The notes under the pieces are model-generated. The model did no database searches. It was not told where the DNA came from and was given only the letters and a program-made list of their open reading frames with translations. Source: Salana multivorans (GTDB taxonomy: Bacteria; Actinomycetota; Actinomycetes; Actinomycetales; Beutenbergiaceae). From it: a DNA stretch of 64,000 nucleotides. The position numbers and the translations under genes were made by a program. This document shows positions 1-64,000 of the stretch, piece after piece (the first letter of the stretch is position 1; every line of letters starts with the position of its first letter). Location of the stretch: the NCBI RefSeq assembly GCF_003751805.1, contig NZ_RKHQ01000001.1, forward strand, positions 2,728,001-2,792,000, written 5' to 3'.

Positions 1-323
1 TCCTCGTCGTCGAGGATGCGGGGACCGACCCCTCTCGGGTGCTCGGGTTCGCGCTGTGCAACGCGAACGAGGACGACTGGGAGCTGCAGGGCTTCACGAG
101 CGCGTACCTGGCGATCGTCGGCGTGACGCGGGACGGGCGGGGCCGCGGCCTCGCGCCGGCGCTGCTGTCCGCCGTGCTGACGGCCGTGCGCGACGCCGGC
201 CTCGAACGCGTCGTGCTCGACGTCGACACGGAGAACCCGACGGGTGCGCTCGGGCTCTACGAGGGCGTCGGCTTCGTCTCCGCCAGCCGCAGCGTCACGC
301 TGGCGCTCGACATCGTCGCCTGA
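1..323 (+). CDS. GNAT family N-acetyltransferase, C-terminal part
   Basis: The gene enters from outside the window, so its start is not seen. The visible part carries the GNAT acetyl-CoA loop (VTRDGRGRGLAPALL) followed by the typical late strand and helix (LDVDTENPTGALGLYEGVGF). GNAT enzymes transfer an acetyl group from acetyl-CoA to an amine; the substrate cannot be told here. It ends 64 bases before rpiB on the same strand. Confidence 0.85.
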   Translation, partial: LVVEDAGTDPSRVLGFALCNANEDDWELQGFTSAYLAIVGVTRDGRGRGLAPALLSAVLTAVRDAGLERVVLDVDTENPTGALGLYEGVGFVSASRSVTLALDIVA

Positions 324-387
324 GCCGGCCCCGTCCCGCCGGGCGGGAGCGTGCGACGGCCGTCGAACCTCTGCCACGATGGGGGCC

Positions 388-855
388 ATGCGCATCCACA
401 TCGCCTCCGACCACGCCGGTTTCGAGCTGAAGGACGTGCTCGTCGAGCACCTCGTCGCCGCGGGGCACGACGTGGTCAACCACGGCGCCTACGCCTACGA
501 CCCGCTCGACGACTACCCGGCGTTCTGCTTCGCGGCCGGCGAGGCCGTCGTGGACGAGATCGAGGCCGGGGCGACGACGTCCGAGGTGCTCGGCATCGTC
601 ATCGGCGGCTCCGGCAACGGGGAGCAGATCGCGGCCAACAAGGTGCGCGGCGTGCGCGCGGCGCTCGCGTGGAACGTCGAGACGGCCGTGCTCGGCCGGC
701 AGCACAACGACGCCAACGTCGTCTCGATCGGGGCGCGCCAGCACTCCGTCGACGAGGCGATCGCGATCGCGGAGGCCTTCGTCGCGGAGGCCTTCTCGGG
801 CGACCCGCGCCACCAGCGGCGGATCGACCAGCTCGCGGCGTACGAGACGCGCTGA
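388..855 (+). CDS. rpiB: Ribose-5-phosphate isomerase B
   Basis: A 155-residue protein of the RpiB/LacAB family, which interconverts ribose-5-phosphate and ribulose-5-phosphate in the pentose phosphate pathway. The N-terminal MRIHIASDHAGFELK and the segment GGSGNGEQIAANKV are family hallmarks; the latter matches the actinobacterial type that uses a glutamate instead of a cysteine as catalytic base. HQRRIDQLAAYE near the end is also conserved. I chose the ATG at 388, which has a G-rich stretch just upstream; an in-frame ATG at 379 would add three residues and cannot be excluded. Confidence 0.93.
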   Translation: MRIHIASDHAGFELKDVLVEHLVAAGHDVVNHGAYAYDPLDDYPAFCFAAGEAVVDEIEAGATTSEVLGIVIGGSGNGEQIAANKVRGVRAALAWNVETAVLGRQHNDANVVSIGARQHSVDEAIAIAEAFVAEAFSGDPRHQRRIDQLAAYETR

Positions 856-885
856 CGCCCGTCGCGACGCGCTGACGTCGGCGCG

Positions 886-1713
886 CTAGCCGGCGGCGGG
901 CGCCTCGGCGCCCGCCCGCATCGACCGGACGCCCCACCACGCGGCGCCGGCGGCGCAGAACGGCACGAGCACGACGGCGAGCCAGGGCAGCCACGCGAGC
1001 GCGACGACCATCGCGCCGAAGCCGATCGCCAGGGCGAGCGCCAGGACCTCGCCGCGCTGGATCGACGCGAGCGTGACCGCCTCGGCCTCCTGCCGGGCGC
1101 GCGCGCCGTCGTCGTCCTGCCGGTCGATCCGGCGGCGCAGCGCGCGGACCCCGACCAGCTCCCCGATCGCCGCCGCGAGGAACCACCCGGCGGCGGCCGC
1201 GACGCCGCCCGGGACGAGCGCGCCGGCGGGGATCTCGAGCCGCGGCGTCGCCGCACCGTCGAGCGGGAGCAGGACCAGCGCGACGAGCAGCGCCAGCAGT
1301 GGCGTCACGGCCGACGCGAGGACCTGGCCGAGGGCGATCTGACGCCGCGGTCCGCGCCGGGCGAGCAGCGCCCCCAGGAGCATCCCGACGGCGGCCGCCA
1401 CGAGCCAGCACGCCGCGGCCGCGACGTAGACCAGCGCGGCCGGCGCGAGGGGGAACCCGCCGCGGTCCGCCAGCACGAGGGCGAGGCCGAGGCCGAGGAC
1501 GCCGAGCACGACGCGCGGCACGCCCCGGCGCTGCGCCAGCGCGAGCTTCTCCCGGGCTGCGGCCGTCGCGTCCGGCGCCGACCCGTGGGCTCCGGCGGCC
1601 GCGTCCCCGTCGGAGGCGCAGTGCTCGCACGAGTGAGCCTCACCGCCGTCGGCGTGGGGGTGCTCGGGCTCGGCCGCAGGGTTCTCCGGGGTGTCGGGCT
1701 CAGGCGTCGTCAC
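886..1713 (-). CDS. Multi-pass membrane protein of unknown function
   Basis: A 275-residue protein. The first 70 or so residues are acidic and His/Cys-containing (HPHADGGEAHSCEHCASDGD) and probably cytoplasmic. They are followed by about six hydrophobic segments, with a short charged loop (RRRIDRQDDDGARARQEAEA) before the last pair. I do not recognise a named family. Start is the GTG at 1711-1713, giving VTTPEPDTPEN; the open frame continues upstream but only as antisense of the repair genes. The gene is convergent with rpiB and divergent from the repair pair. Confidence 0.7.
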   Translation of the reverse strand: MTTPEPDTPENPAAEPEHPHADGGEAHSCEHCASDGDAAAGAHGSAPDATAAAREKLALAQRRGVPRVVLGVLGLGLALVLADRGGFPLAPAALVYVAAAACWLVAAAVGMLLGALLARRGPRRQIALGQVLASAVTPLLALLVALVLLPLDGAATPRLEIPAGALVPGGVAAAAGWFLAAAIGELVGVRALRRRIDRQDDDGARARQEAEAVTLASIQRGEVLALALAIGFGAMVVALAWLPWLAVVLVPFCAAGAAWWGVRSMRAGAEAPAAG

Positions 1714-1790
1714 GAGCGTCGATCCTACGGTTCCGCCGCCGCCCGCGGGATCGGACCGGTCGACGGCACCGTGCGCGGCACAATGGCGGG

Positions 1791-2189
1791 ATGCCGGAGC
1801 AGCCACCGTCCCTCGACGACCTCGCCGAGTGCATCCTCGACTGCGTCGCCGAGATCCCGCGGGGTCGCGTGAGCACGTACGGCCGGGTGGCCGCCGAGGC
1901 CCGCGCCCGGTGCGGACGCGGCGGCCCCCGCACCGTTGGCCACGTCCTCGCGCACCACGGCGACGAGGTGCCGTGGTGGCGCGTCGTGTCGGCCAGCGGG
2001 GCACCGGCGGTGCACAAGGGCGAGCACCAGCTCGGCCTCCTCGTCGACGAGGGGGTGCCGCTGCGCGGCGCCCGCGTCGACCTGCGGCTGGCGCTGCACG
2101 CGTTCGAGCTGCCGACGCTCGACGGCGGTGACGCGGACGCCGGCGGCGTGGATGTCGGTGGCTCGGGGCAGGATGAGGAGCATGCCTGA
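1791..2189 (+). CDS. Alkyltransferase-like protein (MGMT DNA-binding domain)
   Basis: A 132-residue protein made of the DNA-binding domain of O6-alkylguanine-DNA alkyltransferases (IPRGRVSTYGRVAAEAR, RTVGHVLAHH). Where true alkyltransferases have PCHRV, this one has PWWRVV: the acceptor cysteine is replaced by tryptophan, as in alkyltransferase-like (ATL) proteins. ATL proteins bind O6-alkylguanine and pass the lesion to nucleotide excision repair rather than repairing it themselves. Its last 8 bases overlap the Nei-type glycosylase gene, so the two repair genes are probably co-translated. Confidence 0.85.
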   Translation: MPEQPPSLDDLAECILDCVAEIPRGRVSTYGRVAAEARARCGRGGPRTVGHVLAHHGDEVPWWRVVSASGAPAVHKGEHQLGLLVDEGVPLRGARVDLRLALHAFELPTLDGGDADAGGVDVGGSGQDEEHA

Positions 2190-3198
2190 GGGTCACTCGC
2201 TCCACCGCCTCGCCCGCGCCCTGCGCCGCTCCTTCCTCGGCCAGCGCCTCGACGTCACCTCGCCGCAGGGCCGGTTCGCCGCCGGGGCCGCGCTGCTCGA
2301 CGGCCACGTGCTGACGGCGTCCGACGCGTGGGGCAAGCACCTGTTCCTCGGGTTCTCCCGCGAGGCCGGTCGGACGCCGGAGCGCTGGCTCCACGTCCAC
2401 CTCGGGCTCTACGGCGCCTGGACCTTCGCCGGCGACGCGCACTTCACCGGCCCGCACGCCATCGGCGCCCCGCGCGTGCGGCTGGGCGAGACCGAGCGCC
2501 CGCTCGCCGACGGCGATGCGGTCGATGCGGGCGACGGGAGCCCGGCCGGCGCGGGCGACGGTGCGGCGGTCACGGGCGGTGAGGACGACGTCCCGTTCGT
2601 CCCGCCACCCCCGCGCGGTCAGGTGCGGCTGCGGCTCGTGGGGGAGCACGGCGTCGCCGACCTCACGGGACCCACCCGGTGCGAGGTGCTCGACCCGGCC
2701 GGCCGCCAGCGCGTCATCGACGGGCTCGGCCCCGACCCGATCCGGCCGGACACCGGCGGGCGGGCGCGCGAGGCGTTCGTCGAGAACGTCCGGCGCTCGC
2801 GGGCCCCCGTCGGCTCCGCCCTCATGGACCAGTCGGTCCTGGCGGGCGTCGGCAACATCTACCGCGCGGAGCTGCTGTTCCGGCACGGCCTCAACCCCTG
2901 GACGCCCGGCCGCGACGTCCCGGCCCAGACGCTGCGCGAGGTGTGGGACGACGCGGTGGTCCTCATGCGCAAGGGCGTGCGGACCGGCGTCATCGACACG
3001 ATGGAGCGCGCGCACCGCCGCTCGCGGGAGGACCTGCGCTACACCTACCAGCGGGACGGCCGCGAGTGCCTGCTGTGCGGGACGCCGATCGCCGTCACCG
3101 ACATGGCAGGGCGCCGGGTCTACTGGTGCCCGGGGTGCCAGCCGGCGGCGGGCGAGCGGTCCCTCCGGCCGGACGGGCTCGTGGTGGGCGAGCGATGA
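2182..3198 (+). CDS. nei2: Fpg/Nei family DNA glycosylase, Nei2-like
   Basis: A 338-residue base-excision repair glycosylase/AP lyase. It starts MPEGHSLHR, with the catalytic Pro2 and Glu3 of the family. The helix-two-turn-helix region (SALMDQSVLAGVGNIYRAELLF) and a C-terminal zinc finger (CLLCG...CPGCQ) are intact. The MPEGH start and Cys4 finger resemble actinobacterial Nei2, which removes oxidised pyrimidines. A Gly/Ala/Asp-rich insertion of about 35 residues near residues 112-147 is unusual for the family and is probably a flexible loop. Overlaps the ATL gene. Confidence 0.9.
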   Translation: MPEGHSLHRLARALRRSFLGQRLDVTSPQGRFAAGAALLDGHVLTASDAWGKHLFLGFSREAGRTPERWLHVHLGLYGAWTFAGDAHFTGPHAIGAPRVRLGETERPLADGDAVDAGDGSPAGAGDGAAVTGGEDDVPFVPPPPRGQVRLRLVGEHGVADLTGPTRCEVLDPAGRQRVIDGLGPDPIRPDTGGRAREAFVENVRRSRAPVGSALMDQSVLAGVGNIYRAELLFRHGLNPWTPGRDVPAQTLREVWDDAVVLMRKGVRTGVIDTMERAHRRSREDLRYTYQRDGRECLLCGTPIAVTDMAGRRVYWCPGCQPAAGERSLRPDGLVVGER

Positions 3199-3276
3199 CT
3201 CGCGCCGGTCGCGACGGTCTACCCCGGACCACCTGAGAGCGCGCTCGACAACCGACCGCACGAGGAGAGGACCACC

Positions 3277-3783
3277 ATGACGTTCCCCATCCCGGCCGAG
3301 ATGCCGACCGAGGTCTCGTTCGTCGAGACCGCGGAGAGCCCGACGGCCGTCATCCGCTTCGACGGCATCACCATGGCCGAGCTGATGGACTGCTACGACG
3401 CGGCCTTCGGCGCGCTGCACGCAGCGATCGGTGCCGGCGCCGTGACGCCCGCCGGCCCGGCGCTCGGCCTCTACCACGGCGAGCCGCACGGCCGGTTCGA
3501 CCTGGAGGTCGGCTACCCGCTGGCCGTCCCGCTCGCCGAGGAGCTGACGTTCGGCGGCTTCCCGGTGCGCGGCGGCCGGATCCCGGCCGCGTCCTGGGCC
3601 GTCCTGGGGCACCTCGGCCCGTACGACGCGCTGCCGGCGAGCTGGGACAGGCTCAACGCGGGGATCGCAGCCTCGGGCCGGACCGGCAGCCCGTCCTGGA
3701 TCGAGGTCTACGTGAGCGACCCGATGCGGACCCCGGCGCAGGAGCTGCGCACGGACCTGTTCGCGCAGCTCGATCCGGCCTAG
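3277..3783 (+). CDS. GyrI-like effector-binding domain protein
   Basis: A 168-residue stand-alone ligand-binding domain of the GyrI/AraC effector-binding type. The repeated half-motifs (ALGLYHGEPHGRFDLEVGYPL and the segment around SWAVLGHLGPYDALPASWDRL) are typical of this SHS2-related fold. No DNA-binding domain is attached. Such proteins bind small cationic or hydrophobic compounds and in some cases hydrolyse or sequester them. A good ribosome binding site (GAGGAGAGG) precedes the ATG. Confidence 0.75.
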   Translation: MTFPIPAEMPTEVSFVETAESPTAVIRFDGITMAELMDCYDAAFGALHAAIGAGAVTPAGPALGLYHGEPHGRFDLEVGYPLAVPLAEELTFGGFPVRGGRIPAASWAVLGHLGPYDALPASWDRLNAGIAASGRTGSPSWIEVYVSDPMRTPAQELRTDLFAQLDPA

Positions 3784-3840
3784 CCGGCGACGCGGGCGCT
3801 CCGGGCGCGGCCCGGCGAGGCCGAGGCCGGAGCGCTCGGC

Positions 3841-4422
3841 CTAGATGTAGATGGCGGGGTCGACCTCGAACGGGTCGACGACGGCGACCTTGCGCACGCG
3901 CGCGGGCACGCCGACCGCGACGGCGTCGGCCGGGACGTCGTGCACGACGACGGCGTTCGCGCCGATCCGGGCGCCCTCGCCGATGGTGATGTTGCCGAGG
4001 ATCTTCGCCCCGGCGCCGACGGTGACGCCGTCCTCGAGCGTCGGGTGGCGCTTGCCGGGCGACGTCGTCCGGCCGCCGAGCGTCACGCCGTGGTACAGCA
4101 TGACGTCGGCCCCGATGACGGCCGTCTCGCCGATGACGACGCCCATGCCGTGGTCGATGAACAGCCGCGGGCCGAGCGTCGCGCCCGGGTGGATCTCGAC
4201 GCCCGTGAGCGCCCGCGCGAGCTGCGAGATCGCCCGGGCGAGCGGCCGCAGGAGGACCGAGCGCCGCCACAGCCGGTGCGCCAGCCGGTAGGACCAGATC
4301 GCGTGGATGCCGGGGTAGAGCAGCACCACCTCGACGTCGCTGCCGGCCGCGGGGTCGTTGCGCCGCGCGGCGGCGACGTCGTCGCGCATCGTCGAGACGA
4401 CGCGGGCGAGGCGAGGGGGCAC
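3841..4422 (-). CDS. cysE: Serine O-acetyltransferase
   Basis: A 193-residue left-handed beta-helix (hexapeptide repeat) acetyltransferase that makes O-acetylserine from serine and acetyl-CoA, the first step of cysteine synthesis. The [15 protein letters not shown] and HGVTLGG motifs of CysE are present, as is the C-terminal isoleucine (DPAIYI) that in CysE proteins docks into cysteine synthase. It lies 79 bases downstream of cysK in the same direction; a strong stem-loop lies in the gap. Confidence 0.93.
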
Positions 4423-4456
4423 GGGAGCTCCGGCGGTCGAGGAGGTGGGGGAGGAC

Positions 4457-4495
4457 CGTCGCGGTCCGGTGCCGAGCCGGCACCGGACCGCGACG
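4457..4495 (-). terminator. 17-bp stem-loop between cysK and cysE
   Basis: A perfect inverted repeat: arms 4457-4473 and 4479-4495 with a 5-base loop. No T run follows on the leftward strand. It could be an intrinsic terminator, an attenuator that lowers cysE relative to cysK, or an mRNA stability element. Confidence 0.6.
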
Positions 4496-4501
4496 CGGTG
4501 C

Positions 4502-5437
4502 TCAGTCGAGCAGGTCGGCGTACAGCACCGTCGAGAGGTAGCGCTCGCCGAAGGACGGGATGATGACGACGATCGTCTTCCCGGCGTTCTCGTCGCGGTT
4601 CGCGAGCTCGAGCGCGGCCGAGATGGCGGCGCCGGAGGAGATGCCGACGAGCAGGCCCTCCTCGGCGGCGGCGCGGCGGGCCAGCTCGACGGCGCGCTCG
4701 GCGTCGACGTCGATGACCTCGTCGTAGACCGAGGTGTCGAGGATCTCCGGCACGAAGTTCGCGCCGATGCCCTGGATCTTGTGCGGGCCGGGCTGGCCGC
4801 CGTTGAGGATCGGGGACTCCGCCGGCTCGACGGCGACGATCTCGATCTCCGGCTTGCGCGCCTTGAGGACCTGGCCGATCCCCGTGATCGTCCCGCCGGT
4901 CCCGATGCCGGCCACGACGATGTCGACGTCGCCGTCGGTGTCGTTCCAGATCTCCTCGGCCGTCGTGCGGCGGTGGATCTCCGGGTTTGCCTCGTTCGCG
5001 AACTGGCGGGCCAGCACGGCGCCCGGGCGCTGCGCGGCGATCTCGTTGGCCGCCTCGACGGCGCCCTTCATGCCGCCGGCGGGGTCGGTGAGGACGAGCT
5101 CGGCGCCGAAGGCCCGCAGCAGCGCGCGACGCTCCTTGGACATCGACGACGGCATCGTGAGGACGACGTCGTACCCGCGGGCGGCGCCGACCATCGCGAG
5201 AGCGATGCCCGTGTTGCCCGAGGTCGCCTCGACGATCGTGCCGCCCGGCTGCAGCTCGCCGGAGGCCTCGGCGGCGTCGACGATCGCGACGCCGATGCGG
5301 TCCTTGACCGAGTTGGCCGGGTTGTAGAACTCCAGCTTCGCCAGGACGGTGGCCTTCGCGCCCTCGGTCAGGCGGTTGAGCCTGACGAGCGGGGTGTTGC
5401 CGACGAGCTTCGTGACGTCCTCGTAGATGCGTGCCAT
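4502..5437 (-). CDS. cysK: Cysteine synthase A (O-acetylserine sulfhydrylase)
   Basis: A 311-residue PLP enzyme that replaces the acetyl group of O-acetylserine with sulfide to make cysteine. The PLP lysine lies in NSVKDRIG, the substrate loop is [10 protein letters not shown], the phosphate-binding loop is [10 protein letters not shown], and SSGAA lies near the end. Length is standard. The ATG at 5435-5437 gives [18 protein letters not shown], the usual start. It is followed by cysE, the classic cysteine biosynthesis pair. Confidence 0.95.
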
Positions 5438-5637
5438 GGGGAGGGCCCTTCGTTCGGTGGTGTCGTTCGGTCCACCCGCGCCTCGTGCGCCGACGAGGTC
5501 GGAACGCGTCGCGGTTGCCGCGACAACTATAACCACGCGAGCGGCTGATTGTCGGCCGGAGTTATGCGTTCTCGCGCTCCGCGAACGACGCCCGGCCGGC
5601 GGTGTCCGACCGGGTGGGGTCGGCCCGGAGGGTCGGC

Positions 5638-7299
5638 TCAGCCGACGACGTCGCCCGTCGCGTCGCGCCGCAGCGCGCGGCCGCTGCGCGAGCCGGTCCG
5701 CCGGCCGTCGTCGATCGCCGCGACACCGCCGACGAAGACGTACGGGATCCCCTCGGGGACCGAGCGCGGCTGCTCGAACGTCGCCGTGTCGCGGACCCGG
5801 TCCGGGTCGAGCACGACGAGGTCGGCGATCGCGCCCACGCGGACGACGCCGCGGTCGACGAGCCGCAGCCGGCGGGCCGCGCGGGACGTCAGGTGCTCGA
5901 CGCACTCCTCGAGGCCGAGCAGCCCCAGCTCGCGGGAGTACCGCGCGAGGTAGCGCGGGAACGTGCCCCAGGCCCGCGGGTGCGGCCGGTCCCCGACGAG
6001 GATGCCGTCGCTGCCGGCCAGGTGGGCCCGGTGGCGCATGACGAGCCGGACGTTCTCCTCGTGGCCGACGTGCTGGAGGATCGTCGTCGCGAGCTGGTCC
6101 CGCACGAGCAGGTCGAGGAACACGTCGGTGCCCGACCCGCCCTGCTCCCGCGCCAGGTCGGCGATCGTCCGCCCGACGGTGTCCGTCAACCCGGGGTCGG
6201 TGACGCCGCTGACCTGGATCGTCGCCCAGTCGACGGTGAGGCCGTGGCAGCCGTCGGTGCCGGCGACCTCGACGTCGTGACGGATGCGCTCGCGTGCCTC
6301 GGGGTCGGCCAGGCGCGCCAGCAGCTCCTCCGGCCCGCCCGAGGCCGACCAGCTCGGCAGCAGCGCCGCGAGCGTCGTGCTGCCCGGAAGGTAGGGGTAG
6401 CTGTCCAGCGTGATGTCGAGGCCCTCGTCCAGGGCGGCGTCGACCAGCGCGAGCAGCTCGCCGGCCCGTCCGACGTTCTCCTCGAAGTTCATCGTGGCGT
6501 GGGTGAGGTGGACCGGGCAGCCGGTCGCCCGGGCGAGGTCGATCATCTCGGCGTAGGCGTCCAGGGCCCCGCGGCCGTAGGAGCGGGTGTGCGGGCTGTA
6601 GTAGCCCCCGTGCTCCGCGACCACCCGCAGCAGCGCCGCGAGCTCGGCCGTGTCCGCGTACATCCCGGGCGGGTAGGTGAGCCCGCTCGACATGCCGGCC
6701 GCGCCCTCGCGCATCGACCGGGCGAGGACGGCGCACATCTCCTCGATCTCGGCCGGCGTCGCCGGTCGGTCGTCGGCGCCGACGACGAGGAGGCGCAGCG
6801 TGCCCTGCGGGACGAGGTAGACGGCGTTCACGGCGATGCCGTCGCGGTCGAGGCGGTCCAGGTAGCCCCCGACGGTCCGCCAGGACAGGTCGAGGTCGGC
6901 GGGGTTGCCGTTCCACCCCGCGATCTGCCGCCGGACCTGGGCGAGCGTCGCGTCGTCCACGGGCGCGTAGGACAGGCCGTCCTGGCCGAGGACCTCGGTG
7001 GTGACACCCTGCGCGACCTTCGCCAGGTGATCCGGGTCGGTCAGGAGCGGCAGGTCGGAGTGGGCGTGCATGTCGATGAACCCGGGTGTGACGACGTGTC
7101 CGGAGACGTCGATCCGCCGCTCGGCCGCTCGGTCGGCGAGGTCGCCGATGGCGACGATCCGCCCGTCGGCGATCGCGACGTCGGCGCGACGGCGCGGCGC
7201 CCCGGTCCCGTCGACGACCTCGCCGCCGAGGAGGAGGACGTCGACCGGGCGCGCGATGGCCGGTGCGCGCGTGCTGATCGTGTCGGTCGTGCCGGTCAT
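5638..7299 (-). CDS. N-acyl-D-amino-acid deacylase (amidohydrolase family)
   Basis: A 553-residue metal-dependent amidohydrolase of the D-aminoacylase group, which releases D-amino acids from N-acyl-D-amino acids. The metal-binding DMHAHSD motif and the HLTHA segment are seen, with the D-aminoacylase-typical [12 protein letters not shown] and the C-terminal [14 protein letters not shown]. Start MTGTTDTIS at 7297-7299. The gene lies 23 bases beyond a PLP enzyme of D-amino-acid metabolism, and a DauR-like regulator diverges from the pair, which supports a role in D-amino-acid salvage. Confidence 0.85.
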
Positions 7300-7322
7300 C
7301 GTGACTCGCTGGCTCGGGGCGG

Positions 7323-8663
7323 CTAGAAGTAGGTCGCGACGGCGTCGACGACGACCGGGTCGTCGGCCGCGGCGTCCTCGACGAGCGGGACGAGCCGCCA
7401 CTTGTCGAAGGCCGTGCACGGGTGGGAGAGCCCGAGCCGGACGACGCTGCCGACGGGAAGGGCGTCGCGCGCCGCCGGGCCGAGGTGGAGGAAGGCGTGC
7501 TGGTCGTTGAGCGCCGTGATCCGGGCGCCGGCGAGCGCGGCCTCGCTCGCCTCGCGACCGAGGCCGAGGACGCGCTGCGGCACCGGGAGCCCCTCGTCGA
7601 ACGGGAGGTCGCGCTTGCCGCCGTCGAGCAGGGCCAGGCCGGGCTCCGGGCGGGAGACGACGCGGACGAACGCGTGCATCGCGGAGCTGAGGCGGGGTGC
7701 GTCGGCGTTCGTGTCATTCCGGGAGACGCCGGTGGCGCCGCCGTCGAGCGGTGAGATGCCGCGGTAGAACCCGTCGTCGTGCGCGATGTACGCCCCCGAG
7801 CGGAGCACGACGGACGTCGGCGTGCCGCGCTCGCCGGCCGGGTCGACCAGCGGGCCCAGCTCGTCCGCCACGACGTCGAGGTACGCGCTCCCGCCCTCGG
7901 TGACGACGACGCGGTCGGTCTCGTAGAGCCCCTCGGCGAGCAGCGTCCCGTGCAGCGTCGCGACGTCGGCGAGGTAGCCGCGCACGGCCGCGAGAGCGGC
8001 GTCGGACCGGTCGTGCGCGAGCGCGCCCTCGTACCCGCCGCAGCCGGCCAGGCGCAGCGAGGGGGAGGCGACGACGGCGCGCGCGACGTCGAGGGCGGCG
8101 GCGACGCCTCGCGCGCCGGTCCGGCCCCCGGTCGCGCCGAGCTCGACGACGACGTCCTGCGGCCGGACGGCCCCCGCCGCCCGGCGGACGTCCGCGAGCA
8201 GCCGCACGGCCTCGACCGAGTCGACCCAGCTCGCGAGGGCGAGGTCCGGGTCGGCGTCGAGCTCCGCCGCGATCCACCGGATGCCGGCGGGGTCGACGAG
8301 CGTGTTGGCGAGCATGATCGACCGGATGCCGGCGGCGCGGGCGACCTGGACCTGCCACGGCGTCGCGAGCGTGATCGCGACGGCGCCGCGGTCGAGCATC
8401 CGCCGCCACAGGGTCGGGGACATCGTGGTCTTCCCGTGGGGCGCGAGGTCGAGGCCGCGCTCGGCGGTCCAGCGGCGCACGGCGTCGAGGTTCGCGTCGA
8501 CGACGCCCGTGTCGAGGGTGAGCAGCGGCGTGCTGAACTCGGCCAGCGTCGGGCGCCGTGCGCCCAGCTCGCCGACGGTGGTGCCCCAGGTGCCCGCGGG
8601 GAACCCCTTGTGCCGAGGGCCGATCACGACGTCGTGATCGGCGGTGAGGGCTGGTGCGGCCAT
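7323..8663 (-). CDS. PLP- and metal-dependent D-threonine aldolase/D-serine dehydratase-like enzyme
   Basis: A 446-residue fold-type III PLP enzyme (alanine racemase N-terminal barrel plus a D-serine dehydratase-like C-terminal domain). The PLP lysine lies in [11 protein letters not shown] near residue 67. The C-terminal [11 protein letters not shown] carries the His-x-Cys metal site of D-serine dehydratase/D-threonine aldolase enzymes. The reaction is probably cleavage or deamination of a D-amino acid; the exact substrate is not readable. The start is 52 bases from the divergent regulator. Confidence 0.82.
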
Positions 8664-8715
8664 GTCTCTAGTTAACTCTAGGTTCAGAAGGTTGACTACC
8701 CGTACAGTGAAGGTG

Positions 8716-9477
8716 ATGAGCGAGAACCGCCCCACCGTCGAGACGATCGAGGAGCTGCACGCGCAGCTGCGACCCGTCATGCGCGCCGTCGCGGCCGCCG
8801 TCGGCCCAACGTGCGAGGTCGTCCTGCACGACCTCACGCACCGCGCGATGGAGCGCACCATCGTCGACATCGTCAACGGTCACGTGAGCGGGCGGCGGGT
8901 CGGGGGCCCGTCGACCAACCTCGGGCTGATCGCGCTGGCCGACGAGGGGCGCGACCACGACGCGTACGGCTACCCCGGCCGGACGGCCGACGGGCGGGAC
9001 CTGAGCTGCTCGACCGTGTACTACCGCAACGCGCGGGGCTCGATCATCGGGGCGCTCTGCCTCAACGTCGACCTCACCCAGCTCCAGGCGGCGCAGGCCA
9101 GCATCGCCGCGCTGCTGCCGACGCGCCCGGCGCCCGAGGGCGGTCAGCCCGGCCGGCCGGGCGAGGTCGAGGTCGTCGGGTCGGGCATCGAGCAGGTCCT
9201 CGAGGCGATGATCTCGGAGGCGATCGACGCGGTCGGCCAGCCCGTCGCCGTCATGCGCAAGCCCGCGCGGCTCGAGGTGGTCCGGCTGCTGGAGACGCGC
9301 GGCGCGTTCCACGTGCGTCAGGCGGTCGAGCGGGTCGCCGAGCGCCTCGGCGTCTCCCGCGTCACCGCGTACGGCTACCTCGACACGGTCCGCCAGTCCT
9401 CGGCCTCGGCCGGTCCCGAGCCCACGCCCAGTCCCAGTCCCAGTCCCGTTCCCAGCTCCCAGAAGGAAGAGTCATGA
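8716..9477 (+). CDS. DauR/YheO-type transcriptional regulator (PAS-like domain plus HTH)
   Basis: A 253-residue protein with an N-terminal YheO-like PAS domain (about residues 15-130: EVVLHDLTHRAMERTIVDI, GRDLSCSTVYYRNARGSIIGALCLNVD) and a C-terminal HTH_22 helix-turn-helix (RLEVVRLLETRGAF through GVSRVTAYGYLDTVR). This is the architecture of DauR, the D-arginine utilisation regulator. It is divergent from the D-amino-acid enzymes and overlaps ridA by ATGA. The tail has a Pro-Ser repeat. A GTG at 8707 is an alternative start. Confidence 0.85.
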   Translation: MSENRPTVETIEELHAQLRPVMRAVAAAVGPTCEVVLHDLTHRAMERTIVDIVNGHVSGRRVGGPSTNLGLIALADEGRDHDAYGYPGRTADGRDLSCSTVYYRNARGSIIGALCLNVDLTQLQAAQASIAALLPTRPAPEGGQPGRPGEVEVVGSGIEQVLEAMISEAIDAVGQPVAVMRKPARLEVVRLLETRGAFHVRQAVERVAERLGVSRVTAYGYLDTVRQSSASAGPEPTPSPSPSPVPSSQKEES

Positions 9478-9878
9478 CCGAGAAGACCGCCATCCTCAGC
9501 CCGCACGCACCGGCGCCCGCGCACACGTTCTCCCAGGGCGTGCGGCGGGGGCCGTTCCTCCAGGTGTCCGGCCAGGGACCCGTCGACGCCGCGACGAACG
9601 AGTACCTCCACCCCGGGGACGTGGCGGCGCAGACCACCCTGACGCTGCGCAACGTCCTGGCCGTCGTCGAGGCCGGCGGGGGGACGTTCGACGACCTCGT
9701 CATGGTCCGCGTCTACCTCACGACGCGCGAGCACTTCGCGACGATGAACGACGCCTACGCCGCGTTCGTCCAGGAGCACTCGACGACGGGGGTCCTGCCG
9801 TCCCGGACGACGGTGATGACGGGGCTGCCGCGCGAGGAGATGCTGATCGAGATCGACGCGCTCGCCGTCCTGGACTGA
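9474..9878 (+). CDS. ridA: RidA family enamine/imine deaminase
   Basis: A 134-residue RidA (YjgF/UK114) protein, which hydrolyses reactive enamine/imine intermediates released by PLP enzymes. The conserved FLQVSGQGP, GGGTFDDLVMVRVYLT and the active-site arginine in LPSRTTV are present. It overlaps the regulator gene by 4 bases and plausibly detoxifies 2-aminoacrylate-type products of the neighbouring PLP enzyme. Confidence 0.9.
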   Translation: MTEKTAILSPHAPAPAHTFSQGVRRGPFLQVSGQGPVDAATNEYLHPGDVAAQTTLTLRNVLAVVEAGGGTFDDLVMVRVYLTTREHFATMNDAYAAFVQEHSTTGVLPSRTTVMTGLPREEMLIEIDALAVLD

Positions 9879-9892
9879 GACGCCCGGTCGGG

Positions 9893-10040
9893 GCGACGGG
9901 GTGACAGGAACCGTCGCTCGGACCGGCTCGTCCCGAGTTCCTGTCGCCCCTCCTGCGTCGGGGTGACAGGAACCGTCGCTCGGACCGGCTCGTCCCTCAC
10001 CGGGCCGAGCTCCTCCCGGCATCCTGTCGCCCCTCCTGCG
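9893..10040. repeat. Two copies of a hairpin-forming repeat that mimics the 3' end of tRNA-Pro
   Basis: Two near-identical units begin ggggtgacagga (about 9898 and 9959) and end with cctgtcgcccctcctgcg. The first bases match the complement of the tRNA-Pro 3' end, which follows directly at 10041. Read leftward, the 3' part of the tRNA and each unit can pair with the next inverted copy around a short loop. They may act as terminators for the tRNA, or be relics of integrations into its 3' end. Confidence 0.6.
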
Positions 10041-10114
10041 TCGGGGTGACAGGATTTGAACCTGCGACCCTCCGCTCCCAAAGCGGATGCGCTACCAAGC
10101 TGCGCTACACCCCG
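10041..10114 (-). tRNA. tRNA-Pro (anticodon TGG)
   Basis: On the complementary strand a 74-base cloverleaf is seen: acceptor CGGGGTG/CACCCCG, D arm, anticodon stem with loop TTTGGGA (anticodon TGG), and T arm containing GGTTCAAATCC. The 3' CCA is not encoded. It decodes proline CCA codons. Confidence 0.92.
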
Positions 10115-10191
10115 GCGCGACCCGGTGGTTCTGGACCGGTCGGGTCACGGCACGCCAGTCTACGGCGCGCTGGCCCCGGTCGCGGCTCGGC

Positions 10192-10197
10192 TAGAAT
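10192..10197 (+). promoter_or_regulatory. Probable -10 box for tRNA-Gly
   Basis: TAGAAT lies 42 bases upstream of the tRNA-Gly, fitting a vegetative -10 hexamer. No convincing -35 box is seen at the usual distance. Confidence 0.4.
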
Positions 10198-10238
10198 CGA
10201 CACCGCGCGCCTCCCGGCCGACCGGTCGGAGTGCCCGC

Positions 10239-10312
10239 GCGGATGTAGCTCAATGGTAGAGCCTCTGCCTTCCAAGCAGATGGTGCGGGTTCGATTCCCG
10301 TCATCCGCTCCA
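10239..10312 (+). tRNA. tRNA-Gly (anticodon TCC), prophage attachment gene
   Basis: A 74-base tRNA with acceptor GCGGATG/CATCCGC, anticodon loop CTTCCAA (anticodon TCC) and an encoded CCA end. Bases from 10262 onward recur at 59881, so the prophage inserted in the 3' half and supplies an identical 3' end, leaving this copy intact. It decodes GGA codons. Confidence 0.95.
10262..10312 (+). other. attL core (tRNA-Gly 3' end)
   Basis: This 51-base stretch from the anticodon arm to CCA is the left edge of the sequence repeated at 59881. Host sequence lies to its left and phage left arm to its right, so it is attL. The right limit of the true core cannot be fixed because the host right flank is outside the window. 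Confidence 0.85.
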
Positions 10313-10331
10313 AGTACGACGGTAGGGCGCA

Positions 10332-10358
10332 GGCCCGGGATTGCAGCGATCCCGGGCC
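10332..10358 (+). terminator. Stem-loop just inside the left prophage end
   Basis: Perfect 10-bp arms (ggcccgggat 10332-10341, atcccgggcc 10349-10358) with a 7-base loop, followed by a short T-rich stretch. Probably ends transcripts from the tRNA or from the leftward genes at the edge. Confidence 0.6.
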
Positions 10359-10395
10359 TTTCGCTTGCTCCGGGGACTCGCCTCCGGATGGCCCT

Positions 10396-10443
10396 GGTCT
10401 ACACATTGGTCTACACATTTCAGGCGATACCGCCGCGATACCG
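10396..10443. promoter_or_regulatory. Left-arm integrase binding sites
   Basis: Two adjacent direct copies of ggtctacacatt (10396-10407, 10408-10419) and two copies of gcgataccg (10424-10432, 10435-10443). The same two motif types recur next to the integrase gene at 59779-59826. This pattern of short arm repeats on both sides of the core is typical of tyrosine-integrase arm sites. Confidence 0.7.
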
Positions 10444-10452
10444 ACACGGCTC

Positions 10453-10749
10453 TCACGCCCTCGTGACGGCGTTGGCCCAGACCCAGGTGGTGCCCTGTCG
10501 TCCGTGCACGTCGATGTAGACGACCTGGACCTGTCGTGGGGTCCAGGCGACGGCGAGGCCGTCGCAGTGCTGCCAGGCCGTGCGGCCGGCGTCGATCCAG
10601 ACCCTGACTGGGACGGGCTTGTCGGGGGTGGTGACGCGCTCGTCGATGCGGGCCTGGAGCGGGACGCCGCGGACGCTGTCCCACGGCGGGACGGGCTCGC
10701 GGGCGGGCTCGTCCGTCTCAGGCGGCTGCGGGTCCTCTTCGTCGGGCAT
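10453..10749 (-). CDS. Hypothetical phage protein
   Basis: A 98-residue protein with a Pro/Glu-rich start and a compact C-terminal part (RVWIDAGRTAWQHCDGLAVAW, then VQVVYIDVHGRQGTTWVWANAV) that looks like a small beta barrel. I do not recognise it. The ATG at 10747-10749 has a strong AAAGGAGG ribosome binding site 8 bases upstream. It follows the next gene with a 32-base overlap. Confidence 0.65.
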   Translation of the reverse strand: MPDEEDPQPPETDEPAREPVPPWDSVRGVPLQARIDERVTTPDKPVPVRVWIDAGRTAWQHCDGLAVAWTPRQVQVVYIDVHGRQGTTWVWANAVTRA

Positions 10750-11098
10750 GTCCGCGTCCTCCTTTCGGGTCGGCGAGTTCGGCCGGCCACGCATCCCGGT
10801 CAGCTCGTCGGCGAAACCGGACGGCGCGCGCGACGTCGGCGCGGGGTAGCCAGGAGTTGCGTTTGCGGCCGGTGCGGGTCTCCCACTCCACGAGGACCAG
10901 GGACTCGGTGCGTCGGACCGCGCGGCCGGGGCGGACCTCGATCCGGCCGGGCCACACGAGTCGGGCGACCACGAGCGGGTCGCGGGAGCCTGGGTACTCC
11001 CGCAGCTCACGGTCGGCTGGTGGGTTGCGTGCATTCAGGGGGGCGAGGGGTTCGGGTTCGGGGGTCATGGGGTCGAGTGTGCGCCGGGGGTCCGACAT
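10718..11098 (-). CDS. Hypothetical phage protein
   Basis: A 126-residue basic protein. Its central part (RDPLVVARLVWPGRIEVRPGRA, LVLVEWETRTGRKRNSWLP) resembles small beta-rich phage proteins; I do not recognise a family. The start may be the ATG at 11096-11098 or the later ATG at 11066-11068; neither has a clear ribosome binding site. Divergent from the rightward regulator operon. Confidence 0.55.
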   Translation of the reverse strand: MSDPRRTLDPMTPEPEPLAPLNARNPPADRELREYPGSRDPLVVARLVWPGRIEVRPGRAVRRTESLVLVEWETRTGRKRNSWLPRADVARAVRFRRRADRDAWPAELADPKGGRGHARRRGPAAA

Positions 11099-11144
11099 TG
11101 AGGCTGGTCTCAGAGTGTGAGATTCTGCCTGACGGGACTAGGTG

Positions 11145-11167
11145 CCCCACAAACCGTGGGGTAGAGT
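11145..11167 (+). promoter_or_regulatory. Probable control region of the left regulator operon
   Basis: The inverted repeat ccccac-aaacc-gtgggg (11145-11161) is followed at once by TAGAGT (11162-11167), a good -10 box, about 57 bases before the first gene. The repeat would overlap the promoter spacer and could be an operator for the HTH protein of this operon. No good -35 is seen. Confidence 0.4.
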
Positions 11168-11224
11168 AGTTGTCACGAGGTCAGGGGATCAGCCCCAGAC
11201 CACCGGGTCCACACGGAGGACACC

Positions 11225-11395
11225 ATGACCACGATCCGCACTCTCGCCGCCGAGTACGACGCTCAGCCCTACGAGATCGCCGCGACGCTCGACCTGGGCC
11301 GCGACTACGACGAGACCGCAGAGATCGCCCCGGCTGACGAGCAGTGGATGCGCGAGGCCCTCGACGCCGCAGCCGAGGCCGCCGACAACGCCTGA
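11225..11395 (+). CDS. Small acidic protein of 56 residues
   Basis: The start has a GGAGG ribosome binding site 5 bases upstream. The protein is strongly acidic (14 Asp/Glu against 3 Arg) and has helical character; the N-terminal TTIRTLAAEYDAQPYEIA resembles small IF2 N-terminal-like helical folds. I do not recognise it. It is the first gene of an operon with an HTH regulator and a zinc-finger regulator. Confidence 0.75.
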   Translation: MTTIRTLAAEYDAQPYEIAATLDLGRDYDETAEIAPADEQWMREALDAAAEAADNA

Positions 11396-11403
11396 CGCAC
11401 GAA

Positions 11404-11440
11404 CAGCGCCCCATCCGCACGACCGGCGGGTGGGGCGCTG
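11404..11440 (+). promoter_or_regulatory. Start-associated stem-loop
   Basis: Perfect 10-bp arms 11404-11413 and 11431-11440, followed by gcgctaccacgagaggac and the ATG at 11463. It is one of a recurrent family of stem-loops in this prophage placed between gene pairs just before the ribosome binding site. Confidence 0.6.
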
Positions 11441-11462
11441 CGCTACCACGAGAGGACGAGGC

Positions 11463-11927
11463 ATGGATGAGCGGATGACAGCCGGGGAGTTGCAGACCGT
11501 CAGGGAGTACCTCGGTCTGACGACTGACGCGCTCGCCGGCATCCTGGGTGTGCGACCCGACACCGTGCGCCGGTGGGAGTCCGGCCGTGACCCTATCCCG
11601 CACCGTGTGCGGGAGGAGGTCGAGGAGGTCGAGGCATTCACGGCCTCCATCGCCGGGGAGGTCGTCGCGGCGCTCCATGACCAGGCGACCCCGGCCGTGC
11701 TGGTGTACCGGACGGACCGGGAGATGCACGCCGCACGTCCCGACACGGCGCACCTGACCGCCCGCTGGTGGCGCCACGTGGTCGCCCGCGCCGCTCACGA
11801 GATCCCCGGGCTCGTGATCGCCGGCGCCGGAGACATTCGTGGGCGAACGCGAGGAGGCTCGGCCCGGGTGGGCGACTTCTTCGTCGGCCCCGGAGGTCCG
11901 AGCCCTCGCAGCCACGCGACGCCATGA
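11463..11927 (+). CDS. HTH regulator (YdiL/DUF1870-like)
   Basis: A 154-residue protein. Residues 5-50 form a helix-turn-helix (MTAGELQTVREYLGL, ALAGILGVRPDTVRRWESGRDPIP) of the type found in YdiL/DUF1870 and Aca2-like regulators. The C-terminal half (VLVYRTDREMHAARPDTAHL, WWRHVVARAAHEIPG) is an additional domain not recognised. It probably represses its own operon. Overlaps the next gene by ATGA. Confidence 0.75.
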   Translation: MDERMTAGELQTVREYLGLTTDALAGILGVRPDTVRRWESGRDPIPHRVREEVEEVEAFTASIAGEVVAALHDQATPAVLVYRTDREMHAARPDTAHLTARWWRHVVARAAHEIPGLVIAGAGDIRGRTRGGSARVGDFFVGPGGPSPRSHATP

Positions 11928-12502
11928 GCGTCGACGACCGCCTGACGTGCGAGCTGTGTGGTCGCCGGTACGCGAACCTCGGTGGGCACGTGGTCCGCTC
12001 GCATGCCATGACGGTGCGCGAGTACCAGCTCATGCACGGCCTACCTGTGTCGCGGGGCCTGGTCTCGGACTCCCTGCGCGCCAGGCACGCGGCGCGGCAG
12101 CGGCGGATCATGGCCGGCCCCGAGGGCGAGCGGCTCCAGGCGGGCATCGCAGACAAGGCGGGCGCGGCGGCCGTGCGCGATCCCGAGGTGATGCGCCGTG
12201 CCGCGGTCGCTCGAGCGCCCCAGGCGGCCCCGAAGATCGCCGCGACCCTCCGCGCGAAGGTCCCGCCGCTGGTGTGCGTGGTGTGCGGGCGGGAGCATCG
12301 GCCCGGCGACCGGCGGACCCTGACCTGCTCACCCGAGTGCCGCTCGACCTGGCAGGCACAGCGGGTGGCTCGGGGGCCACGCGACCCCGACCGGGTCGCT
12401 CGGATGCGGGCCATGCGCGAGGCGGGCGCCTCCTACGCCGAGATCGGCCGCGCCTACGGCATCACCGGCCAGACCGTCCGCCACCACCTCACCCAGGCGT
12501 GA
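11924..12502 (+). CDS. Zinc-finger/HTH DNA-binding protein (Ros/MucR-like)
   Basis: A 192-residue protein with three parts: an N-terminal C2H2 finger (CELCGRRYANLGGHVVRSH) followed by a Ros/MucR-like tail (TVREYQLMHGLP); a second Cys cluster (CVVCGREH...CSPEC) at about 115-140; and a C-terminal helix-turn-helix (AGASYAEIGRAYGITGQTV). It is likely a DNA-binding regulator encoded at the left end of the prophage, away from the repressor locus. Confidence 0.75.
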   Translation: MSVDDRLTCELCGRRYANLGGHVVRSHAMTVREYQLMHGLPVSRGLVSDSLRARHAARQRRIMAGPEGERLQAGIADKAGAAAVRDPEVMRRAAVARAPQAAPKIAATLRAKVPPLVCVVCGREHRPGDRRTLTCSPECRSTWQAQRVARGPRDPDRVARMRAMREAGASYAEIGRAYGITGQTVRHHLTQA

Positions 12503-12507
12503 CAAGA

Positions 12508-12540
12508 GCCCCCGCCCCACCATGACGGTGGAGCGGGGGC
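12508..12540 (+). terminator. Terminator of the left regulator operon
   Basis: Arms gcccccgc (12508-12515) and gcgggggc (12533-12540) with an inner ccacc/ggtgg pairing, directly after the stop codon of the zinc-finger gene. Confidence 0.65.
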
Positions 12541-12553
12541 GCCTAAAGCGCGA

Positions 12554-12596
12554 ACGACGCCCCCACCACCTCGCGATGAGGTGGTGGGGGCGTCGT
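12554..12596. terminator. Bidirectional terminator hairpin, 19-bp stem
   Basis: Perfect arms 12554-12572 and 12578-12596 with a 5-base loop, between the rightward regulator operon and the convergent leftward late genes. Well placed to stop transcription from both sides. Confidence 0.75.
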
Positions 12597-12648
12597 CGTG
12601 TGCTGGGGTCGGATGCCGCAGGGGGCGGCGGCACCCGACCCTTCGAGG

Positions 12649-13500
12649 CTAGCCGTGGTCGGTGCAGCACGCGAGGGCAGCGGACCGCGAGGCGTAGACG
12701 GAGGTGCTCAGCCTTCGATCGACTCCGGCCATGATGTCCGCGTACTTCTCGTCGGCGGCAGAGACGCTGAACGGGCGCCGAGCGTGTCGAGCGCTACTGC
12801 GCTCCCGGTGGCAGGCTCGACATGCGCGACGCCCGTGCTTTCGCCATGTGGACTCAACCAGGTTCGGCGGGGCGAGCCGGTGACCGTGGAGGCATGCCAC
12901 CTGGTAGCCGGTCTCATCGTGCGTCTCTCCAACTTCGGCGCGGATCATGGCGAGAGCGACGTCTGCCTGACTTGCATCGAAGTCGCTTCCGAAGTGGCTC
13001 GCCCTGGCTCTCTCGCGATGACATGCCCGGCACTGGCGATGTCCATGCTTCCACCAGGTCGATGGCACCAAGTTGGGCCACTCAAGCGGGTGGCCCAAGG
13101 GGCACGTGGTGCGACGAGCCTGCCTGTTGCGGCCGTGCCTCACGGCGTCGTGCATGTTCTCGGAGTGGGTTCCCCAGTACAGGTTGGGCAGCGCGTTGTT
13201 CGTCGGGTTGCCGTCCCTGTGGCAGGCCTCCGCACCCTCGGGTTCGGGTCCAACGAATGCGAGCAGAACCAGACGGTGCACGGTCCTAGTGGAGCGCCCC
13301 CGGTCGCGATACAGGCTCACCATGGGGTAGCCGCCCTTCGCGATCGACGGTCGCAGGACGCGACCCCTCTGCGGCGCCCCTGCGGCACTGAGGCGGTCCA
13401 GCGACCTGACTCGACCGCGGTCGCTCACCTCGTAGAGTCCCTCGTAGCCGACGACGGGCAGCCACGTCTCGGGCGTCGGCACGACCACAGGGGTGACCAT
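12649..13500 (-). CDS. NUMOD4/HNH endonuclease with two repeated Cys/His modules
   Basis: A 283-residue protein. The N-terminal NUMOD4 motif (WLPVVGYEGLYEVSDRGRVRSL) is followed by an HNH core (VHRLVLLAFVG, CHRDGNPTNNALPNLYWGTHSENMHD). The C-terminal half holds two tandem copies of a module with the pattern C-x2-GH...NL...W-x-KHG-x2-CRACHRER, likely zinc-binding DNA-recognition units. This is the build of free-standing homing endonucleases. It begins 2 bases after the holin stop. Confidence 0.85.
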   Translation of the reverse strand: MVTPVVVPTPETWLPVVGYEGLYEVSDRGRVRSLDRLSAAGAPQRGRVLRPSIAKGGYPMVSLYRDRGRSTRTVHRLVLLAFVGPEPEGAEACHRDGNPTNNALPNLYWGTHSENMHDAVRHGRNRQARRTTCPLGHPLEWPNLVPSTWWKHGHRQCRACHRERARASHFGSDFDASQADVALAMIRAEVGETHDETGYQVACLHGHRLAPPNLVESTWRKHGRRACRACHRERSSARHARRPFSVSAADEKYADIMAGVDRRLSTSVYASRSAALACCTDHG

Positions 13501-13502
13501 GG

Positions 13503-13745
13503 TCAGTCGCCCACGGACGAGGCGGCCGTCTCGGTGTCGTCGACCTCGGGGAGTCCGCCGAGGCTGGTGAGGACCGAGAGGATGCCGGCGAGCGCGGCGG
13601 CGGACGCGACGCCGGGCCAGGCGATGTCGGTCACGCCGACGGCGGTGGTGCCGATGAGCGCGACCGCGGTCTGCGCCGCGGTCTTGAGAGCGCGGACCCC
13701 GGCGGCGGCGTACCAGCGGGGACGGACGAGGGCGTGCTTGGGCAT
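13503..13745 (-). CDS. Holin (r1t type)
   Basis: An 80-residue membrane protein with two hydrophobic segments (TAVALIGTTAVGVTDI and ASAAALAGILSVLTSLGG) separated by IAWPG, matching the r1t holin family. Holins form membrane lesions that let the endolysin reach the cell wall. It is encoded downstream of the endolysin and two other membrane proteins. Confidence 0.82.
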   Translation of the reverse strand: MPKHALVRPRWYAAAGVRALKTAAQTAVALIGTTAVGVTDIAWPGVASAAALAGILSVLTSLGGLPEVDDTETAASSVGD

Positions 13746-13789
13746 GGCGGGGTTCCTCCTGGTGCAGATCGGGTTGGAGCGTGCGCGGA

Positions 13790-13862
13790 AACTTCCAACT
13801 CACCGGGTGCCGCGGTTGAAAGTTGGGGCCGCATCTTCTAGTTCGGGGTCGACTAGAAGATG
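13790..13862. promoter_or_regulatory. Two inverted repeats upstream of the holin gene
   Basis: aacttccaac (13790-13799) pairs with gttgaaagtt (13815-13824) with one mismatch, and catcttctag (13832-13841) pairs perfectly with ctagaagatg (13853-13862). The gap is AT-richer than its surroundings. These could be regulatory sites or RNA structures controlling holin timing. Confidence 0.45.
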
Positions 13863-13882
13863 AGTAGGAGTGGGGCTTGCGG

Positions 13883-14194
13883 TCAGGCGGTGGTGGGGCG
13901 GGGGCGTGGTGGTGGGCCCTCGCCGCGGTAGATCTGGTCGACGAGCTGGCGCGAGTAGTCCTGCTCGACCGCGAGCTGGGCCTCGACCCTGTCCAGGCGC
14001 AGGCGCAGCGCGGTGATCTCCTCCTGCATCTGGTCGATGAGGGCGTCGCGGTCGGCGACGGTGTCGCGGCGCTCGGTGGAGTGGCGGGCGTGGACCCCGG
14101 CGCGGGCGTCGGCGATGGCCTTGGTGCCCTGCCAGATGATCCCGGCGAGGGCAGCGACGAGCGCGACGATGGTGCCCCAGTGCTCGAGGTTCAC
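13883..14194 (-). CDS. Membrane-anchored coiled-coil protein (DUF2746-like)
   Basis: A 103-residue protein: one N-terminal membrane segment (IVALVAALAGIIW) then a charged helical coiled coil (LIDQMQEEITALRLRLDRVEAQLA) and a Pro/Arg tail. Similar proteins lie in lysis cassettes of mycobacterial and related phages. Start is a GTG that overlaps the previous stop (GTGA). Confidence 0.65.
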   Translation of the reverse strand: MNLEHWGTIVALVAALAGIIWQGTKAIADARAGVHARHSTERRDTVADRDALIDQMQEEITALRLRLDRVEAQLAVEQDYSRQLVDQIYRGEGPPPRPRPTTA

Positions 14195-14622
14195 CCGCGC
14201 GCCCCCGTCCGCACCTTGTGGGCTGCGACCTCTCGGGAGCGGATCGACCAGAGCTGGACGTAGCGCAGCGTCAGGCTGAGGGCCATGGTGCTGATCGCGC
14301 CGGCCTGCGCGAGTCGTGTCGGGGCGTCGCCCACGATGTCCCAGACCGTGATCGCGTACACCACGGTGGCCCCGATGAGGGCGATCAGCCAGACCCACTC
14401 CCACCGGTAGCGGCGGGTCGCTGCCCCGTACAGGCACCCCAGGGCGCCAGCGACGGCGAGCACGCCCCACGCGTCGGTCAGCCACGGCGGCATCCGTGCG
14501 CTGATCGTGGTCGGGGTGAGCAGCACAGCGCCGGCGCCCATGACCAGGGCCATGGTGTAGACCCCGACCAGGACACCGTAGGAGACCCTGCGCGCCCACG
14601 GCGGCGCGGTTACGTACGGCAT
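14191..14622 (-). CDS. Four-pass membrane protein in the lysis cassette
   Basis: A 143-residue protein with about four transmembrane segments (GVLVGVYTMALVMGAGAVLL, WGVLAVAGALGCLYG, WVWLIALIGATVVYAITVW, AGAISTMALSLTL). It lies between endolysin and holin, so it may be a second holin or antiholin, but no family motif proves this. Confidence 0.6.
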   Translation of the reverse strand: MPYVTAPPWARRVSYGVLVGVYTMALVMGAGAVLLTPTTISARMPPWLTDAWGVLAVAGALGCLYGAATRRYRWEWVWLIALIGATVVYAITVWDIVGDAPTRLAQAGAISTMALSLTLRYVQLWSIRSREVAAHKVRTGARG

Positions 14623-14627
14623 GCGGG

Positions 14628-15923
14628 TCAGCTCACGTCCGGCTTCGCGGGAATGCCGAGCGCGCGGACCGTCTTGGGGCCGACGACGCGGTCGGGCTTC
14701 GGCCCGAAGCGGGCCGGGTTGGCCTTCTGCGCCTGGTAGACGGCGTTGTCGGTGACCGCACCGTAGTCGCCGTCGACCACGAGCTTCGGGGCGACGGCCT
14801 TCCACCGGTTGAGGGCGGTCTGGAGCTGGCGGACCCACGCCTCCCAGCGGAGCGACTTGGACCCCTTGACGCCGTCCTCGACCAGGCCGGCCTTCCCGTA
14901 GCGGTTGGCGCGCTGCTGCCAGGCCAGGACCTTCGGGTCGCGCGCCTGCTGGGTGGGCGCGCTCGGCGCGGGCTTCGACGGTGCGGGCGCGGGCGGGGCC
15001 GCGGGTACGTACGGCGCCGCGCCGGGCGTCACGTCGAAGGTGCGGAAGTCGATCTCGGGGTTGCGTGTGGCGCCGCGCGCGGTCCACACCTCGAAGTGCA
15101 GGTGGTAGCCGGTCGTGACGCCGGACAGGTCGGTGACACCGAGTCGGTCCCCGACCCCTACGTTGTCGCCGATCTTGAGCCCGGCATCGGCGGTGACATG
15201 GCCGTAGAGCTGACGCTCCCCGTCCGGGTTGCGGACCACGACGCCATTGCCGGAGCGTCCCGGCGCGAGCACCGCGCCGATGGAGGCGGACTGGCCGCGT
15301 GCTCGTCCGCGCACGATCCGCTCGACCGTGCCGGCGAACGCCGCCCGCACCGTGCGGGAGACGCCACCGCCGGCGATGTCGAGCCCGGCGTGGAAGCCAC
15401 CCGAGCGGGAGCCGTAGCGGCTGGAGACGTACCCCTGGACGGGACTGGTCATGCGGGGCGCGGCCATGGCGCCACCTCCTAGAGTCTGGGCGAACGTCGC
15501 GAGGACGGCGGGGCTGGCGGCGATCTCGAAGTGCATCTCGTCGAGCTCCGCCGGCGACCAGTCCCCTCCCCACCGCAGGACGGGGTAACGGACCAGGAGC
15601 GCGCGGATCGCCACCTTCTGCGCGGCGGTGTAGGTCGAGCGGAACTCGGGGCGGCGGGAAGCGTTGAGGTCCACAGCGGTCCCGGAGGCGTGGTTGGACC
15701 AGCGATCCGAGCCGTGCTGCTTGCGGGGGGCGTACCCCCAGGAGTCGGCCTTCACGATCGGCTCGACCTCGCGCGCGAAGTCCGCGCAGAACGCACCCAG
15801 CACGGCCGCGACATCGCCGGCCAAGACGTTGCCTCGGCCGGCGACCGCGTCCAGGGTCCCGAGCGCGGGGTCGCCGTAGTCCGGCACGACGGCCCACCCG
15901 TTCGGGGTGATCGGCGCGCTCAC
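14628..15923 (-). CDS. Endolysin with M15 and M23 peptidase domains and a peptidoglycan-binding domain
   Basis: A 431-residue lysin. Residues about 15-145 resemble a VanY/M15 D-Ala-D-Ala carboxypeptidase (DRWSNHASGTAVDLNASR and WGGDWSPAELDEMHFE, with the zinc ligands H..D..H). Residues about 155-280 form an M23 endopeptidase (GGFHAGLDIAGG and GYHLHFEVW). A Pro/Ala linker leads to a C-terminal peptidoglycan-binding domain (LQTALNRWKAVAPKLVVDGDYG). It should cut peptidoglycan cross-links at lysis. GTG start overlapping the preceding small gene. Confidence 0.88.
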   Translation of the reverse strand: MSAPITPNGWAVVPDYGDPALGTLDAVAGRGNVLAGDVAAVLGAFCADFAREVEPIVKADSWGYAPRKQHGSDRWSNHASGTAVDLNASRRPEFRSTYTAAQKVAIRALLVRYPVLRWGGDWSPAELDEMHFEIAASPAVLATFAQTLGGGAMAAPRMTSPVQGYVSSRYGSRSGGFHAGLDIAGGGVSRTVRAAFAGTVERIVRGRARGQSASIGAVLAPGRSGNGVVVRNPDGERQLYGHVTADAGLKIGDNVGVGDRLGVTDLSGVTTGYHLHFEVWTARGATRNPEIDFRTFDVTPGAAPYVPAAPPAPAPSKPAPSAPTQQARDPKVLAWQQRANRYGKAGLVEDGVKGSKSLRWEAWVRQLQTALNRWKAVAPKLVVDGDYGAVTDNAVYQAQKANPARFGPKPDRVVGPKTVRALGIPAKPDVS

Positions 15924-16051
15924 GCCCCCGGCTCCACCTGGTCGTGGTCAGGCTCGGTGCCCTGGTCGCCGACCTCCTCGGCCGGGACCTCGGTCAGGTC
16001 CAGGTCGGTCAGGTCGACACCAGGGACGGTCGCGGGATCGGTGGAGGCCAT
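15920..16051 (-). CDS. Small acidic protein of 43 residues
   Basis: A very acidic peptide (TDLDLTEVPAEEVGDQ) encoded between the tail fibre and the endolysin. Its TGA overlaps the endolysin GTG, and a GAGAGGAG ribosome binding site precedes its ATG, so it is probably translated and coupled to lysin. No known family. Confidence 0.6.
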   Translation of the reverse strand: MASTDPATVPGVDLTDLDLTEVPAEEVGDQGTEPDHDQVEPGA

Positions 16052-16083
16052 GGGGTGGCTCCTCTCGTGTGGTGGCATGACGG

Positions 16084-16111
16084 AGCCCCCGCGCCTGGTG
16101 GTGCGGGGGCT
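16084..16111 (-). promoter_or_regulatory. Start-associated stem-loop/terminator
   Basis: Arms agcccccgc (16084-16092) and gcgggggct (16103-16111) with loop containing cctggtgg. It lies between the fibre gene stop and the 43-residue gene; on the coding strand the stem is followed by ccgtcatgcc, shared with other such elements. Confidence 0.6.
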
Positions 16112-16132
16112 GGGTGAGCGGTGCAGCGGGAG

Positions 16133-17962
16133 TTAGCCGCGGGGGATGTTGAGGCCGTCGAGGTAGATGTAGCGGTAGTCGCCGGCCTTGAGGCGGACGC
16201 TGCCGTCGGGGTGGATCCCGACGAGCGCGGGCGCGACCCAGGTCGTGGCGCCGTAGGACGCGACGGGGACCATGCTCTCCTCGCCGACAGCGGCCGGGGA
16301 CGGGCGGGCCCAGTCCGGCAGGACGACCATGACTGCGTTCGCGGCCGGAGCGCTCGCCCGAGAGAGCACCCCCCGCCCGAGGATCTGCTCATTCCGTACC
16401 CGGACCTGAGGCCGCTCCTCCCCAGCCGCCGCCACGAACGCGTTCTGGAAGGTGTCGAGGTACTGCCAGCCGGTGTCGTAGCCGGCGACGGGCGGCAGCT
16501 TGTTCGTGACGGCGATCGTAGCCGTGAGCAGGTGGTGGTCGCTCTGCGCAGCGGTCGCGATCGGGAGGGTGGCTGCCCAGATCCCGCCCGTGAGGTACTC
16601 ACCGTGGCGCAGCCACATGGTGTCCAACCACTCGTTCTGGCTGTTCCCTGCGTCGGTCCAGGGCGGGTTGGCCTTCCAGTTGTGCCAGGTGGGCCACTCC
16701 GGGCGCCGCACGCCGGGGCAGTCCAGCTTCAGGTTCTTGAAGATCCCGCCGCCGCTCATCCGGGTCACGGGCTGGCCGTAGGTCGCGCCGTAGTCGTTCA
16801 TGTCGACCCCGAGCACCGTGGTGCACCGGTACCGGTCCGCGATCGCCTTGAGCCGGGCGTGGGTGTCGGAGGCCTGGGTGTTGCGGGTGGCGCCGTTGTC
16901 GGGGTGCCAGTGGTCGGCGGCCGCGACGATGTTGACCCCGGTCGCGACGTGGCTCAGCAGCAGCCACACCATGTTCCGCTCGGCCCAGGCAGAGGGCTCC
17001 TTGCCCCCGACCCCGGTCCAGACCCACACGGCCTCGTCGTAGGCGACGCCGCAGCGTGAGCCCATCGTGACCGCCCGCCACCGCCCCGAGGAGCCGGGCG
17101 CGGTGTTCAGGGCGGCGACGAGCTCGGGCCACTGGTCCGCGGCCAGGCCGGGATAGTCCGACTCCTGGAAGGCCAGGACGTCCACACCGGCCGCGATGAC
17201 GGACGCGGCGAGACCGGCCTTGCGCCCGGCCCACGGGTGGTCGGTTCCGCCGGCGTAGTAGATGTTCCACTGCCCGAACCGCAGCACGACCTTGGGGTCG
17301 AGAACGTCGCGGACCATCACCTCGGCCGCGGCACGGGTCGCCGACCCGGCGTCGTCCAGGAGGGTAGCGACCATCGAGTCGGTCGGCGCCTGCGCGTCCG
17401 CGGCGGCCTGCTCGGCCGCCGCCCTGGCCGCCTCCGCGGCCGCCTTCGCGGTCTGCGCTGCGGTCGCCGCGGGGACCGCAGCGCTCGACGCCGTCTCGGC
17501 CGCGGTCTTCGCGCTCTCGGCTGCGGTGCGGGCGGTCTGCGCGCCCGTGCGGGCCGTCTCCGCCGCGGTCTGCGCCGCCTGCGCCTGGGCGCGCGCCGTT
17601 TCGGCCGCGGTCTTGGCCGCGGTGGCCGTAGACGCTGCCGGCACCGCCGCCGCAGCCGCTGCCTCGGCTGCCGTCGCGGACGTGGTCGCGGTCTCGACCG
17701 CGTCGTCCAGGATGCCCTGGTACTCCGGCGTCAGCCCACCAGCCGGGCCACGGGGACCGACCGGACCAGTCGGCCCCTGCGGACCCACCGGCCCCGGCTC
17801 ACCCTGCACCCCCTGGACGCCGTCCGCGCCGTCAACACCAGCAGGACCAGCCGGCCCAGCCAGACCCTGGGGCCCCTCAGCGCCCTCAGCACCGTCCAGG
17901 CCGGGCGCCCCCGGGGGGCCCTGCTCGCCCTGCGGGCCAGGAACCAGCTCGATCTCAGGCAT
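16133..17962 (-). CDS. Collagen-like tail fibre with an endonuclease/exonuclease/phosphatase domain
   Basis: A 609-residue protein. Residues about 8-76 are collagen-like Gly-x-y triplets; about 80-200 are an Ala-rich helical stalk; about 228-480 form a DNase I-like (EEP) domain with all expected motif positions ([45 protein letters not shown]). A C-terminal beta-rich domain follows (about 485-609). The collagen stalk points to a trimeric fibre. The EEP domain could cut nucleic acid or hydrolyse a surface phosphodiester during adsorption. Confidence 0.82.
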
Positions 17963-17975
17963 GCGTCGTCTCCGA

Positions 17976-20771
17976 TCACGGTGGGATAGTCGGGGGTGCC
18001 GGCAGGTTCGTGCCGGGGTGGAGGCTGTTGATCGCACTGCGCAGCGACCCGGTGTAGGCGGCGAGTGCGGCGACGGCATCGCGGAGCGTGCTGAGCGCCG
18101 ACGCGAGGTTGTTCACGGACGAGACCGACGCCTTCCCCGACATCTGCGAGGACAGCCCCGAGATCGCCGACTCCGCCGCGTTCATCCGGCCCAGCAGGGG
18201 CCAGAGGGTGTCGATCCAGCCCGCGTGGTCGTTCAGCTTGCCCTCCGCCGCGACGATCCTGTCGCCGGCGTTGTTGATCCGCTGGTTCAGGGTCGGCCAC
18301 CCGCCACGGGCGCCGACGACCTCACCCTCCACCGCGCCGATCCGGGAGCCCAGCCCTGTCGAGACGCCGTCCATCCCGGTCAGCCGGGACCCGAGCGAGC
18401 CGTGCGTACCGCGCGCCGTGGAGACCTCACTCTCCACCGCGATGATCCGGTCGCCAGCGTTGTTGATGCGGCCGTTCAGCGTGGGCCACCCGCCACGGGC
18501 GCCGACGACCTCGCCCTCGACCGCGCCGATCCGAGTGCCCTGGGACTGCGTGAGGTCCTGCAGCGACAGGATCCAGGAGTCGTGCTGCCACCCCTTCTGC
18601 TGGCTGGAGTTCGACTCCCCGAAAAGCTCGTCGATCCACCCGAGCAACTGGCCGATCACCCCGTCCTGCGCGGCCTTGTCCGCCTCGGCCTTCTCGGCCC
18701 ACGAGGAGATGTTGTCGCCGCCCTCCTTGGCGCGGCGCACCTCCTCCTCGAGGTTCTCGACCCGGTCGCGGACGCGGCCGATCTCCCGGGAGTGCTGCCG
18801 GCCGAGCTGCTCCTGCTCGGCCATCTGCCGCGCGTACTCAGCCTGCGCCTCGGCGTACTCGCGGGCCTTCTGCTCCGCCTCGGTCCGCGCCTGCTCCAGC
18901 CGTGCCCGGCGGCGCGCCTCAGCGGCGGCCTCCTGGCGTGCCTTCTCGGCTGCGGCCTCGGCGGCGGAGATCCGCCGCCCGAGGTCCTGGTCGCCGGCGC
19001 GGCGCTGCTGGTCCTGACGCCACTGATCCAGCTCGACGTCGGCGCCCGACGCCTTCTCCTGCTCGAGCGTGTCGAGCCGACCGTCCTGGATCGCCTGTTC
19101 GGAGTCGGTCACCTGATCCGACTCCTCTAGCGAGTCCAGGCGCGAGTCCTGCCCGTCGTCCCGCGCCGCGTTCTCGTCGGCCCGAGTACCAAGCTCGTCG
19201 ACACTGTCGCGGAGATTGCCCCAGATGTGCGCCCGGTCCAGCTCCCCGTAGGACATCGCCAGGAACTCGATCGACGCCCAGTCGGACGTCAGTCCAGCGC
19301 TGTTGACGGCACGCACCATTGGGCGAACCGAGTGTCCCGGGGATGAGAACGCCGCGTCCATCGACGAGGCATCCGCGCCGAGGCTGACGATCCCGAGCTG
19401 GCTCTTCCCGTGATCCAGCACCCACTGGACGTCGAAGCCCGCCAGATCGGTCAGCGGGCTGCCATCAACGTTGGTCGTCGGCGCAACCCAGGAGAACGTC
19501 ACCTCGCTGCGCGCGGCATAGTCGCCGGGAGCGACCCCCACCCGCTCGTCGACGGTCAGCATGGTCGGCGGGCTGGGTGCGGGAGGCAGGGCGAACAGCC
19601 CGCCGAGGGCGAGCCCGCCGAGCGCGCCGCGAGTGCCGGCCGCATTGCTCGCGAGCGTCGGGGGCCAGGGGAAGCGCTCCTCCGGGTCCGCGACCCGGAT
19701 GACGACCTCGGCGACCTCATGGCCCGACGACGAGAACGTGACCTCGCCGACTCGCTGCACAGCGTCCCAGCCGGACGGTTGGGTCGACGTCCACGCGGCG
19801 ACGATCCGGACGCTATCACCGGGCAGAATCCACCCTGCGAGCCGATCAGCGAAGCACTTCACCTCGGTCGGAGTGTCGCGCTGCTGGGCGGCGTCAACAA
19901 CGCCTTGGGCGAGGCGAGCGATCTCCGCCGGGTCGGAGATCGAGGAGAAGAGCCGCTGACGCTCGACAGCAACCGCGTCCGCAAGCGGCTGACCGTCGGC
20001 GGTGGCGGTGACCTGGCCGGCGCCGACTCCGACGACACGCGATGCCCACCGAGAGTGGTCGACGCCGCGGCTGATCTGCATGACGGCACCCGCGCGAGCG
20101 CCGGGCCGACCCATTTTGAGCATCGCGGACTCGGGGGTGCGAGCGAGCACGGGGTGGCCCCACTCGACAGAGCGCAGCACCCTCGCGGGACGTCCGCCGT
20201 CTGTGGACCACTCGACGCTCGATCGCACGACCCAGTCGAAACCGTCCTCGACCGCCATGAGCGTGTGGAGGTTCTCCGCGACAGGCGTACCGGCTCGCAT
20301 GTCGACGGTCCGGGTCACTCCTGACACCGCCGGCGGGATGGCGATCTGGACGCCCTGTCCGCCTGTGAACGCCTCGGCGAGCAGGGTCTGCGCGATGCTC
20401 AGCTGATCGTCCGTTGTGCTGAGCGCAGCGCTGAGCAGCCGCTGCTCCGGATACGCGGTCCACTCGCGTCCCATCACGGTGAGCACACCCGGGTCGTCGT
20501 CGTGGCGTTCCCAGATCAGCCACTCGCCGAGGAGGCGCTGGCCGTCGGTGACGAGCAGGACGCGACGGCCGGGCTCCGTCAGGTCGACGACGCGCGCGAC
20601 GGCATCCTCGTCCATGCTCTCGCCGTCTGCGCGCAGCAGGTGGCCGACCGAGATCGAGGCGGTGCACTCGCCGCCCTCAAGGTGGCTTGACCAGTCGCCG
20701 CCGCCGGCGAGTCGCAGCTCACCCAGGACCTCGCCACTGAGCGCGTTCGCAGCCCAGACACGGATGCGCAT
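17976..20771 (-). CDS. Minor tail protein (tail tip/receptor region)
   Basis: A 931-residue protein coded between the distal tail protein and the fibre. The first 500 residues look like a Gp37/ReqiPepy6-type tail-associated protein ([40 protein letters not shown]). A fibronectin-like stretch (about 515-620) is followed by a long Glu/Ala/Arg coiled coil (about 680-790). Near the C terminus a 63-residue unit containing [20 protein letters not shown] occurs twice. Start overlaps the previous stop by one base. Confidence 0.82.
18253..18538. repeat. Internal repeat in the minor tail protein gene
   Basis: About 97 bases at 18253-18349 recur at 18442-18538 with a few differences (period 189 bases, 63 codons). 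It encodes the duplicated coiled-coil unit of the tail protein and likely arose by in-gene duplication. Confidence 0.7.
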
Positions 20772-21478
20772 CAGGCCCACGCCTCGAAATGACTCACCGT
20801 CACGGCGCCGTCTCCTGTCCATGTCGCGGTCACGCTGGCGCCGCCGGGCGGGACGACGACCTCGCGGCCCGTGGTTTCGACGTCCCAGCGAGCCCCCGCG
20901 CGCCACACTTCGCCGTCGCGCATGAAGACCTTTGCTGCCTGATCGGCGGGGATGTCGGCGGCGAGGCTCCAGGTGCCGCCAGGGTGTGTGACCGTGAGGG
21001 CTGCGACGGGGCCTGTGATGCTCAGCCTGGGCCACGACGTGGCGTCGCCCGGGTTCGCGAGGACTGCCGCCAGGCCAGACGTGAGCCCGAGTGGGGTCGG
21101 CCGGTAGCGCAGGGGGTCGTCGGCTCGCAGGTAGAGGGTGAATCCCCACGTCGCTCCGAGCCGCGTTGTGTTCATGTCGACGCGTCGCACGTCGCACTCA
21201 AGGCCGTCGATGGCGAGGGCGCCGCGTCGCGGTCGACGCAGCGCGGCGAGAGCGTCGTCCGCGTCTGGGCCGCTGGCGTCTATTACGCCCGAGACTTCGA
21301 CCGTGCGAGCCCCCAGTCGCTCCCATAGCGAGACGGTCCCGTCTCCAGACCAGTGCTCGATCTCGGTCGTGGCATCGGGTGCGCCGTCATGCCATCCCTG
21401 GATGGATTCGACGATGTACGGGGTGCTCGGGTCAGGGTCGGTCGCGAGAGCGAGCCCGGCATAGGTGCAGGTCACCAT
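20771..21478 (-). CDS. Distal tail protein (Dit-like)
   Basis: A 235-residue protein placed right after the tape measure gene, where siphoviruses encode Dit, the hexameric adaptor at the tail tip. It has the beta-rich pattern of such proteins (VEVSGVIDASGPDADDALAAL, TWGFTLYLRADDPLRY). No single invariant motif is visible, so the call rests on position and fold-like pattern. Its start overlaps the tape measure stop by 7 bases. Confidence 0.7.
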   Translation of the reverse strand: MVTCTYAGLALATDPDPSTPYIVESIQGWHDGAPDATTEIEHWSGDGTVSLWERLGARTVEVSGVIDASGPDADDALAALRRPRRGALAIDGLECDVRRVDMNTTRLGATWGFTLYLRADDPLRYRPTPLGLTSGLAAVLANPGDATSWPRLSITGPVAALTVTHPGGTWSLAADIPADQAAKVFMRDGEVWRAGARWDVETTGREVVVPPGGASVTATWTGDGAVTVSHFEAWA

Positions 21479-23142
21479 GCTGCCGCCAGCCCATGGAGCG
21501 TGCGGTCGACTCGCCGTCCGACCTTCATCGCAACCTCGTTTGCGTCGACGCCATAGGCATTGATCTGGACCCGGCCACCTGCCGCGCTTGCTGGCACGCT
21601 GCCTCGCTGGGCGACCCCCGCCATGGGCACGACCGGAGGGGTGAGGGGAGTGCTCGCGATTGACGCCGCTAGCGACTGGACCTGCCCTACCACTGAGCCG
21701 CGGGAGGAGGCGATGCCGTCCTCCATGCCACGGCCGACGTTCTGGCCGATCTCCATGAAGACTCGACTGGGAGAGTGGATGCCGAGCGCGCCCGTGACGG
21801 CCCCCACGATGCCTCCAGCGAAATCGTCCGTGATCCAGCCGAGGAATGCGGCCCAGCCAGACTGGAGCCCCTCCCAGAACCCGTTGAGCGCCGCGACCCC
21901 TGCGTTCCACATGGCAGCCCCGAGCCCCGCAACCGCGTTCGCGATCTGCTGCGGCAGGCCGGCGATCCATGTGGTGAACTCGGTGAGCTTCTGGATCGCG
22001 CCGTCCTTGACGTTCCCCGCCCAGGCGACGATCCCCGCACCGATGCGGGTCAGGTCGGCCCAGCCACGGGAGAGCGCGGCAGTCACTGCGTCCCAGTTCT
22101 TCACCAGCAGGACGATCGCGGCGACGAGCGCGACGACCCCGACGACGATCCACGTGATGGGGTTCGCGAGGAGGGCCGCGGTGGACGCCGCGATCGAGGC
22201 GATCCACGAGACCATCGCGCCGACCAAAGCCCCGCCGATGACGGCGGCGAGGGCGCCGATGACCCACGTGTTCTCCGAGACCCAGTCGACGACCTTCTCA
22301 AGGATCGGGATGACGCTGGTGGAGATGAAGTCCAGCACCTTGACGTAGATCGGGAGGAGCTTCTCCCCGATGGTCGCCTGGAGGTTGTCGAACCGCGCGC
22401 GCTGTCGCTCCAGCTTCCCTGCGGCAGTATCGGACTCTCGACCGAACTGGCCCTGCGCCGCACTGGTCTGCTCCATCAGCATTGCGAGGACCGTCTGGGT
22501 TCTAGCGTTCTTTGCCGCCTCGCCCTCCAGGTCGCCGAGCCCCTGGGCGAGCATGCGAGCCTTGACGTCCGTCTCCATGATTCGCACGCCGAAGCGCTCG
22601 ATCGGGTCCTGCTCGCCGCGCAGAAGGGCGGAGACGGCCGAGACGGCATCGGCGGTCGTTCCGCCGTAGGTTGCCGCGAGGTCCGCGCCCAGAGTGATGA
22701 GCGACTGCGTCTGTCCATTGAGGTCCTCGATGGACACGCCCATGTTCTTGAGCTGAGATCCGAGGATTGTCGCGAGGTTCGAGTAGGCCGTCTTTGACAG
22801 CCCGAGAGCCTGATCCGCCTGCGCCGCCCACTCGTGGATCTGCGCCGACGACGACCCGAAGACGGCGTCGACTCCGCCGATCGCCTGCTCGAGGTCGGAG
22901 GCTGCTGCGATCGCGCCCTTGATGTACGTCACGACGGCGGCGACTCCCATCGCCGGGACGATTGCCGCTGCCATCCCGCGCACCCGCCCGAGGAACCCGT
23001 CGCGGAAGCCCGCGCCCGCGGCACTCCCAGCGGTTTGTGACCCCTGGCGCACGGGACCATCGAGCTCACGCGCGATCGCGGAGCGACCGCCCTGAAAGCT
23101 CGGGATGATCGAGACGTACGCCTTGGCGACCTCACCAGCCAC
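21472..23142 (-). CDS. Tape measure protein
   Basis: A 556-residue protein with the typical layout: helical N-terminal part (GFRDGFLGRVRGMAAAI, then the DLEQAIGGVDAVFGSSSAQI region of phage tape measures), central hydrophobic segments (VIGALAAVIGGALVGAMVSW, WIVVGVVALVAAIVLL) and a C-terminal IHSPSRVFMEIGQNVGRGMEDGI motif. Tape measure length sets tail length; 556 residues at roughly 1.5 angstrom each gives a tail of about 80 nm, short for a siphovirus. Confidence 0.92.
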   Translation of the reverse strand: MAGEVAKAYVSIIPSFQGGRSAIARELDGPVRQGSQTAGSAAGAGFRDGFLGRVRGMAAAIVPAMGVAAVVTYIKGAIAAASDLEQAIGGVDAVFGSSSAQIHEWAAQADQALGLSKTAYSNLATILGSQLKNMGVSIEDLNGQTQSLITLGADLAATYGGTTADAVSAVSALLRGEQDPIERFGVRIMETDVKARMLAQGLGDLEGEAAKNARTQTVLAMLMEQTSAAQGQFGRESDTAAGKLERQRARFDNLQATIGEKLLPIYVKVLDFISTSVIPILEKVVDWVSENTWVIGALAAVIGGALVGAMVSWIASIAASTAALLANPITWIVVGVVALVAAIVLLVKNWDAVTAALSRGWADLTRIGAGIVAWAGNVKDGAIQKLTEFTTWIAGLPQQIANAVAGLGAAMWNAGVAALNGFWEGLQSGWAAFLGWITDDFAGGIVGAVTGALGIHSPSRVFMEIGQNVGRGMEDGIASSRGSVVGQVQSLAASIASTPLTPPVVPMAGVAQRGSVPASAAGGRVQINAYGVDANEVAMKVGRRVDRTLHGLAAAW

Positions 23143-23146
23143 GGGA

Positions 23147-23569
23147 TCACCTCCGCTTGATGAAGCGACCCCTCGCGTCGCGAGGTGGTCGAGATTTGGG
23201 CGCCCGGGCTCTGAGTGCCGCGAGGATCTCGGACTGCGGTCGGGTTGCTCTGCCGATCCGGGTCTTGTTCGGGTCTGGCCATGGGCGCGGCAGTGGCTCG
23301 TAGGGCCCCTTCTTGGGGTCCCAGTTCACAGCCCGCAGCGTGTCGAGGAGATCGAGTAGTGCGATCTCCTCGTGCGACACGGGCCGTTCCCACCCGGCCA
23401 TCGCGGCGGCGACCCGAGAGGAAGGGTCCTCGCGGAGCTCAAGAAAGAGGGCCCACGCCTCGCGCCACGTCTGCGTCACACCGGGGGAGAACGGGATGTG
23501 AAACCGGCTGCGCCAGTCGTAGTCGAACTTGATGGAGTGCTCGTCGTACAGGCCGACGAGCGTCAGGAG
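23147..23569 (-). CDS. Tail assembly chaperone, -1 frameshift extension (GT-type)
   Basis: This frame has no start of its own with a ribosome binding site. It is entered by a -1 slip on CCCAAAC at 23569-23575 near the end of the upstream chaperone gene. The extension adds 140 residues (LLTLVGLYDEHSIKFDYDW onward), giving a fusion of about 240 residues. This matches the G/GT tail chaperone pairs that bind the tape measure protein during tail assembly. The basic C terminus (RDARGRFIKRR) ends 4 bases before the tape measure start. Confidence 0.85.
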   Translation of the reverse strand, partial: LLTLVGLYDEHSIKFDYDWRSRFHIPFSPGVTQTWREAWALFLELREDPSSRVAAAMAGWERPVSHEEIALLDLLDTLRAVNWDPKKGPYEPLPRPWPDPNKTRIGRATRPQSEILAALRARAPKSRPPRDARGRFIKRR

Positions 23570-23868
23570 TTTGGGAGGTCGACCCCAGTCATCCACTCCG
23601 AGATCACGTTGGCCGTGTCCAGCATCGGAAGCGAGTAGAGGGCGTCGAGCGTGACCTCGTCGACACCACATCGCTCCAGAAGGCGAAACTGGACGGCGAG
23701 CTGCGCCTGATCGTCGCCGAGGGCGATGTCACGGAGATCTCGACCGGTTGCGAGCGTGACCGACTCGTTCGGGTCGGGCAGCACGTAGGTCTTGCCGTCG
23801 ACTCCTTGGAACTGGCCCGGCGGGAGCGCCTTGGTCTTGCGGTCCTGTGGTGCCTTGCGCGTGGGCAT
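23563..23868 (-). CDS. Tail assembly chaperone, short form (G-type)
   Basis: A 101-residue protein between the major tail protein and the tape measure, the usual place for the first tail chaperone. It is mostly soluble and acidic in the middle (DRDLRDIALGDDQAQLAVQFRLLE). It stops one codon after the slippery heptamer, so a fraction of ribosomes can slip into the long form. The ATG at 23866-23868 has a GAGAGG site 7 bases upstream; an ATG two codons earlier is too close to it. Confidence 0.88.
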   Translation of the reverse strand: MPTRKAPQDRKTKALPPGQFQGVDGKTYVLPDPNESVTLATGRDLRDIALGDDQAQLAVQFRLLERCGVDEVTLDALYSLPMLDTANVISEWMTGVDLPNS

Positions 23869-23955
23869 GCGCATGCCTCTCGTGTCGTTGTGGTCGCGGG
23901 AGGGTGGAGCACCCGCCCTGGCGTCCCGCGCGGAATCGCCAGGGCGGGGCGGACG

Positions 23956-24531
23956 TCAGGGCTCCGGCGTCTCGCCCGCGAGGGTCGAGTACCACTTCGT
24001 GGCCGAGCCGATCGCGCCCGTGACGGGGTCCGTGTGGTCGGCGTGCGGGTACGCCCGGATCGTGACCTCGTAACCGATCGCCTCGCCGTTGCGGTACACC
24101 TGCTCGCCCACCTCGGTGATCTCTCCCGATGCGACGTATGCGCGGATGAACGCGTCGCCGTCCACGATGTCGAAGCCGAACTTCTGCCGCCCACCCGTCG
24201 AGGATGGGACGATCTGGAGTGCGCCGTTGGCGTCGACCGTGGTCCCGTAGTAGAGCCCGACGGTCTCCTCCTTGGTCTCGATCAGGACCGTCTTGAAGGT
24301 CAGGCCGGCCTCGGTCACGACCTCGCGGACGACGTCGCCGTTCTGCCAGCCCTTGATCGTCTGGGTGGTGCGGTTGCGCGACTCGGTGACGCCGTTCTCG
24401 CTGGCGTATCCGAGATCGGACCAGCCAGACCCGTAGGAACTGTCGGCATCGGTCGGCTTGGCCGCCGACGCGCCGCCGATGTAGATGGCGCCCGTAACGG
24501 CCACCCGGACGTTGCTGGAGTTGAGGGTCAT
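23956..24531 (-). CDS. Major tail tube protein
   Basis: A 191-residue protein with the pattern of siphovirus tail tube subunits (NVRVAVTGAIYIGG, NRTTQTIKGWQNGDVVREV, ETKEETVGLYYG, and a C-terminal IRAYPHADHTDP). It lies directly upstream of the tail chaperones. It polymerises around the tape measure to form the tail tube. Confidence 0.88.
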   Translation of the reverse strand: MTLNSSNVRVAVTGAIYIGGASAAKPTDADSSYGSGWSDLGYASENGVTESRNRTTQTIKGWQNGDVVREVVTEAGLTFKTVLIETKEETVGLYYGTTVDANGALQIVPSSTGGRQKFGFDIVDGDAFIRAYVASGEITEVGEQVYRNGEAIGYEVTIRAYPHADHTDPVTGAIGSATKWYSTLAGETPEP

Positions 24532-24606
24532 GTCGGCCCCTTTCTGTCGTGCGGCGAGGCCGCTGTGCCCGGCGGGTGGCCGGAGTCCTTGAAGGTGAGG
24601 TTCGCG

Positions 24607-25017
24607 TCAGAGGGAGTGGCCGCGGATTACGAGCTCGGCGGTCAGGTAGCGACGGGCGTGCCCGTCTTCGCCGGTGACGTCTGCCGGAAGGGTGGCCGTC
24701 GCACGCCGGACGGGGCCGATGCCGGCCATGCCGGAGACGATCGCCGACACGAGGTTGGCGAGGTCGGTCGCGTCGGCATCCGTCTCGGCCCATACGTTCA
24801 GGCCAAGTCGGGCCAGCCCGCGCACGTCTCCGATCCGACTTCCGCCGTCGCCTCGTACGATCACCATGCGTGGGTCACGGCGCGTCGATCCGTCGGGATC
24901 AGCGGGGGTCGCGTTTGACACCCACACGTTGGAGGCGAACGGCTCGGCGCGCGTGGCGAGAGACGCGCGGACGTGGGCGACGGTGAGCGCGACAACGTCG
25001 GGCAGCACGATGCTCAT
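24607..25017 (-). CDS. Tail terminator protein
   Basis: A 136-residue protein between the gp10-like connector and the major tail protein, the standard place for the terminator that caps the tail tube. The pattern DPRMVIVRGDGG...ARLGLNVWAETDADATDLANLV is typical of this group. Overlaps the connector gene by ATGA. Confidence 0.75.
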   Translation of the reverse strand: MSIVLPDVVALTVAHVRASLATRAEPFASNVWVSNATPADPDGSTRRDPRMVIVRGDGGSRIGDVRGLARLGLNVWAETDADATDLANLVSAIVSGMAGIGPVRRATATLPADVTGEDGHARRYLTAELVIRGHSL

Positions 25018-25298
25018 CGCCCACCTCCTGCGGCGCTCATCGCCTTCGCGAGGTTGCCGGTGCGCGCCTCTACCAGGTGGGCATGAGGTGCTGTGGCGAC
25101 GACCCGAGCAACAGCCCGCCCGGTGTTGACGTCGACCACGTCGATGGAGTCGTGATACTCGCCCGTGACGTGGGGGGCTGCCGCTCGAGCCGCGCCAGCG
25201 ACGCCCTCTGCGACCTCATGGAGAAACGCAGCGACGCCCGGATCGGAGAGCACCTCGAGCACTCCGGATGAGTTCAGAACCACCTTCGGCGCAGCCAT
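25014..25298 (-). CDS. HK97 gp10-like head-tail connector
   Basis: A 94-residue protein with the family features AAPHVTGEYHDSIDV and ARVVATAPHAHLVEARTGNL. Proteins of this type join the neck to the tail. Start overlaps the preceding stop by one base, and the stop overlaps the tail terminator start. Confidence 0.75.
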   Translation of the reverse strand: MAAPKVVLNSSGVLEVLSDPGVAAFLHEVAEGVAGAARAAAPHVTGEYHDSIDVVDVNTGRAVARVVATAPHAHLVEARTGNLAKAMSAAGGGR

Positions 25299-25642
25299 CA
25301 GCCGGTCACTCGCCGGAGCTGGACGACCGCTCCGTCGGTCCGACGGCCAGGGTGGATCCACACGGCTGGGTCTCCCTCAACCGCGTAGACGAGGTCGCGC
25401 ACCCGCACTCTGTCGCCTGACGAAAGATCCGGGAAGGCCCCTCGAAAGTACAGCGCCGGCTCGCTGATCACGGGAGCGCGCCCGGGCTCTCGGGATTCGC
25501 GGCTTCCGCCAGGGTCGAACAGGGCGGTCGGCAGCGGCTCGACGACGTCGGGCCCATGGATTGGGTTGCCGTACCGATCTGTGCCGGTTTGCCCGCCGGC
25601 GCGGACTCGCCAGACGGGCTCGCCGGATTCGGTGACTCTCAC
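25298..25642 (-). CDS. Head closure / head-tail stopper protein
   Basis: A 114-residue protein of beta-rich pattern (ALYFRGAFPDLSSGDRVRVRDLVYAVEGDPAVWIHPGRRTD), coded between the first connector and gp10-like protein as in HK97-type neck modules. I chose the GTG at 25640-25642 with a G-rich site upstream, because longer starts would run into the divergent membrane gene. Confidence 0.65.
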   Translation of the reverse strand: MRVTESGEPVWRVRAGGQTGTDRYGNPIHGPDVVEPLPTALFDPGGSRESREPGRAPVISEPALYFRGAFPDLSSGDRVRVRDLVYAVEGDPAVWIHPGRRTDGAVVQLRRVTG

Positions 25643-25690
25643 GAGAACCCCCCGTTTCGCTCGCCATGTGGTTACTGCCAGACTCTCGGG

Positions 25691-25993
25691 ATGGATCAGG
25701 TGCAGGCCGCATGGGTGCGGAGCGCGGTGTCGGAGCATCCCGCTGCGAGGAAGTCGTTCGTGGACCCGCTGGTGATGGGGTTGGTGGTGCTTCCGGTTCT
25801 TGCGGGGGCGATCGGGTTCGTGGGCTGGCTGGTCTTGACGACTGGCGACGGCGGCCAGTTTCCGTTGGTTCTGTTCGGTGTCAGCGGGCTGCTAGCCCTC
25901 TGGGGGACGATCTCTCTGATCGTCGGTGCGTACCGTCTACTCTCCGCAGTGCAGGTGCATCTGCGTATCGGGCAGTACGGCGACATTCGCTAG
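25691..25993 (+). CDS. Two-pass membrane protein, copy A (isolated rightward gene)
   Basis: A 100-residue protein with two transmembrane segments (about 27-50 and 60-85) and a short basic C terminus. It is coded on the opposite strand inside the leftward head/tail operon, so it is likely an independently expressed moron. A TGCCAGACT extended -10-like box lies just before the ATG, suggesting a leaderless or nearly leaderless mRNA. A second copy, 94 of 100 residues alike, lies at 33753. Confidence 0.75.
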   Translation: MDQVQAAWVRSAVSEHPAARKSFVDPLVMGLVVLPVLAGAIGFVGWLVLTTGDGGQFPLVLFGVSGLLALWGTISLIVGAYRLLSAVQVHLRIGQYGDIR

Positions 25994-26038
25994 CGCCAGG
26001 ATTGCCGAGCTGCCGCGCCGCGCCAGGCGTAGATGCGC

Positions 26039-26428
26039 TCAACCACCGGCTGTCCTGTACATCGGGATGGTCGCCGCTTGCTGCCTGCCGTCGCCTCGGA
26101 GTCGCTTGATCTCGGGAGCGAGCAGGTACAGATCTCCCATCGGGTTGGCGTAGTTCCAGGAGTCCTGGAACGGGCCTGTGCCGTGCTGTTCCGATGAGAC
26201 CCCGACGGTGGCGGCGGAGACCGCCATGGCGCGCTTGACCGCAGCGCAGGAGATCAGCCGTCGCAGCGAGAGGTCATGCTGCGACGGCTCCGCTGGGGGT
26301 ACTGGCAGGGGAGCTGCCTCGTCGATCAGCACCGCGACGTCACCAAGGAGAACGTCCGCGCGAGCACGTTCATCGGAGTCGAGGGGCCGCCACCGCGACT
26401 CAAGGTCTTCGACCGTTGCGTATGCCAT
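26039..26428 (-). CDS. Head-tail adaptor (Gp15/Gp19-like)
   Basis: A 129-residue protein starting MAYATVEDLESRWRPL, the recognisable start of the phage Gp19/Gp15/Gp42 connector family, with a helical core (ARADVLLGDVAVLIDEAAP, SLRRLISCAAVKRAMA). It is the first connector under the portal in the usual gene order. Confidence 0.8.
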   Translation of the reverse strand: MAYATVEDLESRWRPLDSDERARADVLLGDVAVLIDEAAPLPVPPAEPSQHDLSLRRLISCAAVKRAMAVSAATVGVSSEQHGTGPFQDSWNYANPMGDLYLLAPEIKRLRGDGRQQAATIPMYRTAGG

Positions 26429-26443
26429 GACGGCCCCTCCCTC

Positions 26444-26782
26444 CTAGGCGATGTGCGATGCGACGAGGGCGCGGATCTCGCCCTGCTTCGCGTCTTCGGG
26501 GAACGGGACGTGGTTCGCGGTTGCGAACGCCGCCCATTCCCCCCGAGAGGCGTTCGCCCGCGGCGGCACGGGAGCCGTCACAGCGATCGCGTCCGGCTCG
26601 GTGGCCGGGGCGGTGTGCGCCGCCTCAGCCACGCCCTCGCCCGCAGGATCCTCGGGCACGGGAGCCGTCACGGCGATCGCGTCCGGCTCGGTGGGCCTCC
26701 AGCCGGCAGCGAGGAACGCGGCGAGACTCTCTGCCGGCACGCACACCTCGCCGCCGGACTGCGGCGACCGGAGCTTCACCAT
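26444..26782 (-). CDS. Small head-associated protein with internal repeat
   Basis: A 112-residue protein directly after the major capsid gene. The 13-residue motif TEPDAIAVTAPVP occurs twice, encoded by near-identical DNA (about 26569-26601 and 26657-26690). The C terminus (SRGEWAAFATANHVPFPEDAKQ) resembles small helix-extended-helix modules. It could be a head decoration or fibre protein; this is inference from position. Confidence 0.65.
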   Translation of the reverse strand: MVKLRSPQSGGEVCVPAESLAAFLAAGWRPTEPDAIAVTAPVPEDPAGEGVAEAAHTAPATEPDAIAVTAPVPPRANASRGEWAAFATANHVPFPEDAKQGEIRALVASHIA

Positions 26783-27696
26783 CAGCTCGGGGTGTTGCCG
26801 GTCAGCCGCACGAAGCGGTTGACGTCGCGGACTGCGAAGCCGACCTCGAACTCGACCCGGACCGCGAACATGTTCCGCTGCCACAGGTGGATCGCGGTGC
26901 CACCGTCGTTGAGCGTGGCCTGGTCGGAGATGCTGATGCTCAGCCCCTCGACGAAGCCCCACACGGCCGAGTCCCAGTCGCCCGCGATGCCGAGCGTCGC
27001 GGGGGTGCCCGGGCTCCCCGCGGTGCCGGGCTTGTAGGCGTGCGCCGTCTTCCAGGCCGGGCGGGCGAGCACCTGGCCGATGCTGCCCTGGTCGCGGATG
27101 GAGTCGATGAACAGGGGCCGACCCTGCTCGTCCTTGGCGCCCATCGCGGCGATCTCCGCCTGGACCGAGAGCGCCCAGCCGGTGACGTCCGACCCGCCGA
27201 CCGTTGCCACGGACTCCAGGGCCGCGAGGAACTGGTCGTACTGGGTGCGGTTGGCTCCCGGGGTCGTGAGGGACACCGCCGGCGCGGACGCCAGCGTGTC
27301 GAACCCGGTGCCCGGCGACGCCTGGAACCCGAACGCGGTCTGGTCGAACGTCTTCGCGAGGACGCCCGGCAGGCGACCCACGAGGGCGTTGTACAGCGCC
27401 GGCAGGTCGCGCCGGAACTGGTTCGAGAACGGCTCGATCACCGCGAGCGTGTAGCCCTTGATGTTCTTCGTCCCGAACGTCGAGCGCGAGACGGGCTTCT
27501 CGTCGGTCTCCGAGACCCAGGTGGCGACCGGGTCGCCCGTGATGATCGGGACGTCCACACCCCCACCGGGCAGCTCGATGCGGCGAGCGCGCTGCTGCAC
27601 GAACGACGCCTCCTGCGTCTTGGCCCAGATCTCCGCGGAGACCTCCTTGGGCAGCGTGATGCCGGACGTGGTCCGGTTGATGTCGATTCCAGCCAT
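26782..27696 (-). CDS. Major capsid protein (HK97 fold)
   Basis: A 304-residue protein with HK97-family features: a P-domain start (ASFVQQRARRIELPGGGVDVPII, WVSETDEKPVS), the long loop KGYTLAVIEPFSNQFRRDLPAL and the C-terminal AVRVEFEVGFAVRDVNRFVRLTG. It follows the scaffold gene by 12 bases and has a TCCTCC-complement ribosome binding site. Confidence 0.92.
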   Translation of the reverse strand: MAGIDINRTTSGITLPKEVSAEIWAKTQEASFVQQRARRIELPGGGVDVPIITGDPVATWVSETDEKPVSRSTFGTKNIKGYTLAVIEPFSNQFRRDLPALYNALVGRLPGVLAKTFDQTAFGFQASPGTGFDTLASAPAVSLTTPGANRTQYDQFLAALESVATVGGSDVTGWALSVQAEIAAMGAKDEQGRPLFIDSIRDQGSIGQVLARPAWKTAHAYKPGTAGSPGTPATLGIAGDWDSAVWGFVEGLSISISDQATLNDGGTAIHLWQRNMFAVRVEFEVGFAVRDVNRFVRLTGNTPS

Positions 27697-27708
27697 GGCT
27701 TCTTCCTC

Positions 27709-28281
27709 CTAGGAGAAGATCGGTCCGAGGGCGTCGGCGAACGCCTGCGCCGGCCCACCGAGAGGCTTGGTGGGCTGTGTGCCTTCGTCGGGCACATAGG
27801 GTCCGAGGGCCGCCTTCTTGACGGGCTCGGACGGGGTGATGAGCGGCTTGAGGGTCGCGGCGTGCGCCTCGATCTCCTCGCGGGTGGACCCGGCCAGGGC
27901 GACGGCGGGGACGCCGGTCTCGGTGGAGACCTCGGCCTTCCACGCGGCGACCTGCTTCTCGGCCTTGAGCGCGTCGCGCTCAGCCCGCGTCTCCGCGAGC
28001 TCCTTGGCCTGAGCCTCGGCGGCCTCGGCGCGCTTCTGCTCGTCCGACTTCGCGGCTTCCTCCAACTCAGCCAGCCGTGCGGCGGCGGCGGAGTTGGCCT
28101 TGGCCTGCGCCTCCCACTTCCGGGACTCGGCCTTGATGGCGGCGAGCTCGTCGCCCGCAGCGCGTGCGGCGTCTGCCTCGGCCTTGGCCTGTGCAGGCGT
28201 GAGCTGAGCGGGGGTGGGCTGGGTCGAAGCGGGCGTGACGTCGGCCGGGGCTGATGTCGGAGTGGCCGTGGTGTCGCTCAT
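27709..28281 (-). CDS. Scaffolding protein
   Basis: A 190-residue, highly charged and helical protein (EADAARAAGDELAAIKAES, AELEEAAKSDEQKRAEAAEA) with Ala/Pro/Thr-rich start, directly upstream of the capsid gene. This is the normal place and composition of a siphovirus scaffold, which is removed during head maturation. Confidence 0.85.
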   Translation of the reverse strand: MSDTTATPTSAPADVTPASTQPTPAQLTPAQAKAEADAARAAGDELAAIKAESRKWEAQAKANSAAAARLAELEEAAKSDEQKRAEAAEAQAKELAETRAERDALKAEKQVAAWKAEVSTETGVPAVALAGSTREEIEAHAATLKPLITPSEPVKKAALGPYVPDEGTQPTKPLGGPAQAFADALGPIFS

Positions 28282-28367
28282 CTGTGTTGCCTCCCGTGCG
28301 GGATCGCCACGAAGCCCATGCGGGACGTCGCGGTGGTGGATAGGTGGTCCCGGCCGTGCGGCCGTGG

Positions 28368-29078
28368 TCAGCGGATGCCCTGCTCCTGGCGCAGGGCGGC
28401 GAGGATCGCGCGGGGGTCGCCGCTCCCGGCGACCTTCCTGGCCTCCTGATAGTCGGCGTAGAGCGCATCGGGGTCGTAGCCCTCGATGTGGTGCTGCGCC
28501 CGGTCGAACTCGACGACCGGCATGCAGTCACAGTCGTCGTGGTAGTGGTCCATCTCACCAGCGGTCTTGCTGGAGCGGTAGACGAAGCCGCGGCTGGCGA
28601 GCATCAGACAGAACGCGCACGTGGTCGCGCCCTTGGGCACTCGCGCATAACGCGGACGGGCGGGGTCGGAGGCTACGTTGCGCCGGACTGTCTCGCGGGC
28701 AGAGTAGGAGACGTAGCGCTGCACCGCACCCGAGATGATCGATAGCGCCTCTGCGGGGTCACCCGCGAAGAGGCGCCCAGCGGCGAACCGCGTCGAGCCG
28801 ACCACCTGAGCCGCCTCGACGCCTGGGGCGGCGGTAGCCGAGAAGCGTCCAGCCACCTGAGCCGCGCGGACCTCCTCGTACCAGTCGGCCGCGACCGCGG
28901 TCGCGAGGTCGCCATACTCGCGGACCAGGGTGGGGACGAACTCGATCAGCGCGTCCCTGGCCGCTTCTGCGTCGGAGAGATCGAGTCCGCGCCAGAACGC
29001 CTCAAGCTCGGCCCGGGCCATCGCCACGACCTCAGCGTTCGCGGTCCTCAGCCGCTCAACGTCGCGCCGTGTGGTCAC
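28368..29078 (-). CDS. MuF-like head morphogenesis protein (VG15 type)
   Basis: A 236-residue minor head protein. The C-terminal segment TTCAFCLMLASRGFVYRSS followed by DHYHDDCDCMPV is the signature of the VG15/MuF-like capsid morphogenesis proteins. Coded between portal and scaffold. GTG start at 29076-29078 overlaps the preceding stop. Confidence 0.85.
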   Translation of the reverse strand: MTTRRDVERLRTANAEVVAMARAELEAFWRGLDLSDAEAARDALIEFVPTLVREYGDLATAVAADWYEEVRAAQVAGRFSATAAPGVEAAQVVGSTRFAAGRLFAGDPAEALSIISGAVQRYVSYSARETVRRNVASDPARPRYARVPKGATTCAFCLMLASRGFVYRSSKTAGEMDHYHDDCDCMPVVEFDRAQHHIEGYDPDALYADYQEARKVAGSGDPRAILAALRQEQGIR

Positions 29079-29239
29079 TCGGAGTCCGACGGCGGTCGTA
29101 GCGACACGGGTGTCGCGCCCGTGAACTTCAGTCCAGCGAGGCCAAGGCGACCTGCGGCGTCCGCCTGGTCGACCCCAGCGCGAATGGCTATGCCGAGAGC
29201 GTCGAACTTGGTCTTGAGCGCCAGGGCGTCCTCAGTCAC
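29075..29239 (-). CDS. Small protein between portal and MuF-like gene
   Basis: A 54-residue peptide (VTEDALALKTKFDALGIAIRAG start, then ADAAGRLGLAGLKFTG). It overlaps both neighbours by 4 bases (GTGA), so translation is coupled. The pattern resembles short portal-downstream proteins of actinophages; no function is known. Confidence 0.65.
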   Translation of the reverse strand: MTEDALALKTKFDALGIAIRAGVDQADAAGRLGLAGLKFTGATPVSLRPPSDSE

Positions 29240-30690
29240 CGAAGCCCCCCCCCCGCGGCCAACGAGGGCGATGTCGCATCCGAACCAGGGGCGACATCCG
29301 CTCGGGCAGCGAGCACCCGGTCAAGGGTGTTTCCACCCTGGATGCGGCGACGCTCAGCCGTGAAGCGATCAATCTGTTGCGGAGACAGCCCAGCCATCTC
29401 CATGCCCACCGTCGAGGCGGCCAGACCGTCGATAGCCGGGGCGACCTTGACGAACCAATCGCCGGCCGCGCTCGTCGTGACCTTGGTCGGGTTCAGCCAC
29501 ACGGGCGACAGGCCCGCGTACTCCGCGCGCGCCGCATCCGAGTCGTCCCGGAGCCGCAGGGCTGACACCATGAGGCGGCGCCACGCGGGCGACAGGGACG
29601 TGCTCTGCCAGTGGCGGATGTCGAGCTCCAGCTCGTGGTTCGCCTCTGAGATCGCGCCCTCGGACTCGGGGTTGTCTCCCACGATCCCCAGCGACCGCAG
29701 CGGCAGGTTCGTCTCCGAGGCGAACCACTGTGCGAGCATTCGGAGCTGCTCGATGTTCGGCTGCATCGACTGCTGCTTGAACTCGCCGACCGTCGGCGCA
29801 TTGCCCTCTTCGTCGCGCGAGAGTGTCAGGAGGTTGCCGAGGATGATCTGCCACCCCGACAGCGGGTTGCCGTCCCGGTCCGAGAAGGCGCCCTCCTCGG
29901 CGCCCATTGCCCACCGCTGAGGCGCGTTGAAGAACTCGGCGCTCACCTCGGTACGCAGCATGGACCTGACGATCGAGTCCGTCAGCGACATGACCGGCCG
30001 TGAGATGCGAGAGCGACCGAAGGGGCGCCCGAGCTCGGCGCGGTAGGCGAACTGCTCCACCGGTACGCCGAGCTCGTGGACGGACTGTCGGATGTCCCAA
30101 CGGGCACCACTGCGCCGCATGACGATCGCGGCGTTGGGGACATAGAGCACCATGTGGTCGATCGCGCCGAGGTCATCGACGTCCACAATCGAGAGAGCGC
30201 TGGTCATCGAGTTGAGGCGCGATGACCATGTGCCGGTCGCCCACTCGGCCGACCGCAGCGTGATCAGCGACTCCGGCTCGCCCGCGCCCGTGTCGCCCGC
30301 CGTGACGAAGCCGAATGCGGTCGAGGCGACCAGGGCGGAGGTGTGCGCCTGCGGCATCAGCGTCTCGAGGCGGTTCGCCTCCGAGATCTCGCCGACGCCC
30401 AGCACGTCCGGGTCTCCGCCCGAGGCGAGAGTCCAGCGCTCGAGCATCGTCCGACGCGACATCGAGTCGACCGCCTTAGCGGGCAGCCCGACGGCGGTCT
30501 CCACGCCCCGCAGGTGCGGTGGGATCGCGATACCCAGATCCTTGAGGCCGGCCTTGTGCTCGTAGTACGTGCGACGCAGGCGGTTCCTGAACGCCTTCCG
30601 CCGGATCTTCTCCACCAGGCCGGTGACCATGTCCTGGTGCTGAGCGCTCAGGCCGGCGACGTACGGTGTCTGCGTCGAGGCAGGGGTCAC
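29236..30690 (-). CDS. Portal protein
   Basis: A 484-residue portal of the SPP1/HK97-like type (RLRRTYYEHKAGLKDLGI, SRISRPVMSLTDSIVRSMLR, FNAPQRWAMGAEEGAFSD, LGIVGDNPESEGAISEANHELELDI). It forms the dodecameric ring through which DNA enters and leaves. GTG start overlaps the terminase stop by 4 bases. A run of ten Cs (coding Gs) lies near its 3' end at 29245-29254. Confidence 0.92.
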   Translation of the reverse strand: MTPASTQTPYVAGLSAQHQDMVTGLVEKIRRKAFRNRLRRTYYEHKAGLKDLGIAIPPHLRGVETAVGLPAKAVDSMSRRTMLERWTLASGGDPDVLGVGEISEANRLETLMPQAHTSALVASTAFGFVTAGDTGAGEPESLITLRSAEWATGTWSSRLNSMTSALSIVDVDDLGAIDHMVLYVPNAAIVMRRSGARWDIRQSVHELGVPVEQFAYRAELGRPFGRSRISRPVMSLTDSIVRSMLRTEVSAEFFNAPQRWAMGAEEGAFSDRDGNPLSGWQIILGNLLTLSRDEEGNAPTVGEFKQQSMQPNIEQLRMLAQWFASETNLPLRSLGIVGDNPESEGAISEANHELELDIRHWQSTSLSPAWRRLMVSALRLRDDSDAARAEYAGLSPVWLNPTKVTTSAAGDWFVKVAPAIDGLAASTVGMEMAGLSPQQIDRFTAERRRIQGGNTLDRVLAARADVAPGSDATSPSLAAGGGLR

Positions 30691-32213
30691 AGGATCATCC
30701 CCCTCTGCTTCTTGCCCGGCTTGCGTCGTGTCGTCCGAGCCGTCCGGTACGCCAGGCACATCGCCTCGATGTGCGCCTCGAGGCCGTCGTCGCCCGTGGA
30801 GTTCCAGCCCCACGCCCCGCCCGGTCGGGCCTTCTTGTCCGAGACGGCCACGGACTCCTCCAGGGCCACCTGTCCCTCGGTGTGGGTGAGGGATCCATTG
30901 AGGATCGCCTCGTACCCGAGCGAGCAGGAGTCGTAGTACTCGGCCGTCGTCGCGATGTGGATGCGGGACTTCGACACGCCCGCGTCAATCAGCGCGAGGC
31001 GGAGCACCTCGTCGTGCGAGGGGCCACAGATCGTGATCTGCGCGAACCGCCTCCAGCGCTCATCCTCGGCCAGCCATCGAGCCACACGCCCGATATCGAC
31101 CGAGCCCGCAAGCGAGCCACGCGCATCCCAAGGAAGTTCGGCGTGGAAGCCGTCCGGGTGCTTCGTCGCTCCCGCGACGCCCATCACTGTGCCCGAGGCG
31201 GAGAATGCCACCCCGAGCGATCGGATGCCATCAGTGGCAGGCGCTTCCGCGTTTCGCCACTGTGAGGCTGTGATGAGGCGACTGACCTTGCCGGTGGTCT
31301 CGCTCCATAGGCCGAGCCGGTCCTGGCCGAACTTCTCCACCGAGTAGGTCTCGCACTCGCCCTGCACGACCTCGACGTTCATTCGCGCGTTCCACGCCGG
31401 GTTGGCGGACCAGCAGATGTACTCGACCGCCGGAGTCCATCGGCGCGACTTGAGGTCGGGCAAGGCCGCTGCATACTCCGGCGACTCCCGGTCGGCACCC
31501 CACTCGCACCACGCCGCCGAGGTCGACTTGCCCTCGATAGCAGCCGCGCGGACGGACTCGAAGACGGTCGAGTCGTCCTCCTCCTGGGGCGCAGTGCCGA
31601 GTAGCCACACCTGCGGGTTCGGCATCGCAGACATCGTCGAGTTGATCGAGGTCCATGCGCGAGATCCGAGGATCTGAGCCTCGTCCAGCATCAGGCAGTC
31701 AGACGAAAATCCCTTGCCGCCTGCCCCCGAGCGCGCCTTGAACTGGATCGTCGCGCCGTTCGCGAACTTCACAGCCTCGCGGTTCAGAGCTTGCATGATG
31801 CCGCCCGGCTTCACGCGCTCCCGCAGCCAGGCGTTCGCCTCGTCCTCGACGATCTCCATGAGCTTCGAGAACGCCTCGCGCGCCGTGTCCTGCTGGTGGG
31901 CGCTGATGACGATCTTCTTCTCGCCGAAGAGAAGTGCGCCCGCGAGCGCGCGCGCCACGAGCAGCTGGCTCTTGCCGTTCTGGCGGGGCACCGTCACTCC
32001 GACCCGCTTGGCCGCCCAGGTGGCATCACGGCGCTCGCCCATCGCGGCCTTGAGGATCGTCTCCTGCCAGCCGTCCAGGACGATGCCCGCCGTCGCCGAG
32101 AGGTCAGCGACGTCCTCCCAGGAGTTAGCCCGAGCGCCCCTGGGCTCGACCAAGACGCGCGGTGGCGCCTCCCCGAGCAGCGCGACGGGCTGCGAGCTCG
32201 TCAACCGGATCAC
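30687..32213 (-). CDS. Terminase large subunit
   Basis: A 508-residue packaging ATPase/nuclease. The Walker A site is VPRQNGKS (about residue 75), Walker B is CLMLDEAQ (about residue 170), and a C-terminal nuclease-like region follows. The first in-frame start, GTG 32211-32213, overlaps the small subunit by 89 bases; a later start would remove conserved sequence (GIVLDGWQETILKAAMGER is well inside). Confidence 0.92.
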   Translation of the reverse strand: MIRLTSSQPVALLGEAPPRVLVEPRGARANSWEDVADLSATAGIVLDGWQETILKAAMGERRDATWAAKRVGVTVPRQNGKSQLLVARALAGALLFGEKKIVISAHQQDTAREAFSKLMEIVEDEANAWLRERVKPGGIMQALNREAVKFANGATIQFKARSGAGGKGFSSDCLMLDEAQILGSRAWTSINSTMSAMPNPQVWLLGTAPQEEDDSTVFESVRAAAIEGKSTSAAWCEWGADRESPEYAAALPDLKSRRWTPAVEYICWSANPAWNARMNVEVVQGECETYSVEKFGQDRLGLWSETTGKVSRLITASQWRNAEAPATDGIRSLGVAFSASGTVMGVAGATKHPDGFHAELPWDARGSLAGSVDIGRVARWLAEDERWRRFAQITICGPSHDEVLRLALIDAGVSKSRIHIATTAEYYDSCSLGYEAILNGSLTHTEGQVALEESVAVSDKKARPGGAWGWNSTGDDGLEAHIEAMCLAYRTARTTRRKPGKKQRGMIL

Positions 32214-32367
32214 CCGCCTTGCCTTCGTCTACCGCCAGCGCGGCGAGGTCGGCGGACACGGCGCGGATCTGGGCGGCGAGAGGAGCCCTTGCCGGCCCCT
32301 TCGCCTCGTCCCGGAGTCCGCTCATGAGCAGGTCGAGCGTTTCCTCAAGCACGGCCTTGCGGTCCAT
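32125..32367 (-). CDS. Probable terminase small subunit
   Basis: An 80-residue helical protein directly before the large subunit (AVLEETLDLLMSGLRDEAKG, APLAAQIRAVSADLAAL). It is shorter than most small terminases, so the call rests on position in the HNH-TerS-TerL-portal order. Confidence 0.6.
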   Translation of the reverse strand: MDRKAVLEETLDLLMSGLRDEAKGPARAPLAAQIRAVSADLAALAVDEGKAGDPVDELAARRAARGGATARLGRAQGRSG

Positions 32368-32469
32368 CGGCGGACCTCCCGAGCTCTGTGTGTGAAAGTC
32401 GCTATGCCTCTAGGGTGCGAGGAACCGGGAGGGGGAGGGGGTGCCCCCCGGGTCTGTCGCGGAGTCGCG

Positions 32470-32781
32470 TCACCACTCGATTCGAGGCTCGGCTCCTGGG
32501 CCGAGGGGTGGGGCGGCCCGCGTCTCTGCTCGTCGTTGTCCGAGCCGCTGGTTGCAGCGCCGGCAGATGACCCGCCCGTTACTGGCGTCGTTCGTTCCGC
32601 CGTCGACGACGCGGATGATGTGGTCTGGTTCGGCGCTGTTGGGTTGGCGGCTGACGTCGTAATCGAGCCATACGCCGCACCCTGGGACTGGGCACCGGGT
32701 GACTCCGGCTGCTCTTCCTGCGGCAAGGACAGCTTTGCGGAAGCGGAGGTGTGATGTCGTGCCGGTCCGTGAGGTGACCAT
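32470..32781 (-). CDS. HNH endonuclease next to terminase
   Basis: A 103-residue HNH nuclease: a CPVPGC...DHIIRVVDGGTNDASNGRVICRRCN core with the Cys pairs and the D-H, N and N residues of the fold. Free HNH proteins beside terminase are needed for DNA packaging in several HK97-type phages. Start ATG 32779-32781; the frame is open further upstream without support. Confidence 0.87.
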   Translation of the reverse strand: MVTSRTGTTSHLRFRKAVLAAGRAAGVTRCPVPGCGVWLDYDVSRQPNSAEPDHIIRVVDGGTNDASNGRVICRRCNQRLGQRRAETRAAPPLGPGAEPRIEW

Positions 32782-32865
32782 GGCGTGCCACTGCTCCCCT
32801 CCCGGCTTGCGCACTCTCCCGGTGTCCGGGAGACACCCCCGCGGGATGCGACTAGCCTCCCGGGT

Positions 32866-33378
32866 ATGAGCGAGGACGCCCCCCTGTTGGAGATCACATC
32901 CCACATCGACGGGAAGAACGCGAAGGTGCGTGTCTATCCGGACCGGGTGGAGTGGGACAAGGTCGGCAAGGTGTCGGGCGCGAAGGTGACGGCCGGGATC
33001 ATCACGATGGGTGCCTCGTTCGCGGCCACGGGGGCGCGTGGTCGCCGTGGTGCGGGGTCGGACATGTTGTTGATGGACGCGATCCAGGGGGTGACGACGC
33101 GTCGTGACACGGTGCTGAACGACGTGGTGGTTCTACATAGTTCGTCTGGTGTGATCGAGATGCGCTGTTCGAAGAAGGAGGCGGCTTCGATGAAGGAGCT
33201 GATCCTCGCGGTCAAGCGTGGCGCGTACTCGCAGCCGGTCTCGGCTCAGCCCGCTTCTCCGCCTCCGCCGGTTCAGCCTTCGTGGCCGGCGAACTGGTAC
33301 CCGGACCCGCAGAATGACCGCCAACTGCGGTACTGGGACGGTTCCCGCTGGACTGAGCACACCCACCCGAAGGGCTAG
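32866..33378 (+). CDS. DUF2510 protein with PH-like N-terminal domain (cargo gene)
   Basis: A 170-residue protein. Residues 1-110 look like a bacterial PH-like beta domain (ITSHIDGKNAKVRVYPDRVEWDKV ..., VTTRRDTVLNDVVVLHSSSGVIEMRC). After a Pro/Ala linker it ends in a DUF2510 motif (WYPDPQNDRQLRYWDGSRWTEHT), common in actinobacterial surface and membrane proteins. It is coded against the direction of the late operon, at its head, and is probably expressed in the lysogen. Confidence 0.75.
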   Translation: MSEDAPLLEITSHIDGKNAKVRVYPDRVEWDKVGKVSGAKVTAGIITMGASFAATGARGRRGAGSDMLLMDAIQGVTTRRDTVLNDVVVLHSSSGVIEMRCSKKEAASMKELILAVKRGAYSQPVSAQPASPPPPVQPSWPANWYPDPQNDRQLRYWDGSRWTEHTHPKG

Positions 33379-33692
33379 ACGCCCTCGCCCAGTTCGTGGG
33401 CGGCAACCTGGCGCCCCACTTCGGCCAGAATGTTCTCAGGGTTGGTGCCGCCCGGGATCCCGTTGACTTGAATGCCCTCACCCTCAACGGCCTGCACCAG
33501 GTCGCTGGCGTAGTGGAGCGCTCGGGTGAGCAGGTGAGCCATGGCGACTGCAACGAAGCGCGCATCGCGCGCGTCGAGGTCTGCGAGGAGCAGGTAGCAC
33601 TCGGTCCAGGCGTTCTCGTTCTCGTCCTGAGTTTGGAGGTTGGTCGCCACTGCGAGGGCCCTGCGAAGTGCTTCGATCGGTTCGATGTCCAT
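33375..33692 (-). CDS. Hypothetical helical protein
   Basis: A 105-residue helical protein (IEALRRALAVATNLQTQDE, DARFVAVAMAHLLTRALHYA). No family recognised. It converges with the DUF2510 gene, overlapping its stop by 4 bases, and diverges from the membrane protein copy B. Start ATG 33690-33692. Confidence 0.55.
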   Translation of the reverse strand: MDIEPIEALRRALAVATNLQTQDENENAWTECYLLLADLDARDARFVAVAMAHLLTRALHYASDLVQAVEGEGIQVNGIPGGTNPENILAEVGRQVAAHELGEGV

Positions 33693-33752
33693 GGCGCCGA
33701 CTGTAGGGCCTGATCGGGTGCGGCGCGGTGTTTTGCCTGCCAGAATCTCGGG

Positions 33753-34055
33753 ATGGATCAGGTGCAGGCCGCGTGGGTGCGGAGTGCGGTGTCGGAGCAT
33801 CCGGCCGCGAGGAAGTCGTTCGTGGACCCGCTGGTGATGGGCCTCGTGGTGCTTCCCGTGCTGGCAGGTGTGATCGGTTTTGTGGGCTGGCTGGTGCTGA
33901 CGACTGGCGACGGCGGCCAGTTCCCGATGGTTCTGTTCGGTGTCAGCGGACTGCTAGCCCTCTGGGGGACGATCTCTTTGATCGTTGGTGCCTACCGCCT
34001 GCTCTCCGCGGTGCAGGTGCACCTGCGGATCGGGCAGTTCGGCGACTTGCGTTAG
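33753..34055 (+). CDS. Two-pass membrane protein, copy B
   Basis: A 100-residue near-duplicate of the protein at 25691 (differences such as GAI/GVI, FPL/FPM, QYGDIR/QFGDLR). Two transmembrane segments. The short upstream region also matches (TGCCAGAATCTCGGG before the ATG), so the promoter travelled with the gene. Membrane location and isolated expression suggest a lysogen-expressed function such as superinfection exclusion; this is inference. Confidence 0.75.
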   Translation: MDQVQAAWVRSAVSEHPAARKSFVDPLVMGLVVLPVLAGVIGFVGWLVLTTGDGGQFPMVLFGVSGLLALWGTISLIVGAYRLLSAVQVHLRIGQFGDLR

Positions 34056-34062
34056 TTCGCCC

Positions 34063-34683
34063 CTACTCGCCGCGGAGGGCGAGGCGCTGTTCGCGGAAGC
34101 GGGTGAGCTTGGCATCCCGCTGGTATGCCTCGTCGAGGAACTGGTCGAGGAAGCCGAGCATGTCGGCGATCAGTTCCTCGGGGACGCTGGCCACGAAGTC
34201 GCCGTGGGCCATGTCGTTGCCGAGGAAGCGGATCTCGTGCGCGGCTTCTTTGACGCCCTTGCCGATGATCTCTTGGTCGTAGAGGGCGTCGATCTTGGCG
34301 AGGATGCCACCGGTCGTGATGCCCTTGTCTTTGGCGGTGGCCTCGACGACGGCTCGTGCCATCGCGGCGGAGGCGCGGTACTGGCCGATGGAGTAGCAGA
34401 CCCAGGCTTCGGAGGCTGCGGCGGCGATCTGCTCGGGCACGTCAGGGAACTCCTTCCCGTACACGCGCTCCGGGAGCCAGCGGGGAGTGGCGTCCGGGTC
34501 GTCGATGTGCCTTCGTGCTGCCACGTAGTCGGACGCGAGCGCGAGGGGCTGCACTGCGATGCTCATCGCGCCACAGTTGTCGCACTTCATTCCGGCGGAC
34601 CATGAGTCGCGACCGCGCGTGGGCTCATGCATCCGCGTGTGATGAGCGGCTTGGTGGCAGTTCCAGCAGACTCTTGAGGCCAT
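34063..34683 (-). CDS. DUF4145-domain protein with zinc ribbon
   Basis: A 206-residue protein: an N-terminal Cys4 zinc ribbon (CWNCHQ...CDNCGA) and a helical DUF4145 domain (SEAWVCYSIGQYRASAAMARAVVEATAKDKG, HEIRFLGNDMAHGD). DUF4145 domains occur alone or fused to restriction and other defence proteins. Its place in the cargo region fits a moron. It converges with membrane gene copy B, 8 bases apart. Confidence 0.8.
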   Translation of the reverse strand: MASRVCWNCHQAAHHTRMHEPTRGRDSWSAGMKCDNCGAMSIAVQPLALASDYVAARRHIDDPDATPRWLPERVYGKEFPDVPEQIAAAASEAWVCYSIGQYRASAAMARAVVEATAKDKGITTGGILAKIDALYDQEIIGKGVKEAAHEIRFLGNDMAHGDFVASVPEELIADMLGFLDQFLDEAYQRDAKLTRFREQRLALRGE

Positions 34684-34739
34684 GGCCTGAACCTACCCGT
34701 CGGACTGGGTGCGCGTTGTCGAGTCGCGCCCCTCCAGTC

Positions 34740-34937
34740 CTACTCGCCGCGTCCGTATGCCTGCCGCTGTGCTCGTCGCATCCCGGCGAGGATGGGGGTG
34801 AGGTCGGCGTGGTCGGTGAACTGGTGCATGGTCTCGGTGTTGCCGTCGCTGCTGACGATGCAGACGAGCTGCCCGCCGCGGGACCATTGGGTCTCGATGT
34901 AGCCGGTGTCGGTGTAGGTGCGTTCGCGAGGCATCAC
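34740..34937 (-). CDS. Small hypothetical protein
   Basis: A 65-residue protein (TYTDTGYIETQWSRGGQLV, then DHADLTPILAGMRRAQR) with a good AGGAGAGG ribosome binding site. Function unknown. Pattern suggests a small beta sheet followed by a helix. Confidence 0.6.
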   Translation of the reverse strand: MMPRERTYTDTGYIETQWSRGGQLVCIVSSDGNTETMHQFTDHADLTPILAGMRRAQRQAYGRGE

Positions 34938-35064
34938 GCCTCTCCTGTCTGCCCTTCACGGGCGTGGGGTCCGGGCTCGCTGTTTTCGGTCCGGAGGTTA
35001 GGTGGAAGCGCTACCGTCGGCGGTGTCGGGCGCAACGCCGCGCCCGCGTGAGATTGAGGAGCCG

Positions 35065-35229
35065 ATGATGGCTATAAGTACCTCGCCGTACCACTCGACG
35101 GACTTGAGGGACCCGAGGGTCTATCACGACTACAGGGACTGTCCGAATGGGCAGCAGATCAGTCCCGGCAACCGAGCTGCGGGGAAGGGCGGCTTGCCGC
35201 GCTGCGGTAGCTGCAAGCGTCTGGACTAG
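35065..35229 (+). CDS. Small Cys-containing protein of 54 residues
   Basis: Start MMAIS or MAIS (35065 or 35068) with a GAGGAG site upstream. The sequence STSPYHSTDLRDPRVYHDY, then GKGGLPRCGSCKRLD, matches a pattern of small phage and bacterial proteins with YHD, one Cys in the middle and a terminal C-x2-C, probably binding a metal. Isolated rightward gene. Confidence 0.65.
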   Translation: MMAISTSPYHSTDLRDPRVYHDYRDCPNGQQISPGNRAAGKGGLPRCGSCKRLD

Positions 35230-35362
35230 TCGAGCGCGAGCGGGGCCAGGGTGTCGTGGGCGCCTGGCCTCGCTCGCGGCGGGCGACTCGGGTTGGTGAC
35301 GCGGTCGAGTCGGTGGAGGACCGCCGTCGTGCCGGGGTTCGTGGGCCTGGGGCATGACGAAG

Positions 35363-35388
35363 GCCCGGGAGCTGTGCTCTCCGGGCCT
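35363..35388. terminator. Stem-loop after the small Cys protein region
   Basis: ggcccggga and ctccgggcc form a stem with small loop, followed on the + strand by ggttttgggtgttgtt. Works as a rightward terminator by position. On the - strand the arm is followed by cttcgtcatgcc, the same sequence as in two other start-associated stem-loops. Confidence 0.55.
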
Positions 35389-35454
35389 GGTTTTGGGTGT
35401 TGTTCAACACCGTCGCATACAGCGTACCTGACTGGTCAAGGATCTGGCGTGGCT

Positions 35455-36258
35455 CTAGCCGGCGCGTCGCGCTCCCCACCGCTCAGCGAGGTCGAGCGCT
35501 TCTCGGAGTCGGTAGAGGCCGGACTCGGGGTATGCCTCGGGGAGCCTGGGGGGTCGCGACTTGAGCTCTTGCGTCCATGACTGGACGGTCTTGAGTGGGA
35601 CGGTGTGCCCGAGCACGACGAGGGCGGCGCGGATCTCGGTCTGGGTCATGAGCATCTTCTCGAGCTCGGCGCGGACGTGGTCGCGTTGGGCCTCGAGGGT
35701 GGTTTCTCCACGGCAGGCGGGGCAGCTCATGGTGGTTCTGCCGGGGCGGAGGTAGAGCGAGCCGGGGCAGGGGTCGCCGGCGAGGTAGTCCTCGCCGTCC
35801 CAGCTCAGCGGGGTTACGACCTTGAGTGGGCAGTCGCCCATGTAGGTGGGGGGCGCGGGGCGTTCGAGCGCTCGCCGGACCTTCTCGCTGTACTCGTGGG
35901 CCCAGTCGCAGAAGGCGAGCGCGGTTCGCTCGTCGGCGGTGGTCCAGTGCCCGAAGTGCTCTGCGACCTCGGTGAGCAGGTGGGGCATGACGCTGGTTCG
36001 AGGCGCCCATGGCCGGCCGTCGGCGTCGACCGTCTCGTCGCAGAGCACGTGCGCGAGCGAGCGGGTCTCGGTCTCGATCTCGTGCAGCAGGTCGCTGATG
36101 TGGATGTCGATGACGAGCGGCTGCTCGTGGCTGCCGCTGGTGCGTCCGGTGAGAGGGCTTCCTCCTTCGCGTCGGAGCCTGGCCTTGAGGTCGGGCCATC
36201 GCTGGGCGATGTAGACGAGGTTGTCGCGGGCGTCGAGGTCGTCCTGGACTGTGGTCAC
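35455..36258 (-). CDS. Hypothetical phage protein with zinc ribbon and C-terminal HTH
   Basis: A 267-residue protein. It has a treble-clef-like Cys region (MGDCPLKV...GDPCPGSLYL, TMSCPACRGET at about 155-200) and a C-terminal MTQTEIRAALVVLGHTVPLKTVQSW helix-turn-helix. Similar proteins are common in actinophage early regions; role probably regulatory. GTG start with AGGAGG 5 bases upstream. Confidence 0.7.
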   Translation of the reverse strand: MTTVQDDLDARDNLVYIAQRWPDLKARLRREGGSPLTGRTSGSHEQPLVIDIHISDLLHEIETETRSLAHVLCDETVDADGRPWAPRTSVMPHLLTEVAEHFGHWTTADERTALAFCDWAHEYSEKVRRALERPAPPTYMGDCPLKVVTPLSWDGEDYLAGDPCPGSLYLRPGRTTMSCPACRGETTLEAQRDHVRAELEKMLMTQTEIRAALVVLGHTVPLKTVQSWTQELKSRPPRLPEAYPESGLYRLREALDLAERWGARRAG

Positions 36259-36277
36259 GTGTCCTCCTGGCATGACG

Positions 36278-36306
36278 AAGCCCCCAGGTGGTGGTCCTGG
36301 GGGCTT
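36278..36306 (-). promoter_or_regulatory. Start-associated stem-loop
   Basis: Perfect 11-bp arms 36278-36288 and 36296-36306 with loop tggtggt, followed on the coding strand by cgtcatgccaggaggacac and the GTG at 36258. Confidence 0.65.
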
Positions 36307-36330
36307 GGGGTTGGGGGTTGGGTTGTGGGG

Positions 36331-36570
36331 CTAGTCGTCGCCGTGCTGGTAGCTGTCGCGGTCGATGTCACGCCAGGTTTCGATGAGGCCACGGATGGTG
36401 AGTCGTGAGCCGTGGCTGGTGACGTGGATGCTGGCGGTGTCGTCGGCCTATTCGGTGAGGGTGGTGGTTTCGGTGAGGACGATCCAGGCTCCGGGGGTGT
36501 CACCGGCGCATTCGTCGGCGATGTGTGCGGCGATGGCTTCGGCGAGTGCGGCCTTGGTGTCGGCGCTCAC
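36331..36570 (-). pseudogene. Small gene interrupted by an in-frame amber codon
   Basis: From the GTG at 36568-36570 the frame encodes 40 residues (VSADTKAALAEAIAAHIADE ... TETTTLTE), then TAG at 36448-36450, then 38 more sensible residues (ADDTASIHVTSHGSRLTIRG ... DSYQHGDD) to a second TAG. One base (TAG from CAG) separates it from an intact 79-residue protein. Either a nonsense mutation, a read-through site, or two proteins. Confidence 0.55.
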
Positions 36571-37197
36571 GTCTCGTCCCGATCGATGACGTGCCCGCAG
36601 TCGGCGCAGACGAGCCGGATGGGGTCGCAGGGGGGTGGCGTCGCTGACCGTCTGCCTGTGGTCGCAGGCGGGCGGCTCGTAGGTGCCGAAGGCACGCAGG
36701 AGCCCGCCCTTCGGGAAGGCGGACGCGGGTATCACGGGGCAACCGTCCGTCAGTCGCGGCCAGTCCTCGGCGTCGCGCCGGGGCACCTCCACGGGTCCGC
36801 CGCTCGCGTATCGCGGCGGCTCGTAGGTGCCGAAGGCGGGCGCGGTGAGCCTCGCGAAGCCGCTTCGAATTGCGTCTGCGATCTCCTGCATGGTGAGGGT
36901 CTCGCGCTGAGTCGGGACGTCGGGTGTGCGCCAGTAGGTGACGCTCTCGACGGTGCAGCCGGTCTCTCCGCACGGGTGGATGTGCGAGTGCGGCAGGGTG
37001 ACCTCGGTGAGCCCGAGCGCCTCCACGATCTTCTCGGCGACATGCTCGGCGTGCCTGTGCGCGGCGGCCCGACGGGTGCCGGGGATGAGCCCGTTGTCTC
37101 CGCAGGCGCACTCCCAGCGGGAGCCGCCCGCCGTGCCGCCACCGATGCTGGCTGGCTGGTGCGCGTAGACCGCGCTGGCGATGGTGTCGATGGTCAT
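36567..37197 (-). pseudogene. Zinc-ribbon hypothetical protein with a poly-G frameshift
   Basis: From ATG 37195-37197 the frame encodes MTIDTIASAVYAHQPAS, a Cys-rich centre (WECACGDNG, CGETGC) and a 9-residue AFGTYEPP-type motif found twice. At the six-base run 36630-36635 one base too many moves the frame out of a natural ending (CDPIRLVCADCGHVIDRDET then TGA overlapping the next GTG). As given, translation runs on into the downstream gene to 36448. True indel or sequencing error cannot be told. Confidence 0.6.
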
Positions 37198-37352
37198 GCG
37201 GTCCTCCTGGTGATGCTCGTGAAGCTGGGTCGGAGTGCCGTCCCGGTCCCCCAGCAGCGGGGGCACACGACCGGGTAGCCGGTCGGGTAGATCGCGCCGA
37301 CGCCCCGGCACTTGGGGCATGTGATCCGGGGCGGCCAGGCGAGCGCGGGCAT
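37194..37352 (-). CDS. Small zinc-finger protein with DnaJ-like CxxCxGxG motifs
   Basis: A 52-residue protein containing CPKCRGVG and CPRCWGTG, two copies of the C-x2-C-x-G-x-G motif that forms the zinc centre in DnaJ. Stop overlaps the next ATG. Such mini-fingers occur singly in phages; a chaperone or nucleic-acid role is unproven. Confidence 0.65.
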   Translation of the reverse strand: MPALAWPPRITCPKCRGVGAIYPTGYPVVCPRCWGTGTALRPSFTSITRRTA

Positions 37353-37690
37353 CACGCACCCCCGAGCTGCTTCGTGCGAATCGCCTCGTGCCGGTCGGCG
37401 TCGGGCCAGCCGGCGATGGGCGTGTGCTCCCCGCCGTGACCCTTATCCCTGCGGCACAGGTGGATGCTGCACTCGGCCACGAAGTCCTCGTCGGGGTAGA
37501 GCGACTCGTCGAGGAGGTTCTCGGGCACGTTGTGTCCGGCGGCGACATGCTCACGTAGGTGGGCGACGATCTCGGCGGCGGAGTGGAAGTCCCACTGGTC
37601 GCTGAGGATGCAGCCACAGCATGCGACGTAGCCGGCGATGTCGCCGTACACGTACACGTCGGAGCTGGGGCCGAAGCGTGCGTAACTCAC
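37352..37690 (-). CDS. Hypothetical phage protein with Cys/His motif
   Basis: A 112-residue protein (VYGDIAGYVACCGCILSDQW, HLREHVAAGHNVP, ECSIHLCRRDKGHGGEHTP). The C-C-x-C and H-L-x2-H spacing suggests a zinc site. GTG start; overlaps both neighbours. Function unknown. Confidence 0.6.
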   Translation of the reverse strand: MSYARFGPSSDVYVYGDIAGYVACCGCILSDQWDFHSAAEIVAHLREHVAAGHNVPENLLDESLYPDEDFVAECSIHLCRRDKGHGGEHTPIAGWPDADRHEAIRTKQLGGA

Positions 37691-38055
37691 GACGCCTCCC
37701 CGAGCACGCGGCGGGCGACGGCGGTGGCGGACATCTCGGCGGCGGTGATCCGTGCCGTGACGCCGCGCCGCTCGATGCCGGTGGCGGTGTCGTCGAGGTG
37801 GCCCGCCAGCGCGAGCGCCACGCCGGGCCCCATCGCGGCGATCAGGGTGGCGTCGGTGACGGTGAGCATCACCTCGTCGCAGACCACGAAGCCGCCTTCG
37901 CTCGTGACCCCGGATGCGTGCGGGACGTGGTCGAGGCTGGGGTCTCCGGTCGACCCGTCGCACAGCAGTGCGTGCCACGGCCCGGGTGCCGCGGCGTCGG
38001 CCATGTCCCGGAGCTTGGTCGCGGCCCTGCGCAGGGTGTCGATGTGGGTGCTCAC
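37687..38055 (-). CDS. Hypothetical phage protein
   Basis: A 122-residue protein starting VSTHIDTLRRAATKLRDMAD, with AAAPGPWHALLCDGSTGDPS and DATLIAAMGPGVALALAGHLD. This recurring actinophage pattern (HIDTLR, PGPW, a middle D-A-x2-IA) is conserved but has no known function. GTG start with 4-base overlap. Confidence 0.65.
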   Translation of the reverse strand: MSTHIDTLRRAATKLRDMADAAAPGPWHALLCDGSTGDPSLDHVPHASGVTSEGGFVVCDEVMLTVTDATLIAAMGPGVALALAGHLDDTATGIERRGVTARITAAEMSATAVARRVLGEAS

Positions 38056-38633
38056 TGGTCGGCTCCGATCGCGTCGAGGCAGGTGATGATCTCGTAGGCG
38101 GTCGCCCACGCGCGCATCGGGTGGGTGTTGGCCTCCGGGAGGAGGCCGACGACGGCGCGGAGCCGGGTCAGGTCCATTCCGGGTCGCCACCCGTGGTCGA
38201 CGTCGGCTGTGGTGGCCTGGATGCAGCCGATCACCTCGGCGCGGTCGAGGATCAGCCACTTGTCGCCCTGCCCGGGTGTGAGGGTGAGGCCGCGGCGCTC
38301 GGCCAGGTCGAGGTAGATCGGGGAGATGCCACGGCCCGGGTCGACCTCGCCGGGCTGGAGCCACGTCGTGACCCGCTCTGCGACACCGCCGGGGGCTGTC
38401 ACCCACTCCTGGAGTCGGCCCGGCGCTCCGGTGAGCCGGTCGGCGCGGACGAGGATGTAGCGGTCGGTCACCCACTCCACGCCGTCCACCTCGAGGCGGA
38501 CGAGCAGGCCGGCGTCGGGGACGCAGGAGTCGCAGCAGTCCAGCTCGCCGACGCCCTCCCATGCGGTCGTGTAGGGGGCGAGGTCGGCGAAGTCGATCAT
38601 CCGGGGCTCGATGGTCTCGGGTGTGCTGCTCAT
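38052..38633 (-). CDS. Hypothetical phage protein
   Basis: A 193-residue soluble protein (EGVGELDCCDSCVPDAGLL, WVTDRYILVRADRL, GISPIYLDLAERRGLTLTPG). Not recognised. Preceded by CTAGGAGA as ribosome binding site and, further upstream, by a stem-loop. Confidence 0.6.
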   Translation of the reverse strand: MSSTPETIEPRMIDFADLAPYTTAWEGVGELDCCDSCVPDAGLLVRLEVDGVEWVTDRYILVRADRLTGAPGRLQEWVTAPGGVAERVTTWLQPGEVDPGRGISPIYLDLAERRGLTLTPGQGDKWLILDRAEVIGCIQATTADVDHGWRPGMDLTRLRAVVGLLPEANTHPMRAWATAYEIITCLDAIGADQ

Positions 38634-38673
38634 GGGTGTCTCCTAGGTGGCGTCGGGGTGGTGGGTGCAGGAA

Positions 38674-38701
38674 GGGGCCGCACCTGGTGTGGTGCGGCCC
38701 C
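38674..38701 (-). promoter_or_regulatory. Start-associated stem-loop
   Basis: Perfect 11-bp arms 38674-38684 and 38691-38701 with a 6-base loop between the SSB gene and the 193-residue gene; followed on the coding strand by ttcctgcaccc. Confidence 0.65.
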
Positions 38702-38715
38702 TCGAGGTTGGTGGC

Positions 38716-39156
38716 TCAAAACGGGGGTTCTGAGTTGTCGTAGCCGCCGGCCGCGGCCTGGCTGGTGCCGCCGCCCTGCCACGGGTCGGCCTGGGACGTG
38801 CTGCGGTGGCCCTGGGGCCAGCCGTCGCGGGGCTTGGCGATACCGAGCTGGTCGGCGCGAACGTCGAGGCTGGTGCGCTTCTCGCCGTTGTGCTCGTACT
38901 CGCGGACGGTCAGCGGCCCGGTGACCTTGACCCGCATGCCCTTCGTGAGCAGCTCGGCGTGCATCTCGCCGGGGCGGCCCCAGGACGAGATCCGGTACCA
39001 GACGGTCGGCCCGGTGTCCTCCCACTCCCCGGCGGCGTTGCGCCTCTGGGGGGTGACGGGGATGGAGAACTCGCACACGGCGTCACCGGACGGGGTGAAC
39101 TTCAGCGTCGAGTCCTGGGCGACGAAGCCCTCGATCGTGATGGTGGCGGATGCCAT
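38716..39156 (-). CDS. ssb: Single-stranded DNA-binding protein
   Basis: A 146-residue OB-fold SSB (TITIEGFVAQDSTLKFTPSG, CEFSIPVTPQRRN, WYRISSWGRPGEMHAELLTKG, GPLTVREYEHNG) with a Gly/Gln-rich tail ending in EPPF, which resembles the acidic-hydrophobic tip used by SSBs to recruit partners. Lies next to the helicase gene. Confidence 0.92.
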   Translation of the reverse strand: MASATITIEGFVAQDSTLKFTPSGDAVCEFSIPVTPQRRNAAGEWEDTGPTVWYRISSWGRPGEMHAELLTKGMRVKVTGPLTVREYEHNGEKRTSLDVRADQLGIAKPRDGWPQGHRSTSQADPWQGGGTSQAAAGGYDNSEPPF

Positions 39157-39159
39157 GGT

Positions 39160-40383
39160 CTAGCTCCATTTCTCGTGCGCACCGGACGGGGTCCAGGTGC
39201 CTGATGTGGTGTCGTCGGAGACCCAGGGCCATCCCGACGTGGTGCCTCGGCGGAGGCGGGCCGGCCAGCTGCGTTCGTCTCGGTCGCCTCGCCATCGGAC
39301 GAGGTCGACCGCGGCGGGATCTCCGGAGACGGCGCGCAGACCCATACCGAACTCGGGCCAGCCGAGCAGGGCGGCGGACCCGCGTGGGCGGAGGTTGCGC
39401 TCCCCGTCGCCGGTCTGGGCGTGGCCGGCATGGGCCTCCATGACGAGCGCCAGACCCCGGGCTCTGAGGGAGTCCAGGGCGTCGATGAGGGGTGCGGCGT
39501 CGTCGTCGGAGGTGATGGCGCGGGGGACGAGCTTGTACAGCGGCCCGATCGCGAGCATCTGCGGATCGTGCTCGTCGACGAGTCGATGCACGGCCGAGAG
39601 GTCCCGGTCGGTGGTGATGTCGAGCCGGGCGACGCACGCGATGTGCACGGTGTCGGCCGGGTCGACACTTCCGCGGCGTGCGGCGTGCCGGGCGATGTAG
39701 CCCGCCTTGCGCCGCCACTGCTTCTCGCTGTTCTCGGCGTCGACCACGAGGCAGCGGACGGGCTCGATCTGCTCGAAGGTCACCGGGTGCACCCCGGCTG
39801 CGGACGCGAGGACGATCTGCCTCACCCAGGTACTTTTCCCAGCGCCCTCACCGCCGGTCAGGACGAGCCGGTCGCGCCGCTCCAGCAGTCCGGGGATCAG
39901 CCAGTCGTACTCGTCGCTGCCCTCCAGCAGGTGCCCGAGCGTGGGTGCCTGGAGTCCGCCCGTGGGTTTCGTCGACACCCCAGCCATGACCTCGCGTGCG
40001 GCGGTCATGGCCTGGGTGGCGTCGATCTCGGACGAGCCGATCTGTGCGAGCCGCTGCCCCGCGACGACCAGGCGCCGCTTGGTGGCGGCGTCGGCCACGA
40101 TCTGCGCGTAGTAGTCCGCGTTGGCTGCGGTGGGGGTGCTGGCGAAGATCTGGTGTACCCGCTCGTGAGGTAGTCCCCGGATGCCCTCGGCGGCCGCCCG
40201 GTCCACGAACGTGATCGGGTCGATCTTGTCGCCAGCCGCGCGCATCTGCTGGAGCAGTGCGTAGCCGCGACCGAGCGCGACGTCTTGGAAGTCGTCGGCT
40301 GTGATGTGGTCGGCGACGAGCGCGAGACTGCCCGGGCTGAGGAGCGCCGCCCCGATGACCGCAGCCTCGGCCTCGGCGCTCAC
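39160..40383 (-). CDS. DnaB-like replicative helicase/ATPase
   Basis: A 407-residue protein. Residues 1-110 match the DnaB N-terminal domain (EAAVIGAALLSPGSLALV, DFQDVALGRGYALLQQM, ERVHQIFASTPTAANADYYA). The rest is a RecA-like/RepA-type ATPase with Walker A GGEGAGKST and Walker B-like CLVVDAEN and LVMEAHAGH. Presumably the phage replicative helicase. GTG start with GTGA overlap. Confidence 0.85.
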   Translation of the reverse strand: MSAEAEAAVIGAALLSPGSLALVADHITADDFQDVALGRGYALLQQMRAAGDKIDPITFVDRAAAEGIRGLPHERVHQIFASTPTAANADYYAQIVADAATKRRLVVAGQRLAQIGSSEIDATQAMTAAREVMAGVSTKPTGGLQAPTLGHLLEGSDEYDWLIPGLLERRDRLVLTGGEGAGKSTWVRQIVLASAAGVHPVTFEQIEPVRCLVVDAENSEKQWRRKAGYIARHAARRGSVDPADTVHIACVARLDITTDRDLSAVHRLVDEHDPQMLAIGPLYKLVPRAITSDDDAAPLIDALDSLRARGLALVMEAHAGHAQTGDGERNLRPRGSAALLGWPEFGMGLRAVSGDPAAVDLVRWRGDRDERSWPARLRRGTTSGWPWVSDDTTSGTWTPSGAHEKWS

Positions 40384-40799
40384 CGTGCGTCGCTCGGGTC
40401 GGGCGGAGCGAGCGCCCGGAGTCCCTGGGTCGCGAGGCTGGCGGCGACGTCGGGGTAGGCGCCGCCGATGACAGCCTCGTGGTACTCCGCCCGCCATGCT
40501 CGCTCCTGGTCGGCGGTGAGCCCGCCCGGGGGGTCGATCTGCTGGGCGCGACGGGCGCGGTCCGACTCCAGCACCCCCCACCGGCGAGCCTCCCGGATGC
40601 CGGCGATCACGTCGCCTGGGGTGACCCATCGCTCGCGGCTGGTGCGGGCGCGGACCATGTCCCGGACGACCTGCTGGGCGTCCTGGTATGCGACGTCGTG
40701 GAGGGCGTCGGCCCACACGGCCGCCTGGCCCTCCATCGCGCCGACGAGTCCGGCGCGGTTGAGGTAGGCGACGACCTTGGCGGCTTCGATGCGGTTCAT
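40380..40799 (-). CDS. Probable helicase-associated replication protein
   Basis: A 139-residue helical protein (MNRIEAAKVVAYLNRAG, WADALHDVAYQDAQQVVRDMV, WVTPGDVIAGIREARR). This pattern occurs between initiator-like and DnaB-like genes in actinophages and may act as helicase loader. Call rests on location and pattern. Confidence 0.6.
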   Translation of the reverse strand: MNRIEAAKVVAYLNRAGLVGAMEGQAAVWADALHDVAYQDAQQVVRDMVRARTSRERWVTPGDVIAGIREARRWGVLESDRARRAQQIDPPGGLTADQERAWRAEYHEAVIGGAYPDVAASLATQGLRALAPPDPSDAR

Positions 40800-41548
40800 G
40801 AGGTGATCTCCTTCGGCTGGTCGTGCTCGCGCTGGGCGTCCCACGCGATCGCGGCGTCCATCTCGCGGCGGAGGATGTCGGCCTGACGGTCCGAGGGGCG
40901 CCGCCCGCGAGCGCTGTCCCGGGCGGCGTACTCGGCGGCCTTGGTGAGCCAGGAACGGAAGGCGGCATTCCAGTCCCGGGCGCGTCGGTCGTTGGTGGCG
41001 GCGTGGTTCCGAAACGCCTCCGCCGTGGCGTCGAGGTCGAGACCCAGCTCGGCGGCCCGTCTCCTGTGTCCCTCGTCTGGCGTCCAGTCGTCCGGGAGGG
41101 GCCGCTCAGGCTTCCGGCGAGGAGAAACAGTTACTCCGTTAGGAGTAACCGGGCCGGGACGGGACGGGACGGGGTTCCCGTTTGCTTCAAGCCCAGGTGA
41201 AGCATTTGCTTCACGCCTGCTTCGCCCGGAGGCGAGCCCGCCCTTGCGCCCAGCCTCGGCGCGGAGGGCTCGTTTCGCCCGCACTTCCGCCGATGTGGGC
41301 TGAAACTCGGCCCACCCGTGGAACTCGAAGCCGCCCTCGATCTCGCGCCACAATCCGGAGTGGACCAGAGCTCTGGCGTGACCCAGACTGTGGCCGAGTA
41401 TGCGCAGAGTTGCGTACGGAACGCGCCCATCTTGCTCCTGATGTGCGCTCCAACTGCCCGCGGTGACCCACAGTCCGCGCGCCGCCGGTGGGGTCGCGAG
41501 CCACTTCGGGTGCGACCAGAGCCGGTCGTCGACCTTGAACCAGGTCAC
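40796..41548 (-). CDS. Replisome organizer / replication initiation protein
   Basis: A 250-residue protein. The N-terminal domain (TWFKVDDRLWSHPKWLATPP, GRVPYATLRILGHSLGHARA) is a winged-helix type seen in actinophage replication proteins. A Pro-rich linker follows (about 118-148), then a helical C-terminal domain (DLDATAEAFRNHAATNDRRA, WNAAFRSWLTKAAEYA). Inverted and direct repeats lie in the linker-coding DNA, as in lambda O. GTG start. Confidence 0.75.
   Translation of the reverse strand: MTWFKVDDRLWSHPKWLATPPAARGLWVTAGSWSAHQEQDGRVPYATLRILGHSLGHARALVHSGLWREIEGGFEFHGWAEFQPTSAEVRAKRALRAEAGRKGGLASGRSRREANASPGLEANGNPVPSRPGPVTPNGVTVSPRRKPERPLPDDWTPDEGHRRRAAELGLDLDATAEAFRNHAATNDRRARDWNAAFRSWLTKAAEYAARDSARGRRPSDRQADILRREMDAAIAWDAQREHDQPKEITS
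41130..41213. other. Candidate phage replication origin
   Basis: Inside the replisome organizer gene: perfect 8-bp inverted repeat gttactcc-gtta-ggagtaac (41130-41149), three gggac direct repeats (41156-41170), tttgcttca twice (41181-41189, 41205-41213), and the inverted pair tgcttca/tgaagca (41183-41189, 41198-41204). The region is less GC-rich than its surroundings. Confidence 0.5.
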
Positions 41549-41718
41549 GGCATCTCCTCCTCGGTGTCGAGTAGTCGGGTGAGGGTGATGTCCTCGGCGG
41601 TCGCGCCCCGTAGGACGTGCTCGACCTCGCCGAGGACGGTGGGTAGGTGTCGGCCCTGGCTGGAGCCGATGATGGACAGGGCGACGTCGATGCGCCGCTG
41701 GGGTGGGTAGGGGGTCAC
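41545..41718 (-). CDS. Small hypothetical protein
   Basis: A 57-residue protein (VTPYPPQRRIDVALSIIG, then EVEHVLRGATAEDITLTRLL). GTG overlaps the preceding TGA and its own TGA overlaps the replisome organizer GTG. Function unknown. Confidence 0.55.
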   Translation of the reverse strand: MTPYPPQRRIDVALSIIGSSQGRHLPTVLGEVEHVLRGATAEDITLTRLLDTEEEMP

Positions 41719-41948
41719 CACTGGGACACCTCGTGTCGATGCTGTGCCGCGTCGGGGTCGGTCCCGATGCGCGCGAGGATCGCCTTGGCGTCGGCGATGG
41801 TCCGCGCCATCTCCGCGCGAGCCTCGCGCTGCCTGCGCATGCGCTGGACGGCGAGGGCCTCCCGTGTCTCTCGTAGAGCTGCGGCGTGGCCCTCGCTGTA
41901 GCCGCGTGCGTAGGCGTCCTCGGCGCACTCCCGGTAGACCGCGCTCAT
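41715..41948 (-). CDS. Small helical hypothetical protein
   Basis: A 77-residue, highly charged helical protein (EDAYARGYSEGHAAALRETRE, RMRRQREARAEMARTIADAK), probably a coiled coil. Overlaps both neighbours. Function unknown. Confidence 0.6.
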   Translation of the reverse strand: MSAVYRECAEDAYARGYSEGHAAALRETREALAVQRMRRQREARAEMARTIADAKAILARIGTDPDAAQHRHEVSQW

Positions 41949-42337
41949 CCGACCGTCGCCTCCTCTCGCACGATCTGGTCCCACAGTCGGAGCGCGTCCT
42001 CGGGTGTGATGCCGAGTCGCCTGATCGCGTCGTCCCAGGAGTACTCCAGGAGGGCCTCGCGGAGCCGGTCGAGGTCCACGTCGGGGGCGTCGTGGCCGGG
42101 GAACACGGGTGGTTGCCAGGTGCCGGGCCGGTGCTGGGTGACGTGTCGGCGGTAGACGCGGGTGTCGCCGACGATCCACACCTCGACGTAGGGCTGTCCC
42201 TCCCGGCCGGTGATGACGCCGTGCCACTCCTTCCCCTGGCTGGTCCAGGTGATGATGTCGCCGACATGAATCTCGTCCGGGTGACGGTCGCGGGTGCCCA
42301 TCGGCTGGCCGTGATGCGGGGTCGGTGGGGTCCTCAC
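41945..42337 (-). CDS. Hypothetical phage protein
   Basis: A 130-residue protein with a small beta-barrel-like core (IHVGDIITWTSQGKEWHGVITG, PYVEVWIVGDTRVYRRH) and a helical C terminus. The GTG at 42335-42337 is preceded by GGAAGGACTCACCGC, a ribosome binding site also used at other starts in this block. Function unknown. Confidence 0.6.
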   Translation of the reverse strand: MRTPPTPHHGQPMGTRDRHPDEIHVGDIITWTSQGKEWHGVITGREGQPYVEVWIVGDTRVYRRHVTQHRPGTWQPPVFPGHDAPDVDLDRLREALLEYSWDDAIRRLGITPEDALRLWDQIVREEATVG

Positions 42338-42370
42338 GCGGTGAGTCCTTCCATGAGTGAGGGCTGTGTA

Positions 42371-42400
42371 TTGACGCGTGTATTGACATCATGCATGATG
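42371..42400 (+). promoter_or_regulatory. Promoter and operator-like palindrome
   Basis: TTGACG (42371-42376), 17 bases, then CATGAT (42394-42399) form a promoter; a second TTGACA is at 42383-42388. The perfect palindrome catcatgcatgatg (42387-42400) covers the -10. The same CATC..ATGATG pattern occurs in the repressor control region at 55040-55092. Confidence 0.6.
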
Positions 42401-42414
42401 GGGGGATGGATGCG

Positions 42415-42600
42415 ATGACCGACAACGAACTCCTCACCTACGCCGCCGACACCGCCGTCGACGAGGCCTGGTTCCTGGGCCGACACGGCACCCCCGCCGC
42501 CTCGTGGATTGCCGAGACGTGTGAGGCGTGGACCCGACTCAAGGCCCGTGCCGCCCGCATCGAGCGTGAGATGCACAGGCGCGGGCTGGTCCTCGCATGA
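42415..42600 (+). CDS. Small protein, first of a two-gene rightward operon
   Basis: A 61-residue helical protein (TDNELLTYAADTAVDEAWFLG, CEAWTRLKARAARIEREM). The ATG at 42415 has a GGGGG site at proper distance; an ATG at 42406 would sit directly on it. Translation couples to the next gene through ATGA. Function unknown. Confidence 0.6.
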   Translation: MTDNELLTYAADTAVDEAWFLGRHGTPAASWIAETCEAWTRLKARAARIEREMHRRGLVLA

Positions 42601-42743
42601 GGACCACGCACACCCCGCCCCGGTCCATCCGCGTCCCCGACGAGGTGTGGGACGCGGCCAAGGCCGAGGCTGAGCGGCGCGGGGAGACCGTGACCGACGC
42701 CGTGCTGCGGTTCCTGCGCCGCTACAGCAAGACCCCACGCTGA
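42597..42743 (+). CDS. Ribbon-helix-helix protein
   Basis: A 48-residue protein with the RHH pattern: a strand (RSIRVPDEVWDAAKAEAERRG) then ETVTDAVLRFLRRY. Likely a small DNA-binding repressor. It and its partner run against the surrounding leftward operon and start from an operator-bearing promoter. Confidence 0.7.
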   Translation: MRTTHTPPRSIRVPDEVWDAAKAEAERRGETVTDAVLRFLRRYSKTPR

Positions 42744-42749
42744 CGACGC

Positions 42750-43781
42750 TCATGCGGTCAGTCCTTCCAGGTCGAGCCCGGGCTGCGCGAGCCGGGTGCG
42801 TAGGGACATGTCGAGGTAGTCGGCGTTGAGGTCGATCCCGACGTAGGGGTGGCCGTGCTTCGCGGCAGCGAGACCGGTGGTGCCCGACCCGGAGAACGGG
42901 TCGAGCACGGTGCCGCCGGGCTTGCAGCCGGCGAGGATGCACCGCTCAGCGAGCGCGGGCGGCATGGTCGCGAAGTGCGCGCCGGGGAACGGCTGCGTCG
43001 CGATCGTCCACACGTCGCCAGGGTTGCGGCCACGCGAGGGCGTCGCGAAGTCGCTGTCGCCCTGTGCGTGCCCGGGATTGAGCCCGCGTCGGGGCGGCGC
43101 TCCGGAGGCAGAGCGCTCGCTCCAGGTGCGTCCGGGGCGGTGCTGCGGCTTCTGCCCGGGCACGCCCTGCTCGTCGCGATCCCACGTGAGGGCTCCGTCG
43201 CGGGTCGACGTCACGGGCTCCCGAATCGCGTCGAGGTCGAAGAAGTAGCGGGGCGACTTCGTCAAGAGGAACACGTGCTCGTGCCGAGTCGAGAGCCGGT
43301 CGGTCACGCTCTCGGGCATCGCGTTCGGCTTGGCCCAGATGATGTCGTTGCGGAGGACCCAGCCGTCGTCCTGGAGCGCGAGCGCGACCCGCCACGGGAT
43401 GCCCAGCATCCCCTTGCGCTGTCCCCACGGTTGGCCCGGCCTGTCGAGTGCGCGTGCGGGTGGGCGACGCGCCTCGTTCTTCAGGTCCGGACTCGTCGGG
43501 GAGCCCTTGCCGGAGTAGTAGGAGTCCCCGAGGTTGAGCCAGAGGGTGCCGTCGTCGGCGAGCACGCGGCGCGCCTCGCGCAGGGCCGCGACGAGCGCCT
43601 CGACGTACTCCGCTGGCGATTCCTCGGCCCCGAGCTGACCCTCGACGCCGTAGTCCCGCAGCTTGTAGTACGGCGGCGACGTGACGATGCAGTCCACCGA
43701 GCCGGCGTCGAGGCCGCGCAGCACGCCGAGAGCATCCCCGTGCCACAGCGTCACACCGGGGTCGGAGTAGTAGGGGGTCAC
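42750..43781 (-). CDS. DNA methyltransferase (beta-type, TSPPY)
   Basis: A 343-residue methyltransferase. The catalytic motif IV (IVTSPPYYKLRDYG) comes before the AdoMet motif I (VLDPFSGSGTTGLAA), the beta order; TSPPY enzymes methylate N4 of cytosine or N6 of adenine. No restriction enzyme gene is adjacent, so it is an orphan, perhaps protecting phage DNA. The tail GLDLEGLTA is part of a recurrent C-terminal pattern. GTG start VTPYYSDPG. Confidence 0.88.
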   Translation of the reverse strand: MTPYYSDPGVTLWHGDALGVLRGLDAGSVDCIVTSPPYYKLRDYGVEGQLGAEESPAEYVEALVAALREARRVLADDGTLWLNLGDSYYSGKGSPTSPDLKNEARRPPARALDRPGQPWGQRKGMLGIPWRVALALQDDGWVLRNDIIWAKPNAMPESVTDRLSTRHEHVFLLTKSPRYFFDLDAIREPVTSTRDGALTWDRDEQGVPGQKPQHRPGRTWSERSASGAPPRRGLNPGHAQGDSDFATPSRGRNPGDVWTIATQPFPGAHFATMPPALAERCILAGCKPGGTVLDPFSGSGTTGLAAAKHGHPYVGIDLNADYLDMSLRTRLAQPGLDLEGLTA

Positions 43782-44167
43782 GGCGCCTCCAGGGGTGTGA
43801 GTTCGAGGGCGACGAGGTGGTCGCCGGGGATGGTGAGGTTGGGGCCGCGGTCGAAGGTCTCGGGGCGCACGTAGCGAGGCCCGTCGCCCTGGAGCCACCC
43901 GCCCTCCACGAGTCCGTCGAGAAGGGCCTTGGTGGTCGGGTGTGCGTTTGCGGCGTCCCCGTGCTGCCAGCCGACGCCCTTGGGGTAGTGGATGGTCCAG
44001 ACGGCGTGCACGCGCGCGTCGATGGGCTCCATGTCGATCTCGGCTGCGGCGTCGATCGCGATCTGGTGCAGCGCTCGCACGATCCGGCCGCGGTGGCCGA
44101 CGTTGAGCACCGGCCGATTCGAGGACAGCCACAGCCGCTTCGGGACGGTGAGCGCGAGGGTGGTCAT
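43778..44167 (-). CDS. RusA-like Holliday junction resolvase
   Basis: A 129-residue protein with the RusA pattern: LWLSSNRPVLNVGHRGRIVRALH near the N terminus, then WQHGDAANAHPTTKALLDGLVEGGWLQGDGPRYV holding the conserved acidic residues and Lys. Resolves branched DNA during replication and recombination. Overlaps the methyltransferase by 4 bases. Confidence 0.75.
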   Translation of the reverse strand: MTTLALTVPKRLWLSSNRPVLNVGHRGRIVRALHQIAIDAAAEIDMEPIDARVHAVWTIHYPKGVGWQHGDAANAHPTTKALLDGLVEGGWLQGDGPRYVRPETFDRGPNLTIPGDHLVALELTPLEAP

Positions 44168-44487
44168 GCGGCCGCGTCCCGGAGCGTGTCGAGGATGCCG
44201 AGCGTGTCCAGGACGTCGGCGAGGTGCTCGCGGGGGACGTGCGCGGCGGCCTGGATCGCGGCGAGTCGGATCGCGACGGGCGGCACGTCCGGGACCGTGG
44301 AGTCGTAGGCGCGGGCGGGGGCCGTGGTCTGCGTCTTGAGGTGCGACTGGCGGAGCTGGAACGCCCCGAAGGTGCCGGAGCGCTCGCGTGCCGGGATCTT
44401 GTGCAGGCAGGCGCGGCACAGGCCGGTCTTGCCTCCGCAGCAGACGGTCCCGCATGAGGTGCAGGGCTGGTGGCGGTTCGCGACCAT
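44164..44487 (-). CDS. Small zinc-finger protein
   Basis: A 107-residue protein with an N-terminal Cys cluster (CTSCGTVCCGGKTGLCRAC) and a helical C terminus (AIRLAAIQAAAHVPREHLADVLDTL). Probably a nucleic-acid-binding accessory factor. Strong GGAAGGAGG site and an upstream stem-loop. Confidence 0.65.
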   Translation of the reverse strand: MVANRHQPCTSCGTVCCGGKTGLCRACLHKIPARERSGTFGAFQLRQSHLKTQTTAPARAYDSTVPDVPPVAIRLAAIQAAAHVPREHLADVLDTLGILDTLRDAAA

Positions 44488-44508
44488 GGCCCCTCCTTCC
44501 GGGTACGC

Positions 44509-44544
44509 GAGAGCCCCGCCGACCTGGTGGTGGGCGGGGCTCTC
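44509..44544 (-). promoter_or_regulatory. Start-associated stem-loop
   Basis: Perfect 12-bp arms 44509-44520 and 44533-44544; loop gacctggtggtg. On the coding strand it is followed by gcgtacccggaaggagg and the ATG. Confidence 0.7.
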
Positions 44545-44555
44545 GGGGTGGGTGG

Positions 44556-45521
44556 TCAGGCGGGCGGCTCGGGCGGCCAGTCGGTGTCGTCGCTGGCGGT
44601 GGGCAGGGCGTTGAGGTCGCTCTCGAGCTGGTCGATGAGGCGGGATGCTTCGTCGCGGGTGAGGTCGGACCGGGAGGGGACGTCGCGGCCGGCGACCTCG
44701 GAGACGTACTGGAGCGCGAGGGTCCGGTCGGTCATGCCGAGGTCGCGCATCGCCGCACCGATCTTGCGGATCTGCGCGTCCGTCACGCGGGCAGGCTCCG
44801 ACGGCTCGGGGTCCGACTCGGGCCCGAGCTCGGACCTGAGGTCGTCGGACGGGAGGTCCGGCTCGGGCGGCTGGGGCCGGTCGCGGTTCACGCGGGACCG
44901 GGCGCGGTTCACGCGGGACCGGGCGGCGGACTCCCGGGTGACCGTGGTCGTCGCGGGCTGCTCCAGCTCCAAGTCCTCCACCGAGTACGGCACGCCGGCC
45001 AGGACGTCGGCCGCGATCCGACGGGCGACCTCCGCCGCCGCCTTCGCGTAGAGCATCTCGACCGGGTTCGTCTTGTACTTCGCATTGCCGGTGTAGCCCG
45101 CCTTGGTGGCCCGCTGGATGGTCCACTCGGCGCGCTCGACGTGCTCGGACCCGCGCCGCTGGCCGCAGACCGTGACGGCCTGGTCGCTGGCGGACTCGGT
45201 CCAGATCTGGTGGCCGTGAGACAGGGCGAGAGCGACCATCGTCCGCGCGTACAGGGCGGGGGTGCCGTGGACGACGTAGATGGACCGCAGCGACGCGATC
45301 GGGGACAGGCCCAGCTCGTCGCCCATGAGGATCGCGGCGGTCGCATTTCCGACGTCGGTCATGCCCTTGGGTACGAACGCGGTCTGAGAGAGGGCGCGGG
45401 CGAGTTGGTTCGCGGCCTGGCCCGCCTCTGCCCAGGAGATGAGTCGCCGCCCAGTCGGGTCGGATGGGGCGAGCGTGGCGATCTCCGTCCGCGCCGGGTT
45501 GTAGGGGGTGAGGTCCGTCAT
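44556..45521 (-). CDS. recT: RecT-family single-strand annealing protein
   Basis: A 321-residue protein with the RecT core (residues about 30-190: AANQLARALSQTAFVPKGM, DVGNATAAILMGDELGLSPIASL, VHGTPALYARTMVALALSHG, PVEMLYAKAAAEVARRIA). The C-terminal part is acidic, Pro-rich and helical with a duplicated ARSRVNR element. Works with the RecB-like nuclease next to it in recombination of phage DNA. Confidence 0.88.
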   Translation of the reverse strand: MTDLTPYNPARTEIATLAPSDPTGRRLISWAEAGQAANQLARALSQTAFVPKGMTDVGNATAAILMGDELGLSPIASLRSIYVVHGTPALYARTMVALALSHGHQIWTESASDQAVTVCGQRRGSEHVERAEWTIQRATKAGYTGNAKYKTNPVEMLYAKAAAEVARRIAADVLAGVPYSVEDLELEQPATTTVTRESAARSRVNRARSRVNRDRPQPPEPDLPSDDLRSELGPESDPEPSEPARVTDAQIRKIGAAMRDLGMTDRTLALQYVSEVAGRDVPSRSDLTRDEASRLIDQLESDLNALPTASDDTDWPPEPPA

Positions 45522-46300
45522 GCTGTCTGCTCCATCTCCATCGGGTCGCCGACGAGGTTCTTGAGCCAGTCGGTGCGGCTGGCGAGGTAGTGGACGTGCT
45601 GGAAGACACGGAACGCCTCGGCGTGGTCGCCGAGGTCGTACAGGGCTGAGCCCTGGGCGGTGATGTGGACGACGCCGATGTGGTCGATCTGGGGGAGGGG
45701 CTGCTCCTGACCGGCGAGTCCGTAGAACTCCGCGCCCGCGTAGGCGGCGGTCTGGAGCGCGGTCTCCCCGTAGACGCCGCTGGACGTCTTCCAGTCCAGG
45801 AGTGCGGTCTGCTCGGCCCAGGGGCCGCGGCCGAACCGCACGACGGCGTCGAGGGTGCCGGCGTACCAGAGGGCGCGGTGCCCGACGGGCTGCTCGGTGA
45901 TGATGGGCTCGACGGCCCACTCGTCGAGCCAGTGGGCGTACCCCTCGACGTGCGCGAGGAGGTGGTCGGGCACCTCGACCTCGGCCCCGTTGATGATCTG
46001 CTCGGCGAGGGCGTGGACATCGGTGCCGCGCACGGCGGCCTCGTCGCGCTTCTGCCATGGGACGGCCTTGAGGGCGGCGATCGCGGGCGCCTCGCCCATC
46101 TCCCAGAGCGCGCGGACGCCGTCGGGATTCTGGACCACGTACTCCGCGACGGACTTCGCAGCCCAGTAGGGCAGTGCTGGCTTCGGGATGCCCTTCCCGA
46201 TGATCGTGGTCACCCCCGGGACCGGCTTGCCGTCGAGCCAGTAGCGGTGTGCCGACTCGGAGAAGCGGAGTCCGGACGGCCTCGGCTTGGGACCGCTCAC
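45518..46300 (-). CDS. RecB-like PD-(D/E)xK exonuclease
   Basis: A 260-residue nuclease of the Cas4/RecB type. The nuclease core holds AVRGTDVHALAEQI, YAGTLDAVVRFGRG and LLDWKTSSGVYGETALQTAAY (D-x-K motif and the Q-x3-Y element). It is coupled to recT by overlap, forming a RecE/RecT-like pair. GTG start. Confidence 0.88.
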   Translation of the reverse strand: MSGPKPRPSGLRFSESAHRYWLDGKPVPGVTTIIGKGIPKPALPYWAAKSVAEYVVQNPDGVRALWEMGEAPAIAALKAVPWQKRDEAAVRGTDVHALAEQIINGAEVEVPDHLLAHVEGYAHWLDEWAVEPIITEQPVGHRALWYAGTLDAVVRFGRGPWAEQTALLDWKTSSGVYGETALQTAAYAGAEFYGLAGQEQPLPQIDHIGVVHITAQGSALYDLGDHAEAFRVFQHVHYLASRTDWLKNLVGDPMEMEQTA

Positions 46301-46791
46301 GCCGCGACCTCCCCGTGGGGGGCGAGCCAGCGGGGCCGTCCGATGAACGTCACGAGGACGTACCCGCGACCGACCGGCTTGGCGGGGTCCCAGGGCTCGG
46401 CGACGGTGAGGTCTCCCTCGGCGACGCGACGCAGCGGCATCCGCCAGTGCGTGAGTCCGCGCCGCTTGATGGTGTGGCGGGCGAACTGCACGCCCTCGGC
46501 GGCGGTGGGGACGTGCAGGCCGGTGTACAGCTCGATGCCGTAGCCGCGGGCGATGTCCTCGCGCCGCTCGACGTCGTCGCTGCCGGCGAGCCCGACCCAG
46601 TACTGGGTGCCGTCGCTGGTGCGACGCGGGTACGCCTCGCCGGGGTCGAGCGTGGGGATGCGCGACCCGGTCAGGGTCAGCACCTCGACGCCCGCCGTGA
46701 GGATCTGGGTGGTCGACGCGGGCGTGATCGGGTTGGTGAAGATCGTGCGGGTCAGACCGTCGAGGACGGCCCGCTCGGTGCTGCTGGTCAT
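46297..46791 (-). CDS. Hypothetical phage protein
   Basis: A 164-residue protein (GLTRTIFTNPITPASTTQILTAG, ARGYGIELYTGLHVP, HWRMPLRRVAEGDLTVAEP). First gene of the RecB-RecT unit. Not recognised. Confidence 0.6.
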   Translation of the reverse strand: MTSSTERAVLDGLTRTIFTNPITPASTTQILTAGVEVLTLTGSRIPTLDPGEAYPRRTSDGTQYWVGLAGSDDVERREDIARGYGIELYTGLHVPTAAEGVQFARHTIKRRGLTHWRMPLRRVAEGDLTVAEPWDPAKPVGRGYVLVTFIGRPRWLAPHGEVAA

Positions 46792-46812
46792 GTCTGTCTC
46801 CGGGTATGCGAA

Positions 46813-46842
46813 GGGCCCGGCACCGTGGTGGTGTCGGGCCCC
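46813..46842 (-). promoter_or_regulatory. Start-associated stem-loop
   Basis: gggcccggcacc and ggtgtcgggccc pair with one G-T, loop gtggt. On the coding strand it is followed by ttcgcatacccggaga, close to the elements at 44509 and 53349. Confidence 0.65.
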
Positions 46843-46895
46843 TTGGTTGGGGTGTGGTGGTGGGTCAGGGTGTGGCGATCCCGCGGTTGACGAGG

Positions 46896-47147
46896 TCAGC
46901 CACGGTCCTCTCCCTTCTCGATCTGGTCGGCGCGATCCCGGAGCCAGTCCGCGTGGTGGCGGGGGTCGTAGCAGTCGAGGGGGACCGCGTCCGCCGCCTC
47001 CCGCAGAGCCCTCGCGGCCACCTCGCGGTCGTGAGCGGAGAGTCCTCGGCGTACCTCGGCCTCGGTGAGTTCGCGCCAGAAGTTGTCCCCCAGGTGCGTC
47101 ATCCCGGCGACGATCTCGTCCGTCGTCGGGGTGTACGGCTCAGCCAC
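46896..47147 (-). CDS. Small helical hypothetical protein
   Basis: An 83-residue protein (TTDEIVAGMTHLGDNFWRE, GLSAHDREVAARALREAAD, HHADWLRDRADQIEKGEDRG). Typical small actinophage early protein, function unknown. GTG start; 8-base overlap with its upstream neighbour. Confidence 0.6.
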   Translation of the reverse strand: MAEPYTPTTDEIVAGMTHLGDNFWRELTEAEVRRGLSAHDREVAARALREAADAVPLDCYDPRHHADWLRDRADQIEKGEDRG

Positions 47148-47868
47148 AGTCGGCCTCCTCCACGGTGAAACCGAGTGCTTCGATGATCTCGCGAACGTTG
47201 TCGCGGATGGCCCACCGGTACTCGTCGTCACGCACCCCGGTGGGCGAGCCACCAAGCGCTTCGTTTGTTGGCCAGTCCTCGCCTGGTTCCAGTCCTGCAT
47301 GTGCGCGGGCGGCAGACTCGAACTGCTCGGCCGTGATGGTGACCGTGCGCGGGGGTGTCGCTTCCGGTTTGAACACGGCCTCAAGAGCGGCGAGGGCGAC
47401 GTCGAGTGCATCCTCGACCCGCCGGTGGGTACCGTCGATCCTCATGTCGCGGGGCCAGTACCTGCGCCCCTCACCTACCGCCTCGACGGCCTCCACGAGC
47501 GACCGGAGCGCGTCCCGAAGATACGCCACCCGCTGCTCGGCCGTGACCGTGCGCGGCCCGGTGAGGTAGCCCCGGGCGGCGAGGAAGCGGACGAGGACCT
47601 CCGGCGCCGCCTCGACCCGCTGCGGCACCCCGTCGATGACGTGCGACGACTCGATCGACGCGTCGAAGACCTCGTCATCCCATGCAGCATCGAGGATCGC
47701 GTCGACACGGGATGCCTCGTCACGCAGTGCCCGCGCCGCCTCCTCGATCACGTCCCCCGACGCGACCGGCGAGACGGTGACCTCGATCCAGCAGTCGCCG
47801 AGCGGGGTGTGCTCGTCGGGCCTGGCGATCATGTCGCCGTCACGGGTGGACAGCCAGTAGCGGGTCAT
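47140..47868 (-). CDS. Hypothetical phage protein
   Basis: A 242-residue protein. N terminus TRYWLSTRDGDMIARPDEH is beta-rich; the middle (VIEEAARALRDEASRVDAI) and C terminus (EQRVAYLRDALRSLVEAVEAV) are helical. Not recognised; possibly structural or regulatory. Confidence 0.6.
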   Translation of the reverse strand: MTRYWLSTRDGDMIARPDEHTPLGDCWIEVTVSPVASGDVIEEAARALRDEASRVDAILDAAWDDEVFDASIESSHVIDGVPQRVEAAPEVLVRFLAARGYLTGPRTVTAEQRVAYLRDALRSLVEAVEAVGEGRRYWPRDMRIDGTHRRVEDALDVALAALEAVFKPEATPPRTVTITAEQFESAARAHAGLEPGEDWPTNEALGGSPTGVRDDEYRWAIRDNVREIIEALGFTVEEADCG

Positions 47869-48023
47869 CGGGGCCACCTCTCGGTGATGGGGTTGTCGTC
47901 GGAGTCGAGGATCACGGCGGCGTGGGGGCCGTCGTGTCCGGCGGGCAGGTGGCAGGTCGGGGCCTGCTCGACCTGCGCGCCGACGCGGATCGGGGCGCGT
48001 CGCTGGCCGCATCGTGGGGTCAC
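47865..48023 (-). CDS. Small Cys/His protein of 52 residues
   Basis: Contains PRCGQ at the start and APTCHLPAGHDGPHAAV, the C-x(2,3)-LPAGH-x-GPH pattern of small actinophage zinc-finger-like proteins. GTG start with GGAAGGACTCAC ribosome binding site formed by the upstream gene end. Function unknown. Confidence 0.65.
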   Translation of the reverse strand: MTPRCGQRRAPIRVGAQVEQAPTCHLPAGHDGPHAAVILDSDDNPITERWPR

Positions 48024-48805
48024 GTCGTGAGTCCTTCCAGGTTGAAGCCCACCTCGATGGGCTTGGTGAGGCGCGCGGCGGTGGCCTCGCACTGCTCCTC
48101 GCGCGCCTCGATCAGGACAGCGCGGCGACCAAGATGCCGTGCCGCAATCCCGGTAGACCCGGACCCGGCGAACGGGTCCAGCACGCTCCCGCCCTCGGGG
48201 ACGCTGTACTGGATCAGGGGCGTGAGCACACCGAGCGGCTTCTGCGTGGGGTTGAGGCGCCCACGCTTAGGCTCGCTCTTCGCCTCGATCACCGAGGTCA
48301 TCCAGCGGGTGCCGTCATCCACCCACGGTCGGAATGGCTTGAAGTGCCGGTCGAACACGCCGTCACCGCCAGGACCGCCATCATCACCGGGGCGTGCTCG
48401 CGTGCCGGACGGGGCACCAGTTCGGCTCACCTTTGGCAGCGCGCGATGCTGCCCCGGCCACGATCCGCGATACCAGTGGACGGCGTTCTCGTGCCTTCGC
48501 AGGAACCGGTCGGTGATCATCGACGTCGCAGCGTTCTTTAGCCAAACGATTTCCTGCCCGAACCGCCACCCGTCGAACTCGTCGGCCCGGGCGAGGATCA
48601 TGCGCATCGTGCCGAAGCACCACAGCGTGTCCGTGTGTTCGGCGACGGCATCGGGCCACCCGGTGGGCCACCGGTCCCACGCCAAGTTGGTAGTGCCGTA
48701 CGGCGGGTCTGTGATGCACGCGTCGAACCGGCCGAGCTCGGGCAGCACGTCGAACATCGACCCGTGGTAGAGCGTCACCAGGTCGTCGGCGTAGTAGGGG
48801 GTCAC
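48020..48805 (-). CDS. DNA adenine methyltransferase (beta-type, DPPY)
   Basis: A 261-residue methyltransferase with catalytic CITDPPYGTTNLAWD first and AdoMet motif SVLDPFAGSGSTGIAA later. DPPY with this order suggests N6-adenine methylation. Starts VTPYYADDLVTLYHG, as the other phage methyltransferase does, though the two differ in length and catalytic motif. Orphan enzyme. The tail is EVGFNLEGLTT. Confidence 0.88.
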   Translation of the reverse strand: MTPYYADDLVTLYHGSMFDVLPELGRFDACITDPPYGTTNLAWDRWPTGWPDAVAEHTDTLWCFGTMRMILARADEFDGWRFGQEIVWLKNAATSMITDRFLRRHENAVHWYRGSWPGQHRALPKVSRTGAPSGTRARPGDDGGPGGDGVFDRHFKPFRPWVDDGTRWMTSVIEAKSEPKRGRLNPTQKPLGVLTPLIQYSVPEGGSVLDPFAGSGSTGIAARHLGRRAVLIEAREEQCEATAARLTKPIEVGFNLEGLTT

Positions 48806-49179
48806 GACGCACCCCCTTGGCCGTACTCGCTGGCGATCCGGGCGGCGCGGCGGAGTCCGGCCTCCCAGAACATTCGGTCGTAGTCGGTCGGGTCGCCCTC
48901 CCATCCGGCCTGGTGGTAGGCCTCGACGCTGGCCCGCCACTCGTCGTCGCCCATCGCCTCGATGGCCTGAGTGATGCCCTCCCGCTCGGCGGCGACGGCC
49001 TCGGCTACGAGGCGTGGGTCGTGACGGAGGATCGCCGCGAGACGCCGCGCCTCCGGCACCAGCGATCCGACGTCGATCCCGTTGTCGTCCGCGCGGTCCT
49101 CGGCGAGGGCGTTTGTGAGCGCCTGAACCAGCGGCGGCAGCGCCTCCAGCTCGGCCAGGGTCGTGATCTGCTCGCTCAT
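48802..49179 (-). CDS. Helical hypothetical protein
   Basis: A 125-residue protein (LAELEALPPLVQALTNALAE, EARRLAAILRHDPRLVAEAV, WEGDPTDYDRMFWEAGLRR). Not recognised. Overlaps the methyltransferase by GTGA. Confidence 0.6.
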   Translation of the reverse strand: MSEQITTLAELEALPPLVQALTNALAEDRADDNGIDVGSLVPEARRLAAILRHDPRLVAEAVAAEREGITQAIEAMGDDEWRASVEAYHQAGWEGDPTDYDRMFWEAGLRRAARIASEYGQGGAS

Positions 49180-49574
49180 GCGTTGAGTCCTTCCAGGTCG
49201 AACGGGGTGTCGCCGTCGATGGGCTGCGGTCCGGTCGGCTCGGGGGTCGGCTCGGGCGCGGGTGTGTTCTCTCGCATCCACGCGTCCCACTCGTCAGAGA
49301 GGTCGTAGTGACACAGGGCGTCCCGGATGTCCTCGGCCGTGACGCGGCCGTACTCGACCTCGCGGTCCAGGCTCTCCACGGCGCGGTCGAGCGCGTCGCT
49401 GACGGCCATGGAGGCTCGCGACTGGCGCTGCTCTGCCTCGGTCGGGTTGTCGACCCGAGCCCTGTGTGACGACGGGCCGTCACCGAACGTGGATGAGAGG
49501 TGCGCGTTCATCTCGGCCCGGTCCGCGAACGTCGCGGGGCAGTCCAGGCAGTGCGCGTACTGCTCGCCGCTCAT
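49176..49574 (-). CDS. C2H2-like zinc-finger protein
   Basis: A 132-residue protein with one N-terminal finger-like unit (HCLDCPATFADRAEMNAHLSS) and helical segments (SMAVSDALDRAVESLDREVEY), a Pro/Glu linker and the tail FDLEGLNA. May bind DNA. ATGA overlaps on both sides. Confidence 0.6.
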   Translation of the reverse strand: MSGEQYAHCLDCPATFADRAEMNAHLSSTFGDGPSSHRARVDNPTEAEQRQSRASMAVSDALDRAVESLDREVEYGRVTAEDIRDALCHYDLSDEWDAWMRENTPAPEPTPEPTGPQPIDGDTPFDLEGLNA

Positions 49575-49897
49575 CGGTCGAACACCCCCGCTGCGACTGC
49601 ACGGAGCGCGGCCCGCTCGGACTGTCGCATCGGCTCGAAGTCCGACGTGCCCAGGAGCTCCTGGGCGGTCGTCTCGCTGACCTCGATGTTGTCCACGATG
49701 GACCAGCCGTCCTCGTTGAGGACGTCGACCGTGTAGCAGCGGCGGACCGACTCGTCAGCGCAGTCGTGGACGAATCGCGGGAGTGCGTCGATCGACGCCT
49801 GCCGCTCCTCGGCAGTGTCGAAGATCGCGCCGCCGAGGGTGAAGAACTCGTTCTCGTCGTGGTTCGCCTCCGTGATCTGGAGGCCGTAGCCAGTCAT
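49571..49897 (-). CDS. Hypothetical phage protein
   Basis: A 108-residue protein (GLQITEANHDENEFFTLGGAI, YTVDVLNEDGWSIVDNIEVSE). Beta-rich, not recognised. Overlaps both neighbours by 4 bases. Confidence 0.6.
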   Translation of the reverse strand: MTGYGLQITEANHDENEFFTLGGAIFDTAEERQASIDALPRFVHDCADESVRRCYTVDVLNEDGWSIVDNIEVSETTAQELLGTSDFEPMRQSERAALRAVAAGVFDR

Positions 49898-50382
49898 CGG
49901 GTCACCGGCTCTCCGTCAGCCACGATCCGCGCGGGGGTCCAGGCCGTGATGTGCTCGGGGCTGTGACTGCGGTGGCCACGGACGTTCCTCGGCGTGTTCC
50001 AGATGCCGCAGTCGTTCAGGATCGCCGTGCGGCCCTCGATGCCCCGGATCGTCGCGTCCACGATCATGGACCCCGGCTCGGTCGGCAGGGTCGGGGCGGG
50101 ACGGTCGAGCAGGTAGACGATCAGGTCGGCGCGGACGACGGTGCGGCCCGCCAGCTGTCGGAGCGTGTAGGGGCCGATGGCGCGGCAGCTCGGCGAGCGC
50201 AGGGTGCCGTCGCCGTCGATCCCCGCCACGACGCCGGTCCTGCTAGGGGTCACGTCGTCCTCGGTCCACTCGACGCGCACGGTGTCACCCACGCGCACCT
50301 CGGACAGGGGGATGACGCGGGGCAGGGTGGTGCTGGTCTCGTCGCGGCACATAGCGCAGCCGCCAGCGCATTCGTGGTTCAC
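49894..50382 (-). CDS. Hypothetical protein with Cys-rich N terminus
   Basis: A 162-residue protein: CAGGCAMCRDE at the start, then beta-barrel-like stretches (VRVGDTVRVEWTEDDVTPSRTG, SMIVDATIRGIEGRTAILND). Could bind nucleic acid; no family recognised. Confidence 0.6.
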   Translation of the reverse strand: MNHECAGGCAMCRDETSTTLPRVIPLSEVRVGDTVRVEWTEDDVTPSRTGVVAGIDGDGTLRSPSCRAIGPYTLRQLAGRTVVRADLIVYLLDRPAPTLPTEPGSMIVDATIRGIEGRTAILNDCGIWNTPRNVRGHRSHSPEHITAWTPARIVADGEPVTR

Positions 50383-50771
50383 GGGGTCTCTCCTTCGGTC
50401 GTGGTGGTCTCGGGGGTGGGGGCGAGCAGTGCCCGCATGTCGCGATCGAAGCGCCAGACGTCCTCCGGCTCGATGCCCTCGCCCGCCTCGCTGGTCTCGG
50501 GGTCGAAGTAGCGGGCGTGGACCGACCGCACGGCGTCGAGGCGGGCGGCGAGGGCGTCGTTCTCGCGCTGGGTCGTTTCGAGGTCGACGTCGCCGTCTCC
50601 ATCGCGCTGCGCCCGCAGTCGCTCGACCTCGGCGTCACGCTCGGCGAGCAGGTCCAGGAGGGCCGGGACGTCCTCCAGGGAGCGGACGACCTCCAGCGGT
50701 ATCCACGCCTCGATCGCCCCCCTGCCTCGCGTGTGGCGGTCGCGGATCGCGGCGATCTGGTCAGGCGTCAT
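50379..50771 (-). CDS. Coiled-coil hypothetical protein
   Basis: A 130-residue protein starting MTPDQIAAIRDRHTRG with a leucine-rich coiled coil (LLDLLAERDAEVERLRAQRDG, TTQRENDALAARLDAVRSVH). Such proteins are common in actinophage early regions. Function unknown. Confidence 0.65.
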   Translation of the reverse strand: MTPDQIAAIRDRHTRGRGAIEAWIPLEVVRSLEDVPALLDLLAERDAEVERLRAQRDGDGDVDLETTQRENDALAARLDAVRSVHARYFDPETSEAGEGIEPEDVWRFDRDMRALLAPTPETTTTEGETP

Positions 50772-50949
50772 CGTCCCTGCTCCTCTCGTAGTCGTCGTCG
50801 GGGTCACTCATGTCGGTCTCGTGCTCGGTGCCGCAGTCGGGACACGTCCACACGGCGTGCGTGTCCCGGGGGCCGCCGACCAGCTCGGCCTCGGTGTCGT
50901 CGTCGTAGCCGCACGGGCAGCCGAGACAGACGGTCGCGAGAGTTCTCAT
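50761..50949 (-). CDS. Small zinc-ribbon protein
   Basis: A 62-residue protein with CLGCPCGYDDDTEAELVGG and WTCPDCGTEHETD, a Cys4 ribbon. The acidic C terminus is DPDDDYERSRDDDA. Likely a small nucleic-acid or protein-binding module. Confidence 0.65.
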   Translation of the reverse strand: MRTLATVCLGCPCGYDDDTEAELVGGPRDTHAVWTCPDCGTEHETDMSDPDDDYERSRDDDA

Positions 50950-51050
50950 CCCGACACCGCCCATAGCAAGGTCAGGACGACGATCACGGCGAGGACACCC
51001 CGCGCGATCCACGTCCACGGGTCCGGGTCGGGCTCACGTGGCGGGGTCAC
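50946..51050 (-). CDS. Single-pass membrane microprotein of 34 residues
   Basis: VTPPREPDPDPWTW followed by one membrane segment (IARGVLAVIVVLTLLWAVSG). Both ends overlap neighbours by 4 bases (GTGA and ATGA), supporting translation. Function unknown. Confidence 0.6.
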   Translation of the reverse strand: MTPPREPDPDPWTWIARGVLAVIVVLTLLWAVSG

Positions 51051-51262
51051 CGGACACCGTCCTCGGCCCGGAGGTCCGCGACGACGGCGAGGACCCGGTT
51101 CACCAGCACCCCGAGCGCGCCGGCCGTGTAGGTCTCAGCGCCGTCGGCGATCAGCCGCAGCGCCGCGCCGTCGAGGTCAGACCCCTCCCACCCCGCGAGC
51201 GCCCGGCGGATCTCCACGACGTCGTCCGCCCCGTCTAGGACGCTGGCCTTGCGGGGGCTCAT
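51047..51262 (-). CDS. Small hypothetical protein
   Basis: A 71-residue acidic helical protein (DGADDVVEIRRALAGWEGSD, YTAGALGVLVNRVLAVVADLR). Not recognised. Confidence 0.6.
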   Translation of the reverse strand: MSPRKASVLDGADDVVEIRRALAGWEGSDLDGAALRLIADGAETYTAGALGVLVNRVLAVVADLRAEDGVR

Positions 51263-51432
51263 CGGGCACCACCAGGGAGGTGTCGGGCGAGACGGTCGGC
51301 GTAGGCGACTGCCTCCGTGTGCGTGCCGGCCTCGGCTAGGGGGCTCAGGCCGAGGTTGGTGCGCCAGTACACGACCCACGGAAAGCCGGGGGTGCCGGGG
51401 CGGCGGCGGACGACGACGGTCGGGCTGTTCAT
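51259..51432 (-). CDS. Small hypothetical protein
   Basis: A 57-residue protein (TVVVRRRPGTPGFPWVVYWR, EAGTHTEAVAYADRLARHLP): a short beta hairpin and a helix, like small phage proteins of unknown role. Overlaps both neighbours. Confidence 0.6.
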   Translation of the reverse strand: MNSPTVVVRRRPGTPGFPWVVYWRTNLGLSPLAEAGTHTEAVAYADRLARHLPGGAR

Positions 51433-52475
51433 GCTGCCTCGATCGGGTCGCCGTCGAGGGTGACCTCCCGCAGCACGGTCACCCTGGGGGCCTTGCACTT
51501 CGTGTCGTCGATCGGTCGCAGGTCGGCGACGGGGACGGTGACCTCGAGGAACCTCGTGGCGTCCATGTAGTGGTCGCGGGCCATGACAGGGGTGGGGCAG
51601 GCGTGCAGCCCACCACCGCACTGGTTGTCGTCGCGCCACCGGGGGTCGGTGATCGTCTCGCCGATCGGGTACTGCGTCAGCGTGTACTGGTGGCCGGCGC
51701 AGAGGTCGTCGTCGACGGCCTTGTAGAGGTGGACGAGCCCGTCGGAGTCGGAGCCGCGGGTGTGCAGGTCGACCCAGGTCGCCGGGTCGTACTCGTCGAT
51801 GCCGGTCAGGTCGATGAGGTGACCGCCGGACACCGTGGCGCGCTGCGAGTGGACGTGGATCGCCGTGTGGCTGCCGCCGGTCGCGGTGGAGCGGTCGCGG
51901 GCGTGGGCCGTGGCGAACGCCCGCAGCTCGGCGCTGGAGGAGTCCCACAGCACGGCGCGGGAGGAGCCCCACAGCACGGCGCTGGAGGAGCCCCGCAGCA
52001 CGGCGCTGGAGGAGCCCCGCAGCACGGCGCTGGAGGAGTCCCACAGCTCGGCGCGGGAGGAGCCCCGCAGCACGGCGCTGGAGGAGTCCCACAGCTCGGC
52101 GCGGGAGGAGCCCCGCAGCTCGGCGCTGGAGGAGCCCCACAGCTCGGCGCTGGAGGAGTCCCGCAGCTCGGCGCTGGAGGAGTCCCACAGCACGGCGCTG
52201 GAGGAGCCCCGCAGCACGGCGCGGGAGGAGCCCCGCAGCACGGCGCGGGAGGAGCCCCGCAGCTCGGCGCTGGAGGAGTCCCACAGCACGGCGCTGGAGG
52301 AGCCCCGCAGCACGGCGCGGGAGGAGCCCCGCAGCACGGCGCGGGAGGAGCCCGTGTCGTCGATGCGGATGACGACGCCCGCGGGGGAGTCGATGTAGAC
52401 CGTGACGTAGTCGTCGTGGTGCGCCTTGATCGCGGCGTCCCACTCGGCCTGGCTCGTGACGGTGATGGGGGTCAT
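51429..52475 (-). CDS. Octapeptide-repeat protein (beta-helix-like) with DUF7666-like C terminus
   Basis: A 348-residue protein in three parts. Residues 1-40 form a small domain (TPITVTSQAEWDAAIKAHHDD). Residues about 41-184 are 18 tandem octapeptides of pattern (G/D)SS(S/R)A(V/E)L(R/W). Residues about 190-348 contain GGGLHACPTPVMARDHYMDAT and RFLEVTVPVADLRPID, a module also seen with other repeat proteins in phages. The repeats likely stack as a beta solenoid. Function unknown. Confidence 0.75.
   Translation of the reverse strand: MTPITVTSQAEWDAAIKAHHDDYVTVYIDSPAGVVIRIDDTGSSRAVLRGSSRAVLRGSSSAVLWDSSSAELRGSSRAVLRGSSRAVLRGSSSAVLWDSSSAELRDSSSAELWGSSSAELRGSSRAELWDSSSAVLRGSSRAELWDSSSAVLRGSSSAVLRGSSSAVLWGSSRAVLWDSSSAELRAFATAHARDRSTATGGSHTAIHVHSQRATVSGGHLIDLTGIDEYDPATWVDLHTRGSDSDGLVHLYKAVDDDLCAGHQYTLTQYPIGETITDPRWRDDNQCGGGLHACPTPVMARDHYMDATRFLEVTVPVADLRPIDDTKCKAPRVTVLREVTLDGDPIEAA
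51921..52352. repeat. 24-bp minisatellite, 18 units
   Basis: Eighteen direct 24-base units, each encoding one octapeptide, with variation limited to a few codon positions (SSS/SSR, AV/AE, R/W, G/D). The units are so alike that slippage or recombination could change the copy number. Confidence 0.95.
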
Positions 52476-52729
52476 GATGTGGTCCTGTCGATGTGGTGGG
52501 CGAGCGTGGTGCCCGCGGGGATGGTGGGGGTCAGGGGGGCGGCGATGGATGCCGCGGTGGCGCGTCGGGGAGGCAGCAGTCGACGGCGTCGGATGCACGC
52601 CCAGGCGGCGAGGTCAGCCCGGTGCAGGTGTCCGCACCGTCGCATCGTCAGTGGGGCCAGCCCGTAGCGGCCCGACCCCCACCCCCACACGACCAGCGCC
52701 ACACCCACGGCCAGCACTAGCGGGTTCAC
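52472..52729 (-). CDS. Small membrane-anchored protein
   Basis: An 85-residue protein with an N-terminal hydrophobic segment (PLVLAVGVALVVWGWGSG) and a basic, Cys-containing tail (CGHLHRADLAAWACIRRRRLLP). GTG start overlapping the previous stop. Function unknown. Confidence 0.6.
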   Translation of the reverse strand: MNPLVLAVGVALVVWGWGSGRYGLAPLTMRRCGHLHRADLAAWACIRRRRLLPPRRATAASIAAPLTPTIPAGTTLAHHIDRTTS

Positions 52730-52866
52730 GGCACGACCCCCGTCCACGCGGCACCAGCGACCATCGCCGACAGCACCAGCAGCACCAGGACAGACCCCCA
52801 CACCGTCTCCACCACCACGTCCCAGCGGGACCGGGAACGGCGGGGGCGGGGGGTGCGGCGGGTCAT
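52726..52866 (-). CDS. Small membrane protein of 46 residues
   Basis: A basic start (MTRRTPRPRRSRSRWDVV) followed by one transmembrane segment (VWGSVLVLLVLSAMVAGAAW). Overlaps both neighbours by ATGA/GTGA. Unknown function. Confidence 0.6.
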   Translation of the reverse strand: MTRRTPRPRRSRSRWDVVVETVWGSVLVLLVLSAMVAGAAWTGVVP

Positions 52867-53105
52867 GCCGCGTCCCGGTGAGCAAGGTGGTCCGCGAGCG
52901 CGTACACCTGCACGGCATCCATCGCGTCCTCGTGCCGCTCGTGCGTCTCGATGTACTGCCCGTGCGGACCCCAGATGTCAGCCCGACCGAACGCGACCAG
53001 CACCGCCCAACGGCCCGTACCGCCCCGCTCCGACACCCGCTCACCCAGCCGGCGAGACGGACGGACGGTCGGGCGGCCACACGACGGGCACGGCGGGCGG
53101 GTCAT
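52863..53105 (-). CDS. Small hypothetical protein with CPSC motif
   Basis: An 80-residue protein starting MTRPPCPSCGRPTVRPS, then WAVLVAFGRADIWGPHGQYIE and a helix (HEDAMDAVQVYALADHLAH). One Cys pair only. Function unknown. Confidence 0.6.
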   Translation of the reverse strand: MTRPPCPSCGRPTVRPSRRLGERVSERGGTGRWAVLVAFGRADIWGPHGQYIETHERHEDAMDAVQVYALADHLAHRDAA

Positions 53106-53323
53106 GCGTCCGGGAGGCTCGCGCGCCACTCGGCGGCAGCCTCAGCGGTGATGTAGAGGCGGCCACCCTTGCCGGGCTTGTTCCTCTTGGCTCGCAGCGG
53201 CGGGTAGTTGGCGGACGTGCCGTCGATGCACTGGCGCACGGTGGTGGGACCGATCCCGTGCCAGCGGGCGAACTCCTCGACGCTCATCAGCGCGGGGGTC
53301 GCGGGGAGCTGGATGTCGCTCAC
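53102..53323 (-). CDS. Excisionase-like HTH protein
   Basis: A 73-residue winged-helix (HTH_17/MerR-like) protein: LMSVEEFARWHGIGPTTVRQCID, then GKGGRLYITAEAAAEWRASL. This is the typical form of phage excisionases and small DNA-binding factors. It leads the run of overlapping early genes, with AAAGGAGA before its GTG. Confidence 0.75.
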   Translation of the reverse strand: MSDIQLPATPALMSVEEFARWHGIGPTTVRQCIDGTSANYPPLRAKRNKPGKGGRLYITAEAAAEWRASLPDA

Positions 53324-53348
53324 GGCGATCTCCTTTCGGGTACAGGAA

Positions 53349-53377
53349 GGCCCCGCTCACCAGGTGGTGGCGGGGCC
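53349..53377 (-). promoter_or_regulatory. Start-associated stem-loop
   Basis: ggccccgc (53349-53356) and gcggggcc (53370-53377) with an inner cacc/ggtg pairing; on the coding strand followed by ttcctgtacccgaaaggaga before the GTG of the excisionase-like gene. Confidence 0.65.
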
Positions 53378-53390
53378 GGGGTGGGTGGGG

Positions 53391-53690
53391 TTAGGCGGGG
53401 ATGCCGTTGAGGGCGTGCCAGGCGGTGGGGTCCTGGTAGATGCCGAGGATGCGCAGGTCGACGGGCGGGTCCAGGTGGGTGATCCACTCGCGCCGGTACT
53501 GCTTCGCGGCCCGGCGCACCTCGGCGCGCACCTGCGTCTCGTCACCGGGGATGACGTAGTGCCGCCGCTCGCACTCGTCCCGGATCGCGTTCTCGCACCA
53601 GGCGAGGGTCGGGAGCGGTGTGCGCTCGGGCCGCATGGACGAACTCATGCACGGCGTGGTGTCCCGCCCGACGGCGGGCGGGGAAGTCAT
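53391..53690 (-). CDS. Hypothetical phage protein
   Basis: A 99-residue protein (LPTLAWCENAIRDECERRHYV, AEVRRAAKQYRREWITHLDPPV). Helical, basic. Not recognised; lies downstream of the antirepressor. Confidence 0.6.
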   Translation of the reverse strand: MTSPPAVGRDTTPCMSSSMRPERTPLPTLAWCENAIRDECERRHYVIPGDETQVRAEVRRAAKQYRREWITHLDPPVDLRILGIYQDPTAWHALNGIPA

Positions 53691-53875
53691 GGGCGACCCT
53701 CGCGATCGGCTCGGACGTGCCGGCTTGCGATGTCCTGAACGCGCTCGGGGAAGTCGCGGGCCACAACCCGCGACGATCCGTCGTCGTGGAAGAAGCACGT
53801 CTCGACCGAGCCGTCCGAGAGGACGACCGTGCTGTACTCGCCGCCCTGCACGCGGGTGACGATCGGGGAGGTCAT
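53687..53875 (-). CDS. Small hypothetical protein
   Basis: A 62-residue protein (IVTRVQGGEYSTVVLSDGSVE, FFHDDGSSRVVARDFPERVQD), likely a small beta sheet. Overlaps antirepressor by ATGA. Unknown function. Confidence 0.6.
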   Translation of the reverse strand: MTSPIVTRVQGGEYSTVVLSDGSVETCFFHDDGSSRVVARDFPERVQDIASRHVRADREGRP

Positions 53876-54687
53876 GAGACCACCTCGAGGCCGGCGCCGC
53901 CCTCGATCGGCTCGGCGGTGGGGATCCCGGACTGGCGCACGAGCCGCGCGATCGCGGACGCGCCGGCCGGGGTGATCTTGAGGGTGTGCATCGCCTCGCC
54001 CTTGAAGCGGGGCGCCTCGTGGGCCAGGCGCGGCGTGAAGTACATCTTCTTGTCCGCGTAGGCGGAGTAGCGGCGCTGAGGCTCGATCTTCTGCGCCTTC
54101 TCCGACCAGCGCGAGGACAGCTCGACGTAGATCCACTTCCGCTCGACGAGCAGCTCCCGCAGCGCGCTCTCCTTGACGCCGAGGTTCGCGGCCACCGTGC
54201 GGAACGTCAACAGGTCGGAGTCGGCGACGTACGTCTCGACGTAGGCGACCTTCGGGGCGTCGGCCTCGATCTGCGCGTTGAGGGTGGTCGTCCTCTCGAC
54301 CTCGGCGGCGAGCATCCGCAGCGCGTCGGAGTACGACTTGGGGAGCGCGCGGCCCTGCACGACGCCGTAGCCGCCGGTCCTGCGGATCGCGGGGAGCACC
54401 TCGTGCGTGACCCAGCGCTTGAACTCGCGCGCTTCGGGCTTGCGGCTGCGGAGGATCAGTGCGTACAGCCCGGACTCGGAGATGATCGCGACCTGCTGCG
54501 CCCCGCCAGGGGTATCAGCAGTAGTGACACCCTTCTCGTCGTCGTCGAGGTTGACGATCGCCTGCGAGATGTTGCCGAGGCCGAGGATCTGGCAGACGTC
54601 CTTGGCGATCCACCAGGGCTCGCCGTGCTCGTCGATGATGTGGCGGACACCGTGGCCGTGGAAGTTGAACTGCGTGAGGTCGGTCAT
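53872..54687 (-). CDS. ant: Phage antirepressor (BRO-N plus KilA-C/ANT domains)
   Basis: A 271-residue protein. The N-terminal BRO domain (NFHGHGVRHIIDEHGEPWWIAKDV, ESGLYALILRSRKPEAREFKRW) is followed by an ANT domain (YVADSDLLTFRTVAANLGVKE). Antirepressors of this type bind or bypass the phage repressor and promote lytic growth. It is coded downstream of the Cro-like gene in the early leftward transcript. Confidence 0.88.
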   Translation of the reverse strand: MTDLTQFNFHGHGVRHIIDEHGEPWWIAKDVCQILGLGNISQAIVNLDDDEKGVTTADTPGGAQQVAIISESGLYALILRSRKPEAREFKRWVTHEVLPAIRRTGGYGVVQGRALPKSYSDALRMLAAEVERTTTLNAQIEADAPKVAYVETYVADSDLLTFRTVAANLGVKESALRELLVERKWIYVELSSRWSEKAQKIEPQRRYSAYADKKMYFTPRLAHEAPRFKGEAMHTLKITPAGASAIARLVRQSGIPTAEPIEGGAGLEVVS

Positions 54688-54756
54688 TGGTACGCTCTCC
54701 TTCGAGTGGTGGTTGCCCCGGTGTGTCTTGGCGGATGAGCCGGGGCACTGCTGTAT

Positions 54757-55005
54757 CTAGGCGGCGTCGGTGTGGACGTCGTCGGTGGAGCGGGCGAGGG
54801 TTGCGACCTCGCCGACGCTCATGTCGAACGCCCGGCAGACGCCGGCGATGAACTGTGCGCTGGCGTTCTGCTTGCCGTCCCGCACGCTGACGAGCGTCTG
54901 TCGGCTGACTCCGATGGCTCCGGCGAGGGCGTCGTCGGAGGCGATGCCCGAGTAGCGCTTGATCCGGTCCAGGAGCCCGGGACGGATCATGAGGGTGGCG
55001 GACAT
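54757..55005 (-). CDS. Cro-like XRE-family regulator
   Basis: An 82-residue protein with a helix-turn-helix (LAGAIGVSRQTLVSVRDGKQNASAQ). First gene of the early leftward transcript, divergent from the repressor. ATG with GGAAGGAGCGAC upstream. Acts probably as Cro, switching off the repressor. Confidence 0.82.
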   Translation of the reverse strand: MSATLMIRPGLLDRIKRYSGIASDDALAGAIGVSRQTLVSVRDGKQNASAQFIAGVCRAFDMSVGEVATLARSTDDVHTDAA

Positions 55006-55039
55006 GTCGCTCCTTCCATGGTCGCGATTGCTGCGATGT

Positions 55040-55092
55040 CATCCATGATGCACGACAACTCAGCAGGTGTCAACCGAAAGTCATCCATCATG
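55040..55092. promoter_or_regulatory. Immunity control region: early promoter and operators
   Basis: Leftward promoter TTGACA (complement of 55068-55073), 17-base spacer and CATCAT (complement of 55045-55050). Operator-like catccatgatg (55040-55050) covers the -10, and catccatcatg (55082-55092) lies upstream of the -35. Both resemble the palindrome at 42387. Confidence 0.65.
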
Positions 55093-55131
55093 TCTAGACG
55101 GTCAGCCGCACATGTGACTAAGATGTCAGTC

Positions 55132-55605
55132 ATGGATACGACAGAGGCATGGATCATCCGGGTCACGGACGGCGACTCGCTCCGACAGGTGGCGCTCAAC
55201 TCGCGCATTGCTGTACCCACGCTCACCGACCAGGTGCGCAATGGGCGCGTCCAGCCCGCGACCGTTGTGGCGATCGCGCGGGCCTACGGCGCCTCTCCGC
55301 TGTCGGGTCTCGTGGCTCTCGGTCTGATCACGGACGAGGAGGCCGAGGCGGGCGACCTAGAGTCCGCACTCCGGCGCATCACCGACAAGGCCCTGACCGA
55401 CGAGATCCTGCGCCGGATCGAGGAGGGAGGCGTCGGTGAGCACCCGGCGCTCGTTGAGCCGCTTGAGCCCCCCGCGCCGATCTCCATCGCGAAGATGTCA
55501 GCCCCGGGTGTCACGATCCCGGATGAGGACGAACTCCCGCTGATCAAGGTGGCGAAGGAGGGGGATCCGCGGAAGGAGCAGCCGGCCCATGCTGACGACG
55601 CCTGA
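55132..55605 (+). CDS. Immunity repressor
   Basis: A 157-residue protein. The N-terminal part (DSLRQVALNSRIAVPTLTDQVRNGRV) is a helix-turn-helix, the typical short actinophage repressor form; the rest is acidic and Pro-rich. No peptidase domain, so it is not a self-cleaving LexA-type repressor; the adjacent ImmA-like protease probably controls it. ATG 55132 or the in-frame ATG 55123; little leader, perhaps leaderless. Confidence 0.8.
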   Translation: MDTTEAWIIRVTDGDSLRQVALNSRIAVPTLTDQVRNGRVQPATVVAIARAYGASPLSGLVALGLITDEEAEAGDLESALRRITDKALTDEILRRIEEGGVGEHPALVEPLEPPAPISIAKMSAPGVTIPDEDELPLIKVAKEGDPRKEQPAHADDA

Positions 55606-56032
55606 CGCCATCTTCGACGCCGCCCACTCGCTCGGAGTCCGAGTCGAGTGGGCAGACCTCGACGACGACCACGGGATCTACGACCACGAGCGCCGCACGA
55701 TCACGCTCCACCTCTGCCTGACCGGCGTTCAGATCGTCTCGACCGCGGCGCACGAGTACAGCCACGCGTTCCACCGCGACGAGCCGATCCGAGACCGCCG
55801 AGAGCACGACCGCCGCGAACGCCGAGCCGACGTCGAGGCAGCGCGCATGCTCATCTCACCGGAGGAGTACGCCCGCGCAGAGCGGCTCGTCGGCCCCGAT
55901 GCCGGCGCCATCGCGGAAGAGCTGGGCGTCTCGCGGTGGGTCGTGGAGACCTTCCAGCGCGAGGCTGGTCATGGCCGCGGCTGGACTTGCACAGTTGCGC
56001 GGCGAGCCGCACTCAGTTCATTTCGAGGATGA
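55589..56032 (+). CDS. immA: ImmA/IrrE-family metallopeptidase
   Basis: A 147-residue protease with the zinc motif HEYSHAFH (HExxH) and downstream ERRADVEAARML. In ICEBs1 and related phages ImmA cleaves the repressor after DNA damage. Overlaps the repressor gene by 17 bases and has GGAAGGAG before its ATG. Confidence 0.87.
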   Translation: MLTTPDAIFDAAHSLGVRVEWADLDDDHGIYDHERRTITLHLCLTGVQIVSTAAHEYSHAFHRDEPIRDRREHDRRERRADVEAARMLISPEEYARAERLVGPDAGAIAEELGVSRWVVETFQREAGHGRGWTCTVARRAALSSFRG

Positions 56033-56480
56033 GGTCCAGGCCGTTGCTCGGGTGGTAGGACCAGGTGGCCTCGATGTTGCCCCACGAGGCGGACTGCATG
56101 CCGTCGAGCGCTCGCGTGCTGTCCATCTTCGCGATCACAGATGATGGGGCGTGAAGTTCATCGAGGACGCACGCGATGTCGAAGACGTCTAGCCCGAGCA
56201 CGTCCTCTTCGCCCTTGTTGTCGAGCAGGAGCGTCCTGCCGCCATCCCGTAGCGACGCCACGTGGCTCTTGTCGCCGAGGCCGCAAGACTCGACGGCAGA
56301 CTCGAGCGGCGTGGCGCGGTTGCCAAGGCGCACGATCGCGATGATCGCGCAGAGCGCGACGAGCGTGACCCCGACGATGATCGCAGTTCGCCCGCGCCTT
56401 CTGGGTTGGTTGGGAGCGGCCTCGACCGGAGGGGGGACGTCGTTGCTCGGATGCGACTCGCTATGGTCCGTCATTTCCAT
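56013..56480 (-). CDS. Membrane-anchored protein of unknown function
   Basis: A 155-residue protein: a soluble Pro-rich N terminus, one transmembrane segment (TAIIVGVTLVALCAIIAIV at about residues 32-50) and an external domain with a Cys pair (VESCGLGDKSHV, FDIACVLDELHAP). Isolated and convergent with immA (20-base overlap), so likely lysogen-expressed cargo. Confidence 0.65.
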   Translation of the reverse strand: MEMTDHSESHPSNDVPPPVEAAPNQPRRRGRTAIIVGVTLVALCAIIAIVRLGNRATPLESAVESCGLGDKSHVASLRDGGRTLLLDNKGEEDVLGLDVFDIACVLDELHAPSSVIAKMDSTRALDGMQSASWGNIEATWSYHPSNGLDLILEMN

Positions 56481-56596
56481 TCACAGGTTTCTCGCAGGGC
56501 CGTTCTCGCGAGCCTACTGCCTTGCGAATGATCCGTCTGTACGTTCGGCCCGGCGATCGGCAGGCGCGGAGTTAGCCGAGCCGCTACGGTCTGGCT

Positions 56597-57316
56597 ATGA
56601 GATTCATTCGACCCCTCGCTATCGTCCCGGTGCTGGCCCTTCTCGTGGCGTGTTCAGTTGGTGCCCCTGACGTTGCGACGAGCGCCACGTCAACCGAGGC
56701 GGAGAGCGCGCCCATCCCCGCCGCAACCGAGGAGGCGACGCCGATCACCGTCGAGGTGGACGTCGAGCCCACGGATGTCATGGGATGGAATCTCCGCGTC
56801 GCGGTCGACGAGCTCGAAGGTCAGGGCTTCGACGTCGTCACGCACGACTCCCGCGAGGATCGCACGATCATCAACCGCGCGAACTGGGTCGTGACGAGCC
56901 AGGAGAAGCAGGGATCCACCGTGGTCCTGGGCGCCGAGAAGTCCAGCGACTCGACGCCTACGGCGGCCCCCGTTGAGGCCACGGAAGCCACCAACGAGGC
57001 ACCGGCCGCAGCCCCGGCACCCGACCTGACGATCGGACAGAAGAACGCGGTCGACTCCGCTCGGAACTACCTCAGCTTCATGCCGTTCTCCCGGAGCGGC
57101 TTGATCGACCAACTGGAGTACGAGGGCTACTCCACCGAGGACGCCACCTTCGCCGTGGACCACATCGCCCCCGACTGGTACGAGCAGGCAGCCAAGTCCG
57201 CCCAGAACTACCTCGATCTGATGTCGTTCTCGCGACAGGGACTCATCGACCAGCTGGTGTTCGAGGGCTTCAGTCAGGACGAGGCTGAGCACGGCGTCAC
57301 GGCTGTCGGCTACTGA
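56597..57316 (+). CDS. Ltp-family lipoprotein, probable superinfection exclusion factor
   Basis: A 239-residue lipoprotein. The signal peptide ends with lipobox LLVAC (Cys19). Residues about 55-110 resemble a PASTA-like module (DVMGWNLRVAVDELEGQGFDV). After an Ala/Pro linker there are two Ltp repeats (SARNYLSFMPFSRSGLIDQL and SAQNYLDLMSFSRQGLIDQL). In phage TP-J34 Ltp blocks DNA entry of related phages. It stands alone in the cargo region beside the immunity genes. Confidence 0.87.
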   Translation: MRFIRPLAIVPVLALLVACSVGAPDVATSATSTEAESAPIPAATEEATPITVEVDVEPTDVMGWNLRVAVDELEGQGFDVVTHDSREDRTIINRANWVVTSQEKQGSTVVLGAEKSSDSTPTAAPVEATEATNEAPAAAPAPDLTIGQKNAVDSARNYLSFMPFSRSGLIDQLEYEGYSTEDATFAVDHIAPDWYEQAAKSAQNYLDLMSFSRQGLIDQLVFEGFSQDEAEHGVTAVGY

Positions 57317-57455
57317 CGGCTCACCACGACCGCCGGGGCCGGACGCTGCGGATGGAGGACATCGCGTAGGGGTTAGCGGGGCGCGTACAACACCTTCACG
57401 ACTCACGACCCGCTATGCGGCGCTACGTCCCGCTGCGGCACGCTACAGTCCTGTC

Positions 57456-57668
57456 ATGGCCCCGCTCGCAGCACTCAAGCCGCAGGCACACCCCCGCCCT
57501 CGCGTGGAGATGGACCGGGCTGTTGGCAACGACGGCCTGACGGATGTGGAGCGCGAGGAGTACGCGTGGCGTCACTCCACCACGGGCGCAGGCAGGCCGA
57601 TGGGGGAGCGAGAGGGTGCCGACATGCGGGCCTGGCTCGCTGGTCGGCGTGGCGATCTCGTGGGTTAA
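57456..57668 (+). CDS. Small hypothetical protein
   Basis: A 70-residue hydrophilic protein (GLTDVEREEYAWRHSTTGAG, ADMRAWLAGRRGDLVG). Not recognised. It overlaps the GNAT gene start by about 20 bases. Confidence 0.5.
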   Translation: MAPLAALKPQAHPRPRVEMDRAVGNDGLTDVEREEYAWRHSTTGAGRPMGEREGADMRAWLAGRRGDLVG

Positions 57669-58143
57669 CCCGTCGGGAGTTCACGAGTACGCGCTCCAGA
57701 AGTTCGTCTGCACGGATCCCCCTGGGTTGCTGTATGAACCCCATCGCGGACGGCACCATCCTCGACCATACGAGCTAGAGGTCCAGTCACGACTACGCGG
57801 CCTGAGGCTCCCGAGACCATCGGACGAGATGCTCATCCTCGGCATGGATGTGGCTGATGTCGCCGTGGCCTCCTACCTCGCGTTCGACCCAGACCAGGGG
57901 GACCTACGCATCCTCGCCATCGCCACGTCCCTTCGACATCGAGGGCTTGGGCTCGGCGGCGACGCCCTCGACGTGTCGCTCGAGGTACTCCGTCGCACGC
58001 GAGACGAGAACGACCTTGACTGCGGAGTGTTCGCCTACGTGCATCCAAGCAACGCGGCCAGCCGTGCGCTGTTCGCGTCGAGAGACTTCGTGCTCCTCGG
58101 CCTCTATGACGGCTATGAGGGGTGGGTCCACGATCTCGACTGA
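57649..58143 (+). CDS. GNAT family acetyltransferase
   Basis: A 164-residue protein with a GNAT acetyl-CoA motif (LRILAIATSLRHRGLGLGGDAL) and the later VHPSNAASRALFASRDFVLLG. Likely modifies a small molecule or protein. Start is the GTG at 57649; no strong ribosome binding site is seen, so the start is uncertain. Cargo gene next to the integrase. Confidence 0.75.
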   Translation: MAISWVNPSGVHEYALQKFVCTDPPGLLYEPHRGRHHPRPYELEVQSRLRGLRLPRPSDEMLILGMDVADVAVASYLAFDPDQGDLRILAIATSLRHRGLGLGGDALDVSLEVLRRTRDENDLDCGVFAYVHPSNAASRALFASRDFVLLGLYDGYEGWVHDLD

Positions 58144-58196
58144 CCCCGACCCGGCCCCGGGCCGTACTTGTCGCACCCCGCCGCTACCGTCGCGGC

Positions 58197-58439
58197 ATGA
58201 CGACCCTCTCGGACCGTGACCGGGCGATGCTGGATCTGGAGCGCCGGCCGTGGCGGCACGGCGCGGTGAAGGCGGACGCGATCCGGGGCGAGCTCGACAT
58301 GTCGGAGACGCGCTACAACCAGGCGCTCAACGCGCTCATCGAACGGCCCGAAGCGTGGGAGCACGACGCCGTGACCGTGGGCCGGCTCCGACGACTCCGG
58401 GACGCCCGCAGCGAGCGCCGATCAAGCCGGAGAGGCTGA
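58197..58439 (+). CDS. DUF3263 protein
   Basis: An 80-residue protein (MTTLSDRDRAMLDLERRPWR, then SETRYNQALNALIERPEAW), a clear member of the actinobacterial DUF3263 family of small helical DNA-binding-like proteins. Its 3' end overlaps the integrase gene by 18 bases in a convergent arrangement. Confidence 0.8.
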   Translation: MTTLSDRDRAMLDLERRPWRHGAVKADAIRGELDMSETRYNQALNALIERPEAWEHDAVTVGRLRRLRDARSERRSSRRG

Positions 58440-59750
58440 TGTGGGCGGATCAAGCGCAGGGAGCAGGTCAGCCAGGGCGTCGCTCACGGCTCGACCGGCG
58501 GCCTCCAGCTCCCCGTGGACGTACCCCTCGACCAGCTCGGTCTGCCCTACGAGCATCTCGATGATGTGGCGCGGCGTCCCCGCGTCGGCGAGCATCGAGA
58601 TCATCGAGTGCCGGGCCTCGTGGAGCACGTAGAACTCGCCCTCGTCACCCTCGACGGCGGGGTCTGGCGCGCGCTTGTAGACCCCGGCCGCGCGCTGGAG
58701 CTCCTTCCATGTGGCGAGGTCGGCCTTGTCGTTGCGGGGGTGGCCGCGATAGCGCGGCGCGCCGTCGATGCGTGGGAACACGAGGTTGTGCGGGTTCGCC
58801 TTCCCGGTCGGGCACTTCTCGCGCCACGCCGCGAGCTCCTTCGCCACCGGGGTGATGATCGGTAGGGCCCGCGCCCCACTCGCTGTCTTCGGGCGAGTGA
58901 GATGCCAGGAGTCCACTAGCTGCTCGACCTCGTCACCCCGCTTGGTCCGATAGGTGCCTGCCGCACGGTCGCGGTACGGGAGCTGCTGCACCTGCCAGGT
59001 CAGGTCGATCTCGCCGACGACCACGGCGTCCGGCTCGGGGGTGGGGTCGATGCGTACCCGGTCCCACGTGAGTCCGAGCACCTCGCCCTGTCGCGCGCCG
59101 TACAGCACAGCGATGACGTAGCGGATCGCGTCGGACTGGGTCGCGTAGGCGTGCTGGAACACTGCGCGGACCTCGTCCTTACTCATCCTCGTGCGGGCCG
59201 ACTTCCCTCGGCTGGCCTTGGTGGCCGCGAAGATCCGGTCTGGTACCCGGTGCCCGTCGGACTTCGCAGCGTTGAGCATCTTCGTGAGGGTGCGCTGGGC
59301 CGAGTTGGCGGTGGAGCCAGATCGCCCGGCCTTGAGCGCGCCGTCGCCCACGGCTCGCATGTGCGCCGCGGTGAGCGCCTCGAGGCGGATGGTCCCGATC
59401 GCGGGGACGATCCACCGGACGACATTGGTCTTGTCCTGGGCGTAGGTGGTGGCGCGGACCTCCCCGTCGCGGTGCCGGAGCCACTTCTCGGCCCAGGTGC
59501 GCACGGTCTCGCTCGCCCGCGCCTCGGGCACGCGGGGCCCGTGGAGCATGTAGTCCTTCTTCTTGGCGACGAACGCCTGCCAGGCGGCGTCCTCGTCGCG
59601 ACCGCTGGCGGTGATGACGATCCTGGTGCCGGCGGGCGTGATCCGTCCGGTGTCGTAGCGGCCGACCCACAGTCCGCGCGAGGGCACCCACTTGAAGGAG
59701 CCTTCGCCGTAGCGGGTGACGTGTCCGCGCTTCGGCTTCCTCTCGACCAT
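58422..59750 (-). CDS. int: Tyrosine integrase
   Basis: A 442-residue site-specific recombinase. An AP2-like N-terminal arm-binding domain (SFKWVPSRGLWVGRYD), a SAM-like core-binding domain (KWLRHRDGEVRATTYAQDKTNV) and a catalytic domain with Arg (ARQGEVLGLTW), His-x-x-Arg (HEARHSMISML) and the nucleophile Tyr (LVEGYVHGE) are present. ATG 59748-59750 chosen; a longer open frame upstream covers the arm sites. It lies 130 bases from the attP core. Confidence 0.93.
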   Translation of the reverse strand: MVERKPKRGHVTRYGEGSFKWVPSRGLWVGRYDTGRITPAGTRIVITASGRDEDAAWQAFVAKKKDYMLHGPRVPEARASETVRTWAEKWLRHRDGEVRATTYAQDKTNVVRWIVPAIGTIRLEALTAAHMRAVGDGALKAGRSGSTANSAQRTLTKMLNAAKSDGHRVPDRIFAATKASRGKSARTRMSKDEVRAVFQHAYATQSDAIRYVIAVLYGARQGEVLGLTWDRVRIDPTPEPDAVVVGEIDLTWQVQQLPYRDRAAGTYRTKRGDEVEQLVDSWHLTRPKTASGARALPIITPVAKELAAWREKCPTGKANPHNLVFPRIDGAPRYRGHPRNDKADLATWKELQRAAGVYKRAPDPAVEGDEGEFYVLHEARHSMISMLADAGTPRHIIEMLVGQTELVEGYVHGELEAAGRAVSDALADLLPALDPPTSASPA

Positions 59751-59778
59751 GGTCACCACATCCTCTGCCTCGGCGCCC

Positions 59779-59826
59779 GGTCTACACATTGGTCTACACA
59801 TTGGGGCGGTATCGCGACGGTATCAC
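59779..59826. promoter_or_regulatory. Integrase-side arm sites
   Basis: Two adjacent direct copies of ggtctacacatt (59779-59790, 59791-59802) and two inverted gcgataccg-like sites (59807-59815, 59818-59826). They match the left-arm set and lie over the upstream region of int, so integrase binding may repress its own gene. Confidence 0.7.
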
Positions 59827-59880
59827 GACGATGCAGACTGGCGGATTTCCAACGTTTCTGAGCACCAGTCTACCCTCCGA

Positions 59881-59931
59881 CCTCTGCCTTCCAAGCAGAT
59901 GGTGCGGGTTCGATTCCCGTCATCCGCTCCA
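59881..59931 (+). other. attP core at the prophage-prophage junction (tRNA-Gly 3' fragment)
   Basis: Identical to 10262-10312 but with phage sequence on both sides. It lacks the 5' half of the tRNA, so it is not a functional tRNA gene. Its flanks carry both sets of arm sites, which is the structure of attP. Confidence 0.88.
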
Positions 59932-60071
59932 AGTACGACGGTAGGGCGCAGGCCCGGGATTGCAGCGATCCCGGGCCTTTCGCTTGCTCCGGGGACTCGC
60001 CTCCGGATGGCCCTGGTCTACACATTGGTCTACACATTTCAGGCGATACCGCCGCGATACCGACACGGCTC

Positions 60072-60368
60072 TCACGCCCTCGTGACGGCGTTGGCCCAGA
60101 CCCAGGTGGTGCCCTGTCGTCCGTGCACGTCGATGTAGACGACCTGGACCTGTCGTGGGGTCCAGGCGACGGCGAGGCCGTCGCAGTGCTGCCAGGCCGT
60201 GCGGCCGGCGTCGATCCAGACCCTGACTGGGACGGGCTTGTCGGGGGTGGTGACGCGCTCGTCGATGCGGGCCTGGAGCGGGACGCCGCGGACGCTGTCC
60301 CACGGCGGGACGGGCTCGCGGGCGGGCTCGTCCGTCTCAGGCGGCTGCGGGTCCTCTTCGTCGGGCAT
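60072..60368 (-). CDS. Hypothetical phage protein (copy 2)
   Basis: Identical to the 98-residue protein at 10453-10749. Confidence 0.65.
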   Translation of the reverse strand: MPDEEDPQPPETDEPAREPVPPWDSVRGVPLQARIDERVTTPDKPVPVRVWIDAGRTAWQHCDGLAVAWTPRQVQVVYIDVHGRQGTTWVWANAVTRA

Positions 60369-60717
60369 GTCCGCGTCCTCCTTTCGGGTCGGCGAGTTCG
60401 GCCGGCCACGCATCCCGGTCAGCTCGTCGGCGAAACCGGACGGCGCGCGCGACGTCGGCGCGGGGTAGCCAGGAGTTGCGTTTGCGGCCGGTGCGGGTCT
60501 CCCACTCCACGAGGACCAGGGACTCGGTGCGTCGGACCGCGCGGCCGGGGCGGACCTCGATCCGGCCGGGCCACACGAGTCGGGCGACCACGAGCGGGTC
60601 GCGGGAGCCTGGGTACTCCCGCAGCTCACGGTCGGCTGGTGGGTTGCGTGCATTCAGGGGGGCGAGGGGTTCGGGTTCGGGGGTCATGGGGTCGAGTGTG
60701 CGCCGGGGGTCCGACAT
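60337..60717 (-). CDS. Hypothetical phage protein (copy 2)
   Basis: Identical to the 126-residue basic protein at 10718-11098. Confidence 0.55.
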   Translation of the reverse strand: MSDPRRTLDPMTPEPEPLAPLNARNPPADRELREYPGSRDPLVVARLVWPGRIEVRPGRAVRRTESLVLVEWETRTGRKRNSWLPRADVARAVRFRRRADRDAWPAELADPKGGRGHARRRGPAAA

Positions 60718-60843
60718 TGAGGCTGGTCTCAGAGTGTGAGATTCTGCCTGACGGGACTAGGTGCCCCACAAACCGTGGGGTAGAGTAGTTGTCACGAGGT
60801 CAGGGGATCAGCCCCAGACCACCGGGTCCACACGGAGGACACC

Positions 60844-61014
60844 ATGACCACGATCCGCACTCTCGCCGCCGAGTACGACGCTCAGCCCTACGAGATCGCC
60901 GCGACGCTCGACCTGGGCCGCGACTACGACGAGACCGCAGAGATCGCCCCGGCTGACGAGCAGTGGATGCGCGAGGCCCTCGACGCCGCAGCCGAGGCCG
61001 CCGACAACGCCTGA
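60844..61014 (+). CDS. Small acidic protein (copy 2)
   Basis: Identical to the 56-residue protein at 11225-11395, including its ribosome binding site and upstream control region. Confidence 0.75.
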   Translation: MTTIRTLAAEYDAQPYEIAATLDLGRDYDETAEIAPADEQWMREALDAAAEAADNA

Positions 61015-61081
61015 CGCACGAACAGCGCCCCATCCGCACGACCGGCGGGTGGGGCGCTGCGCTACCACGAGAGGACGAGGC

Positions 61082-61546
61082 ATGGATGAGCGGATGACAG
61101 CCGGGGAGTTGCAGACCGTCAGGGAGTACCTCGGTCTGACGACTGACGCGCTCGCCGGCATCCTGGGTGTGCGACCCGACACCGTGCGCCGGTGGGAGTC
61201 CGGCCGTGACCCTATCCCGCACCGTGTGCGGGAGGAGGTCGAGGAGGTCGAGGCATTCACGGCCTCCATCGCCGGGGAGGTCGTCGCGGCGCTCCATGAC
61301 CAGGCGACCCCGGCCGTGCTGGTGTACCGGACGGACCGGGAGATGCACGCCGCACGTCCCGACACGGCGCACCTGACCGCCCGCTGGTGGCGCCACGTGG
61401 TCGCCCGCGCCGCTCACGAGATCCCCGGGCTCGTGATCGCCGGCGCCGGAGACATTCGTGGGCGAACGCGAGGAGGCTCGGCCCGGGTGGGCGACTTCTT
61501 CGTCGGCCCCGGAGGTCCGAGCCCTCGCAGCCACGCGACGCCATGA
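61082..61546 (+). CDS. HTH regulator, YdiL/DUF1870-like (copy 2)
   Basis: Identical to the 154-residue protein at 11463-11927, with the same start-associated stem-loop (61023-61059). Confidence 0.75.
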   Translation: MDERMTAGELQTVREYLGLTTDALAGILGVRPDTVRRWESGRDPIPHRVREEVEEVEAFTASIAGEVVAALHDQATPAVLVYRTDREMHAARPDTAHLTARWWRHVVARAAHEIPGLVIAGAGDIRGRTRGGSARVGDFFVGPGGPSPRSHATP

Positions 61547-62121
61547 GCGTCGACGACCGCCTGACGTGCGAGCTGTGTGGTCGCCGGTACGCGAACCTCG
61601 GTGGGCACGTGGTCCGCTCGCATGCCATGACGGTGCGCGAGTACCAGCTCATGCACGGCCTACCTGTGTCGCGGGGCCTGGTCTCGGACTCCCTGCGCGC
61701 CAGGCACGCGGCGCGGCAGCGGCGGATCATGGCCGGCCCCGAGGGCGAGCGGCTCCAGGCGGGCATCGCAGACAAGGCGGGCGCGGCGGCCGTGCGCGAT
61801 CCCGAGGTGATGCGCCGTGCCGCGGTCGCTCGAGCGCCCCAGGCGGCCCCGAAGATCGCCGCGACCCTCCGCGCGAAGGTCCCGCCGCTGGTGTGCGTGG
61901 TGTGCGGGCGGGAGCATCGGCCCGGCGACCGGCGGACCCTGACCTGCTCACCCGAGTGCCGCTCGACCTGGCAGGCACAGCGGGTGGCTCGGGGGCCACG
62001 CGACCCCGACCGGGTCGCTCGGATGCGGGCCATGCGCGAGGCGGGCGCCTCCTACGCCGAGATCGGCCGCGCCTACGGCATCACCGGCCAGACCGTCCGC
62101 CACCACCTCACCCAGGCGTGA
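61543..62121 (+). CDS. Zinc-finger/HTH DNA-binding protein (copy 2)
   Basis: Identical to the 192-residue protein at 11924-12502. The terminators at 62127-62159 and 62173-62215 follow, as in copy 1. Confidence 0.75.
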   Translation: MSVDDRLTCELCGRRYANLGGHVVRSHAMTVREYQLMHGLPVSRGLVSDSLRARHAARQRRIMAGPEGERLQAGIADKAGAAAVRDPEVMRRAAVARAPQAAPKIAATLRAKVPPLVCVVCGREHRPGDRRTLTCSPECRSTWQAQRVARGPRDPDRVARMRAMREAGASYAEIGRAYGITGQTVRHHLTQA

Positions 62122-62267
62122 CAAGAGCCCCCGCCCCACCATGACGGTGGAGCGGGGGCGCCTAAAGCGCGAACGACGCCCCCACCACCTCGCGATGAGG
62201 TGGTGGGGGCGTCGTCGTGTGCTGGGGTCGGATGCCGCAGGGGGCGGCGGCACCCGACCCTTCGAGG

Positions 62268-63119
62268 CTAGCCGTGGTCGGTGCAGCACGCGAGGGCAGC
62301 GGACCGCGAGGCGTAGACGGAGGTGCTCAGCCTTCGATCGACTCCGGCCATGATGTCCGCGTACTTCTCGTCGGCGGCAGAGACGCTGAACGGGCGCCGA
62401 GCGTGTCGAGCGCTACTGCGCTCCCGGTGGCAGGCTCGACATGCGCGACGCCCGTGCTTTCGCCATGTGGACTCAACCAGGTTCGGCGGGGCGAGCCGGT
62501 GACCGTGGAGGCATGCCACCTGGTAGCCGGTCTCATCGTGCGTCTCTCCAACTTCGGCGCGGATCATGGCGAGAGCGACGTCTGCCTGACTTGCATCGAA
62601 GTCGCTTCCGAAGTGGCTCGCCCTGGCTCTCTCGCGATGACATGCCCGGCACTGGCGATGTCCATGCTTCCACCAGGTCGATGGCACCAAGTTGGGCCAC
62701 TCAAGCGGGTGGCCCAAGGGGCACGTGGTGCGACGAGCCTGCCTGTTGCGGCCGTGCCTCACGGCGTCGTGCATGTTCTCGGAGTGGGTTCCCCAGTACA
62801 GGTTGGGCAGCGCGTTGTTCGTCGGGTTGCCGTCCCTGTGGCAGGCCTCCGCACCCTCGGGTTCGGGTCCAACGAATGCGAGCAGAACCAGACGGTGCAC
62901 GGTCCTAGTGGAGCGCCCCCGGTCGCGATACAGGCTCACCATGGGGTAGCCGCCCTTCGCGATCGACGGTCGCAGGACGCGACCCCTCTGCGGCGCCCCT
63001 GCGGCACTGAGGCGGTCCAGCGACCTGACTCGACCGCGGTCGCTCACCTCGTAGAGTCCCTCGTAGCCGACGACGGGCAGCCACGTCTCGGGCGTCGGCA
63101 CGACCACAGGGGTGACCAT
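62268..63119 (-). CDS. NUMOD4/HNH endonuclease (copy 2)
   Basis: Identical to the 283-residue protein at 12649-13500. Confidence 0.85.
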   Translation of the reverse strand: MVTPVVVPTPETWLPVVGYEGLYEVSDRGRVRSLDRLSAAGAPQRGRVLRPSIAKGGYPMVSLYRDRGRSTRTVHRLVLLAFVGPEPEGAEACHRDGNPTNNALPNLYWGTHSENMHDAVRHGRNRQARRTTCPLGHPLEWPNLVPSTWWKHGHRQCRACHRERARASHFGSDFDASQADVALAMIRAEVGETHDETGYQVACLHGHRLAPPNLVESTWRKHGRRACRACHRERSSARHARRPFSVSAADEKYADIMAGVDRRLSTSVYASRSAALACCTDHG

Positions 63120-63121
63120 GG

Positions 63122-63364
63122 TCAGTCGCCCACGGACGAGGCGGCCGTCTCGGTGTCGTCGACCTCGGGGAGTCCGCCGAGGCTGGTGAGGACCGAGAGG
63201 ATGCCGGCGAGCGCGGCGGCGGACGCGACGCCGGGCCAGGCGATGTCGGTCACGCCGACGGCGGTGGTGCCGATGAGCGCGACCGCGGTCTGCGCCGCGG
63301 TCTTGAGAGCGCGGACCCCGGCGGCGGCGTACCAGCGGGGACGGACGAGGGCGTGCTTGGGCAT
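63122..63364 (-). CDS. Holin, r1t type (copy 2)
   Basis: Identical to the 80-residue holin at 13503-13745. Confidence 0.82.
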   Translation of the reverse strand: MPKHALVRPRWYAAAGVRALKTAAQTAVALIGTTAVGVTDIAWPGVASAAALAGILSVLTSLGGLPEVDDTETAASSVGD

Positions 63365-63501
63365 GGCGGGGTTCCTCCTGGTGCAGATCGGGTTGGAGCG
63401 TGCGCGGAAACTTCCAACTCACCGGGTGCCGCGGTTGAAAGTTGGGGCCGCATCTTCTAGTTCGGGGTCGACTAGAAGATGAGTAGGAGTGGGGCTTGCG
63501 G

Positions 63502-63813
63502 TCAGGCGGTGGTGGGGCGGGGGCGTGGTGGTGGGCCCTCGCCGCGGTAGATCTGGTCGACGAGCTGGCGCGAGTAGTCCTGCTCGACCGCGAGCTGGGC
63601 CTCGACCCTGTCCAGGCGCAGGCGCAGCGCGGTGATCTCCTCCTGCATCTGGTCGATGAGGGCGTCGCGGTCGGCGACGGTGTCGCGGCGCTCGGTGGAG
63701 TGGCGGGCGTGGACCCCGGCGCGGGCGTCGGCGATGGCCTTGGTGCCCTGCCAGATGATCCCGGCGAGGGCAGCGACGAGCGCGACGATGGTGCCCCAGT
63801 GCTCGAGGTTCAC
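63502..63813 (-). CDS. Membrane-anchored coiled-coil protein (copy 2)
   Basis: Identical to the 103-residue DUF2746-like protein at 13883-14194. Confidence 0.65.
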   Translation of the reverse strand: MNLEHWGTIVALVAALAGIIWQGTKAIADARAGVHARHSTERRDTVADRDALIDQMQEEITALRLRLDRVEAQLAVEQDYSRQLVDQIYRGEGPPPRPRPTTA

Positions 63814-64000
63814 CCGCGCGCCCCCGTCCGCACCTTGTGGGCTGCGACCTCTCGGGAGCGGATCGACCAGAGCTGGACGTAGCGCAGCGTCAGGCTGAGG
63901 GCCATGGTGCTGATCGCGCCGGCCTGCGCGAGTCGTGTCGGGGCGTCGCCCACGATGTCCCAGACCGTGATCGCGTACACCACGGTGGCCCCGATGAGGG
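63810..64000 (-). CDS. Four-pass membrane protein (copy 2, cut by window end)
   Basis: C-terminal 63 codons or so of the protein that is complete at 14191-14622; the start lies beyond the window. Confidence 0.6.
   Translation of the reverse strand, partial: LIGATVVYAITVWDIVGDAPTRLAQAGAISTMALSLTLRYVQLWSIRSREVAAHKVRTGARG

Follow-up and report, generated by a model that had tools for sequence, protein, structure and literature searches.

Two diverged copies of a gene for a predicted two-pass membrane protein, each behind a leaderless-promoter-like box, in a prophage of Salana multivorans

Small membrane proteins encoded by prophages are a known, although poorly charted, source of phage resistance. 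Foremost among the described systems that bear on the present locus is gp32 of mycobacteriophage Charlie, a prophage membrane protein thought to prevent the injection of DNA by Che9c (PMC9262239, PMC6426606). The RexAB-like pairs Sbash gp30/gp31, CarolAnn gp44/gp43 and Butters gp30/gp31 are actinophage units of small genes, expressed in lysogeny, that include a membrane partner (PMC7542560, PMC6426606). In Actinobacteria, genes are commonly leaderless, with a TANNNT signal some 12 bp ahead of the start (PMC3160421); a -10-like signal at about 12 bp before the start codon is also supported by a study in which TGN ahead of the -10 element accompanies higher activity in M. tuberculosis (PMC3898074).

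The window, by which we mean the whole 64,000-nucleotide stretch of DNA analysed, holds a 49.6-kb prophage integrated at a tRNA-Gly gene and, within it, two copies of a small gene that are the only two in the assembled genome (3.89 Mb). The features on which the following account relies are:

10262-59880, no strand assigned: prophage, with an att core of 51 bp inside tRNA-Gly (10262-10312)
14628-15923: candidate endolysin, with domains Peptidase_M15_4, Peptidase_M23 and PG_binding_1 in a single protein
25298..25687, minus strand: gene for head closure protein Hc1 (phrog_501), flanking copy 1 on its 5' side
25676..25690, plus strand: copy 1 box TGCCAGACTCTCGGG, with -10-like CAGACT at -12..-7 of the ATG
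25691..25993, plus strand: copy 1, predicted two-pass membrane protein of 100 aa (from the ORF and hydropathy)
26039..26428, minus strand: gene for head-tail adaptor Ad1 (phrog_137), flanking copy 1 on its 3' side
32866-33378, plus strand: gene for a DUF2510-tailed protein, against the late genes and near copy 2
33375..33692, minus strand: gene of unknown function, flanking copy 2 on its 5' side
33738..33752, plus strand: copy 2 box TGCCAGAATCTCGGG, with -10-like CAGAAT at -12..-7 of the ATG
33753..34055, plus strand: copy 2, predicted two-pass membrane protein of 100 aa, 96% identical to copy 1
34063..34683, minus strand: gene for a DNA-binding-like protein (phrog_1305) that converges on copy 2
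58422-59801, minus strand: prophage integrase, at the right end of the prophage

The capsid, portal, terminase, tail and connector genes of the prophage all point leftward. Past its right end the prophage sequence restarts, window positions 59881-64000 being an exact repeat of its first 4.1 kb (10262-14381); the restarted sequence runs for 7.1 kb up to the end of contig C1, and the final 10.5 kb of the prophage, together with attR, is found at the end of contig C2. Since attL, attR and an attP-like junction are all present in the assembly, either the prophage is in tandem, which would make four copies of the small gene per chromosome, or circular phage DNA was present. The assembly breaks inside the second, partial prophage copy and therefore does not fix the number of these genes per cell. 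The prophage also contains a tandem array (51787-52449) with a 24-bp period and 19 registers inside a long ORF, possibly encoding a protein of 8-residue repeats.

The positions and hydropathy of the two ORFs agree with the initial annotation, which had described plus-strand genes for two-pass proteins of 100 residues running against the leftward structural genes, and the neighbours of both copies are indeed on the minus strand. Where that annotation had put the differing residues at about six, we count four (A40V, L59M, Y96F and I99L), all of them conservative. The sequence supports a two-pass membrane protein, with hydrophobic segments at about residues 31-49 and 60-78, a short polar loop between them and basic residues at both ends; it probably forms a helical hairpin in the inner membrane with both ends in the cytoplasm. 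The AlphaFold model is a helical hairpin of low confidence (pLDDT 66, pTM 0.33), and a structure search with this weak model returned no significant PDB match. No match for the protein was found in Pfam, PHROGs, NCBIfam or PADLOC. The GC3 of the copies (0.80-0.83) contrasts modestly with that of the capsid (0.96) and portal (0.87) genes.

Both genes had been placed in the late operon, which holds for copy 1, situated between two head-tail connector genes. Copy 2 is flanked on both sides by leftward genes and lies a short way upstream of the terminase block, its ORF end separated by 7 bases from that of the convergent phrog_1305 gene. Copy 1 occupies the gap between Ad1 and Hc1; as the corresponding pair of genes in L027, a viral contig related to the prophage, overlaps by 4 bases with no insert, copy 1 is an insertion between connector genes. 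The true start of Hc1 is probably a GTG near 25642. The DUF2510 gene carries TAGCCT at -13..-8, 7 bases before its ATG, and is a possible further leaderless moron beside copy 2. As to the two copies themselves, the label of moron is supported: each stands alone on the opposite strand among the structural-region genes that enclose it, with a promoter-like box of its own and a deviating GC3.

Over the ORF, stop codon included, the copies differ at 32 nucleotides, distributed 5/2/25 over codon positions 1/2/3. Estimates of dN fall at about 0.02-0.04 and those of dS at about 0.4-0.7 (0.42-0.69 by four methods), yielding a dN/dS of about 0.03-0.08 rather than the value near 1 that the initial annotation had named as speaking against it. 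Random substitution of 31 changes into 300 coding bases produced a mean of 21 amino-acid changes, and 0 of 20,000 simulations gave four or fewer. The predominance of third-position changes and the low dN/dS thus mark both copies as genuine genes kept by purifying selection, and their divergence as old. A recent duplication is excluded by the dS. DNA similarity between the copies extends from about 15 bases before the ATG (TGCCAGANTCTCGGG) to the stop codon; beyond the box and the stop codon, the flanks of copy 1 and copy 2 share no similarity.

The search for relatives covered 24 family genomes and 396 order genomes, the genus being represented by one genome. A clear relative was absent from 22 of the 24 family genomes and from 394 of the 396 order genomes sampled. 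One further relative, with 47% identity, was found in another genus (genome G006) at a non-phage locus: it is chromosomal, outside any visible prophage, and stands alone among metabolic genes (RibD_C, alpha/beta hydrolase, cyclase). It keeps TGTCAGACT-N6-GTG, with the same spacing as both copies. We note that a perfect 40-base direct repeat flanks this relative (L006:9396-9435 and 9813-9852), covers the end of the RibD_C gene and looks like an insertion scar. In an empty-site comparison the locus was not found at the DNA level in the two congeners of G006, and flanking direct repeats of this kind were not seen around copies 1 and 2. Other actinophages, where the initial annotation would have had the gene looked for, yielded nothing from our phage collection (tblastn up to E = 10), and neither the plasmids nor the viral contigs, the latter scanned three times, returned a relative. 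The one match among genome contigs, in Rhodovarius, was rejected as a chance peptide inside an oxidoreductase-like protein. Weak profile matches from other parts of the phylum and order fall within long open frames and were set aside, the best of them (L018) being a multi-pass transporter-like protein.

The boxes TGCCAGACTCTCGGG and TGCCAGAATCTCGGG abut their ATG directly and are identical at 14 of 15 bases, in keeping with the match reported earlier; as this identity persists despite a silent divergence of 0.42-0.69 per site, the box itself is probably constrained. Exact matches to it within the window occur only at the two copies, and all three family members have CAGANT at -12..-7 of the start codon. 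Our promoter statistics are based on pattern searches of the host genome, in which TGYCAGANT-N6-RTG was found at six sites, including the two morons; of the others, three lie where a barstar-like gene, a dienelactone-hydrolase-like gene and a further ORF begin, and the sixth, with GTG, is seemingly internal to a regulator-like gene. The pattern TGNNAGANT-N6-ATG occurs 16 times against 2 for a reversed control, and the ORFs behind it include PurB (adenylosuccinate-lyase)-, cyclophilin-, adenosine deaminase- and barstar-like ones, barstar being confirmed by Pfam and the other three names being sequence readings only. The classical TGNTANNNT-N6-ATG is found at 6 sites and its control at none. The AGANT-after-TG variant is seemingly commoner in the host genome than the extended TANNNT form (16 vs 6).

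A sigma-70 -35/-10 pair was looked for at the two copies and not found, no -35 element being seen, and a standard sigma-70 promoter with a -35 was rejected for that reason. A phage-specific operator or start-associated repeat was likewise rejected, since the box also fronts host genes. That the hexamer CAGANT lacks the first T of TANNNT counts against a promoter; nevertheless, given the enrichment before host genes, the fixed spacing and the actinobacterial precedent, the reading that suits the box best is that of a leaderless -10 promoter of the host. The promoter box proposed initially is thus retained as promoter-like, and is of a host-wide leaderless type (16 vs 2 before ATG) and not specific to the phage. 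Each copy is probably a self-contained, constitutive moron unit. A simple scan for hairpin-plus-T terminators found none after either stop codon.

We propose, with a probability of roughly 0.4 for the explanation as a whole, that each copy is a self-contained leaderless moron with a host-type -10 element, TGnCAGAnT, directly before its start codon. Given the nature and position of this promoter, host RNA polymerase would transcribe the copies in the lysogen, where the late genes opposite them are silent. The product would be a small helical-hairpin protein of the inner membrane that alters the lysogen envelope and thereby excludes other phages, for example at DNA entry, and two old units from different lineages would have been joined by mosaic recombination with both sequences kept. 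The genes, the selection on them, the box and its occurrence before host genes, the lack of a known family and the prophage setting are observed; transcription in the lysogen, topology, exclusion role and acquisition route are the elements that we infer. We expect the lysogen to make both copies, and the conservative nature of their residue differences suggests the same function for both. Our best guess is a lysogen-expressed envelope or superinfection-exclusion protein; by analogy with Charlie gp32, envelope exclusion appears the likeliest role, although a more general part in membrane function or fitness is nearly as likely, and the injection block or membrane alarm suggested at the outset is plausible by analogy. 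No known exclusion or defence homologue was found in the four databases searched, but such proteins are very diverse, so that the missing homology lowers only a claim of membership.

The protein may have a broader function in the membrane, since the one relative found is chromosomal and outside any visible prophage. The solitary position of this relative among the metabolic genes of another genus, behind the same leaderless box, would also suit a host-physiology gene, such as a small membrane adaptor or stress protein, that was taken up by the phage and benefits the lysogen in growth or stress rather than in defence, as would the presence of the same type of box before housekeeping-like genes. 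We nonetheless regard this as somewhat less likely, for the lack of a clear relative in so many family and order genomes (22/24 and 394/396) is unusual for a housekeeping gene and the two copies sit in a prophage. Class II holins typically have about 100 residues and two transmembrane segments, a description that the protein fits and that could make it a membrane protein of the lytic cycle, similar to a holin or antiholin, that has moved away from the lysis cassette; this is highly improbable, as both copies are distant from the candidate endolysin, run against the late genes, have a host-type promoter and match no holin family.

With regard to the presence of two copies, a duplication kept for useful dosage or heterogeneity, as the initial annotation suggested, is hypothetical, and two independent acquisitions through mosaic recombination would fit their divergence at least as well as duplication in place. 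Used as an outgroup, the G006 relative shares 17 of the differing sites with copy 1 and 13 with copy 2 (over an aligned stretch that includes downstream bases), and this near-equal sharing suggests that neither copy is clearly derived. The odds appear about even that the second copy has been kept by history only, phage recombination having brought together orthologous morons with no value in having two, each retained passively or by phage-level selection. A dS of 0.4-0.7 with conservative changes only, flanks that share no similarity and the even distribution of outgroup-shared sites all argue for such a history, whereas the intactness of both copies over their divergence suggests selection on each, which may however predate their joining. 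Alternatively, the unit of about 320 bp (extended -10 plus leaderless gene) could be a minimal mobile cassette, given its occurrence at three unrelated sites, the ending of homology at promoter and stop codon and the 40-base repeat at G006, which is as if from target duplication; we consider this a long shot. If true, such cassettes would be the smallest self-sufficient genes to move, and phages would gather them in multiple copies.

Whatever the history of the pair, this is a very rare family, with three members found, two of them conserved copies in one prophage. Read as leaderless morons expressed in the lysogen, these genes would indicate that an actinobacterial moron needs little DNA, namely a leaderless promoter of 15 bases with a start codon behind it, and TGnnAGAnT-N6-ATG opposite late genes would provide a simple sequence test for lysogen-expressed actinophage genes. 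They share with the leaderless genes of Actinobacteria a -10-like element at -12..-7 that leaves no space for a Shine-Dalgarno leader, and differ from them in having CAGANT (the AGANT variant after TG) in place of TANNNT. Compared with the RexAB-like systems of Sbash, CarolAnn and Butters, which consist of two genes and a four-pass membrane protein, there is here one gene and a protein of two predicted passes. Like Charlie gp32, the product is a single predicted membrane protein from an actinophage prophage; no sequence relation between the two was seen in the phage collection, and while Charlie gp32 is encoded in the central variable region, copies 1 and 2 lie inside the structural block.
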